NCBI RefSeq assembly: GCF_010727325.1
Contig: NZ_AP022565.1
Coordinates: forward strand, 2,356,001-2,420,000
Origin: Mycolicibacterium alvei
GTDB taxonomy: Bacteria > Actinomycetota > Actinomycetes > Mycobacteriales > Mycobacteriaceae
DNA length: 64,000 bases
Reading direction: 5' to 3'
Shown: positions 1 to 64,000 of the stretch, piece after piece
How the letters are laid out: every line of letters begins with the position of its first letter
How positions within the stretch are numbered: position 1 is the stretch's first letter
Translations under genes and position numbers: made by a program
The notes under the pieces: generated by a model
Database searches by the model: none
Told to the model about the DNA's origin: nothing
What the model saw: only the letters and a program-made list of their open reading frames with translations

Positions 1-498
1 GCAGCCACAGCAGCACTGGCCGTCCTGGCTGCCGCCCCGGCCCACGCCGGGCCGCTGCCCGGTTTCTGTGTGCCGCCCAACGTCGTCGACGACGTCTGCA
101 CGACGCGGTTGACGTCGGCGACGGCCGACGTCATCGACGGGACGATCACCGGGAAGCCGGTCGGCAGCGGGACTGCGATCACCCTGGCGGGGCCAGCGGA
201 TGCGTACCTGAAATCGGCGGGATTCGGTGACGCACCGCCGGACCCGGTTCAGGAATGGGACGCCTCGATTGACAGGGTCAGTGACCTCGACACCTCCCCC
301 TCCGACCCCAATTGGTACGGCAACGCCAAGGCCAGGGTGTTCCTGCCCAGGACCCTCAACGAACTGGCCACCAAGTTTCCCTCTGGCAGTCTGCTCGTCG
401 GATTCGTGGCTGACGACTCCCGGCCGGACGCGTTCCGCTTGGTGTCGATTCAGCCGACCGCTACACCCGATCCTGTGCCAGCCCGGCCAGGTGCTTGA
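1..498 (+). CDS. Secreted protein, 5' end cut by the window edge
   Basis: Frame 1 is open from the first base to the TGA at 496-498. The first codons read as the end of an Ala/Leu-rich signal peptide with a plausible signal peptidase site after Ala-His-Ala. The exported part is therefore about 150 residues and starts near Gly-Pro-Leu-Pro-Gly. It has a Cys pair early (FC...VC, about 10 residues apart) that could form a disulfide, and the C-terminus is Pro/Ala-rich. A GTG at 70 could be mistaken for a start, but it lies after the signal sequence, so the real start is upstream of the window. The last 38 bases overlap the convergent SRPBCC gene. I do not recognise the family and assign no function. 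Confidence 0.7.
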   Translation, partial: AATAALAVLAAAPAHAGPLPGFCVPPNVVDDVCTTRLTSATADVIDGTITGKPVGSGTAITLAGPADAYLKSAGFGDAPPDPVQEWDASIDRVSDLDTSPSDPNWYGNAKARVFLPRTLNELATKFPSGSLLVGFVADDSRPDAFRLVSIQPTATPDPVPARPGA

Positions 499-940
499 GC
501 GAGTTGTCCAGGTGCCGCCGGTCGAACGGCGGGAACTCGATGTGTTCGCGTAGGGCCTGCGGCACCGCCGACCAGTCATAGCTCAGGGTGACGTTCGTCC
601 GGTCGTCGCCGAGCGGCTCGAGGTCGTAGCGCCAGATCCAGCCGCCGAACTCGAGGTTGGCGTCGTCAGCGCCCTGGCCCGGCAGCCAGGCGATCGCGTG
701 CGGAGGCTCGAAAACCTCGACCCGGTTGGCCATCTCGTAGTGCATGCCGCCGTAGTTGTCGTGGTACATCGCCATCCGGAAGATCTGGCCGGTTTCGGTG
801 AGCGGCTTGCCGTCGAGCGACTCCCGGACCCACCCGGTGCCGTCGATCGCCTGATGGGTGCTCGGGTCGGCCAGCACCGCGAACACGGTTTCGGCCGATG
901 CATCGATGGTGCAAGCGGTGCTGATGGTTTCGTCAGTCAT
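461..940 (-). CDS. SRPBCC (START/Aha1-like) ligand-binding fold protein
   Basis: The 159-residue protein begins with the usual SRPBCC opening: a first beta strand, then the 'IDASAETVFAVLADPSTH' segment that starts the helix-grip fold. It ends with a long C-terminal helix ('LDNSLKHLAGLA'). The middle is rich in Trp and aromatics (WIWRYDLEP), as expected for strands lining a hydrophobic pocket. Length fits polyketide cyclase/dehydrase or Aha1-type single-domain members. The family binds hydrophobic ligands or acts as a cyclase. No catalytic residue here lets me choose, so the ligand is unknown. It is convergent with, and overlaps by 38 bases, the secreted protein gene to its left. Confidence 0.8.
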   Translation of the reverse strand: MTDETISTACTIDASAETVFAVLADPSTHQAIDGTGWVRESLDGKPLTETGQIFRMAMYHDNYGGMHYEMANRVEVFEPPHAIAWLPGQGADDANLEFGGWIWRYDLEPLGDDRTNVTLSYDWSAVPQALREHIEFPPFDRRHLDNSLKHLAGLAQDRV

Positions 941-995
941 ACCCGTACCGACCGTGGGCGATCTCGAAACTCATCGAGCCTGCAACCCGCGTGGA

Positions 996-1382
996 CTAGG
1001 GCAGCTGACCCGCCAACTCACGCGCATAGTCGACTTCGTCGCTGACATCGAGAACCGTGTCGGGGTGGGTCGCCGGAACCAACGTCGAGTGACAGAACCC
1101 GTCGCCCTGGACGGTGACCTGAATAAACCCAACCTGCCGCACGTCCTTCGCGAGCAGGAAAAGCAGGCCCAGCAGACAGAACAAGGAACCCACAATCGCC
1201 AGAACGACCCTACTGTTCGAGAGGTGCTCTTCGGAGGTGGACATGTCCGTGACCGTCCACTCGGTTCCACGGATCGGAAATTGGCCGATCGGCGTCGATA
1301 TCCAGTACTGCGAAACTGCAACATCACCGATCGTCGTCAACCACTCGTCAGAACTATCGGCGTCGACGAAGGGATCCCCCAT
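996..1382 (-). CDS. Small single-pass membrane protein, conserved mycobacterial type
   Basis: The predicted protein has 128 residues. A soluble N-terminal part of about 58 residues contains 'SSDEWLTTIGDVAVSQ'. One strong membrane segment follows at about 59-79 (VVLAIVGSLFCLLGLLFLLA). A C-terminal part has beta character ('GFIQVTVQGDGFCHSTLVPA') and ends in 'VDYARELAGQLP'. It resembles a family of short mycobacterial membrane proteins of unknown role that I remember only by general pattern. The start at 1382 gives the complete conserved-looking N-terminus; an internal ATG near residue 47 is possible but would delete it. It is divergent from the gene at 1475, with a 92-base shared upstream region. 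Function unknown. Confidence 0.7.
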   Translation of the reverse strand: MGDPFVDADSSDEWLTTIGDVAVSQYWISTPIGQFPIRGTEWTVTDMSTSEEHLSNSRVVLAIVGSLFCLLGLLFLLAKDVRQVGFIQVTVQGDGFCHSTLVPATHPDTVLDVSDEVDYARELAGQLP

Positions 1383-1474
1383 GAAGGGCGATTAAAGCAC
1401 GTGGCCGCGACTTGCAGTCGCAGGTTGACGATCAATCCAAGACGCGCGCGGCCACCCGTCCCTACAGTTCTGAC

Positions 1475-1876
1475 ATGCAGACATTGCTGTTCACGCTTGG
1501 TCTGGTCCTGTTTCTGATCGGCCTGCTCACCGGGTTCGCCGTGCCGACGCTGAAAAACCCGCGCATGGCGCTGTCGAGCCACCTCGAAGCGATTCTCAAC
1601 GGCATGTTCCTCGTGCTGCTCGGGTTGCTCTGGCCATACATCCACTTGCCTCACGCCTGGGCAGTTGTGGCAGTCGTACTCATCGTGTACTCCGCCTACG
1701 CGAACTGGCTGGCGACGCTGCTCGCCGCGGCATGGGGTGCCGGCCGCAAACTCGCGCCGATCGCAGCGGCCGACCACCAGGCCTCAACGACAAAGGAACA
1801 GATCGTCAGCTTTCTGTTGGTATCCCTCTCGGCGTCGATCGTCGTGGGCGTCGGCATCGTCATCTTCGGGCTCTGA
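1475..1876 (+). CDS. Hydroxylaminobenzene mutase-like integral membrane protein
   Basis: The 133-residue protein has four hydrophobic segments (residues about 2-20, 40-58, 62-84 and 110-132). The conserved block 'LKNPRMALSSHLEAILNGMFL' spans the first loop; I associate it with the HabA/HabB family, which rearranges hydroxylaminobenzene to 2-aminophenol. The start is placed at the ATG just before the first membrane helix. An in-frame opening upstream to 1412 would add a charged stretch with no membrane character and is unlikely. Several proteins of this family carry vague names in databases, so substrate assignment is by family only. The gene is followed by a hairpin shared with groEL1. Confidence 0.7.
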   Translation: MQTLLFTLGLVLFLIGLLTGFAVPTLKNPRMALSSHLEAILNGMFLVLLGLLWPYIHLPHAWAVVAVVLIVYSAYANWLATLLAAAWGAGRKLAPIAAADHQASTTKEQIVSFLLVSLSASIVVGVGIVIFGL

Positions 1877-1912
1877 CGACGCTCCGTCGACACAGTGCCG
1901 CGTAAATGACGA

Positions 1913-1946
1913 AAACACCCCCGGCCCAACCGGACCGAGGGTGTTT
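1913..1946. terminator. Bidirectional hairpin between the mutase-like gene and groEL1
   Basis: AAACACCC (1913-1920) pairs with GGGTGTTT (1939-1946) around a GC-rich loop that holds a smaller CCGG/CCGG stem. It lies between two convergent stop codons. For transcription from groEL1 the 3' side is followed by 'gtcatttacg' with only a short T-run, so it is a weak intrinsic or I-shaped terminator. Confidence 0.65.
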
Positions 1947-1958
1947 CGCGAAACGAAC

Positions 1959-3652
<1,694 letters not shown>

Positions 3653-3663
3653 CGCACGAGTAC

Positions 3664-3963
3664 TTACTTGTTGACGACAGCCAGCACGTCGCGCGCCGAC
3701 AGGATCAGGTACTCCTCGCCGTTGTACTTGATCTCGGTGCCGCCGTACTTGCTGTAGATCACGGTGTCGCCCTCAGCAACGTCCAGGGGGATCCGCTTCT
3801 CGCCATCCTCATCCCAGCGGCCGGGGCCAACTGCGACGACGGTGCCTTCCTGCGGCTTTTCCTTGGCGGTGTCGGGGATGACCAGACCGGAAGCGGTCGT
3901 GGTCTCGGCCGCGTTGGCCTGAACGAGGATCTTGTCCTCGAGTGGCTTGATGTTGACTGCCAC
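3664..3963 (-). CDS. groES: 10-kDa co-chaperonin GroES
   Basis: From the GTG at 3963 the protein is 99 residues: '(M)[19 protein letters not shown]' through the mobile loop '[19 protein letters not shown]' to '...[14 protein letters not shown]'. This matches mycobacterial GroES almost residue for residue. The start is decided by the GGAGGG Shine-Dalgarno eight bases upstream and by family length; a longer in-frame opening to 4095 would add an Arg/Pro-rich tail inside the leader and is rejected. GroES caps the GroEL folding chamber. The gene heads the groES-groEL1 operon behind a 132-base leader and a CIRCE-controlled promoter, so heat-shock repression by HrcA is expected. Confidence 0.97.
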
Positions 3964-4095
3964 GATGGAAGCCCTCCACTTGTCGGGGTGTGGATCCGGG
4001 GGGATCCCCAGATGCCGGTTACCAGGTGTTCGGCAAGCGTCCGTGCCCTCGCTCCGTCGTCGCGGGTGCCGGCGCTGGGGTAGGCCGCATGCCAC

Positions 4096-4127
4096 CTAGC
4101 ACTCTATACATGCGAGTGCTAGCACTC
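4096..4127. promoter_or_regulatory. CIRCE operator (HrcA site) plus an extra half-site
   Basis: CTAGCACTC (4096-4104), nine bases, then GAGTGCTAG (4114-4122) is a perfect CIRCE inverted repeat. A further CTAGCACTC half-site at 4119-4127 overlaps its right arm and pairs with the GAGTGCTAG, making a staggered second operator. The binding protein in mycobacteria is HrcA. Confidence 0.92.
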
Positions 4128-4129
4128 AA
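4103..4129 (-). promoter_or_regulatory. groES promoter
   Basis: On the minus strand TTGAGT (4124-4129) and TATAGA (4103-4108) are separated by 15 bases. Both boxes are embedded in the CIRCE repeats, so repressor binding would block RNA polymerase directly. Confidence 0.6.
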
Positions 4130-4200
4130 GGGGGGCCTGTGCTTTAGGGGCCGTACCAGGCGGCCCTACGAGTAGCCCGACGGTCGCAACCACAAACTGG

Positions 4201-4214
4201 AGTAGTCGACTACT
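4201..4214. promoter_or_regulatory. 14-bp perfect palindrome upstream of the ATPase cassette
   Basis: AGTAGTCGACTACT is a perfect palindrome 69 bases before the first cassette start. A second small dyad (GCGCG-TAT-CGCGC) follows at about 4223-4235. They look like an operator region for the cassette; the regulator is unknown and no regulator gene is in the cassette. Confidence 0.45.
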
Positions 4215-4282
4215 GATGTTCAGCGCGTATCGCGCCAGGATGCTGAGTCCATTGCCCGAACTTCAGCATGGGGAGCGGAACA

Positions 4283-4909
4283 ATGGTCGACAGCGCCTAC
4301 TCATGGAAACCGCAAGCCGCGGATGATGCCCCGCAGCGCCATCGGCAGGATGTCGGGCCGGCGCCGTCCCGGCCCCGGCAGCGCCAGGCCGGGAGCGCTC
4401 TGGTCGAAGGCCAGGTCCGAAATGTCGAGAAACGCATGCCGGTCAACGGGCGTGCGATCGTGCACTTCCGGGTCGAGCAATTCGATCACGAGGGCGGCCG
4501 GCGCCAACGCATCCCCGTACAGTTCGTCTCGTTCGGCGGCGCCTTCGGCAAGGATCTCGATGTGCACGAGGGTGACCGTGTGCGCGTGCACGGGCAATGG
4601 GACACCGGCACCATCATCGCCACTCAGGTGGAGAATCTGACCACCCGGGAATCAACCAAATCGCGGAACTGGTCGCCCGGCAAAACCCTGGCGCTGGCGG
4701 CCGGTGTCCTTCTAGTGCCCGCCGTCATATTCGGAGCGATCGGCTTGGGGCTGGCCCATTGGGGCACGTCGAATTTCGACCGGGACCGGCAACAAACGGA
4801 AAACACCTTCCGCCAGGAACGCGATCAGATGCAACGTCAATGGTGTGAGGACGCCGCCGACGCCGGGGCCCATTTCAGTCAATGCGATGACCTTACTGGC
4901 ACGCCGTGA
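4283..4909 (+). CDS. Membrane-anchored OB-like domain protein, first gene of the HerA cassette
   Basis: The 208-residue protein has four visible parts. A charged, Pro/Arg/Gln-rich N-terminus spans about 1-38. A beta-rich domain spans about 40-125, with alternating strands around 'VEGQVRNVEKRMPVNGRAIVHFRVEQ', 'RIPVQFVSFGGAF' and 'EGDRVRVHGQWDTGTI'; it looks like an OB fold. One membrane helix follows at about 134-155 ('LALAAGVLLVPAVIFGAIGLGL'). The tail is short, charged and coiled, with two cysteines (WCEDAADAGAHFSQC). The start is taken at 4283 because GGGGAG lies seven bases before it; an ATG at 4268 is in frame but has no such site. Its stop overlaps the next start by four bases (GTGA), so the two are translationally coupled. 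The OB assignment is by eye. Confidence 0.7.
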   Translation: MVDSAYSWKPQAADDAPQRHRQDVGPAPSRPRQRQAGSALVEGQVRNVEKRMPVNGRAIVHFRVEQFDHEGGRRQRIPVQFVSFGGAFGKDLDVHEGDRVRVHGQWDTGTIIATQVENLTTRESTKSRNWSPGKTLALAAGVLLVPAVIFGAIGLGLAHWGTSNFDRDRQQTENTFRQERDQMQRQWCEDAADAGAHFSQCDDLTGTP

Positions 4910-7900
4910 GCAGCGACATCGTCAGCACCGCCAATCTCGACTACATCCAGCGGGTGGGGTTCGAGCCACCTCCGGTGGATCCGACGCGAGTCACCCGCGC
5001 CCCGACCGCACAGCGCAGCATGCTGCGGATCACCGGTATCGGACGGTTGGGCAAGCAGGAGAAGACGTCGCACCTCGCCGACGACACGTTGGGCGTCGAC
5101 GACCTGCTGGCCGGGTTGCACATGTCCCGTGTGCCGCTGGCATTCCGGATCGGACATGACCGCGGCACCGCGCGCGTCGAGTTCGGCACGTGGCTGCCCG
5201 GCATCTCCAACTCCTCAGCGCTCACCCGCCACACCAAGGTGCTGGATTCGGCTCTGCGCTCGCTGTACCCGGCTATCGACATCACCCCGGTTTCGCCGCA
5301 AACCGGGCAGTGGCAACGCGGCGGCCTGGTCATGGGGATACCTACGTTCAAACTGCCTACCGCACGAGAAGGGGTCCGCCAGGTAGATCGCCTCTTGCGC
5401 GCGCTGGCCGGTCGTTCCTGGTCGGCGCTCGTGTTGGCGCAACCCGTGGACGACACCGCCATCCGCGATCTACGGATCAGGCTGATCAACGAGATGCGGA
5501 CGGTGCAGACCGATACCGCGGACTTCGGAGTACCCAGCCCACTGGCCGAGAGTTACCTGCAAATTCTTGCTGGGCAATTGGATTCGCTGAACTCCGGGCA
5601 GGGATCGGGAACCTGGCGCACCGCGGTCTACCTACTCAGCGACCAGGACGGCTACGACGAGGCGGCCAGCCTGTGGCGTGGCATCTACTTCGGAGCCGAT
5701 TCCGCCCCTGAACCGCTGCGGGTTTTCAGCCGGGTCGACGTCCCGGCGCTGGCAGACGGTTGGGTACTGCCGGACCCGGTGTCCGCGGAATCGGCGCCCG
5801 GCTATTACCGGCATCCGTTCGAGCACCAAACCTTGCTCACCTCGGGCCAACTGGCCACCTACCTTCAGTTGCCGCAGGTGGAGACACCCGGATTCGCGAT
5901 CAGCGACATCGCCGATTTCGATGTCGTCACCCTGCCCGCCGGTGCCGCGGACATTGCGCTGGGCAACGTCGTCGAGCGCCGGACTGTGAGTATGCATCCC
6001 TACGCGATCGACCCTGATCGCCTGACCCGCCACGGATTCATCTCCGGGGTCACCGGTTCGGGAAAGACCAATACCGTATTCCAGATCCTCGGCGAAGTGT
6101 CATCCCGTCGCATTCCATTCCTGGTGATCGAACCCGCAAAGACGGAATATCGGGCGCTGCTCAACGACACTGAAATCGGTTCTGCTATAAGGGTATACAC
6201 CCTCGGCGACGAGATGGTGTCACCGTACCGATTGAATCCCTTCGAAGTACCTGAGGGCATTTCGGTCTCGGTACACCTGGACATGTTGCGGGCGGTCTTC
6301 AACGCGAGCTTCGGTATGTGGACCCCGTTGCCACAGGTGCTGGAAACCTGTCTACACGAGGTCTATACCGACCGCGGCTGGGACATCACCACCAATACCA
6401 ACCACCGGCTGCGGTGTTGTGTAGATCGTTCCCTCGCGTTCCCCACACTGACCGAGCTGGTCCGCAAGGTCGAAGTCACAGTCCCCGAACTCGGCTACGA
6501 CGACAAGGTCGCCAACGACATCAGTGCAGCGCTGCGCACTCGCTTGAACAGCCTACGAACCGGCGGCAAGGGCCGGATGCTGGATACCCGCCAAGGCCTG
6601 GATTTCGCCGAATTGTTGAGCCGGCCCACCATCGTCGAACTGGAAGACATGGGTGACGACGACGACAAGGCCTTCCTGATGGGACTGGTGATGATCCGGC
6701 TGATCGAGCACCGCCGCGTTCAGGGCGACTTCGACAAGCTACGTCACCTGATGGTTATCGAGGAGGCACACCGACTGCTGGCCAACACCGCCCCCAAACA
6801 AGGCGGACCGGACGCCGAAGGCGATATGAAAGGCAAGGCAGTCGAGACATTTTCGAATCTACTCTCCGAGATAAGGGCCTACGGGCAAGGTGTGTTGGTG
6901 GTCGATCAGGTGCCCACCAAACTGGCGCCTGACGTGGTCAAGAACACCAACCTGAAACTGGCACACCGCCTCGTTGCCGGCGATGACCGCGGGGTGATCG
7001 CCGACGCGATGGCCATGACCAAGGCTCAGGAGTCGGCCCTGGCGACCATGCCGGTCGGCTGGGCCGTCGCTTTCAACGACGGCGAGGATGCGTCACTGCT
7101 GCTGCAGATCCACCGCCGCAAGAGCGGATCGGGCACCTGGCCCACCGATGGGGACGTACGCGTCCGGATGACCGGGACGCTCCAGACCACCGTTTGCGCC
7201 CAGCTGGTCGCCTGCCCGCGAGCCCTTAAGGTTGTCGAAACCCCTTCGGTGAAAAGAGCATTCAGCCGCGTGGTGCTGTCCGCAATCTACAACCCGGGTG
7301 GCCTCGCGCGGACCTGGCCGGACGTGGTCGCTCTGATCGAGCCCATGCGGCCGCCCGACATCGACCGAAACACTTTTCTGCGCTGCGTGATTCACCGCGG
7401 AGCCGAACAGTGGTCGGACGCCGCAGGCGCACGCGGCAGTTGGCCCTTCGACGAGACGAGCCGGATAGCCACCCTCATCGGGCAGCTGATCAGTGCCGCG
7501 CCGGACGGCCACGCCGACGCGTCGACCCTCGACGAGCTGCGCGGAGCGCTGCGGGCGCTACGCGCAGAGGGCTTCGGTCCCTTCCCCGCCTGCAGCAAGA
7601 TCTGGGCCAGCGACGCCGCCGATGCTTGTGCGTGTGCGGTCCCAGTGGCCGAACTGGTGGCGTCAGGGCAGTTCAATGAGCAATGGACGGATGCGGGCTA
7701 CGACGACCGCGCCGGCAATCGACGCCAAGCCACCTGGGATGTGTGCACAGCAGCCGCCTTTGAACTGATCGAGGTCAACCCGTTCGATGCCAGGGACGCA
7801 GACCTGCCACGCATCAACCGTAATGCGGACCGGCTCGGCCTGTGCTTCGCCCAACAGATGCTCGGCGCCCAGAAATGGACGCACCCCGTCGCCTCGCGGC

Positions 7901-7977
7901 GGGCACTCATTGCCCTGTTCGCCGAGCAGCAGCTGCAATCCGACCCACAACCAGAAGGAGCGCACGACCATGCCTGA
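4906..7977 (+). CDS. Large HerA/DUF87-type ATPase
   Basis: The 1023-residue protein has a central P-loop ATPase. Walker A is G381-VTGSGK-T388, followed by 'VFQILGEVSSRRIPFLVIEPAKTEY', the characteristic IEPAK block of HerA-like DUF87 proteins. Walker B is 'LMVIEEAHRLL' with the acidic pair at about 619-620. 'EIRAYGQGVLVVDQVPTKLAPDVVKNTN' and 'LAHRLVAGDDR' complete the hexameric motor core. About 370 residues precede the core and about 300 follow it; the C-terminal part has a Cys cluster (CSKIWASDAADACAC). HerA motors pump DNA or drive nucleases and also occur in antiphage systems, but no NurA-type nuclease, Sir2 or other known partner gene is adjacent. It is coupled to the OB-like membrane gene and overlaps the repeat-protein gene by eight bases. 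Confidence 0.88.
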   Translation: MSSDIVSTANLDYIQRVGFEPPPVDPTRVTRAPTAQRSMLRITGIGRLGKQEKTSHLADDTLGVDDLLAGLHMSRVPLAFRIGHDRGTARVEFGTWLPGISNSSALTRHTKVLDSALRSLYPAIDITPVSPQTGQWQRGGLVMGIPTFKLPTAREGVRQVDRLLRALAGRSWSALVLAQPVDDTAIRDLRIRLINEMRTVQTDTADFGVPSPLAESYLQILAGQLDSLNSGQGSGTWRTAVYLLSDQDGYDEAASLWRGIYFGADSAPEPLRVFSRVDVPALADGWVLPDPVSAESAPGYYRHPFEHQTLLTSGQLATYLQLPQVETPGFAISDIADFDVVTLPAGAADIALGNVVERRTVSMHPYAIDPDRLTRHGFISGVTGSGKTNTVFQILGEVSSRRIPFLVIEPAKTEYRALLNDTEIGSAIRVYTLGDEMVSPYRLNPFEVPEGISVSVHLDMLRAVFNASFGMWTPLPQVLETCLHEVYTDRGWDITTNTNHRLRCCVDRSLAFPTLTELVRKVEVTVPELGYDDKVANDISAALRTRLNSLRTGGKGRMLDTRQGLDFAELLSRPTIVELEDMGDDDDKAFLMGLVMIRLIEHRRVQGDFDKLRHLMVIEEAHRLLANTAPKQGGPDAEGDMKGKAVETFSNLLSEIRAYGQGVLVVDQVPTKLAPDVVKNTNLKLAHRLVAGDDRGVIADAMAMTKAQESALATMPVGWAVAFNDGEDASLLLQIHRRKSGSGTWPTDGDVRVRMTGTLQTTVCAQLVACPRALKVVETPSVKRAFSRVVLSAIYNPGGLARTWPDVVALIEPMRPPDIDRNTFLRCVIHRGAEQWSDAAGARGSWPFDETSRIATLIGQLISAAPDGHADASTLDELRGALRALRAEGFGPFPACSKIWASDAADACACAVPVAELVASGQFNEQWTDAGYDDRAGNRRQATWDVCTAAAFELIEVNPFDARDADLPRINRNADRLGLCFAQQMLGAQKWTHPVASRRALIALFAEQQLQSDPQPEGAHDHA

Positions 7978-8530
7978 GGTCACACACCGGAGAACCCCGA
8001 CAGATAACCGTTCGGCGACCCAACCGCGCGACTCGCACGACGACCCGTCACGCAGCTACCGGCACGCCGAGGACCGCGCCGGAGGCGATCAGAAACGGAC
8101 CTGGCAGGAGAAAGGCAAGGACGGCGCCGTCCACGACAAGTCATCGGAGAGCAAGCACAAAGACGGCACCACAACGGTCCGCACCAGCGACCAGTGGAAG
8201 GACCGCACCGGCGACCACACCAAGACTTCAGAGAGCGTCAAGTCCCACAACAAGTACGACGGCTCGACGTCGACCAAGACCACCGACGTCACCAGGACCG
8301 ACAAGAAGGACGGCAGCAGCTTCGAAAACAAGAAGGAGACGAACACGACGAGGCATCACGACGGCTCGTCGTCCACGTCGAAGTCCAATACCGACACCAC
8401 GATCAAACGGGACGGTTCCACAACGATCAAGACATCGACTACCACCGAAAACCGAGATTCGACGGGGAAGGTCACGGACTCGTCGACCAAGAATTCCAGC
8501 AGCACCAGCAGTAACCAATGGGGCATCTGA
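7970..8530 (+). CDS. Hydrophilic Ser/Thr/Lys/Asp-rich repeat protein of the HerA cassette
   Basis: The 186-residue protein is extremely hydrophilic, with no membrane segment and no cysteine. From about residue 60 the unit '(K/Y/H/R)DG(S/T)(S/T)' recurs five times: KDGTTT, YDGSTST, KDGSSF, HDGSSST, RDGSTT. Each is followed by a Thr/Lys-rich stretch, at spacings of roughly 20-40 residues. The pattern suggests a fibrous or beta-solenoid-like repeat, or a disordered polyanion/polycation tract. The ATG at 7970 has AGAAGGAG nine bases upstream and lies inside the end of the ATPase gene, so it belongs to the same operon. A longer in-frame opening from 7787 runs inside the ATPase gene and is rejected. 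I do not recognise the family. Confidence 0.75.
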   Translation: MPEVTHRRTPTDNRSATQPRDSHDDPSRSYRHAEDRAGGDQKRTWQEKGKDGAVHDKSSESKHKDGTTTVRTSDQWKDRTGDHTKTSESVKSHNKYDGSTSTKTTDVTRTDKKDGSSFENKKETNTTRHHDGSSSTSKSNTDTTIKRDGSTTIKTSTTTENRDSTGKVTDSSTKNSSSTSSNQWGI

Positions 8531-8580
8531 GCGCTTTGACGAACAGGCGAGAAAGACGGACCTACCCGCCTCGGGCGATG

Positions 8581-9021
8581 TCATGCGCCGTATTTGCTCA
8601 GAGCGATGTTCAGATGCTCGGACACGTCGCCGACCATTTCGACATCGACTCGGCGCTCGGTGAAGTACCAGCCGTCTTCGCCGCGGGCGAACGAGTCGAA
8701 ATACCGCCCGACCACGATGGGCTGCAGCACCACGGTGTCGGTCTTCTGCACCACACAGAAGGTCGAGCGGGCGGTTGCCCGGTCACCATCGACGTCGACG
8801 ATCGGGTTGAGCACCAGATGCCGGGTGCGTGGGGTATTGCCGTGCTCGGGGAATCGACGCGTCGTCGACGCGAACAACTGGGCGATGGCCGGCGCACCCG
8901 CCACACCCATGAACGAGCCGCGACCGAGCAGCTCCCCGACCCCGTCGAAGTCACCGGCGTCGATCAGCTCGCCGTAGCGGTACAGCAGCTCGGTGACCTC
9001 GAGCTTGTCCGCGACGCTCAT
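8581..9021 (-). CDS. SnoaL/NTF2-like protein
   Basis: The 146-residue protein begins '[32 protein letters not shown]', the usual helix-rich opening of the SnoaL-like/NTF2 cone fold. It then has '[27 protein letters not shown]' and '[30 protein letters not shown]' strands. Members include isomerases, dehydratases and aromatic ring-hydroxylating dioxygenase beta-like proteins, so substrate is open. The start at 9021 overlaps the tsaD stop by four bases (ATGA) and is chosen over a longer opening to 9144 that runs inside tsaD. It is the last gene of the alr-tsaD run, whose other members I recognise by function. Confidence 0.82.
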
Positions 9022-10040
9022 GCCACCTGCCCCTGCACCACCGGCAGACCCGGATCGCTGGCCACATCCAGCGGCGACGGCTCCGCACCGGCGGCGATCA
9101 GGTGCGCGGCGAACGAGGCGATCATCGCGCCGTTGTCGGTGCACAACCGTGGCCGCGGCACCCGCAACGTCAGGCCCGCAGCCGCGCAGCGTTCCTCGGC
9201 GAGTTCGCGAAGGCGTGAGTTGGCCGCCACCCCGCCCGCGATCAGCAGGGTGGACACCCCCAGATCGGTGGCCGCGCGGACCGCCTTGGCGGTCAGCACA
9301 TCGGCGACAGCCTCCTGGAAGCCGGCCGCCACATCCGCCTGCGAAGCCTCCGGGTGACCTTCTACATACCGGGCCACCGCGGTCTTGAGCCCCGAGAAGC
9401 TGAACACGTACGGGTCGTCACGCGGCCCCGTCATCCCCCGCGGAAAGACGATGGCGTCGCGGTCACCGCTGCGGGCCAGCTCGTCGAGTACCCGTCCGCC
9501 CGGATAACCCAGTCCGAGTAGCCGGGCCACCTTGTCGTAAGCCTCCCCGGCCGCGTCGTCGACGGTGCTGCCCAACTCGACGATCGGCTCGCCCAATGAC
9601 CGCACATGCAGCAGGTGGGTGTGCCCACCCGAGACGAGCAGGCCGACGCTCTCGGGCAGCGGGCCGTGGTCGTAGACGTCGGCGGCCAAGTGCCCGCCCA
9701 GGTGGTTGACGCCGTAGAAGGGGACGTTCCAGCCTGCCGCGTACGCCTTGGCGGCGGCCACCCCGACCAGCAGAGCCCCGGCCAGTCCGGGACCGATGGT
9801 CGCGGCGACGACGTCGGGGCGGTCGATTCCTGCGGCATCCAGGGCGCGACGCATGGTCGGGCCCAGGGCCTCGAGGTGGGCCCGCGACGCGATCTCGGGG
9901 ACGACGCCGCCGTAGCGCGCGTGCTCGTCGACGCTGGAGGCGACCTCATCGGCAAGAAGCTTTACCGTTCCGTCTTCCGCGAGGTCGGCGATACCGACTC
10001 CGGTTTCGTCACAAGAACTTTCGATGGCCAGAATGATCAC
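9018..10040 (-). CDS. tsaD: tRNA N6-adenosine threonylcarbamoyltransferase TsaD
   Basis: The 340-residue protein begins '[20 protein letters not shown]', carries the metal-binding HxxxH of the family ([12 protein letters not shown]) and '[12 protein letters not shown]', and ends with the ASKHA-fold glycine motifs ('[16 protein letters not shown]'). TsaD transfers the threonylcarbamoyl group to A37 of ANN-decoding tRNAs in the t6A pathway, working with TsaB and TsaE, which are encoded just upstream here. Its start overlaps the rimI stop (ATGA) and its stop overlaps the SnoaL-like start (ATGA). The gene was formerly called gcp. Confidence 0.96.
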
Positions 10041-10498
10041 GTCGGGCCCCCTTGGGGAAGGCGTTGCATGGTGTAGGCGTCAGCCCCACTGACGCGGTAG
10101 TACCGCTTGCGCAGGCCGATGTTGACGAATCCGGCGCTCTCATACAGCGCGATGGCCGGTTCGTTGTCAGTGCGGACTTCCAGGAAAACCGTTCCGCCCG
10201 AGGCGAAGTCGAGCAGGTCGTCGAGCAGCCGACGTCCGATCCCCTGCCCCTGGAAGTCGGGGTCGACACCGATGGTGTGGATCTCGTATTCATACGGGCG
10301 CATTCGACCCAACCGGGAGATCCCGGCGTAGCCGACCAACACCCCGTCGCTGCGGGCCGCGATATAGCGATTGTGTTTGGCGTCGAGTTCGGCCAGGAAT
10401 GCCGTCGCCGGCCAAGGATCGTCACCGACGAACAGCTTGGCTTCCAGCTCAGCGCACCGCGTGGCATCGGCACGGCCAAGGGCGTCGAACACCGTCAT
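10037..10498 (-). CDS. rimI: Ribosomal protein S18-alanine N-acetyltransferase RimI (GNAT)
   Basis: The 153-residue GNAT protein starts '[23 protein letters not shown]'. It contains the acetyl-CoA pyrophosphate-binding loop '[16 protein letters not shown]' and the C-terminal '[18 protein letters not shown]' typical of RimI. RimI acetylates protein N-termini, classically S18. The ATG at 10498 overlaps the tsaB stop (ATGA), which fixes it against an opening extending to 10930 inside tsaB. In mycobacteria rimI lies between tsaB and tsaD, as here. Confidence 0.93.
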
Positions 10499-11133
10499 TT
10501 GCGCACCGCCGCAGAAGGTTTGGCGTCGGGCCGGCGCAGATACAGCGGCACCAGAGGCTGCGGGTCGCCCCAATCCGCGACGGCGTGCACCAGGCCGGCA
10601 GGGGTCGGGTACACGAGGTCGAGCCGGGGCAGCGCGAACAGCGCCGCGTGCTCGGGGGAACCGGCCACCGCGGCGACCGAGCTGGCCAGTACGGCCGCCA
10701 CATCGGCGGGTGCGTTGACGGACGGGCCGTCGACCCGGACTCCGTCCCGGTAGTGCGCCCAGTACACCTCGCGCCGCCGGGCATCGGTGACCACCAATAC
10801 GTCGCCGTCGGTATGGATTCCGATGCCGTCCAAGCTGCATACTCCGTGGACCGGAATGCCCAACGCATGGCCGAACGCCGCAGCACTCGCCATGCCCACC
10901 CGCAGGCCGGTGAACGGGCCGGGTCCACACCCGATGACGATCGCGTCGAGATCTGCGACGGTGATTCCGGCATCGGCCACGGCGCCGAGCACGTTCGGGG
11001 TGAGCTGTTCGGCGTGGGCACGGGCATCGACGGTCACCCGTTCGGCGAGGGTCTGCGCCGTGCCGTCCTCGGCACGACGGACCACTCCGGCGCTGACCGC
11101 CGGGGTCGCGGTGTCGATGGTCAAGATGTTCAT
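10495..11133 (-). CDS. tsaB: t6A biosynthesis protein TsaB
   Basis: The 212-residue protein begins 'MNILTIDTATPAVSAGVV', has the ASKHA-type 'GCGPGPFTGLRVGMASAAAFGHALGIPVHGV' block typical of TsaB, and ends Lys-rich. It dimerises with TsaD as a scaffold of the threonylcarbamoyl transfer complex and lacks the TsaD metal site. The ATG at 11133 overlaps the tsaE stop (ATGA) and is preferred over an ATG 12 bases upstream. Confidence 0.94.
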   Translation of the reverse strand: MNILTIDTATPAVSAGVVRRAEDGTAQTLAERVTVDARAHAEQLTPNVLGAVADAGITVADLDAIVIGCGPGPFTGLRVGMASAAAFGHALGIPVHGVCSLDGIGIHTDGDVLVVTDARRREVYWAHYRDGVRVDGPSVNAPADVAAVLASSVAAVAGSPEHAALFALPRLDLVYPTPAGLVHAVADWGDPQPLVPLYLRRPDAKPSAAVRK

Positions 11134-11597
11134 GGGGCGCTCCACTGCCAGATCACCGTGCGCGTCTCGGTGTCGGTGTCGCGCTCGATACGGATGTCCA
11201 GGTGATGATCGGAGAGCCGTTCGGCCAGGCCCTCACCCCACTCGACCACCACGACGGCGTCGTCGAGATCGGTGTCGAGGTCGAGCGCATCGAGCTCCCC
11301 CAGTAGGTCGACACCGGGATGGTCGAGCAGTCGGTACATGTCCACGTGCACCATCGCCGGCCGGCCTGCCTGCCGGGCGCGATGCACCCGGGCCAGCACG
11401 TACGTCGGTGAGACCACCGGGCCGTCCACATCCATGGCCGCCGCGATCCCCTTGGCCATCACGGTCTTGCCTGCCCCCAGCGGACCCGACAACACCACCA
11501 CGTCACCGGCTTTCAGCCCGGCACCCAGCGTCGCGCCCAGGGCGATGGTGTCCTCGGTGGTGGCGAGTTCGGCCGTACCGGCGCTGCGCTCAGCCAC
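11130..11597 (-). CDS. tsaE: t6A biosynthesis ATPase TsaE
   Basis: The 155-residue protein has Walker A 'GPLGAGKTVMAKG', the 'DGPVVSPTYVL' switch and 'MVHVDMYRL' followed by 'VVVEWGEGL', which are the signature blocks of TsaE/YjeE. TsaE binds at the TsaB-TsaD interface and its ATPase activity resets the complex. The GTG start overlaps the hydrolase stop by eight bases. Confidence 0.95.
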   Translation of the reverse strand: MAERSAGTAELATTEDTIALGATLGAGLKAGDVVVLSGPLGAGKTVMAKGIAAAMDVDGPVVSPTYVLARVHRARQAGRPAMVHVDMYRLLDHPGVDLLGELDALDLDTDLDDAVVVVEWGEGLAERLSDHHLDIRIERDTDTETRTVIWQWSAP

Positions 11598-12678
11598 GGA
11601 ACCGGACCCGGTCGCGGACCCGGCGGGTCAAGGTGACCAGTTTGGACGGGGTGGCCCGCTCCACCAGACGGACCAGTGCGTCGTCGATCACCACGGGCTC
11701 CTCAAGCTGGACCAGATGACCGGCTCCCCCGACGATCACCAGTTCGGAGCGGGGTAGCTGTGCGGCCATGGCCTTTGAGTATTCCATTGGGGTGAGCAGG
11801 TCCCGATCACCACAGGCGATCAGTGTCGGCACCTTGGCCAGCACCTTCAGGGCACCGGCCTCGTCGTGGACCTCGAGGGCGTGCAGGAATTCGACCAGGG
11901 TGGTGATCGACGTGCCGTGCATCATCCGTTGGGAGAACTCGACCACGCTCGGACTGACCGACTCGTCGCCGTAGGACGCCGCACGCAGGATCGGCCCGAT
12001 CACCGACCGGGCCGCGCCGCGGCCGCGGTGCACCACGCCGGGGGCATAGCGGGCCAAAAACTGCACCGCCTCCAGCGCCGGGTTGCGCAGAATCTCCCCC
12101 AGCGGTGAGCGTGCCACGCCCTCGACCGCCGAGGAGATCACCGCGGCGCCGACGATCTGTTTCCGGTAGCGATGCGGGAATTGCCGGGCATGCGAAAGAA
12201 CGGTCATGCCGCCCATCGAATGGCCGACCAGCACCGCGGGGCCGCGTGGAACCGTCACCGCCAGAACCGCTTCCAGATCACGACCGAGTTGTTCGACGGT
12301 GTAGGTGTCCGGCGACGCGGTCCCCGACTGGCCGTGGCCGCGCTGGTCGTAGAACACCATGCGCACCTGCGGGCCCCACTGTTCGGCCAACCGGATGCGC
12401 TGAAAGTAGAAGGCGCCCATACGCAAACAGAATCCGTGGGCGAAAACCACCGTCAGCGGTGCGTCGTTGGGGCCGACTTCACGTACCGCCAGCGGTACCC
12501 CGTCCTCGGTCGTCACCACCGAACTACGGTCGGCGTCCAGGCGTTCGAAATCCTCACCCAGGTAGGGATCCTCACCGGCGCTGCGCCGGGTCAGCGACCG
12601 CGCCACCGATCTGCCCGCCACCGAGCTCACCGCGGTGAGCCCGGCGGCACCGGCCAGCCACTGAGCATTGCGACTCAA
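11590..12678 (-). CDS. Alpha/beta-hydrolase
   Basis: The 362-residue protein has a hydrophobic N-terminus (about residues 7-25, possible membrane anchor or signal). An alpha/beta-hydrolase domain follows: oxyanion region '[12 protein letters not shown]', '[11 protein letters not shown]', nucleophile elbow 'GHSMGG', acid in '[13 protein letters not shown]' and catalytic His in '[13 protein letters not shown]'. All triad positions are present, so it should be active; the substrate is unknown (ester or lipid likely). The TTG start at 12678 overlaps the alr stop by four bases (TTGA). The position between alr and tsaE is shared with M. tuberculosis as I remember it. Confidence 0.9.
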
Positions 12679-13844
12679 CGCTCGCGACCTGCCTGCAGGT
12701 AGGTGCGGGTGATCCGGCCGCGTGGGCTGGTGGCCACCTCGTAGTTGATGGTGCCGAGCAGTTCGGCCCAGTCCTGGGCGGTCTGTTCACCGTGGGTGCC
12801 GGGGCCGAACAGGATGGCGTCGTCACCTTCGGCGACGTCGGTGACGTCCGGGCCTAGGTCGACAACGAACTGGTCCATGCAGATCCGCCCGACGGCCGGG
12901 CAGCGCCTGCCGTTGATCAGCACCTCGATCCGCCCGCTCAACGAGCGGAAGATACCGTCGGCGTACCCCACCGGCAGCAACGCCAGCCTGGTGTCCCGGT
13001 CGGCGATCCACCGGTGACCGTAGGACACTCCATCACCCGTATGCACCGAACGTACCAGCGCCACAGGGCATTTCAATGTCATGGCAGGACGCAGACCCAT
13101 ATCGCCGCGCTCCGGGATCGGGCTCAGCCCGTAGACCGCGATTCCGGGCCGCACCATGTCGAACGCCAGATCCGGCCGGGTCATCGCCGCCGGCGAGTTC
13201 GCGATGTGGGCCACCTCGAACACCACGCCCCGCTCGGCGGCCTGCTCCCGCATCGCGGTCAGGCGCTTGCCCTGCAGCTCGTTGAACGGATTGTCGGGCT
13301 CGTCGCCGTGCACCAGGTGACTCATGATGCCGCGCACCCGGATCGCACCGTCGGCCTGGGCCCGGCCCAGCGCTGCGACCATCGCGGGGAAATCTGCCGG
13401 GCTGACACCATTGCGGCTCAGACCGGTGTCCACCTTCACCGTGACGCTCGCGGTGCGGCCGGTCCGGCGGACGGCGTCGAGCACGTCGTCGAGCTGGCGC
13501 ACCGAAGACACCGCGATCTGCACATCGTTTTCCAGCGCGGGCGCGAAGTCGGTGCCCGGCGAGTGCAGCCAGCACAGCACCGGGGCGGTGATCCCGGCGG
13601 CCCGCAGCTCAACTGCCTCGGCGATGGTCACCACCCCGAGTTCGGCGGCTCCGGCGGCCAGTGCGGCCCGGCCCACCTCGACGGCGCCGTGCCCGTACCC
13701 GTCGGCCTTGACCACCGCCATCACCTGGGCGTTGCCGGCATGTTCACCCAGCAGGCGGACGTTGTGGTCGATCGCGCCGAGGTCCACCATCGCCCGCGGC
13801 GATGCGTGTGGGGTCAACGATGTCTCGATTTCGGTCGTCTGCAT
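12675..13844 (-). CDS. alr: Alanine racemase
   Basis: The 389-residue protein contains the PLP-lysine motif '[15 protein letters not shown]', the second-base region '[29 protein letters not shown]' and '[14 protein letters not shown]'. Length matches actinobacterial Alr. It converts L- to D-alanine for peptidoglycan, cytosolic. It is the first gene of a seven-gene minus-strand run whose junctions mostly overlap by 4-8 bases. Upstream are 89 bases separating it from gadB, including a 9-bp tandem repeat at the gadB stop. Confidence 0.96.
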
Positions 13845-13913
13845 GTCATATCACCGCCGACCATTGTCCCAGAGGCAGGTATCGGGGCAGATCAGCGGAC
13901 CTGCTGCGGGCCG

Positions 13914-13940
13914 ATCTAGTGCATCTAGTGCATCTAGTGC
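13914..13940. repeat. 9-bp tandem repeat, three copies, across the gadB stop
   Basis: ATCTAGTGC occurs three times in a row (13914-13922, 13923-13931, 13932-13940). On the minus strand each unit supplies an in-frame TAG, so gadB ends His-stop, Met-His-stop, Met-His-stop. The unit is a whole number of codons. Confidence 0.95.
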
Positions 13941-15328
13941 GCAAACGGCTGCAGGTCGTTGAAGGCTCCGCTCGGCTTGAGTTTGTCGAGCCGCCCGAGC
14001 ACCGTGACCAAGTCGTCCTTGAGTGCGCGGGCCAGGTCGGCCGAGAATCCCTCCCGCACGACAACCCGCAGCACGACGACGTCGGTGGCGTCGTCGGGCA
14101 TCGTGTAGGCCGGTACCTGCCAGCCGAAGGAGCGCAATCCTTCGGACACGTCGAACTCGGTGTATCGGGGTTTGCCCTTGAGCCGGAAGCTGACCACGGG
14201 GATCGCCGACCCGTCACTGATCAGCTCGAAGTGCTCGCTGTCGCGGAGCTCGTCTCCCAGCCAGCGCGCCGTCTGCGACAGACACTGCATCACCTGGGTG
14301 TAGCCGGCCCGGCCCAGCCGCAGGAAGTTGTAGTACTGGCCCACCACCTGGTTGCCGGGCCGCGAGAAGTTCAGGGTGAAGGTCGGCATGTCCCCGCCGA
14401 GGTAGTTGACCCGGAACACCAGGTCCTCGGGCAGGTACTCCTTGCTGCGCCACACCACGAAGCCGATGCCCGGGTAGGTCAGCCCGTACTTGTGGCCGCT
14501 GACGTTGATCGACACCACGCGCGGCAGGCGGAAGTCCCACTCCAGGTCGGGATGCAGGAACGGGACGACGAATCCGCCACTGGCGGCGTCGACGTGCACG
14601 GGAACGTCAGGACCCTTGACCCCATTTTCCCCCGATGCGAGCTGATCCAGGGCCGCGCAGATCTCCGCGATCGGCTCCAACTCCCCGGTGTAGGTGGTGC
14701 CCAGGATCGCGACGACGCCGATGGTGTCCTCGTCGACCGCGTCGAGCACCTGCTCGGGGGTGATGACGTAGCGCCCTTCTTCCATCGGCAGGTAGCGCGG
14801 TTCGACGTCGAAGTACCGGCAGAACTTCTCCCACACCACCTGGACGTTGGAGCCCATCACCAGGTTGGGGGTGCGCCCCTTCCAGTTGTTGCCGACCTTC
14901 TCGCGCCACCGCCACTTCATGGCCAGGCCGCCCAGCATGACGGCCTCGCTGGAGCCGATCGTGGAGACGCCGCATGCGGCCGATGAGTCCTCGTCGCTCA
15001 GATCCTCGGCGTGGAAGAGGTCGGCAACCATGCTCACGCAGCGCGCTTCGATCGCCGCGGTGGCCGGGTACTCGTCCTTGTCGATCATGTTCTTGTCGAA
15101 CGTCTCGGCCATCAGCTTCTCGGCCTCGGGGTCCATCCACGTCGTGACGAACGTCGCCAGGTTCAACCGTGAGCTGCCGTCGAGCATCAGCTCGTCGTGG
15201 ATGAAGCGGTAGGCCGCATCGGGTTCCATCGCCTCATCGGGTAGGCGCAGCGACGGAACCGGGGCCATCGCCAGTCTGCCGGTGTAGGCCGGAGAGATAT
15301 GCGGGGTACGAGGGTGCTTGTGCGGCAT
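13934..15328 (-). CDS. gadB: Glutamate decarboxylase
   Basis: The 464-residue group II PLP decarboxylase has 'HVDAASGGFVVPFL' (PLP-aspartate) and 'INVSGHKYGLTYPGIG' with the PLP lysine, plus the typical GAD N-terminus ('PDEAMEPDAAYRFIHDEL'). It converts glutamate to GABA and CO2, consuming a proton, so it is linked to acid tolerance and the GABA shunt. No antiporter gene is adjacent. The gene starts 15 bases after the nnrD... side: its ATG at 15328 lies 15 bases downstream of the nnrD stop on the same strand, so the two are probably cotranscribed. The stop is followed by two further in-frame stops in a tandem repeat. Confidence 0.95.
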   Translation of the reverse strand: MPHKHPRTPHISPAYTGRLAMAPVPSLRLPDEAMEPDAAYRFIHDELMLDGSSRLNLATFVTTWMDPEAEKLMAETFDKNMIDKDEYPATAAIEARCVSMVADLFHAEDLSDEDSSAACGVSTIGSSEAVMLGGLAMKWRWREKVGNNWKGRTPNLVMGSNVQVVWEKFCRYFDVEPRYLPMEEGRYVITPEQVLDAVDEDTIGVVAILGTTYTGELEPIAEICAALDQLASGENGVKGPDVPVHVDAASGGFVVPFLHPDLEWDFRLPRVVSINVSGHKYGLTYPGIGFVVWRSKEYLPEDLVFRVNYLGGDMPTFTLNFSRPGNQVVGQYYNFLRLGRAGYTQVMQCLSQTARWLGDELRDSEHFELISDGSAIPVVSFRLKGKPRYTEFDVSEGLRSFGWQVPAYTMPDDATDVVVLRVVVREGFSADLARALKDDLVTVLGRLDKLKPSGAFNDLQPFAH

Positions 15329-15343
15329 GGAGATCCTTTTCTT

Positions 15344-16765
15344 CTACAGCGCGGCGATCGCGGCTCGGACATGGGCGAGGATTCGTGACGCCGAGGTGGG
15401 CGCCGGGCGGGGACCCGGATCGGCCGCCGACAGATTGGCGGCGCGGGTATGGACGAAGGCGGCCGCGGCGGCGGCTTCACCGGCGGGCAGTCCGGCGGCC
15501 AGTAGTGCCCCGATGATGCCCGACAGCACATCGCCGGATCCGGCGGTGGCAGCCCAGCTTTGGCCGGCGGGGTTGAGGTAGGTCATCGTGCCTAATCGCC
15601 CGGGTGAGGCGATGACGGTGACGTTGCCCTTGAGTAGCACGGTGGCGCCGAGTCGTTCGGCCAGGCCGCGGGTGGCGGCAACCCGGTCGGCGCCCGGTGG
15701 ATCACCGGCCAGCCGCTGGTATTCGCCGGCATGCGGGGTGAGCACGGTCGGTGCACTGCGCCCGCTGAGCAGACCGGGGTCGGCGGCCAGCAGCGTGAGA
15801 GCGTCGGCGTCGACGATCACCGGAAGGTCGGATTCGAGCGCGAAACGCAGAGCGGCCTTGGCCGTGTCGTCGGTGCCCAGTCCGGGCCCGACCACCCAGG
15901 CCTGGACCCGGCCGGCCTCCTGCGCGCTGGGCGCGGCGATCACCTCGGGCCAGTGTGAAAGCACCTGCGGTGCAGCAGTTCCCGCGTAGCGGACCATCCC
16001 GGAGGTGGCGGCCACCGCGGCCCCGGTGCTCAGCACGGCCGCACCGGGATAGGTGGCCGAACCCGACAGCACGCCCGTCACCCCTTGGGTGTACTTGTCG
16101 TCGTGGGGACTCGGTACCGGCCACAGCTCCCGGACGTCGGACGCCTCGAGGCCGGCCAGATCGGTGGGCGCCAGGTCCAGACCGATGTCGACGAGCTCGA
16201 CACGACCACATTCGCCCAATGCGTGGACCGGTTTGAGGCCGCCGAACGTGACGGTCAGGACGGCGTGAACGTGGGCACCGTCAGCGGCGCCGGTCTGCAC
16301 GTCGAGTCCGCTGGGGATGTCGACGGCGACCACGGGAGCGGTGCCGGCCTCGAAGACCGCTGCGGCGTTGGCGCGCAGCGGCCCGCGTCCGGAGATACCG
16401 ACCACGCCGTCGATCACCAGATCGGTTGCTGCAGAGACGCCGGACACCACCCGGCCCCCGGCGCCCCGGAAGGCGGCCAGGCCCTTGGCGTGAACCTTCT
16501 CCGGGTTGAGCAGGACGGCGTCAGCGGCCGCTCCGCGACGACGCAGGAACGTCGCCGCCCACAGCGCGTCGCCGCCGTTGTCACCGGAACCCACCACCGC
16601 ACAGATCCGCCGGCCGGCAACACCGCCGGTCCGCATCTTCAGTTCGGTGGCGATCGCCGTCGCCAGCCCATACGCGGCGCGGCCCATCAGCACACCGTCG
16701 GGCAGCGATTCCAGCAGTGGCGCCTCGGCCTCGCGGATCGCATCGGCCGAGTAGTAGTACCGCAT
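15344..16765 (-). CDS. nnrD: Bifunctional NAD(P)H-hydrate epimerase / ADP-dependent dehydratase
   Basis: The 473-residue fusion has an N-terminal YjeF-type epimerase domain ('VVGSGDNGGDALWAATFLRRRG', then 'VIDGVVGISGRGPLR') and a C-terminal ribokinase-fold dehydratase ('VLTPHAGEYQRLAGDPPG', 'ATAGSGDVLSGIIGALLAAGL'). It repairs hydrated NADH and NADPH. The ATG at 16765 starts the canonical 'MRYYYSADAIREAEAPLL'; an in-frame opening extending to 16915 crosses the predicted promoter and is rejected. It has its own promoter upstream and is separated from glmS by a long hairpin. Confidence 0.95.
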   Translation of the reverse strand: MRYYYSADAIREAEAPLLESLPDGVLMGRAAYGLATAIATELKMRTGGVAGRRICAVVGSGDNGGDALWAATFLRRRGAAADAVLLNPEKVHAKGLAAFRGAGGRVVSGVSAATDLVIDGVVGISGRGPLRANAAAVFEAGTAPVVAVDIPSGLDVQTGAADGAHVHAVLTVTFGGLKPVHALGECGRVELVDIGLDLAPTDLAGLEASDVRELWPVPSPHDDKYTQGVTGVLSGSATYPGAAVLSTGAAVAATSGMVRYAGTAAPQVLSHWPEVIAAPSAQEAGRVQAWVVGPGLGTDDTAKAALRFALESDLPVIVDADALTLLAADPGLLSGRSAPTVLTPHAGEYQRLAGDPPGADRVAATRGLAERLGATVLLKGNVTVIASPGRLGTMTYLNPAGQSWAATAGSGDVLSGIIGALLAAGLPAGEAAAAAAFVHTRAANLSAADPGPRPAPTSASRILAHVRAAIAAL

Positions 16766-16812
16766 CAGCTCCCGCTCCGCTCGATCTGTCGTCGACTTTG
16801 CCGCGCGCCAAC

Positions 16813-16841
16813 AGGTTACGTGTGTTTGCTCGGCACGGTCA
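16813..16841 (-). promoter_or_regulatory. Probable nnrD promoter
   Basis: On the minus strand TGACCG (16836-16841) and TAACCT (16813-16818) are 17 bases apart, giving a leader of about 40 bases. It lies just after the hairpin that closes the glmS unit. Confidence 0.5.
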
Positions 16842-16868
16842 GAGAATCGCCGGGGGCGGCGAACCATC

Positions 16869-16931
16869 CGCCGAACGTGAGGATATGTGCGAACTTTCGT
16901 GCGAATCTCGCACACAAGCTCACGTTCGGCG
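16869..16931. terminator. Long hairpin between glmS and nnrD
   Basis: CGCCGAACGTGAG (16869-16881) pairs perfectly with CTCACGTTCGGCG (16919-16931). Inside, TGTGCGA (16886-16892) pairs with TCGCACA (16908-16914) across a symmetric 4x4 internal loop, and the apical part holds TTCG/CGAA. It starts nine bases after the glmS stop. There is no T-run, so it is an I-shaped terminator or a palindromic dispersed element. Confidence 0.7.
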
Positions 16932-16939
16932 CGAGAAAC

Positions 16940-18817
16940 CTATTCGACGGTGACGGACTTGGCCAGATTGCGCGGCTTGTCCACGTCATACCCGCGGGCC
17001 CGGGCCACCCCGGCCGCGAACACCTGCAGCGGGATGGTCGACAGCAACGGCTGGAAAAGCGTTGACACGGCCGGGATCTCGATCAGGTGATCGGCATACG
17101 GCCGCACCGTGTCGTCACCCTCCTCGGCGATCACGATGGTCACCGCGCCGCGGGCCTGGATCTCGCGGATGTTGGACAGCAGCTTGGCATGCAGCATCTG
17201 TGCGTTCTTGGGTGACGGCATCACCACGATCACCGGCAGGTCCTCGTCGATCAGCGCGATCGGACCGTGCTTGAGCTCACCGGCGGCGAAGCCTTCGGCG
17301 TGCATGTAGGCCAGTTCCTTGAGCTTGAGCGCGCCCTCCAGTGCCACCGGGTAACCGACGTGGCGACCCAGGAACAGCACCGTCGGCGACGTGGCGAAGC
17401 GCTGCGCCAACTGCCCCACCGGTTCGATGCCGGCCAGCACGCGGCTGATCAGGGCCGGCATCGCCTCGAGATCGTTGTACTCGCGCTCGACCTCGTCGGG
17501 GTACTTGGTCCCGCGGGCCTGCGCCAGGGCCAGCCCCACCAGGTAGTTCGCGGCGATCTGCGCCAGGAACGTCTTGGTGGCGGCCACACCGATCTCGGGC
17601 CCGGCCCGGGTGTAGAGCACCGCGTCGGCCTCGCGCGGGATCTGGCTGCCGTTGGTGTTGCAGATCGCCAGCACCTTGGCCTTCTGCGTCTTGGCGTGCC
17701 GTACCGCTTCCAGCGTGTCGGCGGTCTCGCCGGACTGCGAGATGGCGATCACCAGCGTGCTGCGGTCCAGCACCGGGTCCCGGTACCGGAACTCGCTGGC
17801 GAGCTCGACCTCGACGGGCAGCCGGGTCCAGTGCTCGATGGCGTACTTGGCCAGCAGACCCGAGTGGTAGGCGGTGCCGCAGGCGACGATGAAGACCTTG
17901 TCGATCTCGCGCAGTTCCTGGTCACTCAGCCGCTGCTCGTCGAGCACGATGCGGCCGTCGATGAAATGGCCCAGCAGGGTGTCGGCGACGGCGGTGGGCT
18001 GCTCGGCGATCTCCTTGAGCATGAAGTAGTCGTAGCCACCCTTTTCGGCGGCGTCGAGATCCCAGTCGATATGGAATTCGCGGTAGTCGCGGCCGGCCTG
18101 CAGATCGTCGCGGCCGAAGAAGTCGGTGATCCGGTAGCCGTCGGCGGTGAGCACCACGGCCTGGTCCTGGCCCAGCTCTACCGCGTGCCGCGTGTGCTCG
18201 ATAAACGCCGCCACGTCAGAGCCGACGAACATCTCGCCGTCACCGATGCCGACCACCAGCGGGGTGGACCGGCGGGCGGCCACGATCGTGCCCGGATCGT
18301 CGGCGTTGGCGAATACCAGGGTGAAGTGGCCTTCGAGGCGCTGCAGCACGGCGAGCACGGAGGCCGGGAAATCGCCGGCGGTCGCCCCGTCGCGGTATTG
18401 GCGTGACACCAGGTGCACAGCCACCTCGGAGTCGGTGTCGCTGGCGAACTCCACGCCGTCGGCTTCCAGCTCGGCGCGCAGGACGGCGAAGTTCTCGATG
18501 ATGCCGTTGTGGACGACGGCGATCTTGGCTGCCGCATCGCGGTGCGGGTGGGCGTTGCGGTCGGTGGGGCGGCCGTGAGTGGCCCAGCGGGTATGGCCGA
18601 GCCCGGTACTACCGGTCAGGACACCCTCGTCGGTCTCGGCAAGGGCGGTTTCCAGGTTGGCCAGCCGGCCGGCCCGGCGCCGCACCGTCAACCCGCCGTT
18701 GCCGTCGATCAGCGCGATTCCCGCGGAGTCGTAACCCCGGTATTCCATCCGGCGCAGCGCGTCGACCACGATGCCCAGGGCCGGGCGCGCCCCGACGTAG
18801 CCGACGATTCCACACAT
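16940..18817 (-). CDS. glmS: Glutamine--fructose-6-phosphate aminotransferase (isomerizing)
   Basis: The 625-residue protein begins MCGIVGYVG with the catalytic Cys2 of the class II glutaminase. It has 'TRWATHGRPTDRNAHPH' and two SIS sugar isomerase domains ('AISQSGETADTLEAVRHAKTQ' and 'FLGRHVGYPVALEGALKLKE'), ending 'DKPRNLAKSVTVE'. It makes glucosamine-6-phosphate, the first committed step to UDP-GlcNAc; glmM, the next enzyme, is at 26958-28298. I see no glmS ribozyme-like leader: the upstream gap is only 115 bases and is shared with a divergent gene. Confidence 0.97.
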   Translation of the reverse strand: MCGIVGYVGARPALGIVVDALRRMEYRGYDSAGIALIDGNGGLTVRRRAGRLANLETALAETDEGVLTGSTGLGHTRWATHGRPTDRNAHPHRDAAAKIAVVHNGIIENFAVLRAELEADGVEFASDTDSEVAVHLVSRQYRDGATAGDFPASVLAVLQRLEGHFTLVFANADDPGTIVAARRSTPLVVGIGDGEMFVGSDVAAFIEHTRHAVELGQDQAVVLTADGYRITDFFGRDDLQAGRDYREFHIDWDLDAAEKGGYDYFMLKEIAEQPTAVADTLLGHFIDGRIVLDEQRLSDQELREIDKVFIVACGTAYHSGLLAKYAIEHWTRLPVEVELASEFRYRDPVLDRSTLVIAISQSGETADTLEAVRHAKTQKAKVLAICNTNGSQIPREADAVLYTRAGPEIGVAATKTFLAQIAANYLVGLALAQARGTKYPDEVEREYNDLEAMPALISRVLAGIEPVGQLAQRFATSPTVLFLGRHVGYPVALEGALKLKELAYMHAEGFAAGELKHGPIALIDEDLPVIVVMPSPKNAQMLHAKLLSNIREIQARGAVTIVIAEEGDDTVRPYADHLIEIPAVSTLFQPLLSTIPLQVFAAGVARARGYDVDKPRNLAKSVTVE

Positions 18818-18920
18818 AGGTTCCCAGGGTAGTGCAGCCGGGGCGCTGGCCCGATTCTGCGCGATGGCATTTGACGCAGATCACCGCGAAAGCACCGGGT
18901 GCAGATTCGGTGCCCTGCGC

Positions 18921-18926
18921 TACGGT
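18921..18926 (+). promoter_or_regulatory. -10 box for a leaderless start at 18933
   Basis: TACGGT ends six bases before the GTG start, matching the mycobacterial TANNNT box spacing that makes transcription begin at the start codon. Confidence 0.55.
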
Positions 18927-18932
18927 CAACGC

Positions 18933-19784
18933 GTGGCCAGCACAAAGAAGCTCTTCGCAGGGTTGACCCGCCGCGGACCGCATCGAGTCCTGCGGGGCGA
19001 CCTGGCGTTCGCCGGCATGCCGGGCGTGGTGTACACGCCCGAGTCCGGCCTGAACCTGCCCGGGGTGGTCGTGGGCCATGAGTGGATGACGCGGGCGGAC
19101 AACTACACAGGCACGCTCGAGCATCTGGCGTCCTGGGGCATCGTGGCGGCGGCACCCGATACCGAGACCAGCGTCGCTCCGTCGGTGCTCAATTTCGCCT
19201 TCGATCTGGGCGCAGCCCTCGAAATCATCACCGGGGTGCGGCTGGGTACGGGCAAGATCAGCGTGCACCCGGGCAAGCGCGGGGTGGTGGGGCACGGTTT
19301 CGGCGGGTCCGCGGCGGTGTTCGCCGCCGCGGGAATGGGCGGTTCCACCCAGCGTCCCAAGGCTGTGGTGTCGCTCTTCCCGACGGTGACCAAGCCACCG
19401 GCCGAACAACCCGCGTCGACGTTGCGCGTACCCGGCCTGGTCCTGACCGCTCCCGGCGACCCGATGACACTGCGGTCGAACGCCGTGGAGTTGGCTCGGG
19501 CCTGGGAGGGGGCGACGCTGCGGACGGTCAGCAAGGCGCAGGCCGGGGGCCTGGTCGAGGGACGGCGGTTGGCCCGATTCATCGGGTTGCCCGGCGCCGA
19601 CAAAGACACCCAGAAGATCGTGCGTGCTCTGCTCACCGGCTATCTGCTGGCGACGCTGACCGGCGACAAGACCTACCGCGATTTCGCCGATCCCGACGCC
19701 ACGCTGCCCCACACCGCAACGGCCGACCCAAACGCCGATCCGGTAGCGCTGGAGGACAAGGTCGTCGCGCTGCTCAAGCCGTGA
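18933..19784 (+). CDS. Dienelactone-hydrolase-fold protein with a Gly at the nucleophile position
   Basis: The 283-residue protein follows the alpha/beta-hydrolase order: 'GVVYTPESGLNLPGVVVGHEWM', 'HLASWGIVAAAPDTE', an elbow-like 'VVGHGFGGSAAVFAAAG', and 'VPGLVLTAPGDPMTLRSNA' in the acid position. The elbow reads G-H-G-F-G instead of G-x-S/C-x-G, so the usual nucleophile is missing. The GTG at 18933 is supported by a TANNNT box six bases upstream and the start 'VASTKKLFAGLTRRGPHRVLRG'. It is convergent with the small gene at 19792. It corresponds by position to Rv3438 of M. tuberculosis as I remember it. Substrate and activity are unknown. Confidence 0.82.
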   Translation: MASTKKLFAGLTRRGPHRVLRGDLAFAGMPGVVYTPESGLNLPGVVVGHEWMTRADNYTGTLEHLASWGIVAAAPDTETSVAPSVLNFAFDLGAALEIITGVRLGTGKISVHPGKRGVVGHGFGGSAAVFAAAGMGGSTQRPKAVVSLFPTVTKPPAEQPASTLRVPGLVLTAPGDPMTLRSNAVELARAWEGATLRTVSKAQAGGLVEGRRLARFIGLPGADKDTQKIVRALLTGYLLATLTGDKTYRDFADPDATLPHTATADPNADPVALEDKVVALLKP

Positions 19785-19791
19785 CGGTGCG

Positions 19792-19938
19792 TCAGCCCGC
19801 CTCTTTGGCCGACTTCCGCTCGGAGAGCTTGTACTTCACCAGCGCGACCAACGCCTTGGGATTACGGGCGAACGCGCCCGCGGCCTGCGCATAGAGTTTG
19901 GCCTTCTGCCCGGCTGTCAATTGGTGCTCTGGTTCCAT
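19792..19938 (-). CDS. Small conserved 48-residue protein
   Basis: From the ATG at 19938 (GGGGAGAG upstream) the product is 48 residues: an acidic start, then 'LTAGQKAKLYAQAAGAFARNPKALVALVKYKL' and a charged tail. It looks like two amphipathic basic helices and has no membrane segment or cysteine. The upstream in-frame extension to 20019 would overlap the divergent promoter of the F420 enzyme and is unlikely. Function unknown. Confidence 0.65.
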   Translation of the reverse strand: MEPEHQLTAGQKAKLYAQAAGAFARNPKALVALVKYKLSERKSAKEAG

Positions 19939-20015
19939 TTTCGACTCTCCCCTGTCTGTTGATCGGCCTCGAACAGTAGCGTGCGCCTTCACGCCGGCGA
20001 CTCCTCCATCCTCAA

Positions 20016-20027
20016 CCAACTAGTTGG
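20016..20027. promoter_or_regulatory. 12-bp palindromic operator upstream of the F420 enzyme
   Basis: CCAACTAGTTGG is a perfect palindrome ending five bases before the -10 box. Its position in the promoter and its form suit a TetR-family operator; a TetR gene lies 4 kb away but the link is untested. Confidence 0.6.
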
Positions 20028-20032
20028 GTTGC

Positions 20033-20038
20033 TACACT
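20033..20038 (+). promoter_or_regulatory. -10 box for a leaderless start at 20045
   Basis: TACACT ends six bases before the ATG, the spacing expected when the transcript starts at the first codon. Confidence 0.6.
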
Positions 20039-20044
20039 CCAGCG

Positions 20045-21085
20045 ATGCGGACCGGCATCTTCCTGAGTTATGCCGGCGGCTTCAAAGAAGCCGCCGAGCA
20101 AGTCGTCGAACTGGAGAAGGTGGGCATCGACCTCACCCTGGTCCCCGAGGCGTACTCCTATGATGCGATCAGCCAGCTCGGCTACCTGGCCGCCAAGACC
20201 ACGAGGATGGAACTCGGCACCGGGGTCGTCCCGATCTACACCCGCACACCGGCGCTGATGGCCATGAGCGCGGCCGGCGTCGACTACGTGTCCGACGGCC
20301 GGTTCCGCCTCGGCCTCGGCACCTCGGGCCCGCAGGTGGTGGAGGGCTTCCACGGCGTGCCGTTCGACGCCCCGCTGGGCCGCACCCGCGAGGTCGTCGA
20401 GATCTGCCGCAAGGTGTGGCGCCGCGAGAACCTCGACTACGACGGCAAGTACTACCAACTGCCGTTGCCGGCCGAACGCGGCACCGGCCTGGGTAAATCT
20501 CTGAAGTTGATCAATCATCCGGTGCGGGACCGTATTCCGATCACAATCGCCGCACTGGGGCCGAAGAACGTCGAGCTGACCGCTGAGATCGCCGAAGGTT
20601 GGCAACCGGTGTTCTACCTCCCCGAGAAGGCCGACGACGTATGGGGCGACGCCCTGCGCGCCGGGGCCGCCAAGCGTGACCCGGAACTGGGCCCGCTGGA
20701 CGTCATGGTCAGCGCCAGCCTGGCCATCGGCGACGATGTCGACGATCGACTGGCCTGGGCGAAACCCCAACTGGCGCTGTACATCGGCGGGATGGGCGCC
20801 CGCGGGCAGAATTTCTACCACAAGCTGGCCACCCGGTACGGCTACGGCGAGGTCGCCGACCACATCCAGGATCTCTTCCTGGCCGGCAAGAAGGCCGAGG
20901 CCATCGCGGCGGTACCCGACGATCTGGTGCGCAATGTGTCGCTCGTGGGACCGAAGGGATTCGTCAAGGAACGCCTGGCCGCCTACGCGGAGGCCGGGGT
21001 CACCACGATGCTCGTGCATCCGATGGCCACCGATACCGCCGAGACGGTGAAGTTCTGCGAGGAGTTGGTGGAGCTCACCCGATAG
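20045..21085 (+). CDS. F420-dependent luciferase-like (LLM) oxidoreductase
   Basis: The 346-residue protein has the LLM TIM-barrel signature: 'MRTGIFLSYAGGFKEAAEQVVELEKVGIDLTLVPEAYSYDAISQLGYLAAKT', 'ELGTGVVPIYTRTPALMAMSAAGVDYVSDGRFRLGLGTSGPQVVEGFHGVPF', and 'RIPITIAALGPKNVELTAEIAEGW'. Mycobacterial members use coenzyme F420. The substrate is unknown. The start is fixed by the TANNNT box six bases upstream; a GTG-type opening 21 bases earlier is disfavoured. The promoter holds a 12-bp palindrome, so it is probably repressor-controlled. It is convergent with the cyclase gene, 16 bases away. Confidence 0.9.
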   Translation: MRTGIFLSYAGGFKEAAEQVVELEKVGIDLTLVPEAYSYDAISQLGYLAAKTTRMELGTGVVPIYTRTPALMAMSAAGVDYVSDGRFRLGLGTSGPQVVEGFHGVPFDAPLGRTREVVEICRKVWRRENLDYDGKYYQLPLPAERGTGLGKSLKLINHPVRDRIPITIAALGPKNVELTAEIAEGWQPVFYLPEKADDVWGDALRAGAAKRDPELGPLDVMVSASLAIGDDVDDRLAWAKPQLALYIGGMGARGQNFYHKLATRYGYGEVADHIQDLFLAGKKAEAIAAVPDDLVRNVSLVGPKGFVKERLAAYAEAGVTTMLVHPMATDTAETVKFCEELVELTR

Positions 21086-21101
21086 GCAGTTGCCGAGGCC
21101 G

Positions 21102-24100
21102 TCATCCCGGTGGCACCGGTGCACCGTCACCCGTCAAGGCCCGGGCCGAGTCGACATGTCGTTCAAAGCCATAGGTTTCCGCCATTGCTCGATAGCGGGT
21201 CACGAAGTCTTGGAAAGCAACGTCGTCGCGGTGGGCTCGAGCCAGCAGCGTGTGCAGCCGCAGCAGAGACACCTCCACCAGCGCCCAATCCCGACCGGAA
21301 TACCGGTGCGTGAGCCGATTGATCACCCGCTGTGCCTCGTCCAGATCCTCGGTGCGGCCACGTTCGATCAGCTCTTCCGCGAGAAGGACCGAACCCCAGG
21401 CGTCGTAGGTGAGCCGGTCGCTTTGGTACAGCTCACTGACGGCACGGCGCATCCCCGGAATTGCTGCATCGCGGTCACCACACCCCGCCCGGCCACGGGC
21501 AGTCAACAACTCGACGACCGGGCCCAAGAAGGGAGCATGTTCTCGAACCATGTCACCGAACTGCACCACGATTTCCAGCCCGCGCTCGCGGTCGGCCGCG
21601 GTATCTCGAAAGACCAACGCGCCAGCCCACGCCAGCACAGCGCAGCCCAATGCGTGATCATTGCTGGCCGCTTGAATCGTCTGCACCGCCCGCTCGCACG
21701 CGTGCACTGCGCGATCGTCAGCCCGGAGCACCCCGTAGACGATTCCCACACCATAGGTCCAGAGAATGACGAATCCGATAGTTGTCAGATCATTGTCTCG
21801 GGCCATCGCGAGGGCGTCGTCGATGTCCTGGCGCCACCCGGGGCGACCCAGCCACCACCGCGCGACGCTACGAACTGCCAGCGCGTGCGCCAGTGGTGAG
21901 CCCACACCGTAGCCAGCACCCTTGATGGGATCGCCGTCGGCGAGGTCGATGACACTCTGTGACCATTGCAAGACCTTGTCGAACTGACAGGCGTCCGCCC
22001 AGTTGACAAACGCAATGACGGCCAGCGCCATGGTCAAATTGGGATCACCGATCGACTCGAGCAGCGCCATCTGCTCGGTCACCAGCTGTGCACCCTCGCG
22101 CGAGCGGCCGGAGTACACCAGTTCGGTGGCCAACCCGGTCATGCCGATGGCCAACGACACCTTGTCACCGGCGGTAGCACACAGCTCGCGCAGCTCGTCA
22201 AAACGGCCGCTGGTTTCATGAGCCGATGTCGCTTGAAAATCAGTGGCGCACAGCATGGTTCGAGGAGCAATACGCATGGCGAGCGCTTCGGGGTACTCCT
22301 CGGGCAGCGTATCCGAGACACGGAGGGCACGCTCCCAGCTGACCCGGGCCGCGTCGATGTCTCGGATCGAGGCCCACCCGGCCGCCCGCATATGCCATCC
22401 GTACGCGGCCAGCGATTCGCCGGCCGCCTGCAGGTGTTCGGCAATCAACGCGGCATTCTGATCCGCGGCGTCCGGGTCGCGTGATTCGATGGCCGCGGCC
22501 ACCCGCCGGTGGAGCTCGGCTCGATCCGATTTCAGCTGCGACTCATAGGCCACCGCATGGATCAAGGGATGGCGGAACGCGTACTCGGGGTTGGGGTTGA
22601 GCCGCACCTGGTCGATCAGTTCGGCTCCGACCAGGTTGTCGACCACCATATCGGGGCTCAGGGCAACGAGGAGTTCGGACTCGAAACGGGCTCCTATCAC
22701 CGACGCCGCACACACCGCCCGCTTACCCGCAGCGCTCAGCCGGTCGATGCGCGCCTCGATGGCCGCCTGCACCGTCGCGGGCACACTCACCTCGGCGACA
22801 TCGACCCGGCACACGTAATCGCCGTGATCGCCCATCAGCGCCCCGCGTTGCACCAACTCCCGCACCATCTCTTCGGCGAAGAACGGGTTTCCGGCGGCCC
22901 GGTCGGCGATGATCGATGCCAGCTCGCCGACCGACGGATCTGCTCCGACCAATTCACCGATCAACGTCGCCGTATCCGAATCATCCAGCGGGGCAAGTTT
23001 TATCGCCTCAGCACCTGGGGCTTCCGCCAGCACTCCCCCGTATTCGGGGCGTGCAGTGATCAGCACCATCGACGGGGTGTGCGGGATCACGGCGAGGAGA
23101 TCGGCGAATATCGACTCACTGACCGGGTCGATCCAGTGCGCATCCTCGATGATGTACAGCGCAGGATCGGTGCGCGCCCGAGCGGCCGCGTTGAGCAGGT
23201 CCGTCAACCGTCGTCGCCGGGTGTCCGCATCGACCTGGGGCAGCGCCACATCTGGATCGGCGAAGCCGAGAAGATCGGCGAGCAGCAGCAGGTCCTCCGG
23301 GTCGGCCGCTGGAATCTGCTGCCGCAGTTTCGTGCGAGCCGCCGCGTCGTGGAGGTCGGCCACCCCGGTGCGCTCACGCAGCAGCCGCGCGACGGCAAGA
23401 AAGGGAACCTCGCGTGCATGAGATTCGCAGAAGGTCCAGAACACCTGAAACCCGCGCCCGGACGCGAGGATTGCGGCCTCCCGAGCCACCCGGCTCTTGC
23501 CGATACCCGGCGGCCCCACCACATTCACCACACCACCGCGCGCAGCAAGAGCGCCGTCCAACGCGGCATCCAGCGATGCCATTTCCGGACGGCGACCGAC
23601 CAGGCGCGCCTCCCGCCGCGGCACCGCCCCGTGGCCCGGACTGATCCCGAGCAACCGACGCACGGACACCGGCGCATCACTGCCTTTGACGTGCACCAGT
23701 TCCGGGTCCGCCAGGACCGCGACGTGTTCGACCAGCCGCGCTGTGGACTCCGACACCATCACCCCACCCGGAGGCGCCACCGACTCCATCCGCTGCGCGA
23801 ATCCCACGGCTTGGCCCGTCGCGGTGTAGCCCAACGCACCTGATCCGACGTCCCCGGCGATCACCCGACCTGAGTTCAGGCCCAGCCGCAACCGCAGTGT
23901 CAGCCCGTCGCGTCGCGAAACCTCTTCGGCCAACCGGTTCGCCTCGTCCTGGATGGCAAACGCCGCCAGGCACGCTCGGACGGCATGATCCTCCAGCGCG
24001 GCCGGGGCGCCGAACACCGCCATCAACCCGTCACCGGTGAACTCCACGGTGCCGCCGCCGTAGCGGCGCACGCTCGCCGTCGACCGATCCACCAACTCGG

Positions 24101-24290
24101 TCACGATCTGTCGCCAACGCTCCGGATCCAAGGCGGCGGCAAGGTCCATCGACCGCACCACGTCGGCGAACAACACCGTGACCTGCTTGTACTCCGCTGT
24201 ACCGACCACCGGGGCACCGCATTCGTCGCAGAACCGGGCGTGCGTTCGCAACCTGGTACCGCAGGACTCGCATGCCGCGTCCGCCGTCAT
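21102..24290 (-). CDS. Class III nucleotide cyclase domain fused to an AAA/STAND ATPase and helical repeats
   Basis: The 1062-residue protein opens with a zinc-ribbon-like CxxC...CxxC (CESC, CDEC). A class III cyclase domain (about 30-215) follows: metal aspartates in 'VLFADVVRSM' and 'EFTGDGLMAVFG'. The usual adenine-selecting Lys is Glu (VEFTGDG) and the transition-state Asn is Gly (AVGFAQRME), so classical adenylate cyclase activity is doubtful. Next is an ATPase with Walker A 'VVGPPGIGKSRVA' (about 257) and Walker B-like 'ALYIIEDAHWI', then about 550 residues of Ala-rich TPR-like helices. There is no C-terminal LuxR helix-turn-helix, unlike some mycobacterial relatives. It is probably a cytosolic signalling hub; the signal is unknown. 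Confidence 0.9.
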   Translation of the reverse strand: MTADAACESCGTRLRTHARFCDECGAPVVGTAEYKQVTVLFADVVRSMDLAAALDPERWRQIVTELVDRSTASVRRYGGGTVEFTGDGLMAVFGAPAALEDHAVRACLAAFAIQDEANRLAEEVSRRDGLTLRLRLGLNSGRVIAGDVGSGALGYTATGQAVGFAQRMESVAPPGGVMVSESTARLVEHVAVLADPELVHVKGSDAPVSVRRLLGISPGHGAVPRREARLVGRRPEMASLDAALDGALAARGGVVNVVGPPGIGKSRVAREAAILASGRGFQVFWTFCESHAREVPFLAVARLLRERTGVADLHDAAARTKLRQQIPAADPEDLLLLADLLGFADPDVALPQVDADTRRRRLTDLLNAAARARTDPALYIIEDAHWIDPVSESIFADLLAVIPHTPSMVLITARPEYGGVLAEAPGAEAIKLAPLDDSDTATLIGELVGADPSVGELASIIADRAAGNPFFAEEMVRELVQRGALMGDHGDYVCRVDVAEVSVPATVQAAIEARIDRLSAAGKRAVCAASVIGARFESELLVALSPDMVVDNLVGAELIDQVRLNPNPEYAFRHPLIHAVAYESQLKSDRAELHRRVAAAIESRDPDAADQNAALIAEHLQAAGESLAAYGWHMRAAGWASIRDIDAARVSWERALRVSDTLPEEYPEALAMRIAPRTMLCATDFQATSAHETSGRFDELRELCATAGDKVSLAIGMTGLATELVYSGRSREGAQLVTEQMALLESIGDPNLTMALAVIAFVNWADACQFDKVLQWSQSVIDLADGDPIKGAGYGVGSPLAHALAVRSVARWWLGRPGWRQDIDDALAMARDNDLTTIGFVILWTYGVGIVYGVLRADDRAVHACERAVQTIQAASNDHALGCAVLAWAGALVFRDTAADRERGLEIVVQFGDMVREHAPFLGPVVELLTARGRAGCGDRDAAIPGMRRAVSELYQSDRLTYDAWGSVLLAEELIERGRTEDLDEAQRVINRLTHRYSGRDWALVEVSLLRLHTLLARAHRDDVAFQDFVTRYRAMAETYGFERHVDSARALTGDGAPVPPG

Positions 24291-24422
24291 CGCAGAACCG
24301 CCGATCCGGGGTCAGTGCACCCTCAACTGCCCAAGAATAAGCCGCTCATCGGCGCGGAATCACGAAATTTTGACACCACCGTCGATGGCGCGGAGTGATG
24401 AGGACGGTGCCGCCCACCATCC

Positions 24423-25079
24423 TCAACCGGGCTCGCCGGCGACCTGGCGCTTGGCGAGCGCTGCATTCATCACCAACGATTCGAACAGTTGGTTCACACC
24501 GTCCATCTCAGCCGGTTCGGTCACCGCCGCCGCATGGGCGAATCCGTCGACGATCGCACCGATCACCCGCGCCACCTGGACCGGGTCGTACTCGGCGGGG
24601 ATCAACCCGCCCCGCTGCCCATCGACCACCGAACGTGCCAGCGCGTCCGTTATCCGCGCCCCCTGCCGCGCGAAGGCTTCGGCCAGCTCCTGGTGCCGAC
24701 GCGCGTCGATCGGCGCGGTCGCGACGAAACCGGCCAGGTCGGGAAACTCGCGGTTGATCCGTATCGATTCGGCCAGCGCCGTACTCAGCAGTTCGTGCAT
24801 CGAATGCGGCCCAGACATTGCCGGTGCGGCACTCGCCAGAATCTTGCCGTAGACATCTGCGCACACCGCCTCGAACAGTTTGCCCTTCGTACCGAAGTGG
24901 TAGTAGACCGAACCCGCTGTCACACCGGCCATCTCGGCGATCTGATTGTTTGTCGCGGGTCCGTAGCCGAACTGGGCAAAGCACCGGCAGGCGGCGTCCA
25001 GCACTCGCTGGCGGGTGTCGCCGCTGTCGGTGCCCGCCGGCCGTCCGGGGCCCACCTTCCCGGTCCTGGGCGCGCTCAT
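24423..25079 (-). CDS. TetR/AcrR-family transcriptional regulator
   Basis: The 218-residue protein has an N-terminal helix-turn-helix: 'TRQRVLDAACRCFAQFGYGPATNNQIAEMAGVTAGSVYYHFGTKGKLFEAV', the standard TetR DNA-binding domain with the YYHF tetrad. A helical ligand domain of about 150 residues follows. It is preceded by a basic Gly/Pro-rich tail. The neighbouring cyclase gene is downstream on the same strand with a 132-base gap, so it may be a target, but no palindrome is obvious there. Confidence 0.93.
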   Translation of the reverse strand: MSAPRTGKVGPGRPAGTDSGDTRQRVLDAACRCFAQFGYGPATNNQIAEMAGVTAGSVYYHFGTKGKLFEAVCADVYGKILASAAPAMSGPHSMHELLSTALAESIRINREFPDLAGFVATAPIDARRHQELAEAFARQGARITDALARSVVDGQRGGLIPAEYDPVQVARVIGAIVDGFAHAAAVTEPAEMDGVNQLFESLVMNAALAKRQVAGEPG

Positions 25080-25148
25080 CAGACCATCTTGACGCAGAAA
25101 TCGGGGCCCCGGGTGACCACGTCAGTTGTCAGCGGTCGGCGCGGGTAT

Positions 25149-26579
25149 CTAGCCGCCGACCTGCGGAAGTTCATCGGCAGCGATCTCACACGGTGTGCCA
25201 CCCGCGGGCTCGACAAGTGGTGCGGCAGCGGGTCCGGGCGCCGCCGGTGGCGAGGCGATAGCCTCGGGCACCTCCGTGGCCGCCGGCGGTGAATCCGGCT
25301 GCGATTCGGTCACTTCCGCATCAGGATCCTCCGGCCCGGAAGGTTGGTCCACGGCACTGTCATCGGTCCCGCCCGCGCCGGTGGTGGGCTCGTCGCTCTC
25401 CTCATCGCTGCCCTCGTCGTGTCCGTCATCGTCTGCCACCGGACCGAGATCGTCGTCCGTCATATCACCGATACCTTCGGGCAGATCACCGGCCGACGAC
25501 CCGATCAGCCCGCCCAGCAGATCGGCCAGTTGCTGCCCCGAACCGGCCAAGCCGGAACCGATATCGGGCATGCCGCCCAGACCAGGCAGACCGCCACCAC
25601 CGAGGCCCTGGCCCAGGCCCGTCGGCGAGGCCAAGGCAGGGGCCACCGACTCACTGGGCGCTCCCGCCGGGACGATCGGTTCAGGCCCGACCCCCGGCAT
25701 GCCGACCGGAGCCCCGGCCGCCGTCCCGGCGGGCACCATCACCGCCGGAGCCGCGAACGACGGCGCGCTCTGTGGCGCCGCGGTGAATCCCCCACGCGCA
25801 CCGGCAACCGAAGACCGGTCGGCTGTGTCAGCGGCCAGGGCCAGAGCGGGGTGCCGGGACTCGGGCGTCGACGAATGCCAGACCGGCCCGAGGTCTCCAG
25901 GAATACCGAACACCGGGGACACCTCGGTGCGCAATGCGGTTACGGCGTGCGCGTACGCATCGGCCACCGCGCGCGAAGTGCTGCGCATCGCCATCACCCA
26001 GTCTCCGCCGATATCGTTGACCACGAACGGCTTCACCTGCGTGTCGATCAGCTCACTGGCCGCCGAGCGATCCCCCAGACCGGTATTCACCGTGTGCGCC
26101 GCGGCCAGCCAGATGCCACGCCGCCCGGCCTGACGCGCCTCGATCTGCAGCACGGCGGCGACCTTCGCGTCCACCGCATCCCACAGCTGATCGCGCAATC
26201 GGCCCAATGTGGCTGCGGCACCGGCGATCCCGGAGGCGACCTGCGCCGCCGACGTCGCGTGTCTGCCCAGGAAACCCGTCGACGCCCGAGCCCCGGCGCC
26301 CTGCCAGGCCTGCGTCAAATTCTGAAACTGGTTGTCCTGCAGCTGCAATGCCCGCTCGGCCGCGGCCGCAGCGGCCGCCAGCGATGTGCATTCGGCGTCC
26401 AGAGCCCGCAGATCCAGACCGTCCTCGGCGGCGTACCCGTCGCGCACCTGATAGCGGTATCGCGTCAGATCGGGGTGACCGAAGCCCAGCAGGTGACAGG
26501 CCCAGACGTACTCGGCGATCGTGTCGACGGCGGCGTGCCCCTCATCCAACCGGGCCGCGACGTCGAGGCTGGCCACCAC
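25149..26579 (-). CDS. Ala/Pro-rich ESX-associated-type protein (Rv3439c-like)
   Basis: The 476-residue protein has an Ala-rich, all-helical N-terminal part (about 1-265) with 'LDAECTSLAAAAAAAERALQLQDNQFQNLTQAWQGAGARASTGFL'. The WQG turn resembles the WXG hairpin of type VII substrates. The C-terminal half is low-complexity: Gly/Pro-rich around 270-370 ('GLGGGGLPGLGGMPDIGSGL'), then very acidic ('DDDLGPVADDDGHDEGSDEESDEP'). It follows the small WXG100-like gene at 26583 by three bases, the arrangement of a substrate pair. Position before glmM matches Rv3439c-Rv3440c of M. tuberculosis as I recall. Role in ESX secretion is inference. Confidence 0.8.
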   Translation of the reverse strand: MVASLDVAARLDEGHAAVDTIAEYVWACHLLGFGHPDLTRYRYQVRDGYAAEDGLDLRALDAECTSLAAAAAAAERALQLQDNQFQNLTQAWQGAGARASTGFLGRHATSAAQVASGIAGAAATLGRLRDQLWDAVDAKVAAVLQIEARQAGRRGIWLAAAHTVNTGLGDRSAASELIDTQVKPFVVNDIGGDWVMAMRSTSRAVADAYAHAVTALRTEVSPVFGIPGDLGPVWHSSTPESRHPALALAADTADRSSVAGARGGFTAAPQSAPSFAAPAVMVPAGTAAGAPVGMPGVGPEPIVPAGAPSESVAPALASPTGLGQGLGGGGLPGLGGMPDIGSGLAGSGQQLADLLGGLIGSSAGDLPEGIGDMTDDDLGPVADDDGHDEGSDEESDEPTTGAGGTDDSAVDQPSGPEDPDAEVTESQPDSPPAATEVPEAIASPPAAPGPAAAPLVEPAGGTPCEIAADELPQVGG

Positions 26580-26582
26580 GGC

Positions 26583-26888
26583 TCAACCCACCCGGGCCGC
26601 GGCACGCGCGTCGGCGACCGCATACCGGTCGATCGAACCGCGCAGCACGGCCGCGATCTCGGCACTGGCCCGCGACCACCGACGCAGCCCGTCCGTCACC
26701 TCGTCCACGGCGCTGCGCACGGCATCCCCGTCCGCAACATGGTGATACCCGGCGGAGGCACCGTCGAATACCGGCCCGCGCCGACAGTCACGCACCACTG
26801 AATCGAGATCGGCGGCAACGGCGTCATATCCGGCGGCCACTGCCGCGAGCGCCGCGCCGTCGAGACTGGCGGCAATTACGTCTCCCAT
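26583..26888 (-). CDS. WXG100-like small protein (Rv3440c-like)
   Basis: The 101-residue protein is about the length of an ESX protein and entirely helical: 'SLDGAALAAVAAGYDAVAADLDSVVRDC', then a break, then 'VDEVTDGLRRWSRASAEIAAVLRGSIDRYAVADARAAAR'. There is no WXG; the turn reads 'RGPVFDGASAGYH'. It ends three bases before the Ala/Pro-rich gene on the same strand, so the two may be cosecreted or form a heterodimer. That partner role is inferred from size, helix pattern and gene order only. Confidence 0.75.
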   Translation of the reverse strand: MGDVIAASLDGAALAAVAAGYDAVAADLDSVVRDCRRGPVFDGASAGYHHVADGDAVRSAVDEVTDGLRRWSRASAEIAAVLRGSIDRYAVADARAAARVG

Positions 26889-26957
26889 GCCCGGTTTAGA
26901 CGCAGCCGGGCACCGTTCGGTTCCCTCGGGGTTGAATGTGCCTCGCGCGAGCGCTCG

Positions 26958-28298
26958 TCAGGCCGACTGGTCGCTGACCGAGTCGGCCACCCGCACCGCG
27001 ACCATCCGGGCCGTGTTCTCATCGGCAGCCTCGACCATCACCCGAACCACCTGTTCGGTGCCCGAGGGCCGCAACAGGATTCGGCCGGTGTCGCCGAGTT
27101 CGGCCTCAGCCTCGGCCACGGCGCACTGCACAGACGGCGCTTTGGCCACCGCAGCCTTGTCGTCTACCGCAACGTTGATCAGCACCTGCGGCAATGTATG
27201 CATCGGCTCGGCCAGCGCAGCCAACGTGGCGCGGGTCTGGGCCATCCGAGACATCAGCCGCAGCCCGGTGACGATGCCGTCTCCGGTCGTGCCGAAGCCG
27301 GGCAACACGATGTGACCGGACTGCTCACCGCCGAGCGAGAACTCGCCGGCCCGCAGTTCCTCCAGCACGTAACGGTCCCCGACACCGGTGGTGCGGACCT
27401 CGATGCCGGCCTCCCGCATGGCCAGGTGCAAGCCCAGGTTGCTCATCACCGTGGCCACCAAGGTGTCGGAGGCCAGCTCGCCGGCCTCCTGCATGGCCAG
27501 CGCCAGCACCACCATGATCGAGTCGCCGTCGATGATCCGGCCCGCGGCGTCAACCGCCAGGCACCGGTCGGCATCACCGTCGTGGGCCAGCCCGAGATCG
27601 GCGCCGTGCTCCAGGACAGCGGCCTGCAGCACCTCCATATGGGTGGATCCGCAGCCGTCGTTGATGTTGAGGCCGTTGGGTTCGGCGTTGATCGCGATGA
27701 CGTTGGCCCCTGCTGCCCGGTAGGCCCTCGGGGCGGCCGCCCACGCGGCACCGTGCGCGCAGTCGACCACGACGGTCACCCCGTCAAGCCGCGTCGTCAT
27801 GGCCTTGCCCGCGTGCCGCAGATAGCGGTCCAACGCGTCCTCGGCGTCCAGCACCCGGCCGATCCCGGCCCCCGTCGGGCGCTGCTCCGGCCCGGCGTTG
27901 ACAAGTTCCTCGATGCGGTCCTCGGCGGTGTCGTCGAGCTTGTGCCCGCCGGGACCGAAGATCTTGATGCCGTTATCCGGCATCGGATTGTGCGACGCGG
28001 AGATCATCACCCCGAAATTCGCGTCATATGCGCTGGTCAGGTACGCCACCGCGGGTGTCGGCAACACGCCGACCCGCAGGGCGTCCACTCCCTCGCTGGT
28101 GATGCCGGCGATCACCGCGGCTTCCAGCATCTCGCCGCTCGCCCGCGGATCGCGGCCCACGACGGCCACCCGACGGCCTGGGCCGGTGGAATTGCCGAGA
28201 CGCCGCGCAGCCGCCGAACCGAGTGCCACTGCCAGTTCAGCGGTCAGATCGCGATTGGCGACCCCGCGCACCCCATCCGTGCCGAACAGTCGAGCCAT
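26958..28298 (-). CDS. glmM: Phosphoglucosamine mutase
   Basis: The 446-residue protein starts '[21 protein letters not shown]', carries the phosphoserine loop '[17 protein letters not shown]', the metal-binding '[14 protein letters not shown]' and the sugar loop '[12 protein letters not shown]', and ends with the phosphate-binding '[14 protein letters not shown]'. It turns glucosamine-6-phosphate into the 1-phosphate, following GlmS in UDP-GlcNAc synthesis. The ATG at 28298 has GAGGGC just upstream and is preferred over the longer opening to 28334. In M. tuberculosis glmM follows rpsI-rplM; here a secreted-protein gene lies between. Confidence 0.96.
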
Positions 28299-28388
28299 GC
28301 CCTCAAATTTCTCATAATTTGCTGTCGGAAACACAACCGAGGAGGTCAGCGACCGTCCCGCGGCTCGATTGATATCGCATCGAGATCA

Positions 28389-28427
28389 CCGATCACCGCC
28401 CGCGGATCGGGCGCGGGCGGTGATCGG
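28389..28427 (-). terminator. 16-bp stem hairpin behind the secreted protein gene
   Basis: CCGATCACCGCCCGCG (28389-28404) is fully complementary to CGCGGGCGGTGATCGG (28412-28427), with a seven-base loop. It starts eleven bases after the stop at 28438. No T-run follows, so it is an I-shaped terminator. Confidence 0.75.
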
Positions 28428-28437
28428 CGACACCTCG

Positions 28438-28863
28438 CTAGTTCGAACCGGTGTCTGACGACGAGTGGCTGCCCCCAGGCGCCATGGGTTCGGTCGTCGG
28501 CGCAACGCTGTGCGGCGCCGTCCCCTGAGAGACCCCGCCCGGGCGCTCAGTGCTGCCGTTCTGGCTGAACGAGATGGTCCCCAGGTTGTTGGTGCAGACC
28601 ACGTGGTCGGTGCTGTTCGCGTCGACCCCCTGCACCGCGGTGGTCAACGATGCCGTGTCGGTGTTCTCGCACACCCCCGCGGCGATCTGCGCGGCCGCGG
28701 CGTCGTCGATGTTCTCCAGGACGGAGACATTGCCGAGGGTGAGGTTGACCTTGCCGTCTCCGGCAGTTTCGGGCGCGGCGTTGGCGATACCCAGGCCGAC
28801 GGTAAACAGCAGCGACCCGCCGAGCATCGCGCCCGCAGTCGCTGTCTTCGCGAAGTTCCCCAC
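28438..28863 (-). CDS. Small secreted protein
   Basis: From the GTG at 28863 (GGAAGGAG seven bases upstream) the 141-residue precursor reads 'GNFAKTATAGAMLGGSLLFTVGLGIANAAPETAG': basic start, hydrophobic core and an AxA cleavage site (ANA/AP). The mature part has 'KVNLTLGNVSVLENIDDAAAAQIAAGVCENTD', a second Cys in 'DHVVCTNNLGTISFS', and a Pro/Ser-rich C-terminus. The Cys pair suggests one disulfide. I do not recognise a named family. It lies between glmM and rpsI with its own upstream region and a strong hairpin at its end. Confidence 0.78.
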   Translation of the reverse strand: MGNFAKTATAGAMLGGSLLFTVGLGIANAAPETAGDGKVNLTLGNVSVLENIDDAAAAQIAAGVCENTDTASLTTAVQGVDANSTDHVVCTNNLGTISFSQNGSTERPGGVSQGTAPHSVAPTTEPMAPGGSHSSSDTGSN

Positions 28864-29131
28864 AATTGCTCCTTCCGATAAGCGGCACCCCGGGCCCCCG
28901 ACGTCGATACGACGTCCACCGGGTGGCAGGAAGGTCCTGCGAGCGCAACCCTGCTGACACAAAGCGGCCCCCTGCTCTCCGCCCAGAGGTCTTCCACGCC
29001 GTGGCGGTCCTCAAACCCGAATCCGGAAAAAAGTTGTGAGCGGTCGCGCGCCGTTTTCTGCACCAGGGTCGTGGATGGGGCGAAACGCCGACCGTGGCGT
29101 CGAAAACGACGCAGTTCAACGACCAAAAACA
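28864..29131. other. 268-base upstream region of the secreted protein gene
   Basis: No coding frame with mycobacterial character is apparent. It holds a dyad ACGTCG-ATA-CGACGT at 28901-28915, 38 bases before the secreted-protein start, which could be an operator or overlap a TATCGA -10 box on the minus strand. A weaker CCACG/CGTGG dyad lies near 28995-29005. Nothing else is supported. Confidence 0.5.
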
Positions 29132-29168
29132 AACCCGCCGGGTGTGTACAGGACACACCCGGCGGGTT
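29132..29168 (-). terminator. Intrinsic terminator of rplM-rpsI
   Basis: AACCCGCCGGGTGTGT (29132-29147) and ACACACCCGGCGGGTT (29153-29168) form a perfect 16-bp stem with a five-base loop. In the direction of rpsI transcription it is followed by TTTGTTTTTGG, so this is a canonical intrinsic terminator, rare in this window. Confidence 0.95.
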
Positions 29169-29191
29169 CGTTCGGCCACGAAGGCGACAGA

Positions 29192-29676
<485 letters not shown>

Positions 29677-29680
<4 letters not shown>

Positions 29681-30120
29681 TGGGCCACCTGCTTGATCTC
29701 GTACGGAACCGGCTGCTGCGCGGCGTGCGGATGATCCGGACCGGCGTAGACCTTGAGCTTCTTCTGGATCTGCCGACCAAGCTTGGTGTGGGGCAGCATG
29801 CCGATGATGGCGTTCTCGACGACGCGGGTCGGGTGCTTCTCCAGCAGGTCACCGATCGCGCGCTTGCGCAGACCGCCCGGGTAACCCGAGTGGCTGTAAG
29901 CAAACTTGTTGGTGAGCTTGTTGCCGCTGACGGCAATCTTCTCGGCGTTGACGACGATGACGAAGTCGCCACCATCGACATTCGGCGTGAATGTCGGCTT
30001 GTGCTTGCCGCGGAGCAGCTTGGCTGCTTCGACGGCGAGCCGGCCGAGCACCACGTCTTGGGCGTCGATGACGTACCACGAATGTGTGGTGTCACCCGCC
30101 TTCGGCGTGTACGTAGGCAC
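29677..30120 (-). CDS. rplM: 50S ribosomal protein L13
   Basis: The 147-residue protein starts '(M)[40 protein letters not shown]' and contains '[29 protein letters not shown]', matching L13. The GTG at 30120 is set by family length and a GAGG box; a longer opening to 30252 would run through the leader. It heads the rplM-rpsI operon, with a -35/-10 promoter 139 bases upstream and a structured leader. Confidence 0.97.
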
Positions 30121-30228
30121 AGCGCATACCTCTTCTATTCTCGGGTTAGATCCCAGGATGTCCCGGGTGCCGGTCGCGGTGCATGTACTCGGTTTTCCCG
30201 GCGACCGACGTTGACCCGGGACCCGCTT

Positions 30229-30240
30229 GCCCCTAAGGGC
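30229..30240 (-). promoter_or_regulatory. Small hairpin motif in the rplM leader
   Basis: GCCCCTAAGGGC forms a short TGCCC/GGGCA stem with a CTAA loop, 110 bases upstream of rplM. The identical 12-mer occurs before rpsM at 54614-54625, in the same orientation relative to a ribosomal gene. Confidence 0.5.
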
Positions 30241-30258
30241 AGCACACACCAACGGAGC

Positions 30259-30288
30259 AGCTTACCGGTGAGCGTCCATGCAGGTCAA
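30259..30288 (-). promoter_or_regulatory. rplM-rpsI promoter
   Basis: On the minus strand TTGACC (30283-30288) and TAAGCT (30259-30264) are 18 bases apart, a good housekeeping-type pair. The -35 box lies six bases past the stop of the alcohol dehydrogenase gene. Confidence 0.65.
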
Positions 30289-30293
30289 AACGA

Positions 30294-31355
30294 CTACCGG
30301 TAGTCGATGACGACCCGACCGTCGATCTGCCCACGTTCCATCCGGCCGAACACCTCGTTGATCTGATCCAGTGACGTCGTCTCGACGACCGGGTGGATCA
30401 GGCCACGGGCGTAGAAGTCCAGCGCCTCGGCCATGTCCTGACGGGTACCCACGATCGAGCCGCGGATCGTCAGCCCCTTGAGCACGATGTCGAAGATGGG
30501 CGCCGGGAAATCTCCGGGCGGAAGGCCGTTGAACACGATGGTGCCACCACGCCGGGCCAGACCGATGGCCTGGCCGAAGGCCTGCGGATGCACCGCCGTG
30601 ACCAGTACTCCGTGTACCCCACCGGTCGCCTTCTGCACCTCCTCGACCACATCTGAGGTCTTGGCATTCACCGTCACCTCGGCGCCGAACCGGCTGGCCA
30701 GCGCGAGTTTCGCATCGTCGATATCGATGGCGACGACCCGCAGACCCATCGCCCGGGCGTACTGCACGGCAATGTGCCCCAGTCCCCCGACACCGGAGAT
30801 CGCCACCCACTGCCCCGGCCTGGTGTCGGTCACCTTCAGGCCTTTGTAGACCGTCACGCCGGCACACAGGATCGGTGCCACCTCGACGGGGTCGACGTTG
30901 TCGGGGATGCGGGCGGCGTAGGCGGTATTGACCAACATGTAGGAGCCGAAGCTGCCGTTGACGCTGTAGCCGCCGTTCTGCTGGCTCTCACACAGTGTCT
31001 CCCAGCCGGTACGGCAGTATTCGCAGCTACCGCAGGCCGACCACAACCAGGCATTGCCGACCTTGTCACCGACCTTGAGGTCCGTCACCCCGGGTCCCAG
31101 CGCCACCACGGTGCCGTACCCTTCGTGGCCCGGAACGAAGGGCGGACTGGGCTTCACCGGCCAATCCCCATGTGCGGCATGCAGATCGGTGTGGCAGACG
31201 CCCGAGGTCTCCAGTTCGACCAAGGCCTCACCCGGACCGGGTGTCGGCAGTTCAAGATCGGAAACCTGTAGCGGTGCACCGAATTCGGTCACCATCGCGG
31301 CGCGCATCGAGCCGGCACTGTTGGCGCTGACACCGTCGTCAAGGGTCTGGGTCAT
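30294..31355 (-). CDS. Zinc-dependent alcohol dehydrogenase (AdhP-type)
   Basis: The 353-residue medium-chain dehydrogenase has catalytic zinc ligands in 'SGVCHTDLHAAHGDWP' and 'PGHEGYGTV', the four-Cys structural zinc site 'CGSCEYCRTGWETLC', and the Rossmann 'ISGVGGLGHIAVQYARAMGLRVVAIDIDD' with an Asp pattern favouring NAD. It oxidises primary alcohols or reduces aldehydes. It follows the aldehyde dehydrogenase gene on the same strand (96-base gap), so alcohol to aldehyde to acid conversion is the likely joint job, under the GAF regulator upstream. Confidence 0.92.
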   Translation of the reverse strand: MTQTLDDGVSANSAGSMRAAMVTEFGAPLQVSDLELPTPGPGEALVELETSGVCHTDLHAAHGDWPVKPSPPFVPGHEGYGTVVALGPGVTDLKVGDKVGNAWLWSACGSCEYCRTGWETLCESQQNGGYSVNGSFGSYMLVNTAYAARIPDNVDPVEVAPILCAGVTVYKGLKVTDTRPGQWVAISGVGGLGHIAVQYARAMGLRVVAIDIDDAKLALASRFGAEVTVNAKTSDVVEEVQKATGGVHGVLVTAVHPQAFGQAIGLARRGGTIVFNGLPPGDFPAPIFDIVLKGLTIRGSIVGTRQDMAEALDFYARGLIHPVVETTSLDQINEVFGRMERGQIDGRVVIDYR

Positions 31356-31451
31356 GAGTCATTCCGTTCGTGAAAGATGTTGCTGTCGACTGATTCTTGT
31401 TGTTATCCGGTTGTGTAGTTCACAGGCAGCAGCGTTGCGGCAACAGAACGC

Positions 31452-32975
<1,524 letters not shown>

Positions 32976-33037
32976 GGCAATCTCCTGCAGTCGGACACTG
33001 AAATGTGTCGGTGATCACTAAAGGTAGTCAGGAGTAG

Positions 33038-33074
33038 GTTGCAGCGCGGTTGCACAGATAATCGGACCGTTGCA
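33038..33074. promoter_or_regulatory. Three phased GTTGCA direct repeats upstream of the aldehyde dehydrogenase
   Basis: GTTGCA occurs at 33038-33043, 33049-33054 and 33069-33074, at offsets of 11 and 20 bases, close to one and two helical turns. They lie about 65-100 bases upstream of the aldehyde dehydrogenase start, a typical activator position. Confidence 0.55.
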
Positions 33075-33097
33075 GACCTCAGAACGCCGGAAATCAG

Positions 33098-33147
33098 CAC
33101 GTCGGCGGGCCGACAAGATCAACACGTCGGCGGGCCGACAAGATCAA
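33098..33147. repeat. Two 25-bp tandem copies, each with a small hairpin, over the regulator stop
   Basis: Bases 33098-33122 are repeated exactly at 33123-33147. Each copy contains GTCGGC-GG-GCCGAC, a 6-bp stem with a two-base loop. The second copy includes the TGA stop of the GAF regulator (33144-33146). The pair may act as a double terminator. Confidence 0.9.
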
Positions 33148-34409
33148 CCCAGTTCGGCGTCGATCCCGGCCAGATGACCGCGGGCCTGCGCCCTGACCAC
33201 CGGATCGGCCTGGGCATGGTCGTGCAACGTCCGCCAGCCCTGCCGATCGTCACGGCCGTCGGGAAGTGCCAACCACCGCCGCAGCAGGCTCAGATCACTT
33301 CCGGTCAGCACGGCTTCGCGCAGGCCGGCACTCAGCTCGGTACGCAGTCGCGCGATCGCCGGCGAGACCGATTGCGGCAACAACGCCCCCGAATACGCGT
33401 CCAGGGCGGCCGAGACATTCCCGGTCTGCAGCGCGTCGTAGACATCTGCCATGTCGCTGGCAACCGGCGCCAACAGGCGGTAAGGCCGGGACTCGACGTA
33501 GGTGCTGCCGATGACCCGGCGCAGCCGCGACACCTCGGCCCGCACGGTAACCACATCGAGGTCTTTGTCGTCGAGCAGCATGGCCAGGTGATCGGCGCTC
33601 AAACCCTCGGGGTGCCGGATCAGCAGGACCAGGATGTCGGCGTGCCTGCCGGTCAGCGCACTGGACTGCGGGCGGCCTGCGGCATCGGTCACGTGCCAGC
33701 GAGGGCGGTCGGCGCCCAGCACGGTGAGCCGGGCTCCCTCGGTCGCGGCCGGGGCGGCGGGCCCGGTGAGCCGCAGCAGGGCCAACTGGTTTTCGACGGC
33801 GACCGCAGTCGCTCTGACCAGGGCTAAGGTCTGCGGTGAGGCGACCGTGGCGCCGCCGGTCAGGTCGATGGCACCGAGCAGCACCCCGGTCGTCGGGTCG
33901 TGCACCGGTACCGCGGTGCAGCTCCAGGAGTGCACCGTGCGGGAGAAGTGCTCCGACCCCAAGATCTGCAGTTCACGGTCGAGCGCCAGCGCCGTACCTG
34001 GCGCGTTGGTCCCGGCAACCCGCTCGCTCCAGTCCGACCCGGGCACGAAGTTCATCGCCTCGGCCTTCCGGCGCGCACCGGGGTCACCTTCGACCCACAA
34101 CAGGGTGCCGTCGGCCGCGGTGATGGCCACCACCACTCCGGAATCGACGGCATCGTCGACCAGGAGTCGACGGATCAGCGGCAGCGTGGACGCCAGCGGA
34201 TGGGCATCGCGCAACTCGGTCAGTGCCGCCGCTGCGGCCGCCGCCCGGGTGCCCAGATCGGGGTCCACTCCCGTTGCCAGGCTGCGCTGCCAGCTCTCCA
34301 CGATGACTCGGCGCACCGGAGTGGAATCGAGGGAATCGGCGTCGACCTGGCCCCCGACGAACAGGTCATGGATCGCGCGCACCTTCGCGGGTAGGGCACG
34401 GGTGGACAC
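33144..34409 (-). CDS. GAF-domain transcriptional regulator (AcoR-like, without AAA domain)
   Basis: The protein (421 residues from the GTG at 34409) begins 'STRALPAKVRAIHDLFVGGQ', then 'VRRVIVESWQRSLATGVDPD', the usual AcoR-type N-terminus. A GAF domain follows (about 70-220, with 'GTNAPGTALALDRELQILGSEHF'), then a winged-helix-like C-terminal region ('ALTGRHADILVLLIRHPEGLSADHLAMLLDDKDLDVVTVRAEVSRLRRVIG'). It lacks the sigma-54 AAA domain, as expected for mycobacteria. It lies directly upstream of the aldehyde and alcohol dehydrogenase genes on the same strand and probably controls them. The start is uncertain: GGGAGG sits only four bases before this GTG, and an ATG at 34478 is also in frame. 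Confidence 0.85.
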   Translation of the reverse strand: MSTRALPAKVRAIHDLFVGGQVDADSLDSTPVRRVIVESWQRSLATGVDPDLGTRAAAAAAALTELRDAHPLASTLPLIRRLLVDDAVDSGVVVAITAADGTLLWVEGDPGARRKAEAMNFVPGSDWSERVAGTNAPGTALALDRELQILGSEHFSRTVHSWSCTAVPVHDPTTGVLLGAIDLTGGATVASPQTLALVRATAVAVENQLALLRLTGPAAPAATEGARLTVLGADRPRWHVTDAAGRPQSSALTGRHADILVLLIRHPEGLSADHLAMLLDDKDLDVVTVRAEVSRLRRVIGSTYVESRPYRLLAPVASDMADVYDALQTGNVSAALDAYSGALLPQSVSPAIARLRTELSAGLREAVLTGSDLSLLRRWLALPDGRDDRQGWRTLHDHAQADPVVRAQARGHLAGIDAELG

Positions 34410-34575
34410 CCGGCCTCCCGCATTTCTCGATGCGGCCACGGCAATCACGCTCCCGGCGTCGGACCAGCGGCATGGCATTCACGCGTGTCCGCCAGGATAG
34501 TTGACCGGCCGGACCTGTGATGGATACCACCCGCAGGTCAGCCCTCAGAACTCGGGGAATCCACCCCACTACCCG

Positions 34576-34581
34576 TATAGT
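34576..34581 (+). promoter_or_regulatory. -10 box of the DEAD-box helicase
   Basis: TATAGT predicts a transcript with a leader of about 110 bases before the TTG at 34699. Long leaders are common on helicase genes induced by cold or translation stress; the region is GC-rich but I see no clear structure beyond small dyads. Confidence 0.5.
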
Positions 34582-34698
34582 TGGGGCACGGCGGCTTGTC
34601 TGTTCTGCCTTTGCCGCCTTCTCGATCGTCAACCGAGCGCCGCGAGATATCACTCGCGCCGGGCAGGACGACCGCCCTCTATTTTCGGAGCTTTCATT

Positions 34699-36114
34699 TT
34701 GTCTGTCCAAGAAATCCCTGGCACTGCTGTGCCCACTTTCGCCGAGCTCGGCCTGCCCGCCGAGATCGTCGCCACCCTCGCCGGAAACGGCGTGGAGTCC
34801 CCCTTCCCGATCCAGGCCGCGACCCTGCCCGATTCCCTCAAGGGCCGCGATGTGCTCGGCCGCGGCCGCACCGGCTCCGGCAAGACGTACGCATTCCTGC
34901 TTCCGCTGGTGGCCCGCCTGGCGACCAGTGGCACCCGCCGGGCACCGAACCGGCCGCGCGCGCTGATCCTGGCGCCCACCCGCGAGCTCGTGACCCAGAT
35001 CCAGGCCTCGCTGGCCCCGTTGGCTGCGGCAACCGGCCTGCGCTCGGTCAACATCTTCGGTGGCGTGGGCGCCAACCCGCAGATCTCCGCGCTCAGAGGC
35101 GGCGTCGACATCGTGATCGCCTGCCCGGGCCGGCTCGAGGACCACATGCGGTCCGGCCATGCCGACCTGTCCGCGGTGGAGATCACCGTGCTCGACGAGG
35201 CCGACCACATGGCCGACCTCGGGTTCCTGCCCGGCGTGAAGCGCCTGCTGGACCGCACCCCGAAAGACTGCCAGCGCCTGCTGTTCTCGGCCACGCTCGA
35301 CGCCGGGGTCGACGTGCTGGTCAAGCGCTATCTGCACGATCCCGTGGTGCACAGTGTCGATTCGGCACAGTCACCGGTGTCCGCGATGGTGCACCACGTG
35401 CTGCACGTGGACAACGCCGCACGGGTCAACGTCGTCGCCGATCTGGCTGCCGCCCCGGGCCGCACCATCGTCTTCGCCCGCACCAAGCACGGGGCAAAAA
35501 ACCTTGCTCGCCAGCTTAATTCGCGTGGCGTTTCCGCTGTTGAGCTGCACGGCAACCTGTCCCAGAATGCCCGCACGCGCAATCTCACGGCATTTTCCGA
35601 CGGATCGGCGGCAGTTCTGGTGGCCACCGACATCGCCGCCCGCGGTATCCACGTTGACGACGTCAGCCTGGTCGTCCACGCCGACCCGCCCGTCGAGCAC
35701 AAGGCCTACCTGCACCGGTCCGGGCGCACCGCCCGCGCCGGGAACGAGGGCACCGTCGTGACTCTCATGCATGACGCGCAGGTGTCGGATGTGCGCACCC
35801 TGACCAAGAAGGCCGGGGTCAAGCCCACCATCACCCGGATCAACAACGTGGACCACCCGGTGCTGCGTGAGATCGCCCCCGGGGAGCGGGTTTTCGGTGA
35901 TCCGATCCGTCAGGAGCCGGTCGCTCAGGCCACCCAGGCACCGCGCCGTCAGGGCGGTAGGTCCGGGCAGCAACAGAATCGCAACCGCCCCAACGGGTCC
36001 GGCCGCAACGGCGGCGGCGCCCACGCAGCCCGGTCCGGTGCCGGTGCCGGCGGACAGCGCGGTGGTGGACACCGCCGACCCCGTCGCGGAGGCGACGCCG
36101 GCTCGGCCCGCTAG
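34699..36114 (+). CDS. DEAD-box RNA helicase (RhlE-like)
   Basis: From the TTG at 34699 (CGGAG eight bases upstream) the 471-residue helicase begins '(M)SVQEIPGTAVPTFAELGLP' and shows the Q-motif 'PFPIQAATLP', motif I 'GRTGSGKTYAF', Ia 'LAPTRELVTQI', II 'VLDEADHMADLGF', III 'LLFSATLD', V 'ATDIAARGIHVDDV' and VI 'YLHRSGRTARAG'. The C-terminus (about 400-471) is basic, Gly/Arg/Asn-rich and presumably binds RNA. An in-frame opening to 34501 would add a Cys-rich segment upstream of the ribosome site and is rejected. The gene lies between the dehydrogenase block and ESX-4, convergent with esxT across a strong hairpin. Confidence 0.93.
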   Translation: MSVQEIPGTAVPTFAELGLPAEIVATLAGNGVESPFPIQAATLPDSLKGRDVLGRGRTGSGKTYAFLLPLVARLATSGTRRAPNRPRALILAPTRELVTQIQASLAPLAAATGLRSVNIFGGVGANPQISALRGGVDIVIACPGRLEDHMRSGHADLSAVEITVLDEADHMADLGFLPGVKRLLDRTPKDCQRLLFSATLDAGVDVLVKRYLHDPVVHSVDSAQSPVSAMVHHVLHVDNAARVNVVADLAAAPGRTIVFARTKHGAKNLARQLNSRGVSAVELHGNLSQNARTRNLTAFSDGSAAVLVATDIAARGIHVDDVSLVVHADPPVEHKAYLHRSGRTARAGNEGTVVTLMHDAQVSDVRTLTKKAGVKPTITRINNVDHPVLREIAPGERVFGDPIRQEPVAQATQAPRRQGGRSGQQQNRNRPNGSGRNGGGAHAARSGAGAGGQRGGGHRRPRRGGDAGSAR

Positions 36115-36123
36115 AGACGAAAG

Positions 36124-36166
36124 TGTGCGGTCCCGCTCGGTCCTCTCCACCGAACGGGACCGCACA
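36124..36166. terminator. Bidirectional terminator between the helicase and esxT
   Basis: GTGCGGTCCCG (36125-36135) pairs with CGGGACCGCAC (36155-36165), extended by one A-T pair. An inner TCGGT/ACCGA stem closes a seven-base loop. It lies between convergent stop codons. Confidence 0.9.
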
Positions 36167-36187
36167 TGTCTTCCGGGGTGATCGGCC

Positions 36188-36484
36188 TCAGACTCCCCAC
36201 GCGTTGGCCGCGCTGCGGTCGGTCGCGGCCACCTCGTCGGCGCCGTCGCGCACCGCATTGCCCAGGGAGAACAGAATCTCGTTGAGGGCCGCCGCGGCCT
36301 GGTTCCAGCGCGCCTGCTCGACGGCGTAGGCCTGCGCGGCCTCACGCGTCCAGACCTGCTGCAACGGCGCGATCTGCGAACGTAATTCATCGAGCGCGGC
36401 GTTGAATCGGCTCGACGTGGTGTGGATCTCCTGGCGAACCGAGTATTCGATCTCGCCGAAGTTGTATGACAGCACGTGATCCAT
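36188..36484 (-). CDS. esxT: ESX-4 WXG100 protein EsxT
   Basis: The 98-residue protein has two long helices around a turn at 'LQQVWTREAAQAYAVEQARWNQ'. The WXG is degenerate: W45-Thr-Arg. Length, helix pattern and position behind esxU in the ESX-4 locus identify EsxT. ESX proteins are secreted as heterodimers, here presumably with EsxU, whose gene ends 12 bases upstream. The C-terminal secretion signal YxxxD/E is not obvious in EsxT. Confidence 0.88.
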   Translation of the reverse strand: MDHVLSYNFGEIEYSVRQEIHTTSSRFNAALDELRSQIAPLQQVWTREAAQAYAVEQARWNQAAAALNEILFSLGNAVRDGADEVAATDRSAANAWGV

Positions 36485-36496
36485 GGCCGATGCCGA

Positions 36497-36820
36497 TCAG
36501 ATGCCGTCGCCGACGACGCCGAGCCGCTGCGCGTGAGCGTCGGCAGCGGCACGCAGCGTGCGCTCGTTGGTCCGGATGGTCTCGGCGATCCGGCCCAGTG
36601 TGGTGTGCAGAGTCAGCGATTCGCCGTTCCAGCGGTCCACCACGGTGCGGAACCGCGCCGCAGCCACGCCGCCCCATACCGACGGTGGCACGCTGCTCAT
36701 CTTTCCGATGAAGGTCGCCAACATGGCCCGGACATCGTCGTTGAGCACGTCGATCCGGCCTGCCACGCTCGTCATCATCTCGAAGTCGGTGCCCAACGGC
36801 CCCGTCAGTCCTGTTGGCAT
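36497..36820 (-). CDS. esxU: ESX-4 WXG100 protein EsxU
   Basis: The 107-residue protein starts 'MPTGLTGPLGTDFEMMTSVAGRIDVLNDDVRAML' and has the WXG turn as 'SVWGGVAAARFRTVVDRWNGES', followed by a second helix. The ATG at 36820 is chosen by family length over an opening to 37021. It sits between the Rv3446c-like gene and esxT, as in M. tuberculosis. It is probably the partner of EsxT and is exported through EccC4. Confidence 0.9.
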   Translation of the reverse strand: MPTGLTGPLGTDFEMMTSVAGRIDVLNDDVRAMLATFIGKMSSVPPSVWGGVAAARFRTVVDRWNGESLTLHTTLGRIAETIRTNERTLRAAADAHAQRLGVVGDGI

Positions 36821-36897
36821 GTCCTCTGGCCTCCGGTCTCGTCTTGCGGGATATAACAATTCGACGCAGCACCGCCCGGTTTGGTTCCATCCGATTT

Positions 36898-38055
36898 TCA
36901 GAACACCGCGTGCGCGGACCCGATGGCCGCCTCGCAGGCCGGACGGACGGCTTCCTCGCGACCCGGTGCGCTCTGGCATCCGACCGCGATCCGCACGGCA
37001 CCGTCGGCGAACACCGCCCACCGGATCTCCCGCCCGGTACGGACCTCCCGGTAGCTGACCACCGACCGGGCGGCGACGACCGCGGACGGGTCGAAGTCGA
37101 CAAAAATGCCCGCAGGTTGCTCCTCGAGTGCGCGGCCCACGGTGTCGGCAACCGTGCCGTCACCGACACCGGACTGGGTCAGGTGAATCATCATCTGTGG
37201 GTCGCTCGGCGAAACCACCTCAAGCCGAGCCGATCCCGGGCCATCGGTGACCCGCCGCACGGCCCAGCCAGCCGCAATCTGCATACCCACCCGGCCCTCG
37301 ACCACCACCGTCATCGACGGATCGTCCGCGGGTCCGCCCCGGGCAACGACGATCCCACCCAACACCAACGCCGCAGCCGCAGCCGCAGCCGCAGCCGCGC
37401 ATATCGCGCCCCGACCAGTCCGTCTCCGGCTACCGATCTGCTCCTCGGCCGTGTCGTCCGGCACGACAGGGGTGTCGCGCCAGAACCAGGTGTCGGCCAC
37501 GTTCGCCACCACGCCACGGCCGCGAAGCGCCGCCGCCACCGCGTGGCCCAGTGGCACCGCTCCGACCACCTCCGCCGGAGCATCGACGACCACCTGTGCC
37601 GACGTGCCGGCGAGCGCTATCACCGCACGCACCACTGTGTCCGGATTCGGATCGCCCTCGCAATGGCGGGCCAGTGCGATGTCACCGGTATCCACACCCG
37701 ACACCATGACGACCTCGTCGGCAATCTCGACGACCACCGAAGACACGCCGGGCGGGAAGTCGCTCAGGGCCTGAACCCGCCGCATCACCACAACGTCGGA
37801 ATCCCTCGCGGCTTCCCGCACACGGTCACAACGCTCGGTGGACCACCAGGTCGGACACACCAGGGTGAGCGACCGTGCCCCTGCACCGGCGGAATCGAGA
37901 ACCTCGGCCCACAGATCCGACACCGCAACGGGTTCGTCGTCGACCAGGGCGATTTCGTCGTCGATTCCGGCGACGGCGACTGCCGCAAGGTCCGCCGACA
38001 CCGGGCCGGGTCCACACACGGTCACCGGCCCTACCGCCACGACCGTTGACCTCAC
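36898..38055 (-). CDS. Type VII secretion-associated protein, Rv3446c family
   Basis: The 385-residue protein has an N-terminal cytosolic part resembling an actin/ASKHA-like or regulatory fold ('VTVCGPGPVSADLAAVAVAGIDDEIALVDDEPVAV'). One membrane helix follows, built on a polyalanine run ('AICAAAAAAAAAALVLGGIVVARG', about residues 222-245). A C-terminal extracytoplasmic domain has 'VVVEGRVGMQIAAGWAVRRVTDGPGSARLEVVSPSDPQMMIHLTQS', the hallmark of the Rv3446c C-terminal domain found only at ESX-4 loci. The GTG start overlaps the eccC4 stop by four bases. The polyalanine is encoded by a hexanucleotide repeat (37367-37398). Confidence 0.88.
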   Translation of the reverse strand: MRSTVVAVGPVTVCGPGPVSADLAAVAVAGIDDEIALVDDEPVAVSDLWAEVLDSAGAGARSLTLVCPTWWSTERCDRVREAARDSDVVVMRRVQALSDFPPGVSSVVVEIADEVVMVSGVDTGDIALARHCEGDPNPDTVVRAVIALAGTSAQVVVDAPAEVVGAVPLGHAVAAALRGRGVVANVADTWFWRDTPVVPDDTAEEQIGSRRRTGRGAICAAAAAAAAAALVLGGIVVARGGPADDPSMTVVVEGRVGMQIAAGWAVRRVTDGPGSARLEVVSPSDPQMMIHLTQSGVGDGTVADTVGRALEEQPAGIFVDFDPSAVVAARSVVSYREVRTGREIRWAVFADGAVRIAVGCQSAPGREEAVRPACEAAIGSAHAVF

Positions 38056-41000
38056 CGCGTCTCGTCCCGGCCGGGCAGGGCGACCTGAACCAGCTGGTCG
38101 GGTGCCGCACGGGTGATCAGCGTGCCGCGCCCCGGTGGAAGCCGTACCGGCCGTACCGATCCCAGCAGCACGCCGTCGTCGGGACCGGCGCTCATCATCA
38201 GACCCATACAGCCGAGGTCCTTCACCGTGGCCAGCAGCGGATCGAACATCGCCCGCGCCGCACCGCCCGAACGACGGGCCAGCACCAGGTGCAGTCCGAT
38301 GTCACGGGCATGGGGCAGGTAATTCAACAGCGGTGACAGTGGATTCGACCCACCTCCGGCCACCAGGTCGTAGTCGTCGACCACGACATAGAGTTCGGGT
38401 CCGGTCCACCACGAACGGTCGCGAAGCGCACGCTGGGTGACCTCGGGCCCCGGCATCCGGCTCTTCAGGGTCTCAAGCACTCCCGCAAGCGCGGCATCCA
38501 GCGCCACGACCGACGCCGCATACCCCGCCAGATGCTCCGATTCCACCGCGCCCAGCAGCGCGCGACGGAAATCCACGATGAGCAGTTGCACGCCCTCCGG
38601 GCCGTTGCCCGCCACCAGGTCGCAGCACAGGGCGCGCAGCGCGGTCGACTTGCCGCATCCGGTGTCACCGAGGATCACCAGATCGGGCTGAGCTTCGAAA
38701 TCGACCAGCACCGGCGTGAGTTCGCGTTCCCCGAGGCCCAGCAGCACGTCGGTGGCGGGTCTGATGCGGGACAGCGGACGCAGTTCGTGTCCGCTCACGC
38801 GCACCGGCAGCAACCGCACGGCCGGCGCGCGGACCGCGCCGTGCTGGGCCGCCAAGGTGTCGGCGATCCGTGCCAACGCTGCACCGATTCCGGTGTCCGA
38901 CGGTGTCCCGTCAAGCCGGGGCAACGCGATCAACAACTCACGCCCGTCGTGGGTGAGCCCCCGCCCCGGTGCGTTCTGGGTCAGTTGCCTGGCGCCTTTC
39001 CGGTCCATCTCGGACTCGGCCGGATCGCCGAGTCGCAGCTCGATACGGGTTCCGAGCTGGTCCTTGAGCGCCGGCCGGAAGTCTGCCCACCGCGACGCCG
39101 TCACGACCACATGCACGCCGAGCGAAAGTCCCTGCACGGCAAGCGCGGTGATCGTCGGCTCCAGCGCATCGAACTCGGCGCGGAACGTCGGCCAGCCGTC
39201 GATGATCAGGAATACATCGCCCCAGGGATCGTCGATCTCTCCGGCGGCACGACGCGCCTCGCGGACGTTGACCAGGACCTGCATCTCGGCGACGGTGCGT
39301 CGAACGAGATCGGTATCGGTACGTCCGGCGACCGCGCCGACGTGTGGCAGGGCCCGCAGTGCGCTCAACGTTCCGCCACCGAAGTCCAGGCAGTAGATCG
39401 CAACATCTCGGGGATGGTGGGTCGCAGCCAGCGCCACCGCCAAAGTCTTTGCCGTCGTGGATTTTCCGGATTGGGGCCCACCGACGATCGCCACGTTGCC
39501 CCGAGCGCCACCCAACGACAGCATCAGGCGGTCCCGGCGCTGTTCGAAGGGGCGGTCGATCAGCCCGATCGCAACGTCGAGTGGACCGGGATCCGACAAC
39601 AGGACGTCACTGAGCGGGATGGCAGACGGCAACGGTGGCAGCCAGACCTGATGTGCCGAGGTGCCGTACCCGGCCAGCCGATCGACGACCTGCTGCAGCA
39701 CGGTCGTCGCGGATGTGGCGGGGCGGTGGTAGGCCGGCATCCAGGACGTCGCGAAAAGCCGCGGCCGCGGCGTGTGGTGCGGCGCCGCGGGCAAGTGTTC
39801 GGGCACTGTACCGGTCGCCGAGACGAACGCGGTCTGAAACCTGACGAGGTCGCCGGATGGTGTCTTCAGATAGGCCGCGCCTGGTGTGTTCGGCAGCTCG
39901 TACGCATCGGCGATTCCGAGCACCGATCGGGATTCGTTGGACGAGAACGTCTTCAGACACACCCGATACGACAGGTGGCTCTCCAGCCCGCGTAGCCGGC
40001 CTTCGTCGAGTCGCTGACTGGCCAGCAGCAGGTGCATACCCAGCGATCGCCCGAGGCGGCCGATCGCCACGAACAACTCTGCGAAATCCGGGTGCTGCTG
40101 CAGCAGCTCGGAGAACTCGTCGACCACGATCAGCAGGGCGGGTAGGGCGGGCAGATCGGTGCGACGCCGGTATTCCGCGATGTTGGCCACGTTGCCGGCT
40201 GCCCGAAGCAGTTCCTGACGGCGGGTCATCTCCCCCGCCAGGGCATCGGCCATCCGGGCCACGAGCTGCGCCTCCTCGGCCAGGTTGGTGATCAATGCGC
40301 TGACATGACGTGCCCGGTGCAGTCCGAGAAATGTTGCCCCGCCCTTGAAATCGATGAGGACCAGGTTGAGCTCCTCGGGCGGGTGTGTGGTGATCAGCCC
40401 CAGGACCAGCGTGCGCAGAAACTCCGACTTTCCCGATCCGGTGGCACCGACGCACAGTCCGTGCGGGCCCATGCCGTCGTGGGCCGCTTCCTTGAGGTCG
40501 AGGTGCAGCGGGGTGCCGTCGGCACACCGGCCGACGGGAACCCGCAGGAACCGCTGCGGGTCCGATGTCGTCCACACGCTGGGCGGATCGAAGCGCGCCG
40601 GGTCGGCGATGCCGATCAGCTCGGGCCAGCCGGCGGCTTCGGGCACGGGAGCGCAACGCCATCGCGCCAACCACCGGGCACACGTGACGGCCTGCTCATG
40701 GTTCATCCGGTCGGGCCGCACCGCGGCGGCGCCGAATTGCAGCACGTCGGCCCCGAGCTCCAGATGCAGGTCCGCGGCGGGAATCCCGGAATGAGCCGCG
40801 ACGGTCAGTACGGTGACGCCCGTACCCGGGGGCGAACCGGCCGGGCCGGCGGTGGCGGAATCGACGATGACGATGGTCTGGGCCGGCGACTCCGTGGCCG
40901 GCAGGTCGGCCAGGGTGCGCAACCGCAGCGCGACCGGTGGACCGTGTCCGGTGGGATACCAGTGGTGGCCAAGCCATTTCAACCATTCCCAGTGACCTGC

Positions 41001-41771
41001 CGTCGACACGTCGACGACCGCGGCGATGCGGACATGTCGCGGACCGTGCGTGGTGGCCAGTTGGCAGACGACCGCGCGCAGCAAGGCCCGTGCCGCGTCG
41101 ACCGGCCCGCCCACCGTCACGTGCCCCAGGCCGCGCAAGTTCACCGTCACCGGGACGCCTGCCACCGTCGACCGGCGCCGGATCAGTTGTGCCAGAGCCG
41201 ATACCGTAACGGGATCGGCTTCCCGACCGGGTTCGGTGCCACCGGCGATCAACCTGGTCGACGGTGGCCTCTCCCCCACGCCGATCCGCACCTCGCAGAA
41301 CCCTGGGGCACCAGGACTGCGTCGCCACATCTGCTCGCCACCGGCCAGCGTCCACAAGCGCCCCGGCTCGGGATGCGCGGCGTGCAGGCCCAGCCATTGG
41401 ACGCGGGCGGATTCACCGGCCGCGGTGTCGATCCCGTCCAGGTATCGCAGGTACTCACCGCGGTCCCGGTGCAGCTGCTGGGCCCGGCCGTTGCTCCGCA
41501 GGCTGTAGGCGGCGGTGCCGATCGCCGACATGGCCATCATGACCGGGAACATCATGGTGGCCGGACCACGGGTGGCCGCCGCACCGGAGGTGAGGTACAC
41601 CGCGACCATGCCACCCATCGCGACCACGACCAACAGCGGCAACAACCTGGTCAGCGGACTGACCGGGTTGTGACGCGGCAGCGCAGGCGGCGCGTCGATC
41701 ACCACCTCGGTAGTCGGCGACTCCGGTACGGCGAGCTCACGCGCGGCCTGCGGTGTGCGGATTGGTTCCAT
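38052..41771 (-). CDS. eccC4: ESX-4 type VII secretion ATPase EccC4
   Basis: The protein (1239 residues from the ATG at 41771) has two N-terminal membrane segments ('LTRLLPLLVVVAMGGMVAVYL' and 'TMMFPVMMAMSAIGTAAYSL') and three FtsK/SpoIIIE-type ATPase domains. Their Walker A motifs are GATGSGKSE (about 442), GGPQSGKSTT (about 763) and GDTGCGKSTA (about 1033). It is the motor of ESX-4, recognising EsxT/EsxU. Starts at 41816 (GTG) and 41771 are both in frame; the shorter is taken because it gives a length near that of M. tuberculosis EccC4. It is divergent from eccD4 and overlaps the Rv3446c-like gene by four bases. Confidence 0.95.
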   Translation of the reverse strand: MEPIRTPQAARELAVPESPTTEVVIDAPPALPRHNPVSPLTRLLPLLVVVAMGGMVAVYLTSGAAATRGPATMMFPVMMAMSAIGTAAYSLRSNGRAQQLHRDRGEYLRYLDGIDTAAGESARVQWLGLHAAHPEPGRLWTLAGGEQMWRRSPGAPGFCEVRIGVGERPPSTRLIAGGTEPGREADPVTVSALAQLIRRRSTVAGVPVTVNLRGLGHVTVGGPVDAARALLRAVVCQLATTHGPRHVRIAAVVDVSTAGHWEWLKWLGHHWYPTGHGPPVALRLRTLADLPATESPAQTIVIVDSATAGPAGSPPGTGVTVLTVAAHSGIPAADLHLELGADVLQFGAAAVRPDRMNHEQAVTCARWLARWRCAPVPEAAGWPELIGIADPARFDPPSVWTTSDPQRFLRVPVGRCADGTPLHLDLKEAAHDGMGPHGLCVGATGSGKSEFLRTLVLGLITTHPPEELNLVLIDFKGGATFLGLHRARHVSALITNLAEEAQLVARMADALAGEMTRRQELLRAAGNVANIAEYRRRTDLPALPALLIVVDEFSELLQQHPDFAELFVAIGRLGRSLGMHLLLASQRLDEGRLRGLESHLSYRVCLKTFSSNESRSVLGIADAYELPNTPGAAYLKTPSGDLVRFQTAFVSATGTVPEHLPAAPHHTPRPRLFATSWMPAYHRPATSATTVLQQVVDRLAGYGTSAHQVWLPPLPSAIPLSDVLLSDPGPLDVAIGLIDRPFEQRRDRLMLSLGGARGNVAIVGGPQSGKSTTAKTLAVALAATHHPRDVAIYCLDFGGGTLSALRALPHVGAVAGRTDTDLVRRTVAEMQVLVNVREARRAAGEIDDPWGDVFLIIDGWPTFRAEFDALEPTITALAVQGLSLGVHVVVTASRWADFRPALKDQLGTRIELRLGDPAESEMDRKGARQLTQNAPGRGLTHDGRELLIALPRLDGTPSDTGIGAALARIADTLAAQHGAVRAPAVRLLPVRVSGHELRPLSRIRPATDVLLGLGERELTPVLVDFEAQPDLVILGDTGCGKSTALRALCCDLVAGNGPEGVQLLIVDFRRALLGAVESEHLAGYAASVVALDAALAGVLETLKSRMPGPEVTQRALRDRSWWTGPELYVVVDDYDLVAGGGSNPLSPLLNYLPHARDIGLHLVLARRSGGAARAMFDPLLATVKDLGCMGLMMSAGPDDGVLLGSVRPVRLPPGRGTLITRAAPDQLVQVALPGRDETR

Positions 41772-41893
41772 CGGTATTTGGACGCGCGCGGGCCCCGTCG
41801 GGTTCCCTGCGTGCACCGGAAAAATTGGTGCGCACGCGGGCCCGTCGGATCGGTTAGCGTGACTGGTATCGGCGTCAACCGGGGGGTGATGCG

Positions 41894-43237
41894 ATGCCGG
41901 ATCTGTTGCGCCACGTGTCGATTCACGGTGGCGCGCCGGGCGAGTCGGGGCACGGCGCCACCGTCGACCTGTCCTTGCCCGCCGCGATGACCGTCGGCGA
42001 CCTGCTGCCGTGGATCGTCGATGCGCTCGGCGCCGGCGACGGTACGCCGCGATGCTGGCGGTTGACGTACCTGGATGGACGCCGCCTGGAGGAGTCAGAA
42101 AGCCTGGCGCAGAACGCTGTTCACGACGGTGATCTGCTGGTGCTCACCACGGCCGACGACAATCCCACACCTGATCGGTCGCCGACCGCCGCACTGACCA
42201 TCGCCCCCACCGAGAACATTCGGCCTGCCGGACTTCGGGTGGCCGCCGGTCTGTGGGCCTGCGGGTCGGGTGCCGCGGCGTTGATGTGGGCGGGGCTCGC
42301 GGGTCAGGGACTGGACCGTATCGCAGCGGCCGCGGGGGTGGCGGCGGCGGTCACCGCCGTGGCCGTGGCCGCGCCACGTCTCGGTCTGAGTTCGGTCGCG
42401 GTGACGACGCTCAACGTCGTCGCCCTGGTACACGCGGCGGTGCTCGGCTTCCTCGTCGTTCCGGCCGGGCCCGCTCCCGCGAACTTCTTTCTCGCCGCGA
42501 CGGCTGCCGGCTCGCTGGGCGTGGTGCTGATGCGGGTATCCGGTTGCGGCACGGAGATTCTCCTCGCGGTCGTGACGGTCGCCTGGGTGGTCGCCGCGGC
42601 GACTGGTTTCGCCGCGTTGTGGCCGGTCGCCACACCGGCAGTGGGCTCGGTGCTGAGCGCGCTCGGAGTGGGCCTGCTACCGCTGGCCCCACGGCTGTCC
42701 ATTGCCCTGGCCGGTCTGACGCCGCCGGTGCCCGATTATCTTGGTGCCGAGGACGACTCGAACGGCTCCACCTTCGACGCAGACGCGCGTGCCCGTATCG
42801 GGCATCGACACCTGGTGAGCCTGGTTACCGGTTGCTCGGCCGCGGCCGCGCTGGGAACCGCCATCCTTGCGTTCGCGGGTCCCAAGCGGATCACCCCCGT
42901 CGAGGTCGCGTTCGCCGCAGCCGTCGGTGTGGCGCTGCTGCTGCGCTCACGCAGCTATGCGTCGGGTCGCTGCCGCATCGCGGTGAGTAGCGCCGGATTC
43001 CTCTCGATCACTGCGTCTTTCATTCTTGTGGTGGCCTGGCTTCCCGCGCAGGGCGGTTGGACCGCAATAGTCGCGGTCGGCACCGGAATCGCCGTGGTCT
43101 GGCCGATCACGATTCAGAGTCCCGTGGCAGCCCGCGTCGCCGACGCCCTCGAGTACGGCGCGCTGGCCGCGGTGGTGCCGCTGGCGTGTTGGCTCGCCGG
43201 CGCCTTCGACGTCGTTCGCGACCTGGCACTGAGTTGA
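41894..43237 (+). CDS. eccD4: ESX-4 membrane channel protein EccD4
   Basis: The 447-residue protein has an N-terminal ubiquitin-like YukD domain (about 1-90, 'MPDLLRHVSIHGGAPGESGHGATVDLSLPAAMTVGDLLPWIVDAL'), a linker, and a hydrophobic region with about eleven membrane helices. EccD forms the transmembrane channel of type VII secretion. The ATG has GGGGGGTG five bases upstream. The stop at 43235-43237 lies in the first copy of a 15-bp tandem repeat and overlaps a TTG that could start mycP4. Confidence 0.95.
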   Translation: MPDLLRHVSIHGGAPGESGHGATVDLSLPAAMTVGDLLPWIVDALGAGDGTPRCWRLTYLDGRRLEESESLAQNAVHDGDLLVLTTADDNPTPDRSPTAALTIAPTENIRPAGLRVAAGLWACGSGAAALMWAGLAGQGLDRIAAAAGVAAAVTAVAVAAPRLGLSSVAVTTLNVVALVHAAVLGFLVVPAGPAPANFFLAATAAGSLGVVLMRVSGCGTEILLAVVTVAWVVAAATGFAALWPVATPAVGSVLSALGVGLLPLAPRLSIALAGLTPPVPDYLGAEDDSNGSTFDADARARIGHRHLVSLVTGCSAAAALGTAILAFAGPKRITPVEVAFAAAVGVALLLRSRSYASGRCRIAVSSAGFLSITASFILVVAWLPAQGGWTAIVAVGTGIAVVWPITIQSPVAARVADALEYGALAAVVPLACWLAGAFDVVRDLALS

Positions 43238-43278
43238 ACCGGTCAGGGGTGAACCGGTCAGCGGTGAACCGGTCAGGC
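43234..43278 (+). repeat. 15-bp tandem repeat, three copies, at the eccD4/mycP4 junction
   Basis: Near-identical units (T/G)TGAACCGGTCAG(GG/CG/GC) lie at 43234-43248, 43249-43263 and 43264-43278. In the eccD4 frame each carries TGA; in the mycP4 frame each begins with TTG or GTG and encodes Asn-Arg-Ser. The repeat therefore multiplies both the stop of eccD4 and the possible starts of mycP4. Confidence 0.93.
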
Positions 43279-44577
43279 CGGTTGGCCGCGGCGCTGATCG
43301 TCGGGCTTCCTTTGCTGCCCGCCGCTCCGGCCGCAGCTGTCGTACCGCCTGCCGTCGATGCGACCTTGCTCCCCCGACCGGCGCCGCCGGGGCCCGTCGA
43401 ACGAACCGAACAGCGCCAACCCTGCTACCAATCCCCGGGCGGCACCACCACTGCGCCGGGAAATCGTCTGGGTCTGGAGGCGGTATGGCCGCTCACCCGC
43501 GGCGCGGGCCAGAAGGTCGCGGTGATCGACACCGGTGTCACGCGGCACCGGTTGTTGCCGCACCTGATCGGCGGCGGCGACTATGTGTCTCGCGGCGACG
43601 GCACCGCCGATTGCGACGGCCACGGCACGATCGTTGCCGGAATCGTCGGTGCCGCACCGAGTGCCGGCTTCAGCGGGGTGGCACCAGACGCCGTCATCCT
43701 GGCCATCCGGCAGTCCAGCAACAAGTTCGTCGCCGCCGGTGGCTCGACCGGTGTCGGTGACGTCAACACCCTGGCCATGGCCGTGCGCACCGCTGCCGAC
43801 CTCGGTGCCACCGTCATCAACATCTCCTCTCCTGCCTGCGTATCAGCCACCGCCGCACCCGATGACCGTGCTCTGGGCGCCGCGTTGAGCTACGCCGTCG
43901 ATATCCGCAACGTGGTGGTGGTGGCCGCGGCAGGCAATGTCGGCGCGGGCTGCACGCGGCAGAACCCGCCCACAGGACAGGACTGGGACAGCGTCCAGTC
44001 GGTATCCAGCCCGGGGTGGTACGACGCCCTGGTGTTGTGTGTGGGTTCGGTCGGACCCGACAGCACAGCATCGGTTTTCAGCCTGGCCGGCCCGTGGGTC
44101 GACGTGGCCGCACCGGGTGAGAATCTCGTATCCCTGCACCCCGACGGTGAGCGGTTGATCGACGCGATCGGCCGTGCTGCTCCGATTTCTGGGACCAACT
44201 ACGCCGCGCCCGTGGTGGCCGGGGTTGCCGCACTGGTGCGGGCCCGGTTCCCGCAACTGAGCGCACGCGAGGTGATGCGCCGCATCGAGGACACCGCACG
44301 TACCCCGACCGACGGCTGGAATCCGTTGGTCGGGCACGGTGTCGTCGACGCCCTCGCCGCCGTCAGCGGCGGCACTCCGCCGTCTGTGTCCGCGCCGGCC
44401 GTCCCGGTCTCGGTGGCGCCGAGCGCCCCGGCGTCGATCGATTCCCGGCCCCAGCGCATCGCCTTCGGCGGCGCCGCCGTGTGTGTCGGCGTGACGGTCC
44501 TGACCGCGCTGATGCTGGCGGCCAAGCGGTTACGCCGGCGCTATCCGGACACCGGACAGCGCGTCGCGAGCGACTGA
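43249..44577 (+). CDS. mycP4: ESX-4 mycosin MycP4 with Asn at the catalytic Ser position
   Basis: The 442-residue subtilisin-like protein has a signal peptide ('GRLAAALIVGLPLLPAAPAAAVVPP') and a catalytic Asp in 'KVAVIDTGVTRH' (about 94). A catalytic His follows in 'DCDGHGTIVAGI' (about 125), and the oxyanion Asn is in 'VVVAAAGNVGAGC'. A C-terminal membrane anchor reads 'AAVCVGVTVLTALMLAAKRLRRR'. The Ser loop reads ISGTNYAAPVVAG, with AAC at 44197-44199 where family members have Ser, so proteolysis is unlikely. Mycosins also stabilise the ESX membrane complex independently of protease activity, which this protein could still do. Start codons TTG 43234, GTG 43249 and GTG 43264 are equally placed in a repeat; I chose the middle one. 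The 3' end overlaps eccB4 by 48 bases. Confidence 0.93.
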   Translation: MNRSAVNRSGRLAAALIVGLPLLPAAPAAAVVPPAVDATLLPRPAPPGPVERTEQRQPCYQSPGGTTTAPGNRLGLEAVWPLTRGAGQKVAVIDTGVTRHRLLPHLIGGGDYVSRGDGTADCDGHGTIVAGIVGAAPSAGFSGVAPDAVILAIRQSSNKFVAAGGSTGVGDVNTLAMAVRTAADLGATVINISSPACVSATAAPDDRALGAALSYAVDIRNVVVVAAAGNVGAGCTRQNPPTGQDWDSVQSVSSPGWYDALVLCVGSVGPDSTASVFSLAGPWVDVAAPGENLVSLHPDGERLIDAIGRAAPISGTNYAAPVVAGVAALVRARFPQLSAREVMRRIEDTARTPTDGWNPLVGHGVVDALAAVSGGTPPSVSAPAVPVSVAPSAPASIDSRPQRIAFGGAAVCVGVTVLTALMLAAKRLRRRYPDTGQRVASD

Positions 44578-45933
44578 GGCCGCATCACGGTTGAGTTCTG
44601 GGCCACGCGGCAGCATGGCCAACATCGGCCACGGCGCGGGGACAGCGCTGGTCCCCAGACCGAGTTGTTCGGCGGTCTGCCGGTCGCGGATCCCGAACAG
44701 CACACCGAGATCGTTCAACAGGTACAGCGGTCCACCGGCAGCCACCTCGTGGATGACACTGCCTGCCTCCAGCAGCGCGCCACGGCCCGCCGGGATCTGC
44801 GCGCGGTCGATGTTCGGTCCCTCGCCATCGGCCTGCGCGAGTTGCACGCCACCACCCGGCAGCGAGTCAGCCATGGCCACAGTCGTATTCGTATCGAGCC
44901 CAGCCTGCCTCGGATCCCAGCGGGCGCACACCACCGCTTTTCCGCGAAGCAGTACCCGCTCCGGAAACCGGGCCACAGCGAGTCCGGCAGCGACCGGCAC
45001 GTCGGCCACCACGTCGGCGGGAACGGCGGGCGGTTCGTCATGTGGCTGCGCCACGCTGAACCGGATGACGTCGGCTGCCACCCGGTCGATGCGTTGGAGC
45101 CCGTCGGCGAGTACGACGTAGAACTCGGCAGGACCGGCACGGACCACGCGGATCACGGTGCCCACCGTGAGTCCACCCAGCGCGGCCGGTCCGGGAGTGC
45201 CCACCCCCGCGATAGCGGGCGCCTGCAGGGCGGGAGCCTCGGGTACGGAGTCCAGGAAGGCTTGCGAAACAGGTTGGGCGAAAACACCTTCCAGATGCAA
45301 CGCCCGCACGACGGCGATGTCGCGAAGATCCACCCGTGCCCGCCACCCGTCGGTGATCAGGTAGGTCGACCCTCCCACCGTGCGTGCTGAGACCAACAGC
45401 GCCTGACCGCTACCCAGCGCCACCAACCCGCGGTCGGGACGGCCGGCCAGCAGTACCGTCTCAGCGGGTTCGGTGCTGTCGCAGACGGCCCAGTCCGATT
45501 CGTCGAGGCTCAGCGGCCGGCCGAGCTGGGTGGGAGCACCCGGTATTCCGACCAGCGGCCCGCGGCGGAACTTCGCAATCACAGCATCGTTGACCACAAC
45601 CGGATTCGCCGGTGTACCGACGATGAGCCGGGCCGAGGCGAGATTGAGCACGGGATGCACGGTGTCGTCCATCCGCACATACAGCGCGCCGGTGTCGCGC
45701 ACCATCAGGATCGGCGCATCGCCGCGCACCGAGCCGGGACGCACCAGCGCGAGCACCACACACATCGCGATCGCGACGACCGCCAGTGCACAACCCGCGC
45801 CGTAGGCGACTGCCTGTGCGCGCAATGGATCGTCGAGCATGCGGGCGTCACCGCGAACCAGCGCATGAACCATGCGCCGCAACAGGAATCGATGCCCGTT
45901 GAGCTGTAGCCGAGTGGCCGATCGCCGTGCCAT
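44530..45933 (-). CDS. eccB4: ESX-4 membrane protein EccB4
   Basis: The 467-residue protein starts 'MARRSATRLQLNGHRFLLRRMVHALVRGD', has one membrane helix (about 44-66, 'AVAYGAGCALAVVAIAMCVVLALVRPG') and a large exported domain with the EccB repeats ('VRDTGALYVRMDDTVHPVLNLASARLIVG', 'YLITDGWRARVDLRD'). EccB is a core component of the type VII membrane complex. The ATG at 45933 follows GGGGGA and a TAGGGT box (45950-45955); a longer opening to 46035 is rejected. It is convergent with mycP4, overlapping it by 48 bases. Confidence 0.95.
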   Translation of the reverse strand: MARRSATRLQLNGHRFLLRRMVHALVRGDARMLDDPLRAQAVAYGAGCALAVVAIAMCVVLALVRPGSVRGDAPILMVRDTGALYVRMDDTVHPVLNLASARLIVGTPANPVVVNDAVIAKFRRGPLVGIPGAPTQLGRPLSLDESDWAVCDSTEPAETVLLAGRPDRGLVALGSGQALLVSARTVGGSTYLITDGWRARVDLRDIAVVRALHLEGVFAQPVSQAFLDSVPEAPALQAPAIAGVGTPGPAALGGLTVGTVIRVVRAGPAEFYVVLADGLQRIDRVAADVIRFSVAQPHDEPPAVPADVVADVPVAAGLAVARFPERVLLRGKAVVCARWDPRQAGLDTNTTVAMADSLPGGGVQLAQADGEGPNIDRAQIPAGRGALLEAGSVIHEVAAGGPLYLLNDLGVLFGIRDRQTAEQLGLGTSAVPAPWPMLAMLPRGPELNRDAASVARDALSGVRIAPA

Positions 45934-45997
45934 ATGTCCCCCGTCGGCAACCCTAACCCGGCCGGGGACGGCGGAATTACACTGATTTACCCAGTCA

Positions 45998-46558
45998 CTA
46001 GTCGGCGCGCTGACGCTGCCGATAGGCCGCGACATGCTGACGGTTACCGCAGTTGCCGGTGTCGCAGAAGATGCGTGAGCGGTTGCGCGACAGGTCGGTC
46101 AGCACCGCCGCACAGTCCGGCGCGGCACAGATCTTGAGGCGGCGCAGTTCACCGCCACGAATCAGGTCGGCCAAGGCCATCGCCATCTCCGCGCCCATAC
46201 GCTGCGCCAGCGGATCGTCGACCGACGCCAGGTGCAGGTGCCATTCCGGCATCTCTGCGTGCCGGGTCAGCCACGGCGCCGCCTTGGTATCACTCAACAG
46301 GGCGTTGACCTGACGGACCGTCTCCTCCTCGTCGTCGGCCACCGCCCAGATATCCCCGAGGCGCCCGCGCAGGCTGCGCACTGCCGCCAGTTCGGCGTCG
46401 TCGCGGTCACGCCGCCCGGTCCAACCGAACTCGTCCAGGTAGGCGTTCAGCGCGGCCTGGTCGGTGAGCTGTTCGCCGTCCACCCGATCGGTGTTGACCA
46501 GCACCATCGCGGCCCGGAGCGTGAGCTCCGTGTCATAGGTGAAAAGCATTTGACTCAT
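45998..46558 (-). CDS. CGNR zinc-finger (ABATE-type) regulator
   Basis: The protein (186 residues from 46558) has an N-terminal stress-regulator-like domain ('MLFTYDTELTLRAAMVLVNTDRVDGEQLTDQAALNAYLDEFGW') and a C-terminal zinc finger 'CAAPDCAAVLTDLSRNRSRIFCDTGNCGNRQHVAAYR' with the CGNR signature. These are presumed DNA-binding regulators. It is divergent from an EamA exporter across a region holding a 20-bp perfect palindrome, so autoregulation and control of the exporter are likely. A start three codons later (MLFTYD) is possible. Confidence 0.88.
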   Translation of the reverse strand: MSQMLFTYDTELTLRAAMVLVNTDRVDGEQLTDQAALNAYLDEFGWTGRRDRDDAELAAVRSLRGRLGDIWAVADDEEETVRQVNALLSDTKAAPWLTRHAEMPEWHLHLASVDDPLAQRMGAEMAMALADLIRGGELRRLKICAAPDCAAVLTDLSRNRSRIFCDTGNCGNRQHVAAYRQRQRAD

Positions 46559-46570
46559 GACCCCCTGTCG

Positions 46571-46590
46571 CCGTAGCGTCGACGCTACGG
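46571..46590. promoter_or_regulatory. 20-bp perfect palindrome between the CGNR regulator and EamA genes
   Basis: CCGTAGCGTCGACGCTACGG is self-complementary end to end. It lies 12 bases upstream of the regulator start and 51 bases upstream of the exporter start, next to a TACCAT/CATAAT -10 candidate at 46595-46603. It is the obvious operator for the adjacent regulator. Confidence 0.75.
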
Positions 46591-46641
46591 TCATTACCAT
46601 AATTCATTTCACTCATGACATACCCCCGGGGAGGTGTACCG

Positions 46642-47679
46642 ATGACTGCCGAATCCCAGCTCGACCGCACGACCGCCGACAACCACTTCCGGCTCGGACT
46701 CTTGTTCGCCGTCAGCTCTGCGCTGGCGTTCGGCTCATCGGGCCCGTTCGCCAAAGCCCTGATGGAATCCGGCTGGAGCCCCACCGCGGCCGTCACGGCC
46801 CGACTCGCCGGTGGCGCACTCATCATGGCCGCGTTCGCCGGCGTCGTCCGACCCGGCTGGGTCCGCGAGGTGCTCGACCACGCCAAGACCGTCGTCGGCT
46901 ACGGCCTGATCCCCATCGCCGGGGCGCAACTCTGCTACTACAACGCCGTCGCACATCTGTCGGTCGGCGTTGCCCTGCTCTTGGAGTACACCGCGCCGAT
47001 CCTCGTCGTCGGCTGGGTCTGGGCCACCACGCGCCGCCGCCCCAGCGCCATGACCTTCGGTGGCGTGGCAGTCGCCATCGCCGGCATCGTCCTGGTGCTC
47101 GACGTGTTCAGCGGCGCCCAGATCAACCTCATCGGCGTGAGTTGGGGACTGGCCGCCGCCGTCTGCGCGGCCTGCTACTTCATGATGTCGGGCAGGGCCA
47201 GCACCGACGGCGACGGGCTCAGCCCGATCAGCCTGGCCGCGGGCGGCCTCGTCGTCGGCACCGCCGCGGTGGCCCTCCTCGGCGTCACCGGCGTCATGCC
47301 CCTGACCTTCGCCACCAATGCCGTGACCATCGCCGGGCACACCACCGCGTGGCTGGTGCCGGTGATCGCCCTGGGCCTGATCCCCACCGCCCTGGCCTAC
47401 ACCCTCGGCATCGTCGGGATCGCCCGGCTCAAGCCGCGCTTCGCCTCCCTGGTCGGACTGTCCGAGGTGTTGTTCGCGGTGCTGATCGCCTGGATCATGC
47501 TCGGTGAGGCCATGTCGATGAGCCAGGCCATCGGCGGACTGGTGGTGCTCGTGGGCCTGGCGGTGGCTCGTCAGGGCGATCGGGGCGAGCGGGTGGACCC
47601 CGAGACGCCGACCCAGGTCGAGCTGGCGACCTGGCCCGATATGGCCCTGCAGGAGACATCCGAACGGGCAAACGATTAG
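46642..47679 (+). CDS. EamA-family (DMT) transporter
   Basis: The 345-residue protein has ten hydrophobic segments arranged as two EamA repeats: first 'GLLFAVSSALAFGSSGPFAKALMESGW', second starting 'INLIGVSWGLAAAVCAACYFMMSGRAS'. Typical features include 'LEYTAPILVVGWVW' and 'LVGLSEVLFAVLIAWIMLGEAMSMSQAIGGLVVLVGL'. The ATG at 46642 has GGGGAGG seven bases upstream and is preferred over 46615. DMT members export amino acids, amines or drugs; the substrate here is unknown. Its expression is probably tied to the divergent CGNR regulator. Confidence 0.9.
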   Translation: MTAESQLDRTTADNHFRLGLLFAVSSALAFGSSGPFAKALMESGWSPTAAVTARLAGGALIMAAFAGVVRPGWVREVLDHAKTVVGYGLIPIAGAQLCYYNAVAHLSVGVALLLEYTAPILVVGWVWATTRRRPSAMTFGGVAVAIAGIVLVLDVFSGAQINLIGVSWGLAAAVCAACYFMMSGRASTDGDGLSPISLAAGGLVVGTAAVALLGVTGVMPLTFATNAVTIAGHTTAWLVPVIALGLIPTALAYTLGIVGIARLKPRFASLVGLSEVLFAVLIAWIMLGEAMSMSQAIGGLVVLVGLAVARQGDRGERVDPETPTQVELATWPDMALQETSERAND

Positions 47680-47704
47680 CCGCGGCTAAGCATTTTATGT
47701 GACG

Positions 47705-48367
47705 ATGTCCCCCGTGAGTCTCTTCCGGAAGTCGGCCCGGGTGGCCGCGATTGCCTCAACCCTGGTCAGCGCCGCTTTGCCACTGACGCTCGCCGCGCCC
47801 GCCACGGCCGAACCGTGTTCCGATGTCGAGGTCATCTTCGCCCGCGGTACCAATGACGCACCCGGACTGGGCCGGCCCGGTCAGGCCTTTGCCGACCAGC
47901 TGAGCTCGCGACTCGGCGGCCGCACGTTCTCCACCTACGCGGTGAACTACCCGGCCAGCTACGACTTCCTGGCCGCCGCCGACGGCGCCAACGACGCCGC
48001 CAACCGCATCGCCACGCTGGCGTCCTCCTGCCCGTCCACCAAGGTCGTGCTCGGCGGCTACTCGCAGGGCGCCGCAGTCGTGGACATGCTGGCCGGCATC
48101 CCCCCGCTCGGCAACAAGGTCGGGGAGGTCGGATCCGCACCGCCGCTCGCGGGCGATCTCGTGCCTCAGGTCGCTGCGGTTGCCGTGTTCGGCAACCCCT
48201 CGGCGAAGTTCGGCATTCCGATCACCTCGTCGGTGTTCGGGGGCAAGGCGATCGACATCTGCAAGGACGGGGATCCCATCTGCTCGCGCGGCCGCAACCC
48301 GTTCGCGCACAGCGACTACGTCGGCATGGCTGATCAGGCCGCCAACTTCGTCGCCGGAATCGTCTGA
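47705..48367 (+). CDS. Cutinase-like protein 1 of the array
   Basis: The 220-residue exported serine hydrolase has a signal peptide ('VAAIASTLVSAALPLTLAAPATAEP'), Cys near the start of the mature part, 'VEVIFARGTNDAPGLGRPGQAF', the nucleophile motif 'VVLGGYSQGAAVVDML', the acid in 'KDGDPICSRG' and His in 'NPFAHSDYVG'. All triad residues are present, with the two conserved disulfide pairs. It is the probable counterpart of cut3 (Rv3451). A GTG at 47699 is also in frame. Mycobacterial members act on lipid esters rather than cutin. Confidence 0.92.
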   Translation: MSPVSLFRKSARVAAIASTLVSAALPLTLAAPATAEPCSDVEVIFARGTNDAPGLGRPGQAFADQLSSRLGGRTFSTYAVNYPASYDFLAAADGANDAANRIATLASSCPSTKVVLGGYSQGAAVVDMLAGIPPLGNKVGEVGSAPPLAGDLVPQVAAVAVFGNPSAKFGIPITSSVFGGKAIDICKDGDPICSRGRNPFAHSDYVGMADQAANFVAGIV

Positions 48368-48381
48368 TCGGCAACAGAAGT

Positions 48382-48387
48382 TAGGAT
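48382..48387 (+). promoter_or_regulatory. -10 box for cutinase-like gene 2
   Basis: TAGGAT ends five bases before the GTG at 48393, the leaderless spacing. Confidence 0.55.
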
Positions 48388-48392
48388 TCAGC

Positions 48393-49073
48393 GTGGCCTT
48401 TGATCTTGTTCGTCGTGGCACCGTGTTCGTGGCGGCAGCATTCACCGCTGCCGCCGCCGTCATCGCACCTGTCCTGACGCCCGGCTCCACCGCCGGACTC
48501 GGCGTAGGCCTCCCCATGGCCAAAGCCGCTGACTGCCCGGACATTCAGGTGGTCTTCGCCCGCGGCACCAATGACACGCCCGGTCTCGGCCGGATCGGCA
48601 ACGCTTTCGTCGGCTCGCTGCGCAACAAGGTCGGTGGCCGTTCGGTCGGCGCCTACGCGGTGAACTATCCGGCCACCTTCGACTTCCTGGCCGCTGCCGG
48701 CGGCGCCAACGACGCGTCCGGCCACATCCAGTGGATGGTGGACAACTGCCCCGGCACCCGACTGGTGCTCGGTGGCTACTCACAGGGTGCGGCAGTGATC
48801 GACGTGATCGCCGCCGTTCCGTTCCCGGCCGTCGGCTTCAACGCACCGTTGCCGCCGAATGTCCCCGAGCACGTCGCCGCGGTCGCTGTCTTCGGCAACC
48901 CGTCGGCCAAACTCGGTTTGCCGCTGACCTCCAGCCCGGTGTACGGATCACGGGCCATCGACCTGTGCAACCCCGGCGATCCGATCTGCGGCGACGGCGA
49001 CAGCGTTCAGGCACACCGGGCCTATGAGGGCCCGGCAAACGACGCCGCCAACTTCGTCGCCGGTCTGTTGTAG
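48393..49073 (+). CDS. Cutinase-like protein 2 of the array
   Basis: The 226-residue protein starts at the GTG after the TAGGAT box: 'VAFDLVRRGTVFVAAAFTAAAAVIAPVLTPGS...AKAADC', a signal peptide with cleavage before ADC. The mature part has 'IQVVFARGTNDTPGLGRIGNAF', nucleophile 'LVLGGYSQGAAVIDVIA', acid 'GDPICGDGD' and His 'VQAHRAYEG'. It is closely related to protein 1 (same GYSQGA motif) and is the likely cut4 (Rv3452) equivalent. A longer in-frame opening upstream from 48180 overlaps gene 1 and is not real. Confidence 0.92.
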   Translation: MAFDLVRRGTVFVAAAFTAAAAVIAPVLTPGSTAGLGVGLPMAKAADCPDIQVVFARGTNDTPGLGRIGNAFVGSLRNKVGGRSVGAYAVNYPATFDFLAAAGGANDASGHIQWMVDNCPGTRLVLGGYSQGAAVIDVIAAVPFPAVGFNAPLPPNVPEHVAAVAVFGNPSAKLGLPLTSSPVYGSRAIDLCNPGDPICGDGDSVQAHRAYEGPANDAANFVAGLL

Positions 49074-49084
49074 TCCGCGTCCGC

Positions 49085-49090
49085 TACGAT
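49085..49090 (+). promoter_or_regulatory. -10 box for cutinase-like gene 3
   Basis: TACGAT is followed by seven bases and the GTG start at 49098, a textbook leaderless layout. Confidence 0.6.
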
Positions 49091-49097
49091 CGCTGAG

Positions 49098-49793
49098 GTG
49101 TTCGAACTTCCTGCCAGCCGACTGCTTCGGCGCTGGTTCAGTGTGGCTGCCATCATTGCGACGGCGGTTGTCATCCTGCCCGCCGCATCGGCTGTCCTGC
49201 CCGGCTCCCCAGCGGTGGCCAATGCTGCCCCGTGTCCTCAGGTCGAAGTGGTGTTCGCCCGTGGGCGTACCGAGCCGGCCGGCGTCGGCACTCTCGGCAA
49301 CGCATTCGTGAGCGCTCTACGCTCCAAGGTCAACAAGAACATCGGCGTCTATGCCGTCCGGTACCCGGCGGACACCGAAGTCGACATCGGCGCCAACGAC
49401 ATGAGCCAGCACATCCAGTCCATGATGAACAACTGCCCGGACACCCGGCTCGTGGTCGGCGGCTACTCGCTGGGCGCGGCGGTCGCCGACGTCGTGCTTG
49501 CCGTCCCGTTCACCGGATTCGGCTTCAAGAGCCCACTCCCCGCAGGCGCCGACAGCCACATCGCCGCCGTCGCGCTGTTCGGCAACGGCGCCGCATGGGT
49601 CGGTCCCATCACCAATTTCAGCCCGGTCTACGCCGATCGGACCATCGAGCTCTGTCACGGTGCCGATCCGATCTGCAACCCGGCCGATCCCGACACCTGG
49701 AAGAACAACTGGCCCGATCACATGGCCGGTGCCTACATCGACGGCGGAATGGTCAACCAGGCCGCGGATTTCGTGGCAGGCCGTCTGAATTGA
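49098..49793 (+). CDS. Cutinase-like protein 3 of the array (GYSLGA subtype)
   Basis: The 231-residue protein has a signal peptide ending in 'AVANAAPC'. Its core differs from copies 1 and 2: 'VEVVFARGRTEPAGVGTLGNAF', 'VGGYSLGAAVADVVLA' (Leu for Gln after Ser), 'NPADPDTWKNNWPDHMAGAYIDGGMV' in the His region with the catalytic His in WPDHMAG. This marks a second subtype, shared with copy 4. The triad remains complete. It starts at GTG 49098 seven bases after a TANNNT box. Confidence 0.92.
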   Translation: MFELPASRLLRRWFSVAAIIATAVVILPAASAVLPGSPAVANAAPCPQVEVVFARGRTEPAGVGTLGNAFVSALRSKVNKNIGVYAVRYPADTEVDIGANDMSQHIQSMMNNCPDTRLVVGGYSLGAAVADVVLAVPFTGFGFKSPLPAGADSHIAAVALFGNGAAWVGPITNFSPVYADRTIELCHGADPICNPADPDTWKNNWPDHMAGAYIDGGMVNQAADFVAGRLN

Positions 49794-49871
49794 CGCCGAC
49801 CGAGCGGTGGGGCCGGACGTTCGTCGCCGGATCGTTGCCTGACCGGCACCTATTCTCGACTTGGCCGTCAA

Positions 49872-49877
49872 TACCAT
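49872..49877 (+). promoter_or_regulatory. -10 box for cutinase-like gene 4
   Basis: TACCAT is followed by seven bases and the GTG at 49885. Its presence decides the start against the TTG at 49861. Confidence 0.6.
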
Positions 49878-49884
49878 CGAACGC

Positions 49885-50547
49885 GTGATTGTCCGCCGGA
49901 TGTTCACCGCGCTCATCACCACCCTGTCTGCCGTCGTGACGCCGATGGCGGTGGCCCCCAGCATGATCGGTGTTGCCAATGGCGTCGTGTGTCCACCGGC
50001 GGAAGTGGTGTTCGCCCGCGGCCGGATGGAACCCCCGGGCCCCGGTCAGGTCGGCACCGCATTCATCAATACACTGCGAGCACTCCGAGGTCCGAACATC
50101 GGTTTCTATCCGGTGAAATACCCGGCGGATACACAGGTCGACGTGGGCGCCAACGACATGAGCCGGCACGTGCAGTGGATGACCCGCAACTGTCCGAGCA
50201 CCAAGCTCGTGTTGGGCGGTTATTCGTTGGGCGCCGCTGCCACCGATCTCGTTCTCGCCATGCCGGTTTCGGCATTCACCTTCAACAGTCCGCTGCCACG
50301 TGGCACCGACCGCCACATCGCGGCGGTGGCGTTGTTCGGCAACGGCGCAAACTGGGCCGGACCGATCACCTTGTTGAACCCGACGTATCAGAGTCGCACC
50401 ATCGACCTGTGCCACAGCGACGACCCGATCTGCAATCCGAGCAGCCCGTACAACTGGCGGGCCGGATGGCAGGACCACCTGGCCCCCGGATACATCCGCT
50501 CGGGCATGGTGGCGCAGGCAGCCAGGTTCGTCGCCGCGCGACTCTGA
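49885..50547 (+). CDS. Cutinase-like protein 4 of the array (GYSLGA subtype)
   Basis: The 220-residue protein has a signal peptide ('IVRRMFTALITTLSAVVTPMAVAPSMIG'), 'AEVVFARGRMEPPGPGQVGTAF', nucleophile 'LGGYSLGAAATDLVLA', acid 'DDPICNPSSP' and His in 'WQDHLAPGYIRSGMV'. Most like copy 3, so copies 3 and 4 look like a later duplication than 1/2 versus 3/4. A leaderless-type box sits seven bases before the GTG start. The stop is one base from the end of truA on the other strand. Confidence 0.91.
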   Translation: MIVRRMFTALITTLSAVVTPMAVAPSMIGVANGVVCPPAEVVFARGRMEPPGPGQVGTAFINTLRALRGPNIGFYPVKYPADTQVDVGANDMSRHVQWMTRNCPSTKLVLGGYSLGAAATDLVLAMPVSAFTFNSPLPRGTDRHIAAVALFGNGANWAGPITLLNPTYQSRTIDLCHSDDPICNPSSPYNWRAGWQDHLAPGYIRSGMVAQAARFVAARL

Positions 50548-50548
50548 C

Positions 50549-51409
50549 TCAGAGTGTGCGCACGTCCCGGGTGACCGTGTTCCGGCCGGCCAGCTGATCA
50601 TCGGGCGGGTAGTCGACCTGCACGAGAGTCAGCCCGCGCGCCGGCGCGGCGGCGAAATCACTGGACCGGCTCGTCTCCCCCAGCAGCCCGGCGGTCCACT
50701 CGGCTGACCGGCGACCTTCCCCCACTGCCAGCACCGCGCCGACAACCGAGCGAACCATGTTCCAGCAGAAGGCATCCGCAGTGACATATGCCGTCACATA
50801 CCAACCGTCACGGACCCACTCCAGCCGCTGCAGGTCACGGATCGTGGTGGCCCCGGGACGGGGGCGGCAGAACGCGGCAAAATCGTTGAGCCCCAACAGT
50901 TCCCTAGATGCGGCGGCCATCGCGTCGAGATCGAGGGGTTTCGCCCAAGGGGTGACGAACCGCGTCTCGGCGGGCTCGGCCCCATAGGGGGCCAGGCTCA
51001 GCCGGTAGGTGTAGTGCCGGCGCAACGCCGAGAACCTCGCGTCGAAACCCGCAGGCGCCCGCACGATGTCGCGGATCCGCACATCAGTCGGCAACAGCCG
51101 CGCCAACCGTCGCACCAACGGTGCGAATTCGGCGTCGCCGGCACGAGTAGTCCGCGGGTAGGCGCAGGGAAGCGCGTCGGTCGGGATGTCGACGTGGGCG
51201 ACCTGACCGGTGGCATGCACCCCGGTGTCGGTACGGCCCGCGGTGCGCGTCACCACTGCCGTGCGGAACACGGTCGAGAGCGCCTCGTCGATCACCCCGG
51301 CCACGGTCCGCTGACCGATCTGCACCGCCCAACCCGCGAAATCGGTGCCGTCGTAGGCGATGTCCAGGCGTAAACGAACATGCCCGCCACCGGAATCGAT
51401 GGCGGGCAT
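50549..51409 (-). CDS. truA: tRNA pseudouridine(38-40) synthase
   Basis: The 286-residue protein has '[34 protein letters not shown]', the catalytic Asp in '[19 protein letters not shown]' and '[21 protein letters not shown]', all TruA hallmarks. It isomerises uridines 38-40 of the anticodon arm. Start at 51409 (MPAIDSGGG) lies 16 bases after the rplQ stop; a start at 51442 would overlap rplQ. It is the last gene of the alpha operon. Confidence 0.95.
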
Positions 51410-51425
51410 GTCGTTCAATACCTGG

Positions 51426-51953
51426 TTAGGACTTGGCTTCATCCTCGGCCGGAGCCTCGTCAGCCGGGGCTTCTTCAGCAGCTGCCTCTTCGGCCGGAGC
51501 CTCTTCAGCAGCGGCCTCTTCAGCCTTGGGCGCTTCTTCGGCCTTGGCCTGCGCGGCGGCGGCGCGACGAGCGCGGTCCGCCTCGGAGGTCACGGTCTTC
51601 TCCCGCACCAGCTCGATGACCGCCATGGGGGCGTTGTCGCCCTTACGGTTCTCGACCTTGATGATGCGGGTGTAGCCACCCTCGCGATCAGCGAAGAACG
51701 GGCCGATCTCGGCGAACAGAACGTGCACGACGTCCTTGTCGCGGATCTTCTTGAGCACCTCGCGCCGGTTGTGCAGCTCACCCTTCCTGGCGTGGGTGAT
51801 CAGCTTCTCGGCGTACGGACGCAATGCCCGCGCCTTCGCATCGGTCGTCTTGATGCGGCCGTGCTCGAACAGCGAGGTGGCCAAGTTGGCCAGCATCGCC
51901 TGCTGGTGTGAGGACGACCCGCCGAGGCGAGCACCCTTTGTGGGCTTGGGCAT
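51426..51953 (-). CDS. rplQ: 50S ribosomal protein L17
   Basis: The 175-residue protein starts '[53 protein letters not shown]' and matches L17 to about residue 125. A mycobacterial tail of about 45 residues follows, an Ala/Glu repeat ('[20 protein letters not shown]'), which is acidic and probably disordered. It follows rpoA (59-base gap). Confidence 0.96.
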
Positions 51954-52012
51954 TGCGACTATCTCCTAAATGGGGCCGGCCCCCGTATCAGGTAGGACCG
52001 GGACGGAATTCT

Positions 52013-53140
<1,128 letters not shown>

Positions 53141-53143
53141 TCA

Positions 53144-53749
53144 TTACTTCGAGTAGAACTCGACGATGAGCTGTTCGGCGAGCGGCACCTGGATCTGTGC
53201 GCGCTCGGGCAGCTGGTGCACGAGGACGCGCTGGCGCTCCCCGACGACCTGCAGCCACGACGGGATCGGACGCTCACCCGCGGTCTGCCGAGCAACCTCG
53301 AACGGCAGGGTGTTGAGCGACTTTTCCTTGACGTCGATGATGTCGTACTGCGACACCCGGTAGCTCGGGACGTTCACCTTGACACCGTTGACGGTGAAGT
53401 GGCCGTGGCTGACCAGCTGACGGGCCATCCGGCGGGTGCGCGCCAGGCCGGCGCGGTACACCACGTTGTCCAGACGGCTCTCCAGGATCTGGAGCAGGTT
53501 CTCACCCGTCTTGCCGGCCTTGCGGTTGGCCTCTTCGTAGTACTTGCGGAACTGCTTCTCCATCACCCCGTAGGTGAAGCGAGCCTTCTGCTTCTCCTGC
53601 AGCTGGGTGCGGTATTCGCTCTCCTTGATCCGCGCGCGACCGTGCTGGCCGGGCGGGTAGGGGCGCTTCTCGAACGACTGATCTCCGCCGATGAGGTCGA
53701 CGCCGAGACGGCGCGACTTGCGGGTGGCGGGGCCGGTATAACGAGCCAT
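53144..53749 (-). CDS. rpsD: 30S ribosomal protein S4
   Basis: The 201-residue protein starts 'MARYTGPATRKSRRLGVDLIGGDQSFEKRPYPPGQHG' and carries the S4 RNA-binding domain 'SRLDNVVYRAGLARTRRMARQLVSHGHFTVNGVKVNVPSYRV'. This form lacks the Cys zinc motif near the N-terminus, as in other C-minus S4 proteins. S4 also autoregulates alpha operons in some bacteria, though no such structure is shown here. Confidence 0.98.
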   Translation of the reverse strand: MARYTGPATRKSRRLGVDLIGGDQSFEKRPYPPGQHGRARIKESEYRTQLQEKQKARFTYGVMEKQFRKYYEEANRKAGKTGENLLQILESRLDNVVYRAGLARTRRMARQLVSHGHFTVNGVKVNVPSYRVSQYDIIDVKEKSLNTLPFEVARQTAGERPIPSWLQVVGERQRVLVHQLPERAQIQVPLAEQLIVEFYSK

Positions 53750-53763
53750 TTTCTAAATCCTCC

Positions 53764-54177
53764 CTAGACCCGGCGCCGCTTGGGCGGACGGCAGCCGTTG
53801 TGCGGCTGCGGTGTGACGTCGGAAATCGCGCCCACTTCGAGGCCGGCAGCCTGCAGCGAGCGGATGGCGGTCTCGCGGCCCGAACCCGGGCCCTTGACGA
53901 ACACGTCGACCTTCTTCACGCCGTGCTCCTGCGCCTTGCGGGCAGCGTTCTCGGCAGCCAGCTGTGCGGCGAACGGGGTCGACTTACGCGAACCCTTGAA
54001 GCCGACATGGCCCGACGACGCCCAGGCGATGACGTTGCCCTGGGGATCGGTGATCGAGACGATCGTGTTGTTGAACGTGCTCTTGATGTGTGCCGCGCCG
54101 TGCGGGACGTTCTTCTTTTCCCGGCGCCGGGTGGTCTTACCGCGCTTGGCGCCCGCGGCCTTCTTCGGTGGTGCCAT
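53764..54177 (-). CDS. rpsK: 30S ribosomal protein S11
   Basis: The 137-residue protein begins with a basic tail '[44 protein letters not shown]' and contains '[52 protein letters not shown]', the standard S11 end. Five bases separate it from rpsM. Confidence 0.98.
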
Positions 54178-54182
54178 CGGGG

Positions 54183-54557
54183 TTACCTAGCCTTCTTCTT
54201 GCCGGCGATGGTGCGCTTGGGGCCCTTGCGGGTACGCGCGTTGGTCTTGGTCCGCTGGCCGCGCACCGGCAGGCCACGGCGGTGCCGCAGGCCCTGGTAG
54301 CAGCCGATCTCGATCTTGCGGCGAATGTCGGCCTGCACCTCGCGGCGCAGGTCACCCTCAACCTTGAGGTTGCCTTCGATGTACTCACGCAGAACCGTCA
54401 CCTGATCGTCAGTCAGATCCTTGGTGCGCAGGTCCTTGTCGATGCCCGTCGCGGCGAGGATCTCGTTCGAACGGGTCCGGCCGATGCCGAAAATGTAGGT
54501 CAGCGCGATCTCCATGCGCTTGTCGCGCGGGAGATCTACGCCCACAAGTCTTGCCAT
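54183..54557 (-). CDS. rpsM: 30S ribosomal protein S13
   Basis: The 124-residue protein starts '[34 protein letters not shown]' and ends in the Lys-rich '[17 protein letters not shown]' tail that contacts tRNA. The ATG at 54557 with GAGGAACAGCAC upstream is preferred over an opening to 54611. A 213-base spacer with stacked hairpins lies upstream of it. Confidence 0.97.
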
Positions 54558-54612
54558 TGTGTGCTGTTCCTCTTGTTTCGCTGCGGAGGTCTGGTCCCAG
54601 CCCGTTCCCATC

Positions 54613-54693
54613 AGCCCCTAAGGGCTCTCCGGGGTCCGGCCTCCGTGCCGGACGTGGATGAGTGCTCATCGCTATGAGCGGCGGATCCGCTCA
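54613..54693 (-). other. Stacked hairpins in the rpmJ-rpsM spacer
   Basis: The 213-base spacer 54558-54770 contains AGCCC-CTAA-GGGCT (54613-54626), GTCCGGC/GCCGGAC (54634-54640 with 54647-54653), GCTCAT/ATGAGC (54664-54669 with 54674-54679) and TGAGCGG/CCGCTCA (54675-54681 with 54687-54693). The last two share bases and exclude each other. This looks like an attenuator or translational control leader for rpsM. There is no gene in the spacer. Confidence 0.55.
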
Positions 54694-54770
54694 GTGGTGC
54701 TGGGGATTCATCATTCAGTTGTGGTGAGACGGGCGGCGGCGCGACTACAGCTACTTCGCGCAGCCGCTCA

Positions 54771-54884
54771 TCAGCCCTGCCGCTGCTTGTGGCGGGGATC
54801 GCTGCAGATCACCATGACCCGCCCATGCCGGCGGATCACCCTGCACTTATCGCAGATGGGCTTGACGCTCGGGTTCACCTTCAC
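54771..54884 (-). CDS. rpmJ: 50S ribosomal protein L36
   Basis: The 37-residue protein reads '(M)[20 protein letters not shown]' and then '[16 protein letters not shown]', with the zinc ligands C-x2-C...C-x4-H of the zinc-binding (C-plus) L36. The GTG at 54884 gives exact family length. It is too short for most ORF-length filters. Mycobacteria often have a zinc-free paralogue elsewhere, switched on by zinc starvation. Confidence 0.96.
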
Positions 54885-54969
54885 GGCTGTTCGATCCTTC
54901 TGGCTCTGTTGGTGGCGCGCAGGTACGCACGCCGCCGTTCTCGTCGTTACTGGTCGGGCTTCTATCGGG

Positions 54970-55191
54970 TCACTTGTACCGGTACACGATGCGGCCCCGG
55001 GACAGGTCATAGGGAGAGAGCTCCACCACTACCCGGTCCTCGGGCAGGATGCGGATGTAGTGCTGCCGCATCTTGCCGCTGATGTGGGCCAAGACCTTGT
55101 GTCCGTTCTCCAGCTCAATGCGGAACATCGCATTGGGCAGAGGCTCGACCACACGACCCTCGACCTCGATGGCACCGTCTTTCTTGGCCAT
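54970..55191 (-). CDS. infA: Translation initiation factor IF-1
   Basis: The 73-residue OB-fold protein '[20 protein letters not shown]' to '[26 protein letters not shown]' is a complete mycobacterial IF-1. The ATG at 55191 is fixed by family length; upstream reading to 55401 is leader. It heads the alpha operon, with a promoter about 180 bases upstream. Confidence 0.98.
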
Positions 55192-55518
55192 ACTTTTCGG
55201 CGATCCTTGCTTTCGTTTCGTAGCTTCATCAGTCGCAATGCAGCCCGTGGTGGTGCTGCCGCCGACCAACTTCACAACGTGAGCCGGATCGAGACGAAAT
55301 TGCAGAAAGTCAGCAGTTCCAAGACGGGGCACGCAAAAAGTCGGCACGATAGCCGCACCGTTGGTCCACAATACCCGCTCGACGGCCTGCGCCAAAATCA
55401 CGGCTGATCAGCTCTGGCGGCCCGATCTCCGCCCAAGTTTTGGTGCGCGGCGAGGCCGCAACTCAGGCCACAATGGTACGGACTGACCCGCGTCCGCGAG
55501 AACGGAGACCACGAGCCC
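55192..55518. other. 327-base divergent region between infA and nfeD
   Basis: It carries the infA promoter at 55368-55395 and, towards nfeD, a CACAAT box at 55469-55474 with a short GGAGA ribosome site at 55504-55508. No coding frame with the expected codon bias is visible. Confidence 0.5.
55368..55395 (-). promoter_or_regulatory. infA / alpha operon promoter
   Basis: On the minus strand TTGGCG (55390-55395) and TATTGT (55368-55373) are 16 bases apart, giving a leader of roughly 170 bases to infA. Confidence 0.6.
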
Positions 55519-56016
55519 GTGATGGCTGTCTACCTGGCCGCGTTCGTCGTCGGTGGTATCGCGGTACTGGCCGCCCTACTGCTCGCCGATGTCGGGCACG
55601 GGGACGGGATGCCCTTCCTGAGCCTGACCGGCCTGTCGGTCGCCCTGCTCGGCGCCGGCACCGGAGGCCTGATCGGCACCTGGCTGGGCCTGGGCACCGC
55701 CTGGTCCGCAGTCCTGGCCACGGCCTGCGCCGTGGTGCTGGTGTTCACCCTCAACGGACTGCTGTTGCCCTATCTACGCCGCCAACAGTCCAACTCACAC
55801 CGGGCCCGGTCGTCCTATGTCGGTCTGCTCGGCACCGTCACCCTCGAGGTCCCGCCGGGCGGTTGGGGCGAGGTCTCCTTCGTCGATGTCGACGGCAACC
55901 GCGTGTTCTCCCGCGCCAAGAGCGACGAAACCGATGCGCTGCCCAAGGCGACCCGCGTCTATATCGCCGATATCGATCCGGACTTCGTCCATGTCGTCGC
56001 CGTTCCAGAAACCTGA
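55519..56016 (+). CDS. NfeD-like membrane protein
   Basis: The 165-residue protein has three membrane segments (about 4-25, 33-58 and 62-86) and a C-terminal OB-like domain ('SSYVGLLGTVTLEVPPGGWGEVSFVDVDGNRVFSRAKSD') that faces the cytosol. NfeD proteins with this short form pair with flotillin, whose gene follows after 57 bases. They act in membrane microdomain organisation. The start is GTG 55519 (GGAGA upstream); ATG 55522 is in frame and equally possible. The stop is embedded in an 18-bp tandem duplication. Confidence 0.88.
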   Translation: MMAVYLAAFVVGGIAVLAALLLADVGHGDGMPFLSLTGLSVALLGAGTGGLIGTWLGLGTAWSAVLATACAVVLVFTLNGLLLPYLRRQQSNSHRARSSYVGLLGTVTLEVPPGGWGEVSFVDVDGNRVFSRAKSDETDALPKATRVYIADIDPDFVHVVAVPET

Positions 56017-56034
56017 GCCGTTCCAGAAATCTGA
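55999..56034 (+). repeat. 18-bp tandem duplication across the nfeD stop
   Basis: GCCGTTCCAGAAACCTGA (55999-56016) is followed by a copy with one C/T change (56017-56034). Both end in TGA in the nfeD frame, so the gene has two consecutive in-frame stops six codons apart. Confidence 0.93.
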
Positions 56035-56073
56035 GTTCTTCCCGAGCACTGCCCCACCGAAAGAGGCCCAACA

Positions 56074-57603
56074 GTGTCCCTGCTGCTCATCGTCGTCCTG
56101 GTCGCCATCGCCGCGATCCTCATCCTTGTGGTGCTGCCGCTGGTCTACGTCAAGAACTACATCAAGGTGCCGCCCAACGAGGTGGCCGTGTTCACCGGCC
56201 GCGGCACACCCAAGGTGGTCCGCGGCGGGGCCCGGTTCCGGATGCCCGGCATCGAACGGGTGGACATCATGAGCCTGGAACCGTTCAACGTCAGCATCAA
56301 CCTGCAGAACGCGCTGTCCAACAACGGTGTGCCGGTGAATGTCGAAGCCGTCGGACTGGTGCGCATCGGCTCGGCCGACGAGGCCGTGCAGACCGCAGTG
56401 CAACGCTTCCTGACCTCTGACCTCAACGAGCTGCAGCGCCAGATCAACGAGATCCTGGCCGGCAGCCTGCGGGGCATCACCGCGACCATGACGGTCGAGG
56501 ACCTCAACTCCAACCGCGACAGCCTGGCCCGCAGCGTGGTCGAAGAGGCGGGCGGCGACCTGGCCCGGATCGGCATGGAGGTCGACGTCCTCAAGATCGC
56601 CGGCATCTCCGACGCGAACGACTACCTGAAGTCGCTCGGCCAGCGTCGTATCGCCGAGGTCAAGCGTGACGCCACGGTCGGCACCGCCGAGGCCGAGCGC
56701 GACGCCCAGATCCGGTCGGCCAAGGCCCGCCAGGAGGGGTCCATCGCCCAGGCCGAGGCCGACACCGCGATCGCCACGGCCAACCAGAAGCGTGATGTGG
56801 AACTGGCCCGGTTGCGCGCACAGACCGAGGCCGAGAACGCCCAGGCCGATCAGGCCGGACCGCTGGCCAATGCCCGCGCCCAGAAGGACGTCGGCATCGC
56901 CACCGAGCAGGCCGAAGCGGCCCGGGTACAGGCCCGCATCGAGGTGGAGCAGCGACGCGCCGAGCAGGCGCAGGCCGCTCTGCAGGCCGACGTGATCGCA
57001 CCCGCCGAGGCGAAACGACAGGCCGACATCGCGCTCGCCGAAGGTCAGCGCCAGTCCACGATCCTGGCCGCCGAGGCCGCAGCCGAGTCCGAGCGCCGCA
57101 AGGGTCAGGCCGAGGCCGATGCCCGTAAGGCAGCTGCCGACGCGCTGCGCGTCGAGAAGCAGGCCGAGGCGGACAGCCTGCAGGCCAAGCTGGTCGCCGA
57201 GGCCGCGGGCAAGAAGGAACTCGCCGATGCACTGCGCGTCGAGCAGCAGGCCGAGGCCGCCGGTATCGAGGCCAAGCTGCTGGCCGAGGCCAACGGCAAG
57301 AAGGAGATCGCCGCCGCGCTCAACGGCTACTCGGCCGAGGCCGCACGCCTGCTGATGCTGCCCGATGTGCTGGCCTCGGTGGTCAAGGCGACCGAGGCGG
57401 CTGCCTCCCCGCTGGCCGAGATCGACCGACTGTCGATCATCGGCGGGTCCCGCGACACCCAGGACGCCGTCGGCGGGCTGCTCGGCATCAGTCCGCTGGC
57501 AGTGGCCAACGTGCTGGAGTCGCTCAAGGCCTCGGGCATCGACGTGGCGTCGATGCTCCAGGGGTCCAATGCCACCAACGGGGACAGCTCGCACACGAGC
57601 TGA
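56074..57603 (+). CDS. Flotillin-like SPFH-domain protein
   Basis: The 509-residue protein has an N-terminal membrane anchor ('MSLLLIVVLVAIAAILILVVLPLVYV') and an SPFH domain ('YIKVPPNEVAVFTGRGTPKVVRGGARFRMPGIERVDIMSLEPFNVSI', about 28-200). A long Ala/Glu/Lys/Gln-rich coiled coil follows (about 200-420). Within it 'ADALRVEKQAEADSLQAKLVAEAAGKKELADALRVEQQAEAAGIEAKLLAEANGKKE' is an internal duplication. The tail is hydrophobic/Gly-containing. Flotillins scaffold membrane microdomains and work with NfeD. The GTG at 56074 is taken as start; the neighbouring nfeD places it in one operon. Confidence 0.93.
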   Translation: MSLLLIVVLVAIAAILILVVLPLVYVKNYIKVPPNEVAVFTGRGTPKVVRGGARFRMPGIERVDIMSLEPFNVSINLQNALSNNGVPVNVEAVGLVRIGSADEAVQTAVQRFLTSDLNELQRQINEILAGSLRGITATMTVEDLNSNRDSLARSVVEEAGGDLARIGMEVDVLKIAGISDANDYLKSLGQRRIAEVKRDATVGTAEAERDAQIRSAKARQEGSIAQAEADTAIATANQKRDVELARLRAQTEAENAQADQAGPLANARAQKDVGIATEQAEAARVQARIEVEQRRAEQAQAALQADVIAPAEAKRQADIALAEGQRQSTILAAEAAAESERRKGQAEADARKAAADALRVEKQAEADSLQAKLVAEAAGKKELADALRVEQQAEAAGIEAKLLAEANGKKEIAAALNGYSAEAARLLMLPDVLASVVKATEAAASPLAEIDRLSIIGGSRDTQDAVGGLLGISPLAVANVLESLKASGIDVASMLQGSNATNGDSSHTS

Positions 57604-57624
57604 GAAAACGCTGGCGGCGGGGCG

Positions 57625-57630
57625 CATAAT
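57625..57630 (+). promoter_or_regulatory. -10 box before the receiver/reductase gene
   Basis: CATAAT lies eight bases before the ATG at 57639, so the gene may have its own leaderless transcript in addition to read-through from flotillin. Confidence 0.5.
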
Positions 57631-57638
57631 CGGTAGCG

Positions 57639-59342
57639 ATGACCGGCCCCGCTCCCCAGCCCCGTAATCCCGTGATCCTCACCGTCGATGACGACCCCGC
57701 GGTATCGCGTGCCGTCGCCCGTGACCTGCGCCGCCACTACGGCGAGCGGTACCGGATCCTGCGCGCCGAATCCGGGCAGGACGCGTTGGAGACCCTCAAC
57801 CAGCTGAAGCTGCGCGGCGACACCGTCGCGGTGTTCGTCGCCGACTTCCGGATGCCGCAGATGAATGGCATCGACTTCCTCGAATCGGCGATGGATCTGT
57901 ATCCGATGGCCCGGCGCGTGCTGCTGACCGCGTACGCCGACACCACCGCGGCCATCGACGCGATCAACCGCGTCGACCTCGACCACTACCTGCTCAAGCC
58001 GTGGGATCCGCCCCAGGAGAAGCTCTACCCGGTGCTTGACGAACTGCTGGAGGCCTGGCGCGCCGAGGGCGACCGGGCCATCCCGCACACCAAGGTGATC
58101 GGTCACCAGTGGAGTTCGCGGTCCTGGGAAGTGCGGCAGTTCCTGGCCCGCAACCAGCACAACTTCCGCGCGTTCACCACCGATGAGCCAACCGGCCGTC
58201 AGCTGCTGGACGCCGCCGGCCTGGACGGTATGCGGATCCCGGTGGTGATCACCGAGGGCGGCGAGACGCTGGTCGAACCCAGCGACGGCGAGCTCGCCGA
58301 CATGCTGGGGCTGTCGACGACGCCCTCGCTGACCATGTACGACCTCGCGGTGATCGGCGGCGGTCCGGCGGGTCTGGCGGCCGCGGTGTACGGGGCCTCC
58401 GAGGGGCTGCGCACGGTGCTGATCGAGGGCACCGCGACCGGCGGGCAGGCCGGCCGCAGTTCGCGGATCGAGAACTATCTGGGCTTCCCGACCGGGGTGT
58501 CGGGGGCGGAACTGGCGACCTCGGCGCGCAGACAGGCCGAGCGGTTCGGCGCCGAGGTGATCACCACCCGCGAGGCGGTCGCCCTGGACATCGCGGGTGC
58601 GGCCCGCACCATCACCTTCGCCGACGGCGAGACCATCGGCGCCCGTGCGGTCATCCTGGCCACCGGCGTCGAGTACCGGCAACTCCCGGTACCGGGCTGC
58701 TTCACCGACCCCGATAACCCGAGCAACTATGTGGGCCGCGGCGTGTATTACGGCGCGTCGGTGGCCGATGCCTCCGAATGCAGGGGCGAGGACGTCTACA
58801 TCGTGGGCGGTGCGAACTCGGCCGGGCAAGCCGCGATGTTCATGTCACGCGAGGCCAAGTCGGTGACGCTGCTGGTGCGCGGACCTTCGCTGGAAGCGTC
58901 GATGTCTTACTACCTGATCCAGCAGATCGAGCAGACCCCCAACATCTTCGTGCGCACCTGCACCGAGGTGGCAGGCGCCATCGGTAGCGATCTCGGTGGA
59001 GTCGACCATCTGGTGGGACTGGAGCTCGTGGACAGGCAGTCCGGCGAGCACGAGGAGGTGCGTGCGACGCGGCTGTGCTGCTTCATCGGCGCGACACCGC
59101 GGACCGAGTGGCTCGACGGTGTGGTGGCCCGCGACGACCACGGGTTCATCCTCGCCGGCCCCGACCTTCGCGACGTGTGCGGTTGGACGCTCGAACGTCC
59201 ACCACATCACCTGGAAACAAGTGTGCCCGGTGTGTTTGTTGCAGGAGACGTGCGTGCCGAATCCGCCAAGCGGGTGGCGGCGGCCGTCGGCGAAGGGTCG
59301 ATGGCGGTGATGCTGGTGCACCGGTACCTGGCAGAAGCGTGA
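57639..59342 (+). CDS. Receiver domain fused to a thioredoxin-reductase-like flavoprotein without the redox CxxC
   Basis: The 567-residue protein has three parts. A complete REC domain (1-125) has acidic residues at 17-19, phospho-acceptor Asp69 in 'VFVADFRMPQMNG' and Lys120 in 'YLLKPWD'. A middle region (about 150-235) resembles a degenerate glutaredoxin/thioredoxin-like domain. A flavoprotein domain (about 233-567) has FAD-binding 'LAVIGGGPAGLAAAVYGASEG', 'YLGFPTGVSG', a pyridine-nucleotide site 'YIVGGANSAGQAA' and C-terminal 'GVFVAGDVRAESAKRVAAAVGEGSMAV'. Where thioredoxin reductase has CATC it reads GASV (372-375), so classical disulfide transfer is excluded; FAD/NADPH sensing is possible. 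The cognate kinase gene follows after 33 bases. Confidence 0.9.
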   Translation: MTGPAPQPRNPVILTVDDDPAVSRAVARDLRRHYGERYRILRAESGQDALETLNQLKLRGDTVAVFVADFRMPQMNGIDFLESAMDLYPMARRVLLTAYADTTAAIDAINRVDLDHYLLKPWDPPQEKLYPVLDELLEAWRAEGDRAIPHTKVIGHQWSSRSWEVRQFLARNQHNFRAFTTDEPTGRQLLDAAGLDGMRIPVVITEGGETLVEPSDGELADMLGLSTTPSLTMYDLAVIGGGPAGLAAAVYGASEGLRTVLIEGTATGGQAGRSSRIENYLGFPTGVSGAELATSARRQAERFGAEVITTREAVALDIAGAARTITFADGETIGARAVILATGVEYRQLPVPGCFTDPDNPSNYVGRGVYYGASVADASECRGEDVYIVGGANSAGQAAMFMSREAKSVTLLVRGPSLEASMSYYLIQQIEQTPNIFVRTCTEVAGAIGSDLGGVDHLVGLELVDRQSGEHEEVRATRLCCFIGATPRTEWLDGVVARDDHGFILAGPDLRDVCGWTLERPPHHLETSVPGVFVAGDVRAESAKRVAAAVGEGSMAVMLVHRYLAEA

Positions 59343-59375
59343 TGGCCGGTAAGGCCTGAGGAGTTGAGGACGGAT

Positions 59376-60845
59376 ATGGGCGAGACCTGCGTGCGGGACG
59401 AACTTCGGACACTGTTCCTGTTCGAGCACCTGTCCGACGAGCAACTCGACACCTTGTGTCAGGCGGGCAGCATCGAGATGTTCCCGGCCGGCCCGATCGT
59501 CACCGAGGGTGATCCGGCCACGTGCTTCTACGTGATGCTCGACGGTGAGCTGGTGATGTCGAAGCGCTCCGGAGGTGTCGACATCCAGACCAACCGCACC
59601 TCGATGCGCGGCGTGTACTTCGGGGCCTGGTCGGCCTACATCCCCGGCGAGGAACACATCTACGAGGCGTCGGTGCGCCTGACCACACCGTCGCGGGTGT
59701 TCGTACTGGACGCCAATGCGTTCGCGGGGTTCATGCAGTCCCAGTTTCCGATGGCGGTGCACCTGCTCGAAGGCCACAAGGTAGGCGGTCGACGGCAGAG
59801 CCAGCTCATCGGTCAGCGCGAGAAGCTGCTCGCCCTCGGCAACATCACCGCGGGCCTGACCCACCAGCTCAACAACCCCGCGGCGGCCACCGCCCGCGCC
59901 GTGGCCGACTTGCGCGAAGGCGTCGGCAAGATGCGCCACAAGCTGGCCATGCTCGCGGACGGCAAGTTCACCCCGCAGGCGCTGAAAATGCTGATAACCA
60001 TCCAGGACGAAGTCGCCGAACAGGTCGCCAAGAACACGGGGCTGGAGCTTACCGCGATGGAGACCGCTGACCGCGAGGACGAGATCGGCGACTGGCTCGA
60101 AGCCCACGGCATCGCCGCCGCCTGGGACTACGCCCCGACCTTCGTCGAGGCCGGTCTCGACATCGACTGGCTGGAACGCGTCGAGGGGTCGATCGACAGC
60201 GTTGACTGCTCGGCCACGCTGCCGGGAGCGTTGGGCTGGCTGAAGTACACCATCGACAACGAGCTGCGGATGAACGAGGTCGCCGAGGCGAGCAAGCGGA
60301 TCTCGGCACTGCTGGCCGGTGCCAAGCTGTACTCACAGATGGACCGCGGCGACTATCAGAGCGCCGACGTGCACGAGCTGCTCCGCAGCACCATGATGAT
60401 GTTCGGGGACAAGCTCGGCAAGGACAAGCCGGTCAGCCTGGTCAAGGACATGGACAAGTCTCTGCCCGAATTACATTGCTACCCAGGCGATCTGAATCAG
60501 GTGTGGACCAACATCATCGACAACGCCATCCAGGCGATGGGCGGTCGGGGCACGCTGACCATCCGCACCTGCCGGGAGAACGACGACATGATCCGCGTCG
60601 AGATCGGTGACGACGGGCCGGGCATCTCCGAGGAGAACCTCAGCCGGATCTTCACGCCGTTCTTCACCACCAAACCGTTCGGTGAGGGTACCGGCCTGGG
60701 CCTGGACCTGGCCTGGCGCCTCGTGGTGGAGAAACACCACGGAGATCTGCGGGTGCAGTCCAAGCCGGGCGACACTCGCTTCATCGTGCTGTTGCCCTTG
60801 CAGGCGCCGGCACCGGACAGTGCGCCAGATCCAGAATCAGCGTGA
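59376..60845 (+). CDS. Histidine kinase with N-terminal cyclic-nucleotide-binding domain
   Basis: The 489-residue protein has an N-terminal cNMP-binding fold (about 10-125: 'LFLFEHLSDEQLDTLCQAGSIEMFPAGPIVTEGDPATCFYVMLDGELVMSK'), a phospho-acceptor His163 in 'LGNITAGLTHQLNNPAAATARAVADL', and a HATPase domain ('LNQVWTNIIDNAIQAMGGRGTLTI', 'GDDGPGISEENLSRIFTPFFTTKPFGEGTGLGLDLAWRLV') with intact N, G1 and G2 boxes. There is no membrane segment. The ATG at 59376 has TTGAGGA five bases before it. It probably phosphorylates Asp69 of the preceding receiver/reductase and links redox and cyclic-nucleotide signals. Confidence 0.92.
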   Translation: MGETCVRDELRTLFLFEHLSDEQLDTLCQAGSIEMFPAGPIVTEGDPATCFYVMLDGELVMSKRSGGVDIQTNRTSMRGVYFGAWSAYIPGEEHIYEASVRLTTPSRVFVLDANAFAGFMQSQFPMAVHLLEGHKVGGRRQSQLIGQREKLLALGNITAGLTHQLNNPAAATARAVADLREGVGKMRHKLAMLADGKFTPQALKMLITIQDEVAEQVAKNTGLELTAMETADREDEIGDWLEAHGIAAAWDYAPTFVEAGLDIDWLERVEGSIDSVDCSATLPGALGWLKYTIDNELRMNEVAEASKRISALLAGAKLYSQMDRGDYQSADVHELLRSTMMMFGDKLGKDKPVSLVKDMDKSLPELHCYPGDLNQVWTNIIDNAIQAMGGRGTLTIRTCRENDDMIRVEIGDDGPGISEENLSRIFTPFFTTKPFGEGTGLGLDLAWRLVVEKHHGDLRVQSKPGDTRFIVLLPLQAPAPDSAPDPESA

Positions 60846-60888
60846 TTCACCAGGAATAGTCGCCGGACGCACCCGGGTTGAGAGATTC

Positions 60889-61752
60889 ATGACCCAGACC
60901 AGCACCGGCACCAAGCCCGATCTCGGCGCGTACGGCGCGTTCGGCCACTACGCACAGTTCCAGCAGCTGTCGCCGCGGCAACTGCGGGACATCGAGGCGC
61001 TGGGCTACGGCGCGATCTGGGCCGGCGGGTCGCCACCCGCCGAGTTGGAGTGGATCGATCCGATCCTGGCCGCCACCGAGACCTTGCAGTTGGCCACCGG
61101 CATCGTGAACATCTGGAGCGCGGCCGCCGGCCCGGTCGCCGAGTCGTTCCACCGCATCGATGCGGCCTACCCGGGCCGGTTCCTGTTGGGCATCGGGGTC
61201 GGGCACCGCGAGGCGATCGGCGAGTACCGCAAGCCGCTCGACGCGCTCACCGATTACCTCGACAAGCTCGACGAGTACGGCGTACCGCAGCACCGTCGGG
61301 TCATCGCAGCGCTGGGCCCCAGGGTGCTGCAACTGTCGGCGGACCGTTCGGCCGGAGCGCATCCGTACCTGACCACGCCGGAGCACACCGCGCAGGCACG
61401 TGAGTTGATCGGTCCTGACGCATTTCTGGCTCCCGAGCACAAAGCGGTGCTCACCACCGACACCGAGAAGGCACGCGCCACCGGCCGCAAGGCACTCGAC
61501 ATCTACCTCGGACTGAGCAACTACCTCAACAACTTCAAGCGGCTCGGCTTCACCGATGAGGATCTGGCCAAACCGGGCAGTGACCGGTTCATCGACGCCG
61601 TCGTCGCACATGGCACGGTCGACGAGGTGGCCGCCCGGCTGCGGCAGCATCGCGACGCCGGCGCCGACCACGTGCCTGTACAAGTACTGACCTCACCCGA
61701 CAAACTGGTACCCGCACTGGCCGAACTCGCCGGGCCGCTCGGCTTGGCTTAG
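60889..61752 (+). CDS. F420-dependent LLM-class enzyme A (Rv3463-like)
   Basis: The 287-residue protein has 'DIEALGYGAIWAGGSPPAELEWIDPILAATETLQLATGIVNIWSAAAGPVAESFHRIDAAYPGRFLLGIGVGHREA', an LLM barrel of a mycobacterial subfamily ending '...VDEVAARLRQHRDAGADHVPVQVL'. The ATG at 60889 follows GAGAG; a longer opening to 60607 would lie inside the kinase gene. It is about 60% like the next gene by eye, so a tandem duplicate. The substrate is unknown. It occupies the Rv3463 position relative to rmlB. Confidence 0.9.
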   Translation: MTQTSTGTKPDLGAYGAFGHYAQFQQLSPRQLRDIEALGYGAIWAGGSPPAELEWIDPILAATETLQLATGIVNIWSAAAGPVAESFHRIDAAYPGRFLLGIGVGHREAIGEYRKPLDALTDYLDKLDEYGVPQHRRVIAALGPRVLQLSADRSAGAHPYLTTPEHTAQARELIGPDAFLAPEHKAVLTTDTEKARATGRKALDIYLGLSNYLNNFKRLGFTDEDLAKPGSDRFIDAVVAHGTVDEVAARLRQHRDAGADHVPVQVLTSPDKLVPALAELAGPLGLA

Positions 61753-61775
61753 AGGACCACAGACAGGACTCGCAG

Positions 61776-64000
<2,225 letters not shown>

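What the first reader, a model, noticed from the sequence alone, without database searches (positions are those of the whole stretch)
4283..8530. Three-gene HerA-ATPase cassette inserted between groES and the tsaD cluster: candidate undescribed system
Seen: three plus-strand genes with 4- and 8-base overlaps encode a membrane-anchored OB-like protein, a 1023-residue HerA/DUF87 ATPase with intact Walker motifs, and a Ser/Thr/Lys/Asp repeat protein. The flanks are minus-strand housekeeping genes that I recall as neighbours in M. tuberculosis. Known: HerA motors power DNA end-processing and several antiphage systems, always with a partner nuclease or effector. Inference: here the partners are a membrane OB protein and a DG(S/T) repeat protein, a combination I do not know, possibly a membrane-linked defence, DNA-transfer or surface-assembly machine.
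Basis: partly seen in the sequence, partly recalled or inferred. Interest (0 to 1): 0.78.

Follow-up and report, generated by a model that had tools for sequence, protein, structure and literature searches.

The report
Mobile ATPase cassette for moving effectors
Three coupled genes inserted beside a mycobacterial chaperone gene belong to a scattered family of membrane-linked ATPase cassettes whose wider relatives sit next to interbacterial toxin genes, so they may be a small, undescribed machine for moving effector proteins.

Summary
In detail: A (4283-4909), B (4906-7977) and C (7970-8530) overlap by 4 and 8 bases and are an insertion (about 4132-8600) between groES and a snoaL-like gene; 0 of 19 relatives' groES loci examined carry it there. 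The trio is real: a profile of A finds A in 19 of 19 loci with a full-length B, Mycobacterium to one cyanobacterium, and in 0 of 60 other DUF87/HerA loci. A models as an SSB/PriB-type OB barrel plus a membrane helix. B has intact Walker motifs; its ATPase domain matches VirB4 and DndH best, HerA next. C sits where relatives encode effectors: hydrophilic leader, interchangeable C-terminal domains. In the wider B family some next genes carry toxin domains (calpain, YwqJ deaminase, colicin DNase, ADP-ribosyltransferase, CdiA-CT), some followed by immunity-type genes; controls show none. Best reading: a membrane-anchored VirB4/HerA-type motor dedicated to polymorphic effectors, probably exporting them. 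Shown: linkage, domain swapping, toxins and immunity genes in sister branches. Inferred: transport, and the role of the toxin-less window C. I found no paper describing it.

The parts
4283..4909 (+). Gene A: 208-aa membrane protein, N-terminal disordered stretch, SSB/PriB-type OB barrel, one TM helix, short tail with a Cys pair
   Evidence: ORF; ribosome-binding-like GGGGAG upstream (by eye); profile conserved in 19 of 19 full-length-B loci
4385..4660 (+). OB-barrel domain of A (residues ~35-126)
4691..4747 (+). Transmembrane segment of A (most hydrophobic 19-residue window, residues 137-155)
   Evidence: hydropathy maximum 2.4 at residue 137; helix 132-194 in the model
4906..7977 (+). Gene B: 1023-aa HerA/VirB4-type ATPase
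4906..5922 (+). N-terminal alpha/beta region of B (residues 1-339)
   Evidence: model; Foldseek aligns TrwK/VirB4 along 858 columns but at 16 A rmsd, so its kinship is unresolved
6046..6069 (+). Walker A, GVTGSGKT (residues 381-388)
   Evidence: G381, T383, G384, G386, K387 invariant
6748..6771 (+). Walker B, LMVIEEAH (residues 615-622)
   Evidence: E619 to H622 invariant
7129..7974 (+). C-terminal helical region of B with conserved cysteines (C896, C908, C980 invariant)
7970..8530 (+). Gene C: 186-aa hydrophilic repeat protein in the family's effector slot; ends in WGI as in M. shimoidei
   Evidence: ORF; no family; 77% identical relative P0128; census of the slot; WGI
4132..8600 (.). Extent of the insertion relative to the groES-snoaL intergenic region of relatives (approximate ends)
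   Evidence: similarity to L138 stops at about 4131 and resumes at 8621; to L143 it stops at about 4137 and resumes at about 8601
4096..4122 (.). Inverted repeat upstream of groES (CIRCE-like, name recalled), just outside the insertion
   Evidence: sequence; present in L138 and L143

Best explanation
A-B-C is a mobile cassette for deploying an effector. B is a VirB4/HerA-type ring ATPase held at the membrane by A, whose cytoplasmic OB barrel may dock B, its substrate or nucleic acid. C is the substrate: a hydrophilic, probably unfolded chain without signal peptide, encoded in the same overlapping gene set, which B would move through or across the membrane. In relatives the C-terminal part of C is swapped between unrelated domains, and in sister branches of B it is often a toxin, in several cases followed by an immunity-type gene. 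Shown: conserved linkage, intact ATPase motifs, domain swapping, toxin and immunity genes in sister branches. Inferred: ring assembly, membrane docking, export, and that window C, which has no recognisable toxin domain and no immunity gene, is itself the exported effector or a surface/repeat form of it.
For: A and full-length B go together: 19 of 19 loci vs 0 of 60 other loci (A directly upstream in 18, convergent downstream in L108). The +1 slot: by one mechanical rule, 37 of 58 family loci encode a hydrophilic low-complexity N-terminus vs 1 of 17 control DUF87 loci (Fisher 1.8e-5 with a cut of 0.78 that I set after seeing the values, rank test 4.7e-5; related loci counted apart); 2 of 58 +1 proteins have a hydrophobic N-terminus. 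Domain swapping among full-length-B loci: L009 and L109 share 304 C-terminal residues at 71%, L010 and L039 share 259 at 73%, and the C-terminal 172 residues of L093b match the middle of L040b at 38%; the leaders of the first two pairs gave no match. The segment before the L009/L109 C-terminus is 54-60% identical to part of a Streptomyces protein that carries an eCIS_core domain and another C-terminus. Toxin families in the 58 +1 proteins: Peptidase_C2 5, YwqJ-deaminase 3, Colicin-DNase 3 (WHH 3), ADPrib_exo_Tox 2, LHH 1, CdiA_C 1, Col-Pyo_DNase 1, RelA_SpoT 1 (RelA_SpoT below Pfam's cut-off; overlaps between families not told). In the +2 set of 55: SUKH/SMI1_KNR4 3, MORN_2 3, DUF6406 3. Controls: none of these in 34 proteins. 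Fold: VirB4, a secretion motor, on top, tied with DndH.
Against: None of the toxin families was found in a full-length-B locus: ten C-position proteins of that branch gave no toxin hit in Pfam, nor did the ten of that branch scanned against NCBIfam, nine of them the same; the only clear match is OmpA in L012. No immunity gene was recognised there. Window C has no toxin domain. The A fold is SSB/PriB-like, which suits DNA binding as well. Five of 58 family loci are followed by MurT/GatD-type cell-wall genes, not effectors, and 21 of 58 fail the leader test. No channel or cell-wall component is encoded in the trio. The cyanobacterial A homologue shows no obvious TM segment (by eye). DndH, a defence ATPase, ties with VirB4. 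Nothing here shows export.
Confidence: 0.45

Rival explanations
1. Anti-phage or anti-plasmid defence: B senses or pumps invading DNA and C-type effectors kill or damage inside the cell.
Against: The HerA hits are partial and the mad8 hit weak (38.7 bits); PADLOC finds no defence family in A or C. SUKH and MORN_2/YwqK-type genes after the toxin in sister branches are typical of secreted polymorphic toxins (general knowledge). A membrane anchor and Pro/Gly-rich leaders are unusual for cytoplasmic defence effectors (general knowledge).
Confidence: 0.2
2. DNA transfer or uptake: a membrane-anchored ssDNA-binding OB protein and a DNA pump (compare Streptomyces TraB, crenarchaeal CedD), with C as a surface or adhesion protein.
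Against: No relaxase in the window trio; does not explain interchangeable C-terminal domains and the eCIS-shared segment; the TraB model scores 13.4 against a cut-off of 800.
Confidence: 0.2
3. B only prepares or loads C for another exporter (type VII secretion or a contractile injection system).
For: The segment shared with an eCIS_core protein; 6 of 16 genomes searched do have a contractile sheath; ESX systems are general in mycobacteria (recalled, not searched).
Against: 10 of 16 genomes with a B-family ATPase, including all four mycobacteria, have no contractile sheath (PF04984); no WXG100 or ESX gene was seen in the cassette.
Confidence: 0.1

Closest known systems
VirB4/TrwK ATPases of type IV secretion systems
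   Different: No other T4SS gene seen in the cassette; A carries an OB barrel; whole-chain superposition is poor (about 15 A)
HerA (HerA-NurA and antiphage HerA-SIR2 / HerA-DUF4297)
   Different: No NurA, SIR2 or DUF4297 found in A or C; longer N- and C-terminal regions; membrane OB partner; equivalog cut-offs missed by far (30.8 of 970, 30.4 of 800)
NF033849 ser_rich_anae_1 (NCBIfam, 'serine-rich protein')
   Same: Best NCBIfam hit of B (2e-43) over residues 216-704, profile positions 597-1105 of 1163
   Different: 148 bits against a cut-off of 650; that its other part is Ser-rich, and so like a fused C, is only suggested by its name
Polymorphic toxin systems (Zhang et al. 2012, PMC3482391; passages seen)
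   Same: Variable C-terminal toxin domain, immunity gene downstream, in the wider B family
   Different: In the passages seen, the FtsK/HerA-type ATPases tied to toxins are those of the T7SS (YueA) and the conjugation-derived T4SS; this ATPase and its A partner are not mentioned there

Membership tests
HerA/FtsK superfamily of pumping ATPases | Walker A and B motifs with conserved acidic residue, HerA central domain | tested here: met
   DUF87 32.2 vs 23.2 bits, HerA_C 27.1 vs 22; motifs, key residues invariant
HerA-NurA repair helicase or antiphage HerA systems | partner nuclease/effector gene (NurA, SIR2, DUF4297) and equivalog-level score | tested here: not met
   No such partner found in A or C by Pfam, NCBIfam, PADLOC, PHROGs; equivalog scores 30.8/970 and 30.4/800
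Type IV secretion system | VirB4 ATPase fold | tested here: met
Type IV secretion system | further T4SS components (VirB3/6/8/9/10, VirD4) in the locus | tested here: not met
   None among the trio and four neighbours scanned or in the ORF list of 1-14000 by eye; the rest of the genome was not searched for them
Type VII secretion system | EccC-type ATPase with several FtsK domains, WXG100 substrates | tested here: not met
   One ATPase domain in B; FtsK_SpoIIIE only 13.1 of 24 bits; no WXG100 hit in C
Polymorphic toxin system (window cassette) | recognisable toxin domain in C plus immunity gene | tested here: not met
   No toxin family in C; next gene is a SnoaL-like gene on the other strand
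Polymorphic toxin system (wider B family) | variable C-terminal toxins after a common type of leader, immunity genes next | tested here: met
   control. Met in part of the loci only
eCIS cargo system | contractile sheath encoded in the genome | tested here: not met
   PF04984 absent from the window's genome and from 10 of 16 genomes searched in all
Effector export by B | C leaves the cytoplasm in a B-dependent way | not testable with these tools
   needs fractionation of a wild type and a B deletion

The most novel reading that the evidence does not exclude
A minimal secretion machine not in the list of known types: one membrane OB protein and one VirB4/HerA-type ring ATPase that thread long disordered, signal-less effectors out of actinobacterial (and perhaps cyanobacterial) cells, spread by mobile elements, with an [DE]R[GP][DE]-type motif in the leader as a possible address tag (7 of 14 leaders vs 0.6 in shuffles; in a separate set of 24 leaders 6 vs 1.7; pattern chosen after looking at the first set; absent from the window's own leader).
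Probability: 0.3. Interest if true: 0.86.

Novelty: new variant of a known kind. Interest (0 to 1): 0.64.

Why it matters
Many polymorphic toxins of Actinobacteria have no known way out of the cell (general knowledge). A dedicated ATPase with a fixed membrane partner beside effector genes gives a concrete, deletable candidate motor; if it secretes, it would be a new and very small secretion type, seen here in Mycobacterium, Streptomyces, Embleya, Rhodococcus and one cyanobacterial genome bin. If it does not, the family still gives a list of toxin loci that are now annotated only as 'ATP-binding protein' and 'hypothetical protein'.

Tried and rejected
HerA-NurA repair, Dnd, Mads, SIR2- and DUF4297-HerA defence as identity: no partner family in A or C, and only partial, weak or far sub-threshold scores. 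A phage gene: one scan of viral contigs for close relatives confirmed none, and among phage records only two unannotated faecal ones share part of the ATPase. Known domains in the C proteins of full-length-B loci: none in Pfam or NCBIfam apart from OmpA in L012 and chance-level rows; PDB sequence searches with two C-termini gave nothing usable (the aspartic-protease rows for L040 are chance-level); by eye one looks like a GIY-YIG and two like restriction-endonuclease folds, unproven and not counted. The C-terminal 304 residues of the L109 C protein were found in 1 of 199 same-genus genomes, its own, so their spread could not be traced there. Transposon ends: no direct repeat of 8 bases or more between 3964-4283 and 8481-8600, one 8-base inverted match; no tRNA within 1-20000. 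Contractile injection as the exporter: sheath absent from 10 of 16 genomes. Literature: nine full-text searches of the held PMC library; in the listings and passages seen, no paper ties a DUF87/HerA ATPase outside T7SS and T4SS to polymorphic toxins. Papers: PMC3482391 twelve passages, PMC8195603 and PMC7159879 passages, PMC12839542 one passage; all others only as search listings, not opened; most subscription papers are not held, and the tool states that no bioRxiv preprints are held. My gene caller missed some repetitive C genes; I re-read those frames directly and used a mechanical rule for the census, which in L041, L093 and L109 picks a small gene before the effector, in L094 skips an 81-aa one, and in L108 and L092 finds no effector (L092 lies near a contig end). 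Duplicates: L090 repeats L008 and L176 is identical to L009; both left out of counts. L095 holds only a broken B fragment and was dropped. In L103 no +1 gene was found (contig end). L175 and L177, fetched later, are not in the census. Further searches that gave no new full-length B: 1 of 8, known; 1 of 298, own; 2 of 34, both known.
Full report
What is there. The window is part of a mycobacterial chromosome (G000 contig 1, 5.71 Mb, beside a 304-kb contig). Genes A (4283-4909), B (4906-7977) and C (7970-8530) lie on the plus strand with 4- and 8-base overlaps. The flanks are groEL and groES on the minus strand to the left and, to the right, a SnoaL-like gene (Pfam SnoaL_4 4.6e-18) and tsaD on the minus strand. 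In relatives L138 and L143 groES is followed directly by the snoaL-like gene (gaps of about 193 and 223 bases) and then tsaD; of 19 relatives' groES loci examined, none shows A, B or C in the flanks held (up to 1.5 kb a side, some cut by contig ends). Similarity to L138 ends at about 4131, just past the inverted repeat in front of groES, and resumes at 8621. The trio is therefore an insertion. In M. shimoidei (L008) the same trio has other neighbours (archease-like upstream and a CapA/PGA_cap-like gene downstream, by eye; one PGA_cap match is in the +2 set).

Conservation. Full-length homologues of B (mostly 1020-1080 aa) are in 4 of 248 same-genus genomes (E below 1e-200; the other 20 genomes with matches have only short, weak ones), 1 of 298 genomes of the order, the window's own, 3 of 394 of the class including the own, 3 of 246 in another genus of the class and 4 of 297 in that genus's family (one of them has a contig identical to the S. 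lateritius locus), and 5 plasmid records with at least 80% coverage, two of them from one Rhodococcus strain. The protein database gave 1318 relatives among 7997 scored candidates, a capped set. A profile of A built from 17 sequences and run over six-frame translations found A in all 19 full-length-B loci, four of which (L012, L109, L175, L177) were not in the profile, and in none of 60 core-only or control loci. In 18 of the 19 it lies upstream of B on the same strand, next to it; in L108 it is convergent. On plasmids, every record with an A match (4 of 4) also has B. A and C evolve fast: only 3 database hits for window A and 1 for window C.

The third position. In most full-length-B loci the gene at the C position, or the one after a small gene there, is a hydrophilic protein with a low-complexity leader. 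Its C-terminal parts fall into unrelated types. L009 and L109 share 304 residues at 71% identity and L010 and L039 share 259 at 73%, while their leaders gave no match; the C-terminal part of L093b matches the middle of L040b at 38% over 174 columns; L093b and L109b share a short leader motif. The B proteins of L009 and L109 are 51% and 41% identical to the window's. A DG-turn repeat type is, by eye, in the window, L008, L107, L041, L175, L177 and in part L038. In the window protein the [DN]G count is 6 against 1.8 in shuffles and the best lag is 17; L107 and L175 have best lags of 58/29 and 29; for L008, L041, L038 and L177 the [DN]G count alone is not beyond shuffles. A stretch of about 160 residues in L109 and L009 is 60% and 54% identical to a Streptomyces europaeiscabiei plasmid protein with an eCIS_core domain (2.5e-26) and a different C-terminus. 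In L041, L109 and L177 a gene of 173-177 aa stands between B and the effector-like gene.

The wider family and the control. Core-only relatives of B (matching mainly residues about 200-740) were fetched from unnamed actinobacterial genomes and named plasmids; not every hit was fetched, and the choice was made from hit tables before the neighbours were seen. By one rule (longest same-strand ORF starting -60 to +300 bases from the stop) 58 of 59 family loci have a +1 gene; 37 of 58 have at least 78% PGSTDENQKRA in the first 120 residues, against 1 of 17 control DUF87 loci (18 fetched: 14 places and 4; one has no +1 gene). Fisher p is 1.8e-5, but the cut was set after seeing the values and related loci are counted apart; the rank test, free of the cut, gives 4.7e-5. 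For the 17 full-length-B loci in that census the count is 13 of 17. Pfam on all 58 +1 proteins: Peptidase_C2 in 5, YwqJ-deaminase 3, Colicin-DNase and WHH 3 each, ADPrib_exo_Tox 2, LHH 1, CdiA_C 1, Col-Pyo_DNase 1, RelA_SpoT 1, OmpA 1, Collagen 1, DUF6861 1, and MurT_C and Mur_ligase_M in 5 each. Pfam on 55 proteins of the +2 set (54 by the rule plus one annotated gene of L127): SMI1_KNR4/SUKH 3, MORN_2 3, DUF6406 3, ankyrin 1, GATase_3 5 and some singles. On 34 control +1/+2 proteins: none of the toxin or immunity families (one TerD and various other families). Direct pairs seen: YwqJ-deaminase then MORN_2 (L104), calpain then DUF6406 (L117), colicin DNase then SMI1/KNR4 (L130), ADP-ribosyltransferase then an unknown gene (L128), and, as annotated, HNH then SMI1/KNR4 downstream of two dynamin genes on an E. 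coli and a Treponema plasmid, with the HNH but no named SMI1 gene in Lactococcus. No toxin family was found in a full-length-B locus, so for the window's own branch the effector reading rests on position, leader type, domain swapping and the eCIS-shared segment.

Mechanism. The most economical account is a motor with a variable payload: A anchors, B pumps, C is pumped. The +1 proteins lack an N-terminal hydrophobic stretch in 56 of 58 cases, so the Sec route is unlikely for them. A short motif, [DE]R[GP][DE], is in 7 of 14 leaders of the full-length branch (none of 2000 shuffles reached 7; mean 0.6) and, in leaders not used to find it, in 6 of 24 (shuffle mean 1.7, 0.4% of shuffles reach it); the window leader lacks the exact motif but has SRSYR as L008 does. 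This is a weak lead for an address signal. Ten of 16 genomes with a B-family ATPase lack a contractile sheath, so contractile injection is not needed.

What stays open. Transport is inferred. The SSB-like OB fold of A, nearby relaxase genes on one Rhodococcus plasmid, Ku beside L041 and a ligase-like gene beside L177 keep DNA handling alive; the likeness to DndH and antiphage HerA keeps defence alive. What the window's toxin-less C does, as filament, adhesin or an unrecognised effector, is unknown.

Novelty. Nine searches of the held literature gave no description in what I saw of their results (listed under Tried and rejected). The names given by sources to relatives of B are generic ('ATP-binding protein', 'DUF87 domain-containing protein' and the like in the 120 rows listed).

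Noticed in passing
window 4201-4214: A 14-base perfect palindrome AGTAGTCGACTACT lies between the groES inverted repeat and gene A, inside the inserted DNA (by eye); possible operator of the cassette.
   Followed up: no
L099, L102, L120, L121, L122 (+1 and +2 genes): In five loci of one actinobacterial family a core-only B relative sits directly before MurT/GatD-type cell-wall genes instead of an effector (assignment to these loci by eye).
   Followed up: no
L045, L046, L047 and L096: Distant B relatives lie downstream of two dynamin-type genes and before an HNH-type nuclease on E. coli, Lactococcus and Treponema plasmids; L096 also has GTPase-like genes upstream, by eye.
   Followed up: partly
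L104, L123, L124, L097 (gene before B): Wider-family loci have a 650-700 aa protein before B in place of A, with a membrane segment and in several a Pro/Gly/Gln-rich tail; the two scanned have no Pfam match. Possibly a second, ATPase-like subunit.
   Followed up: no
L041 13161-13892 and L177 (ligase-like ORF after C): A Ku gene and a DNA ligase-like gene (by eye) lie just downstream of two full-length cassettes.
   Followed up: no
L010 846-2336: Two tandem copies of gene A precede B in Streptomyces katrae.
   Followed up: no
L095 (G354 contig 1, about 4338103-4339029): A second, interrupted B copy in the same genome as an intact one.
   Followed up: no
B residues 764, 770, 896, 908, 980: Conserved cysteines in the C-terminal helical part of B, possibly a metal site.
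   Followed up: no
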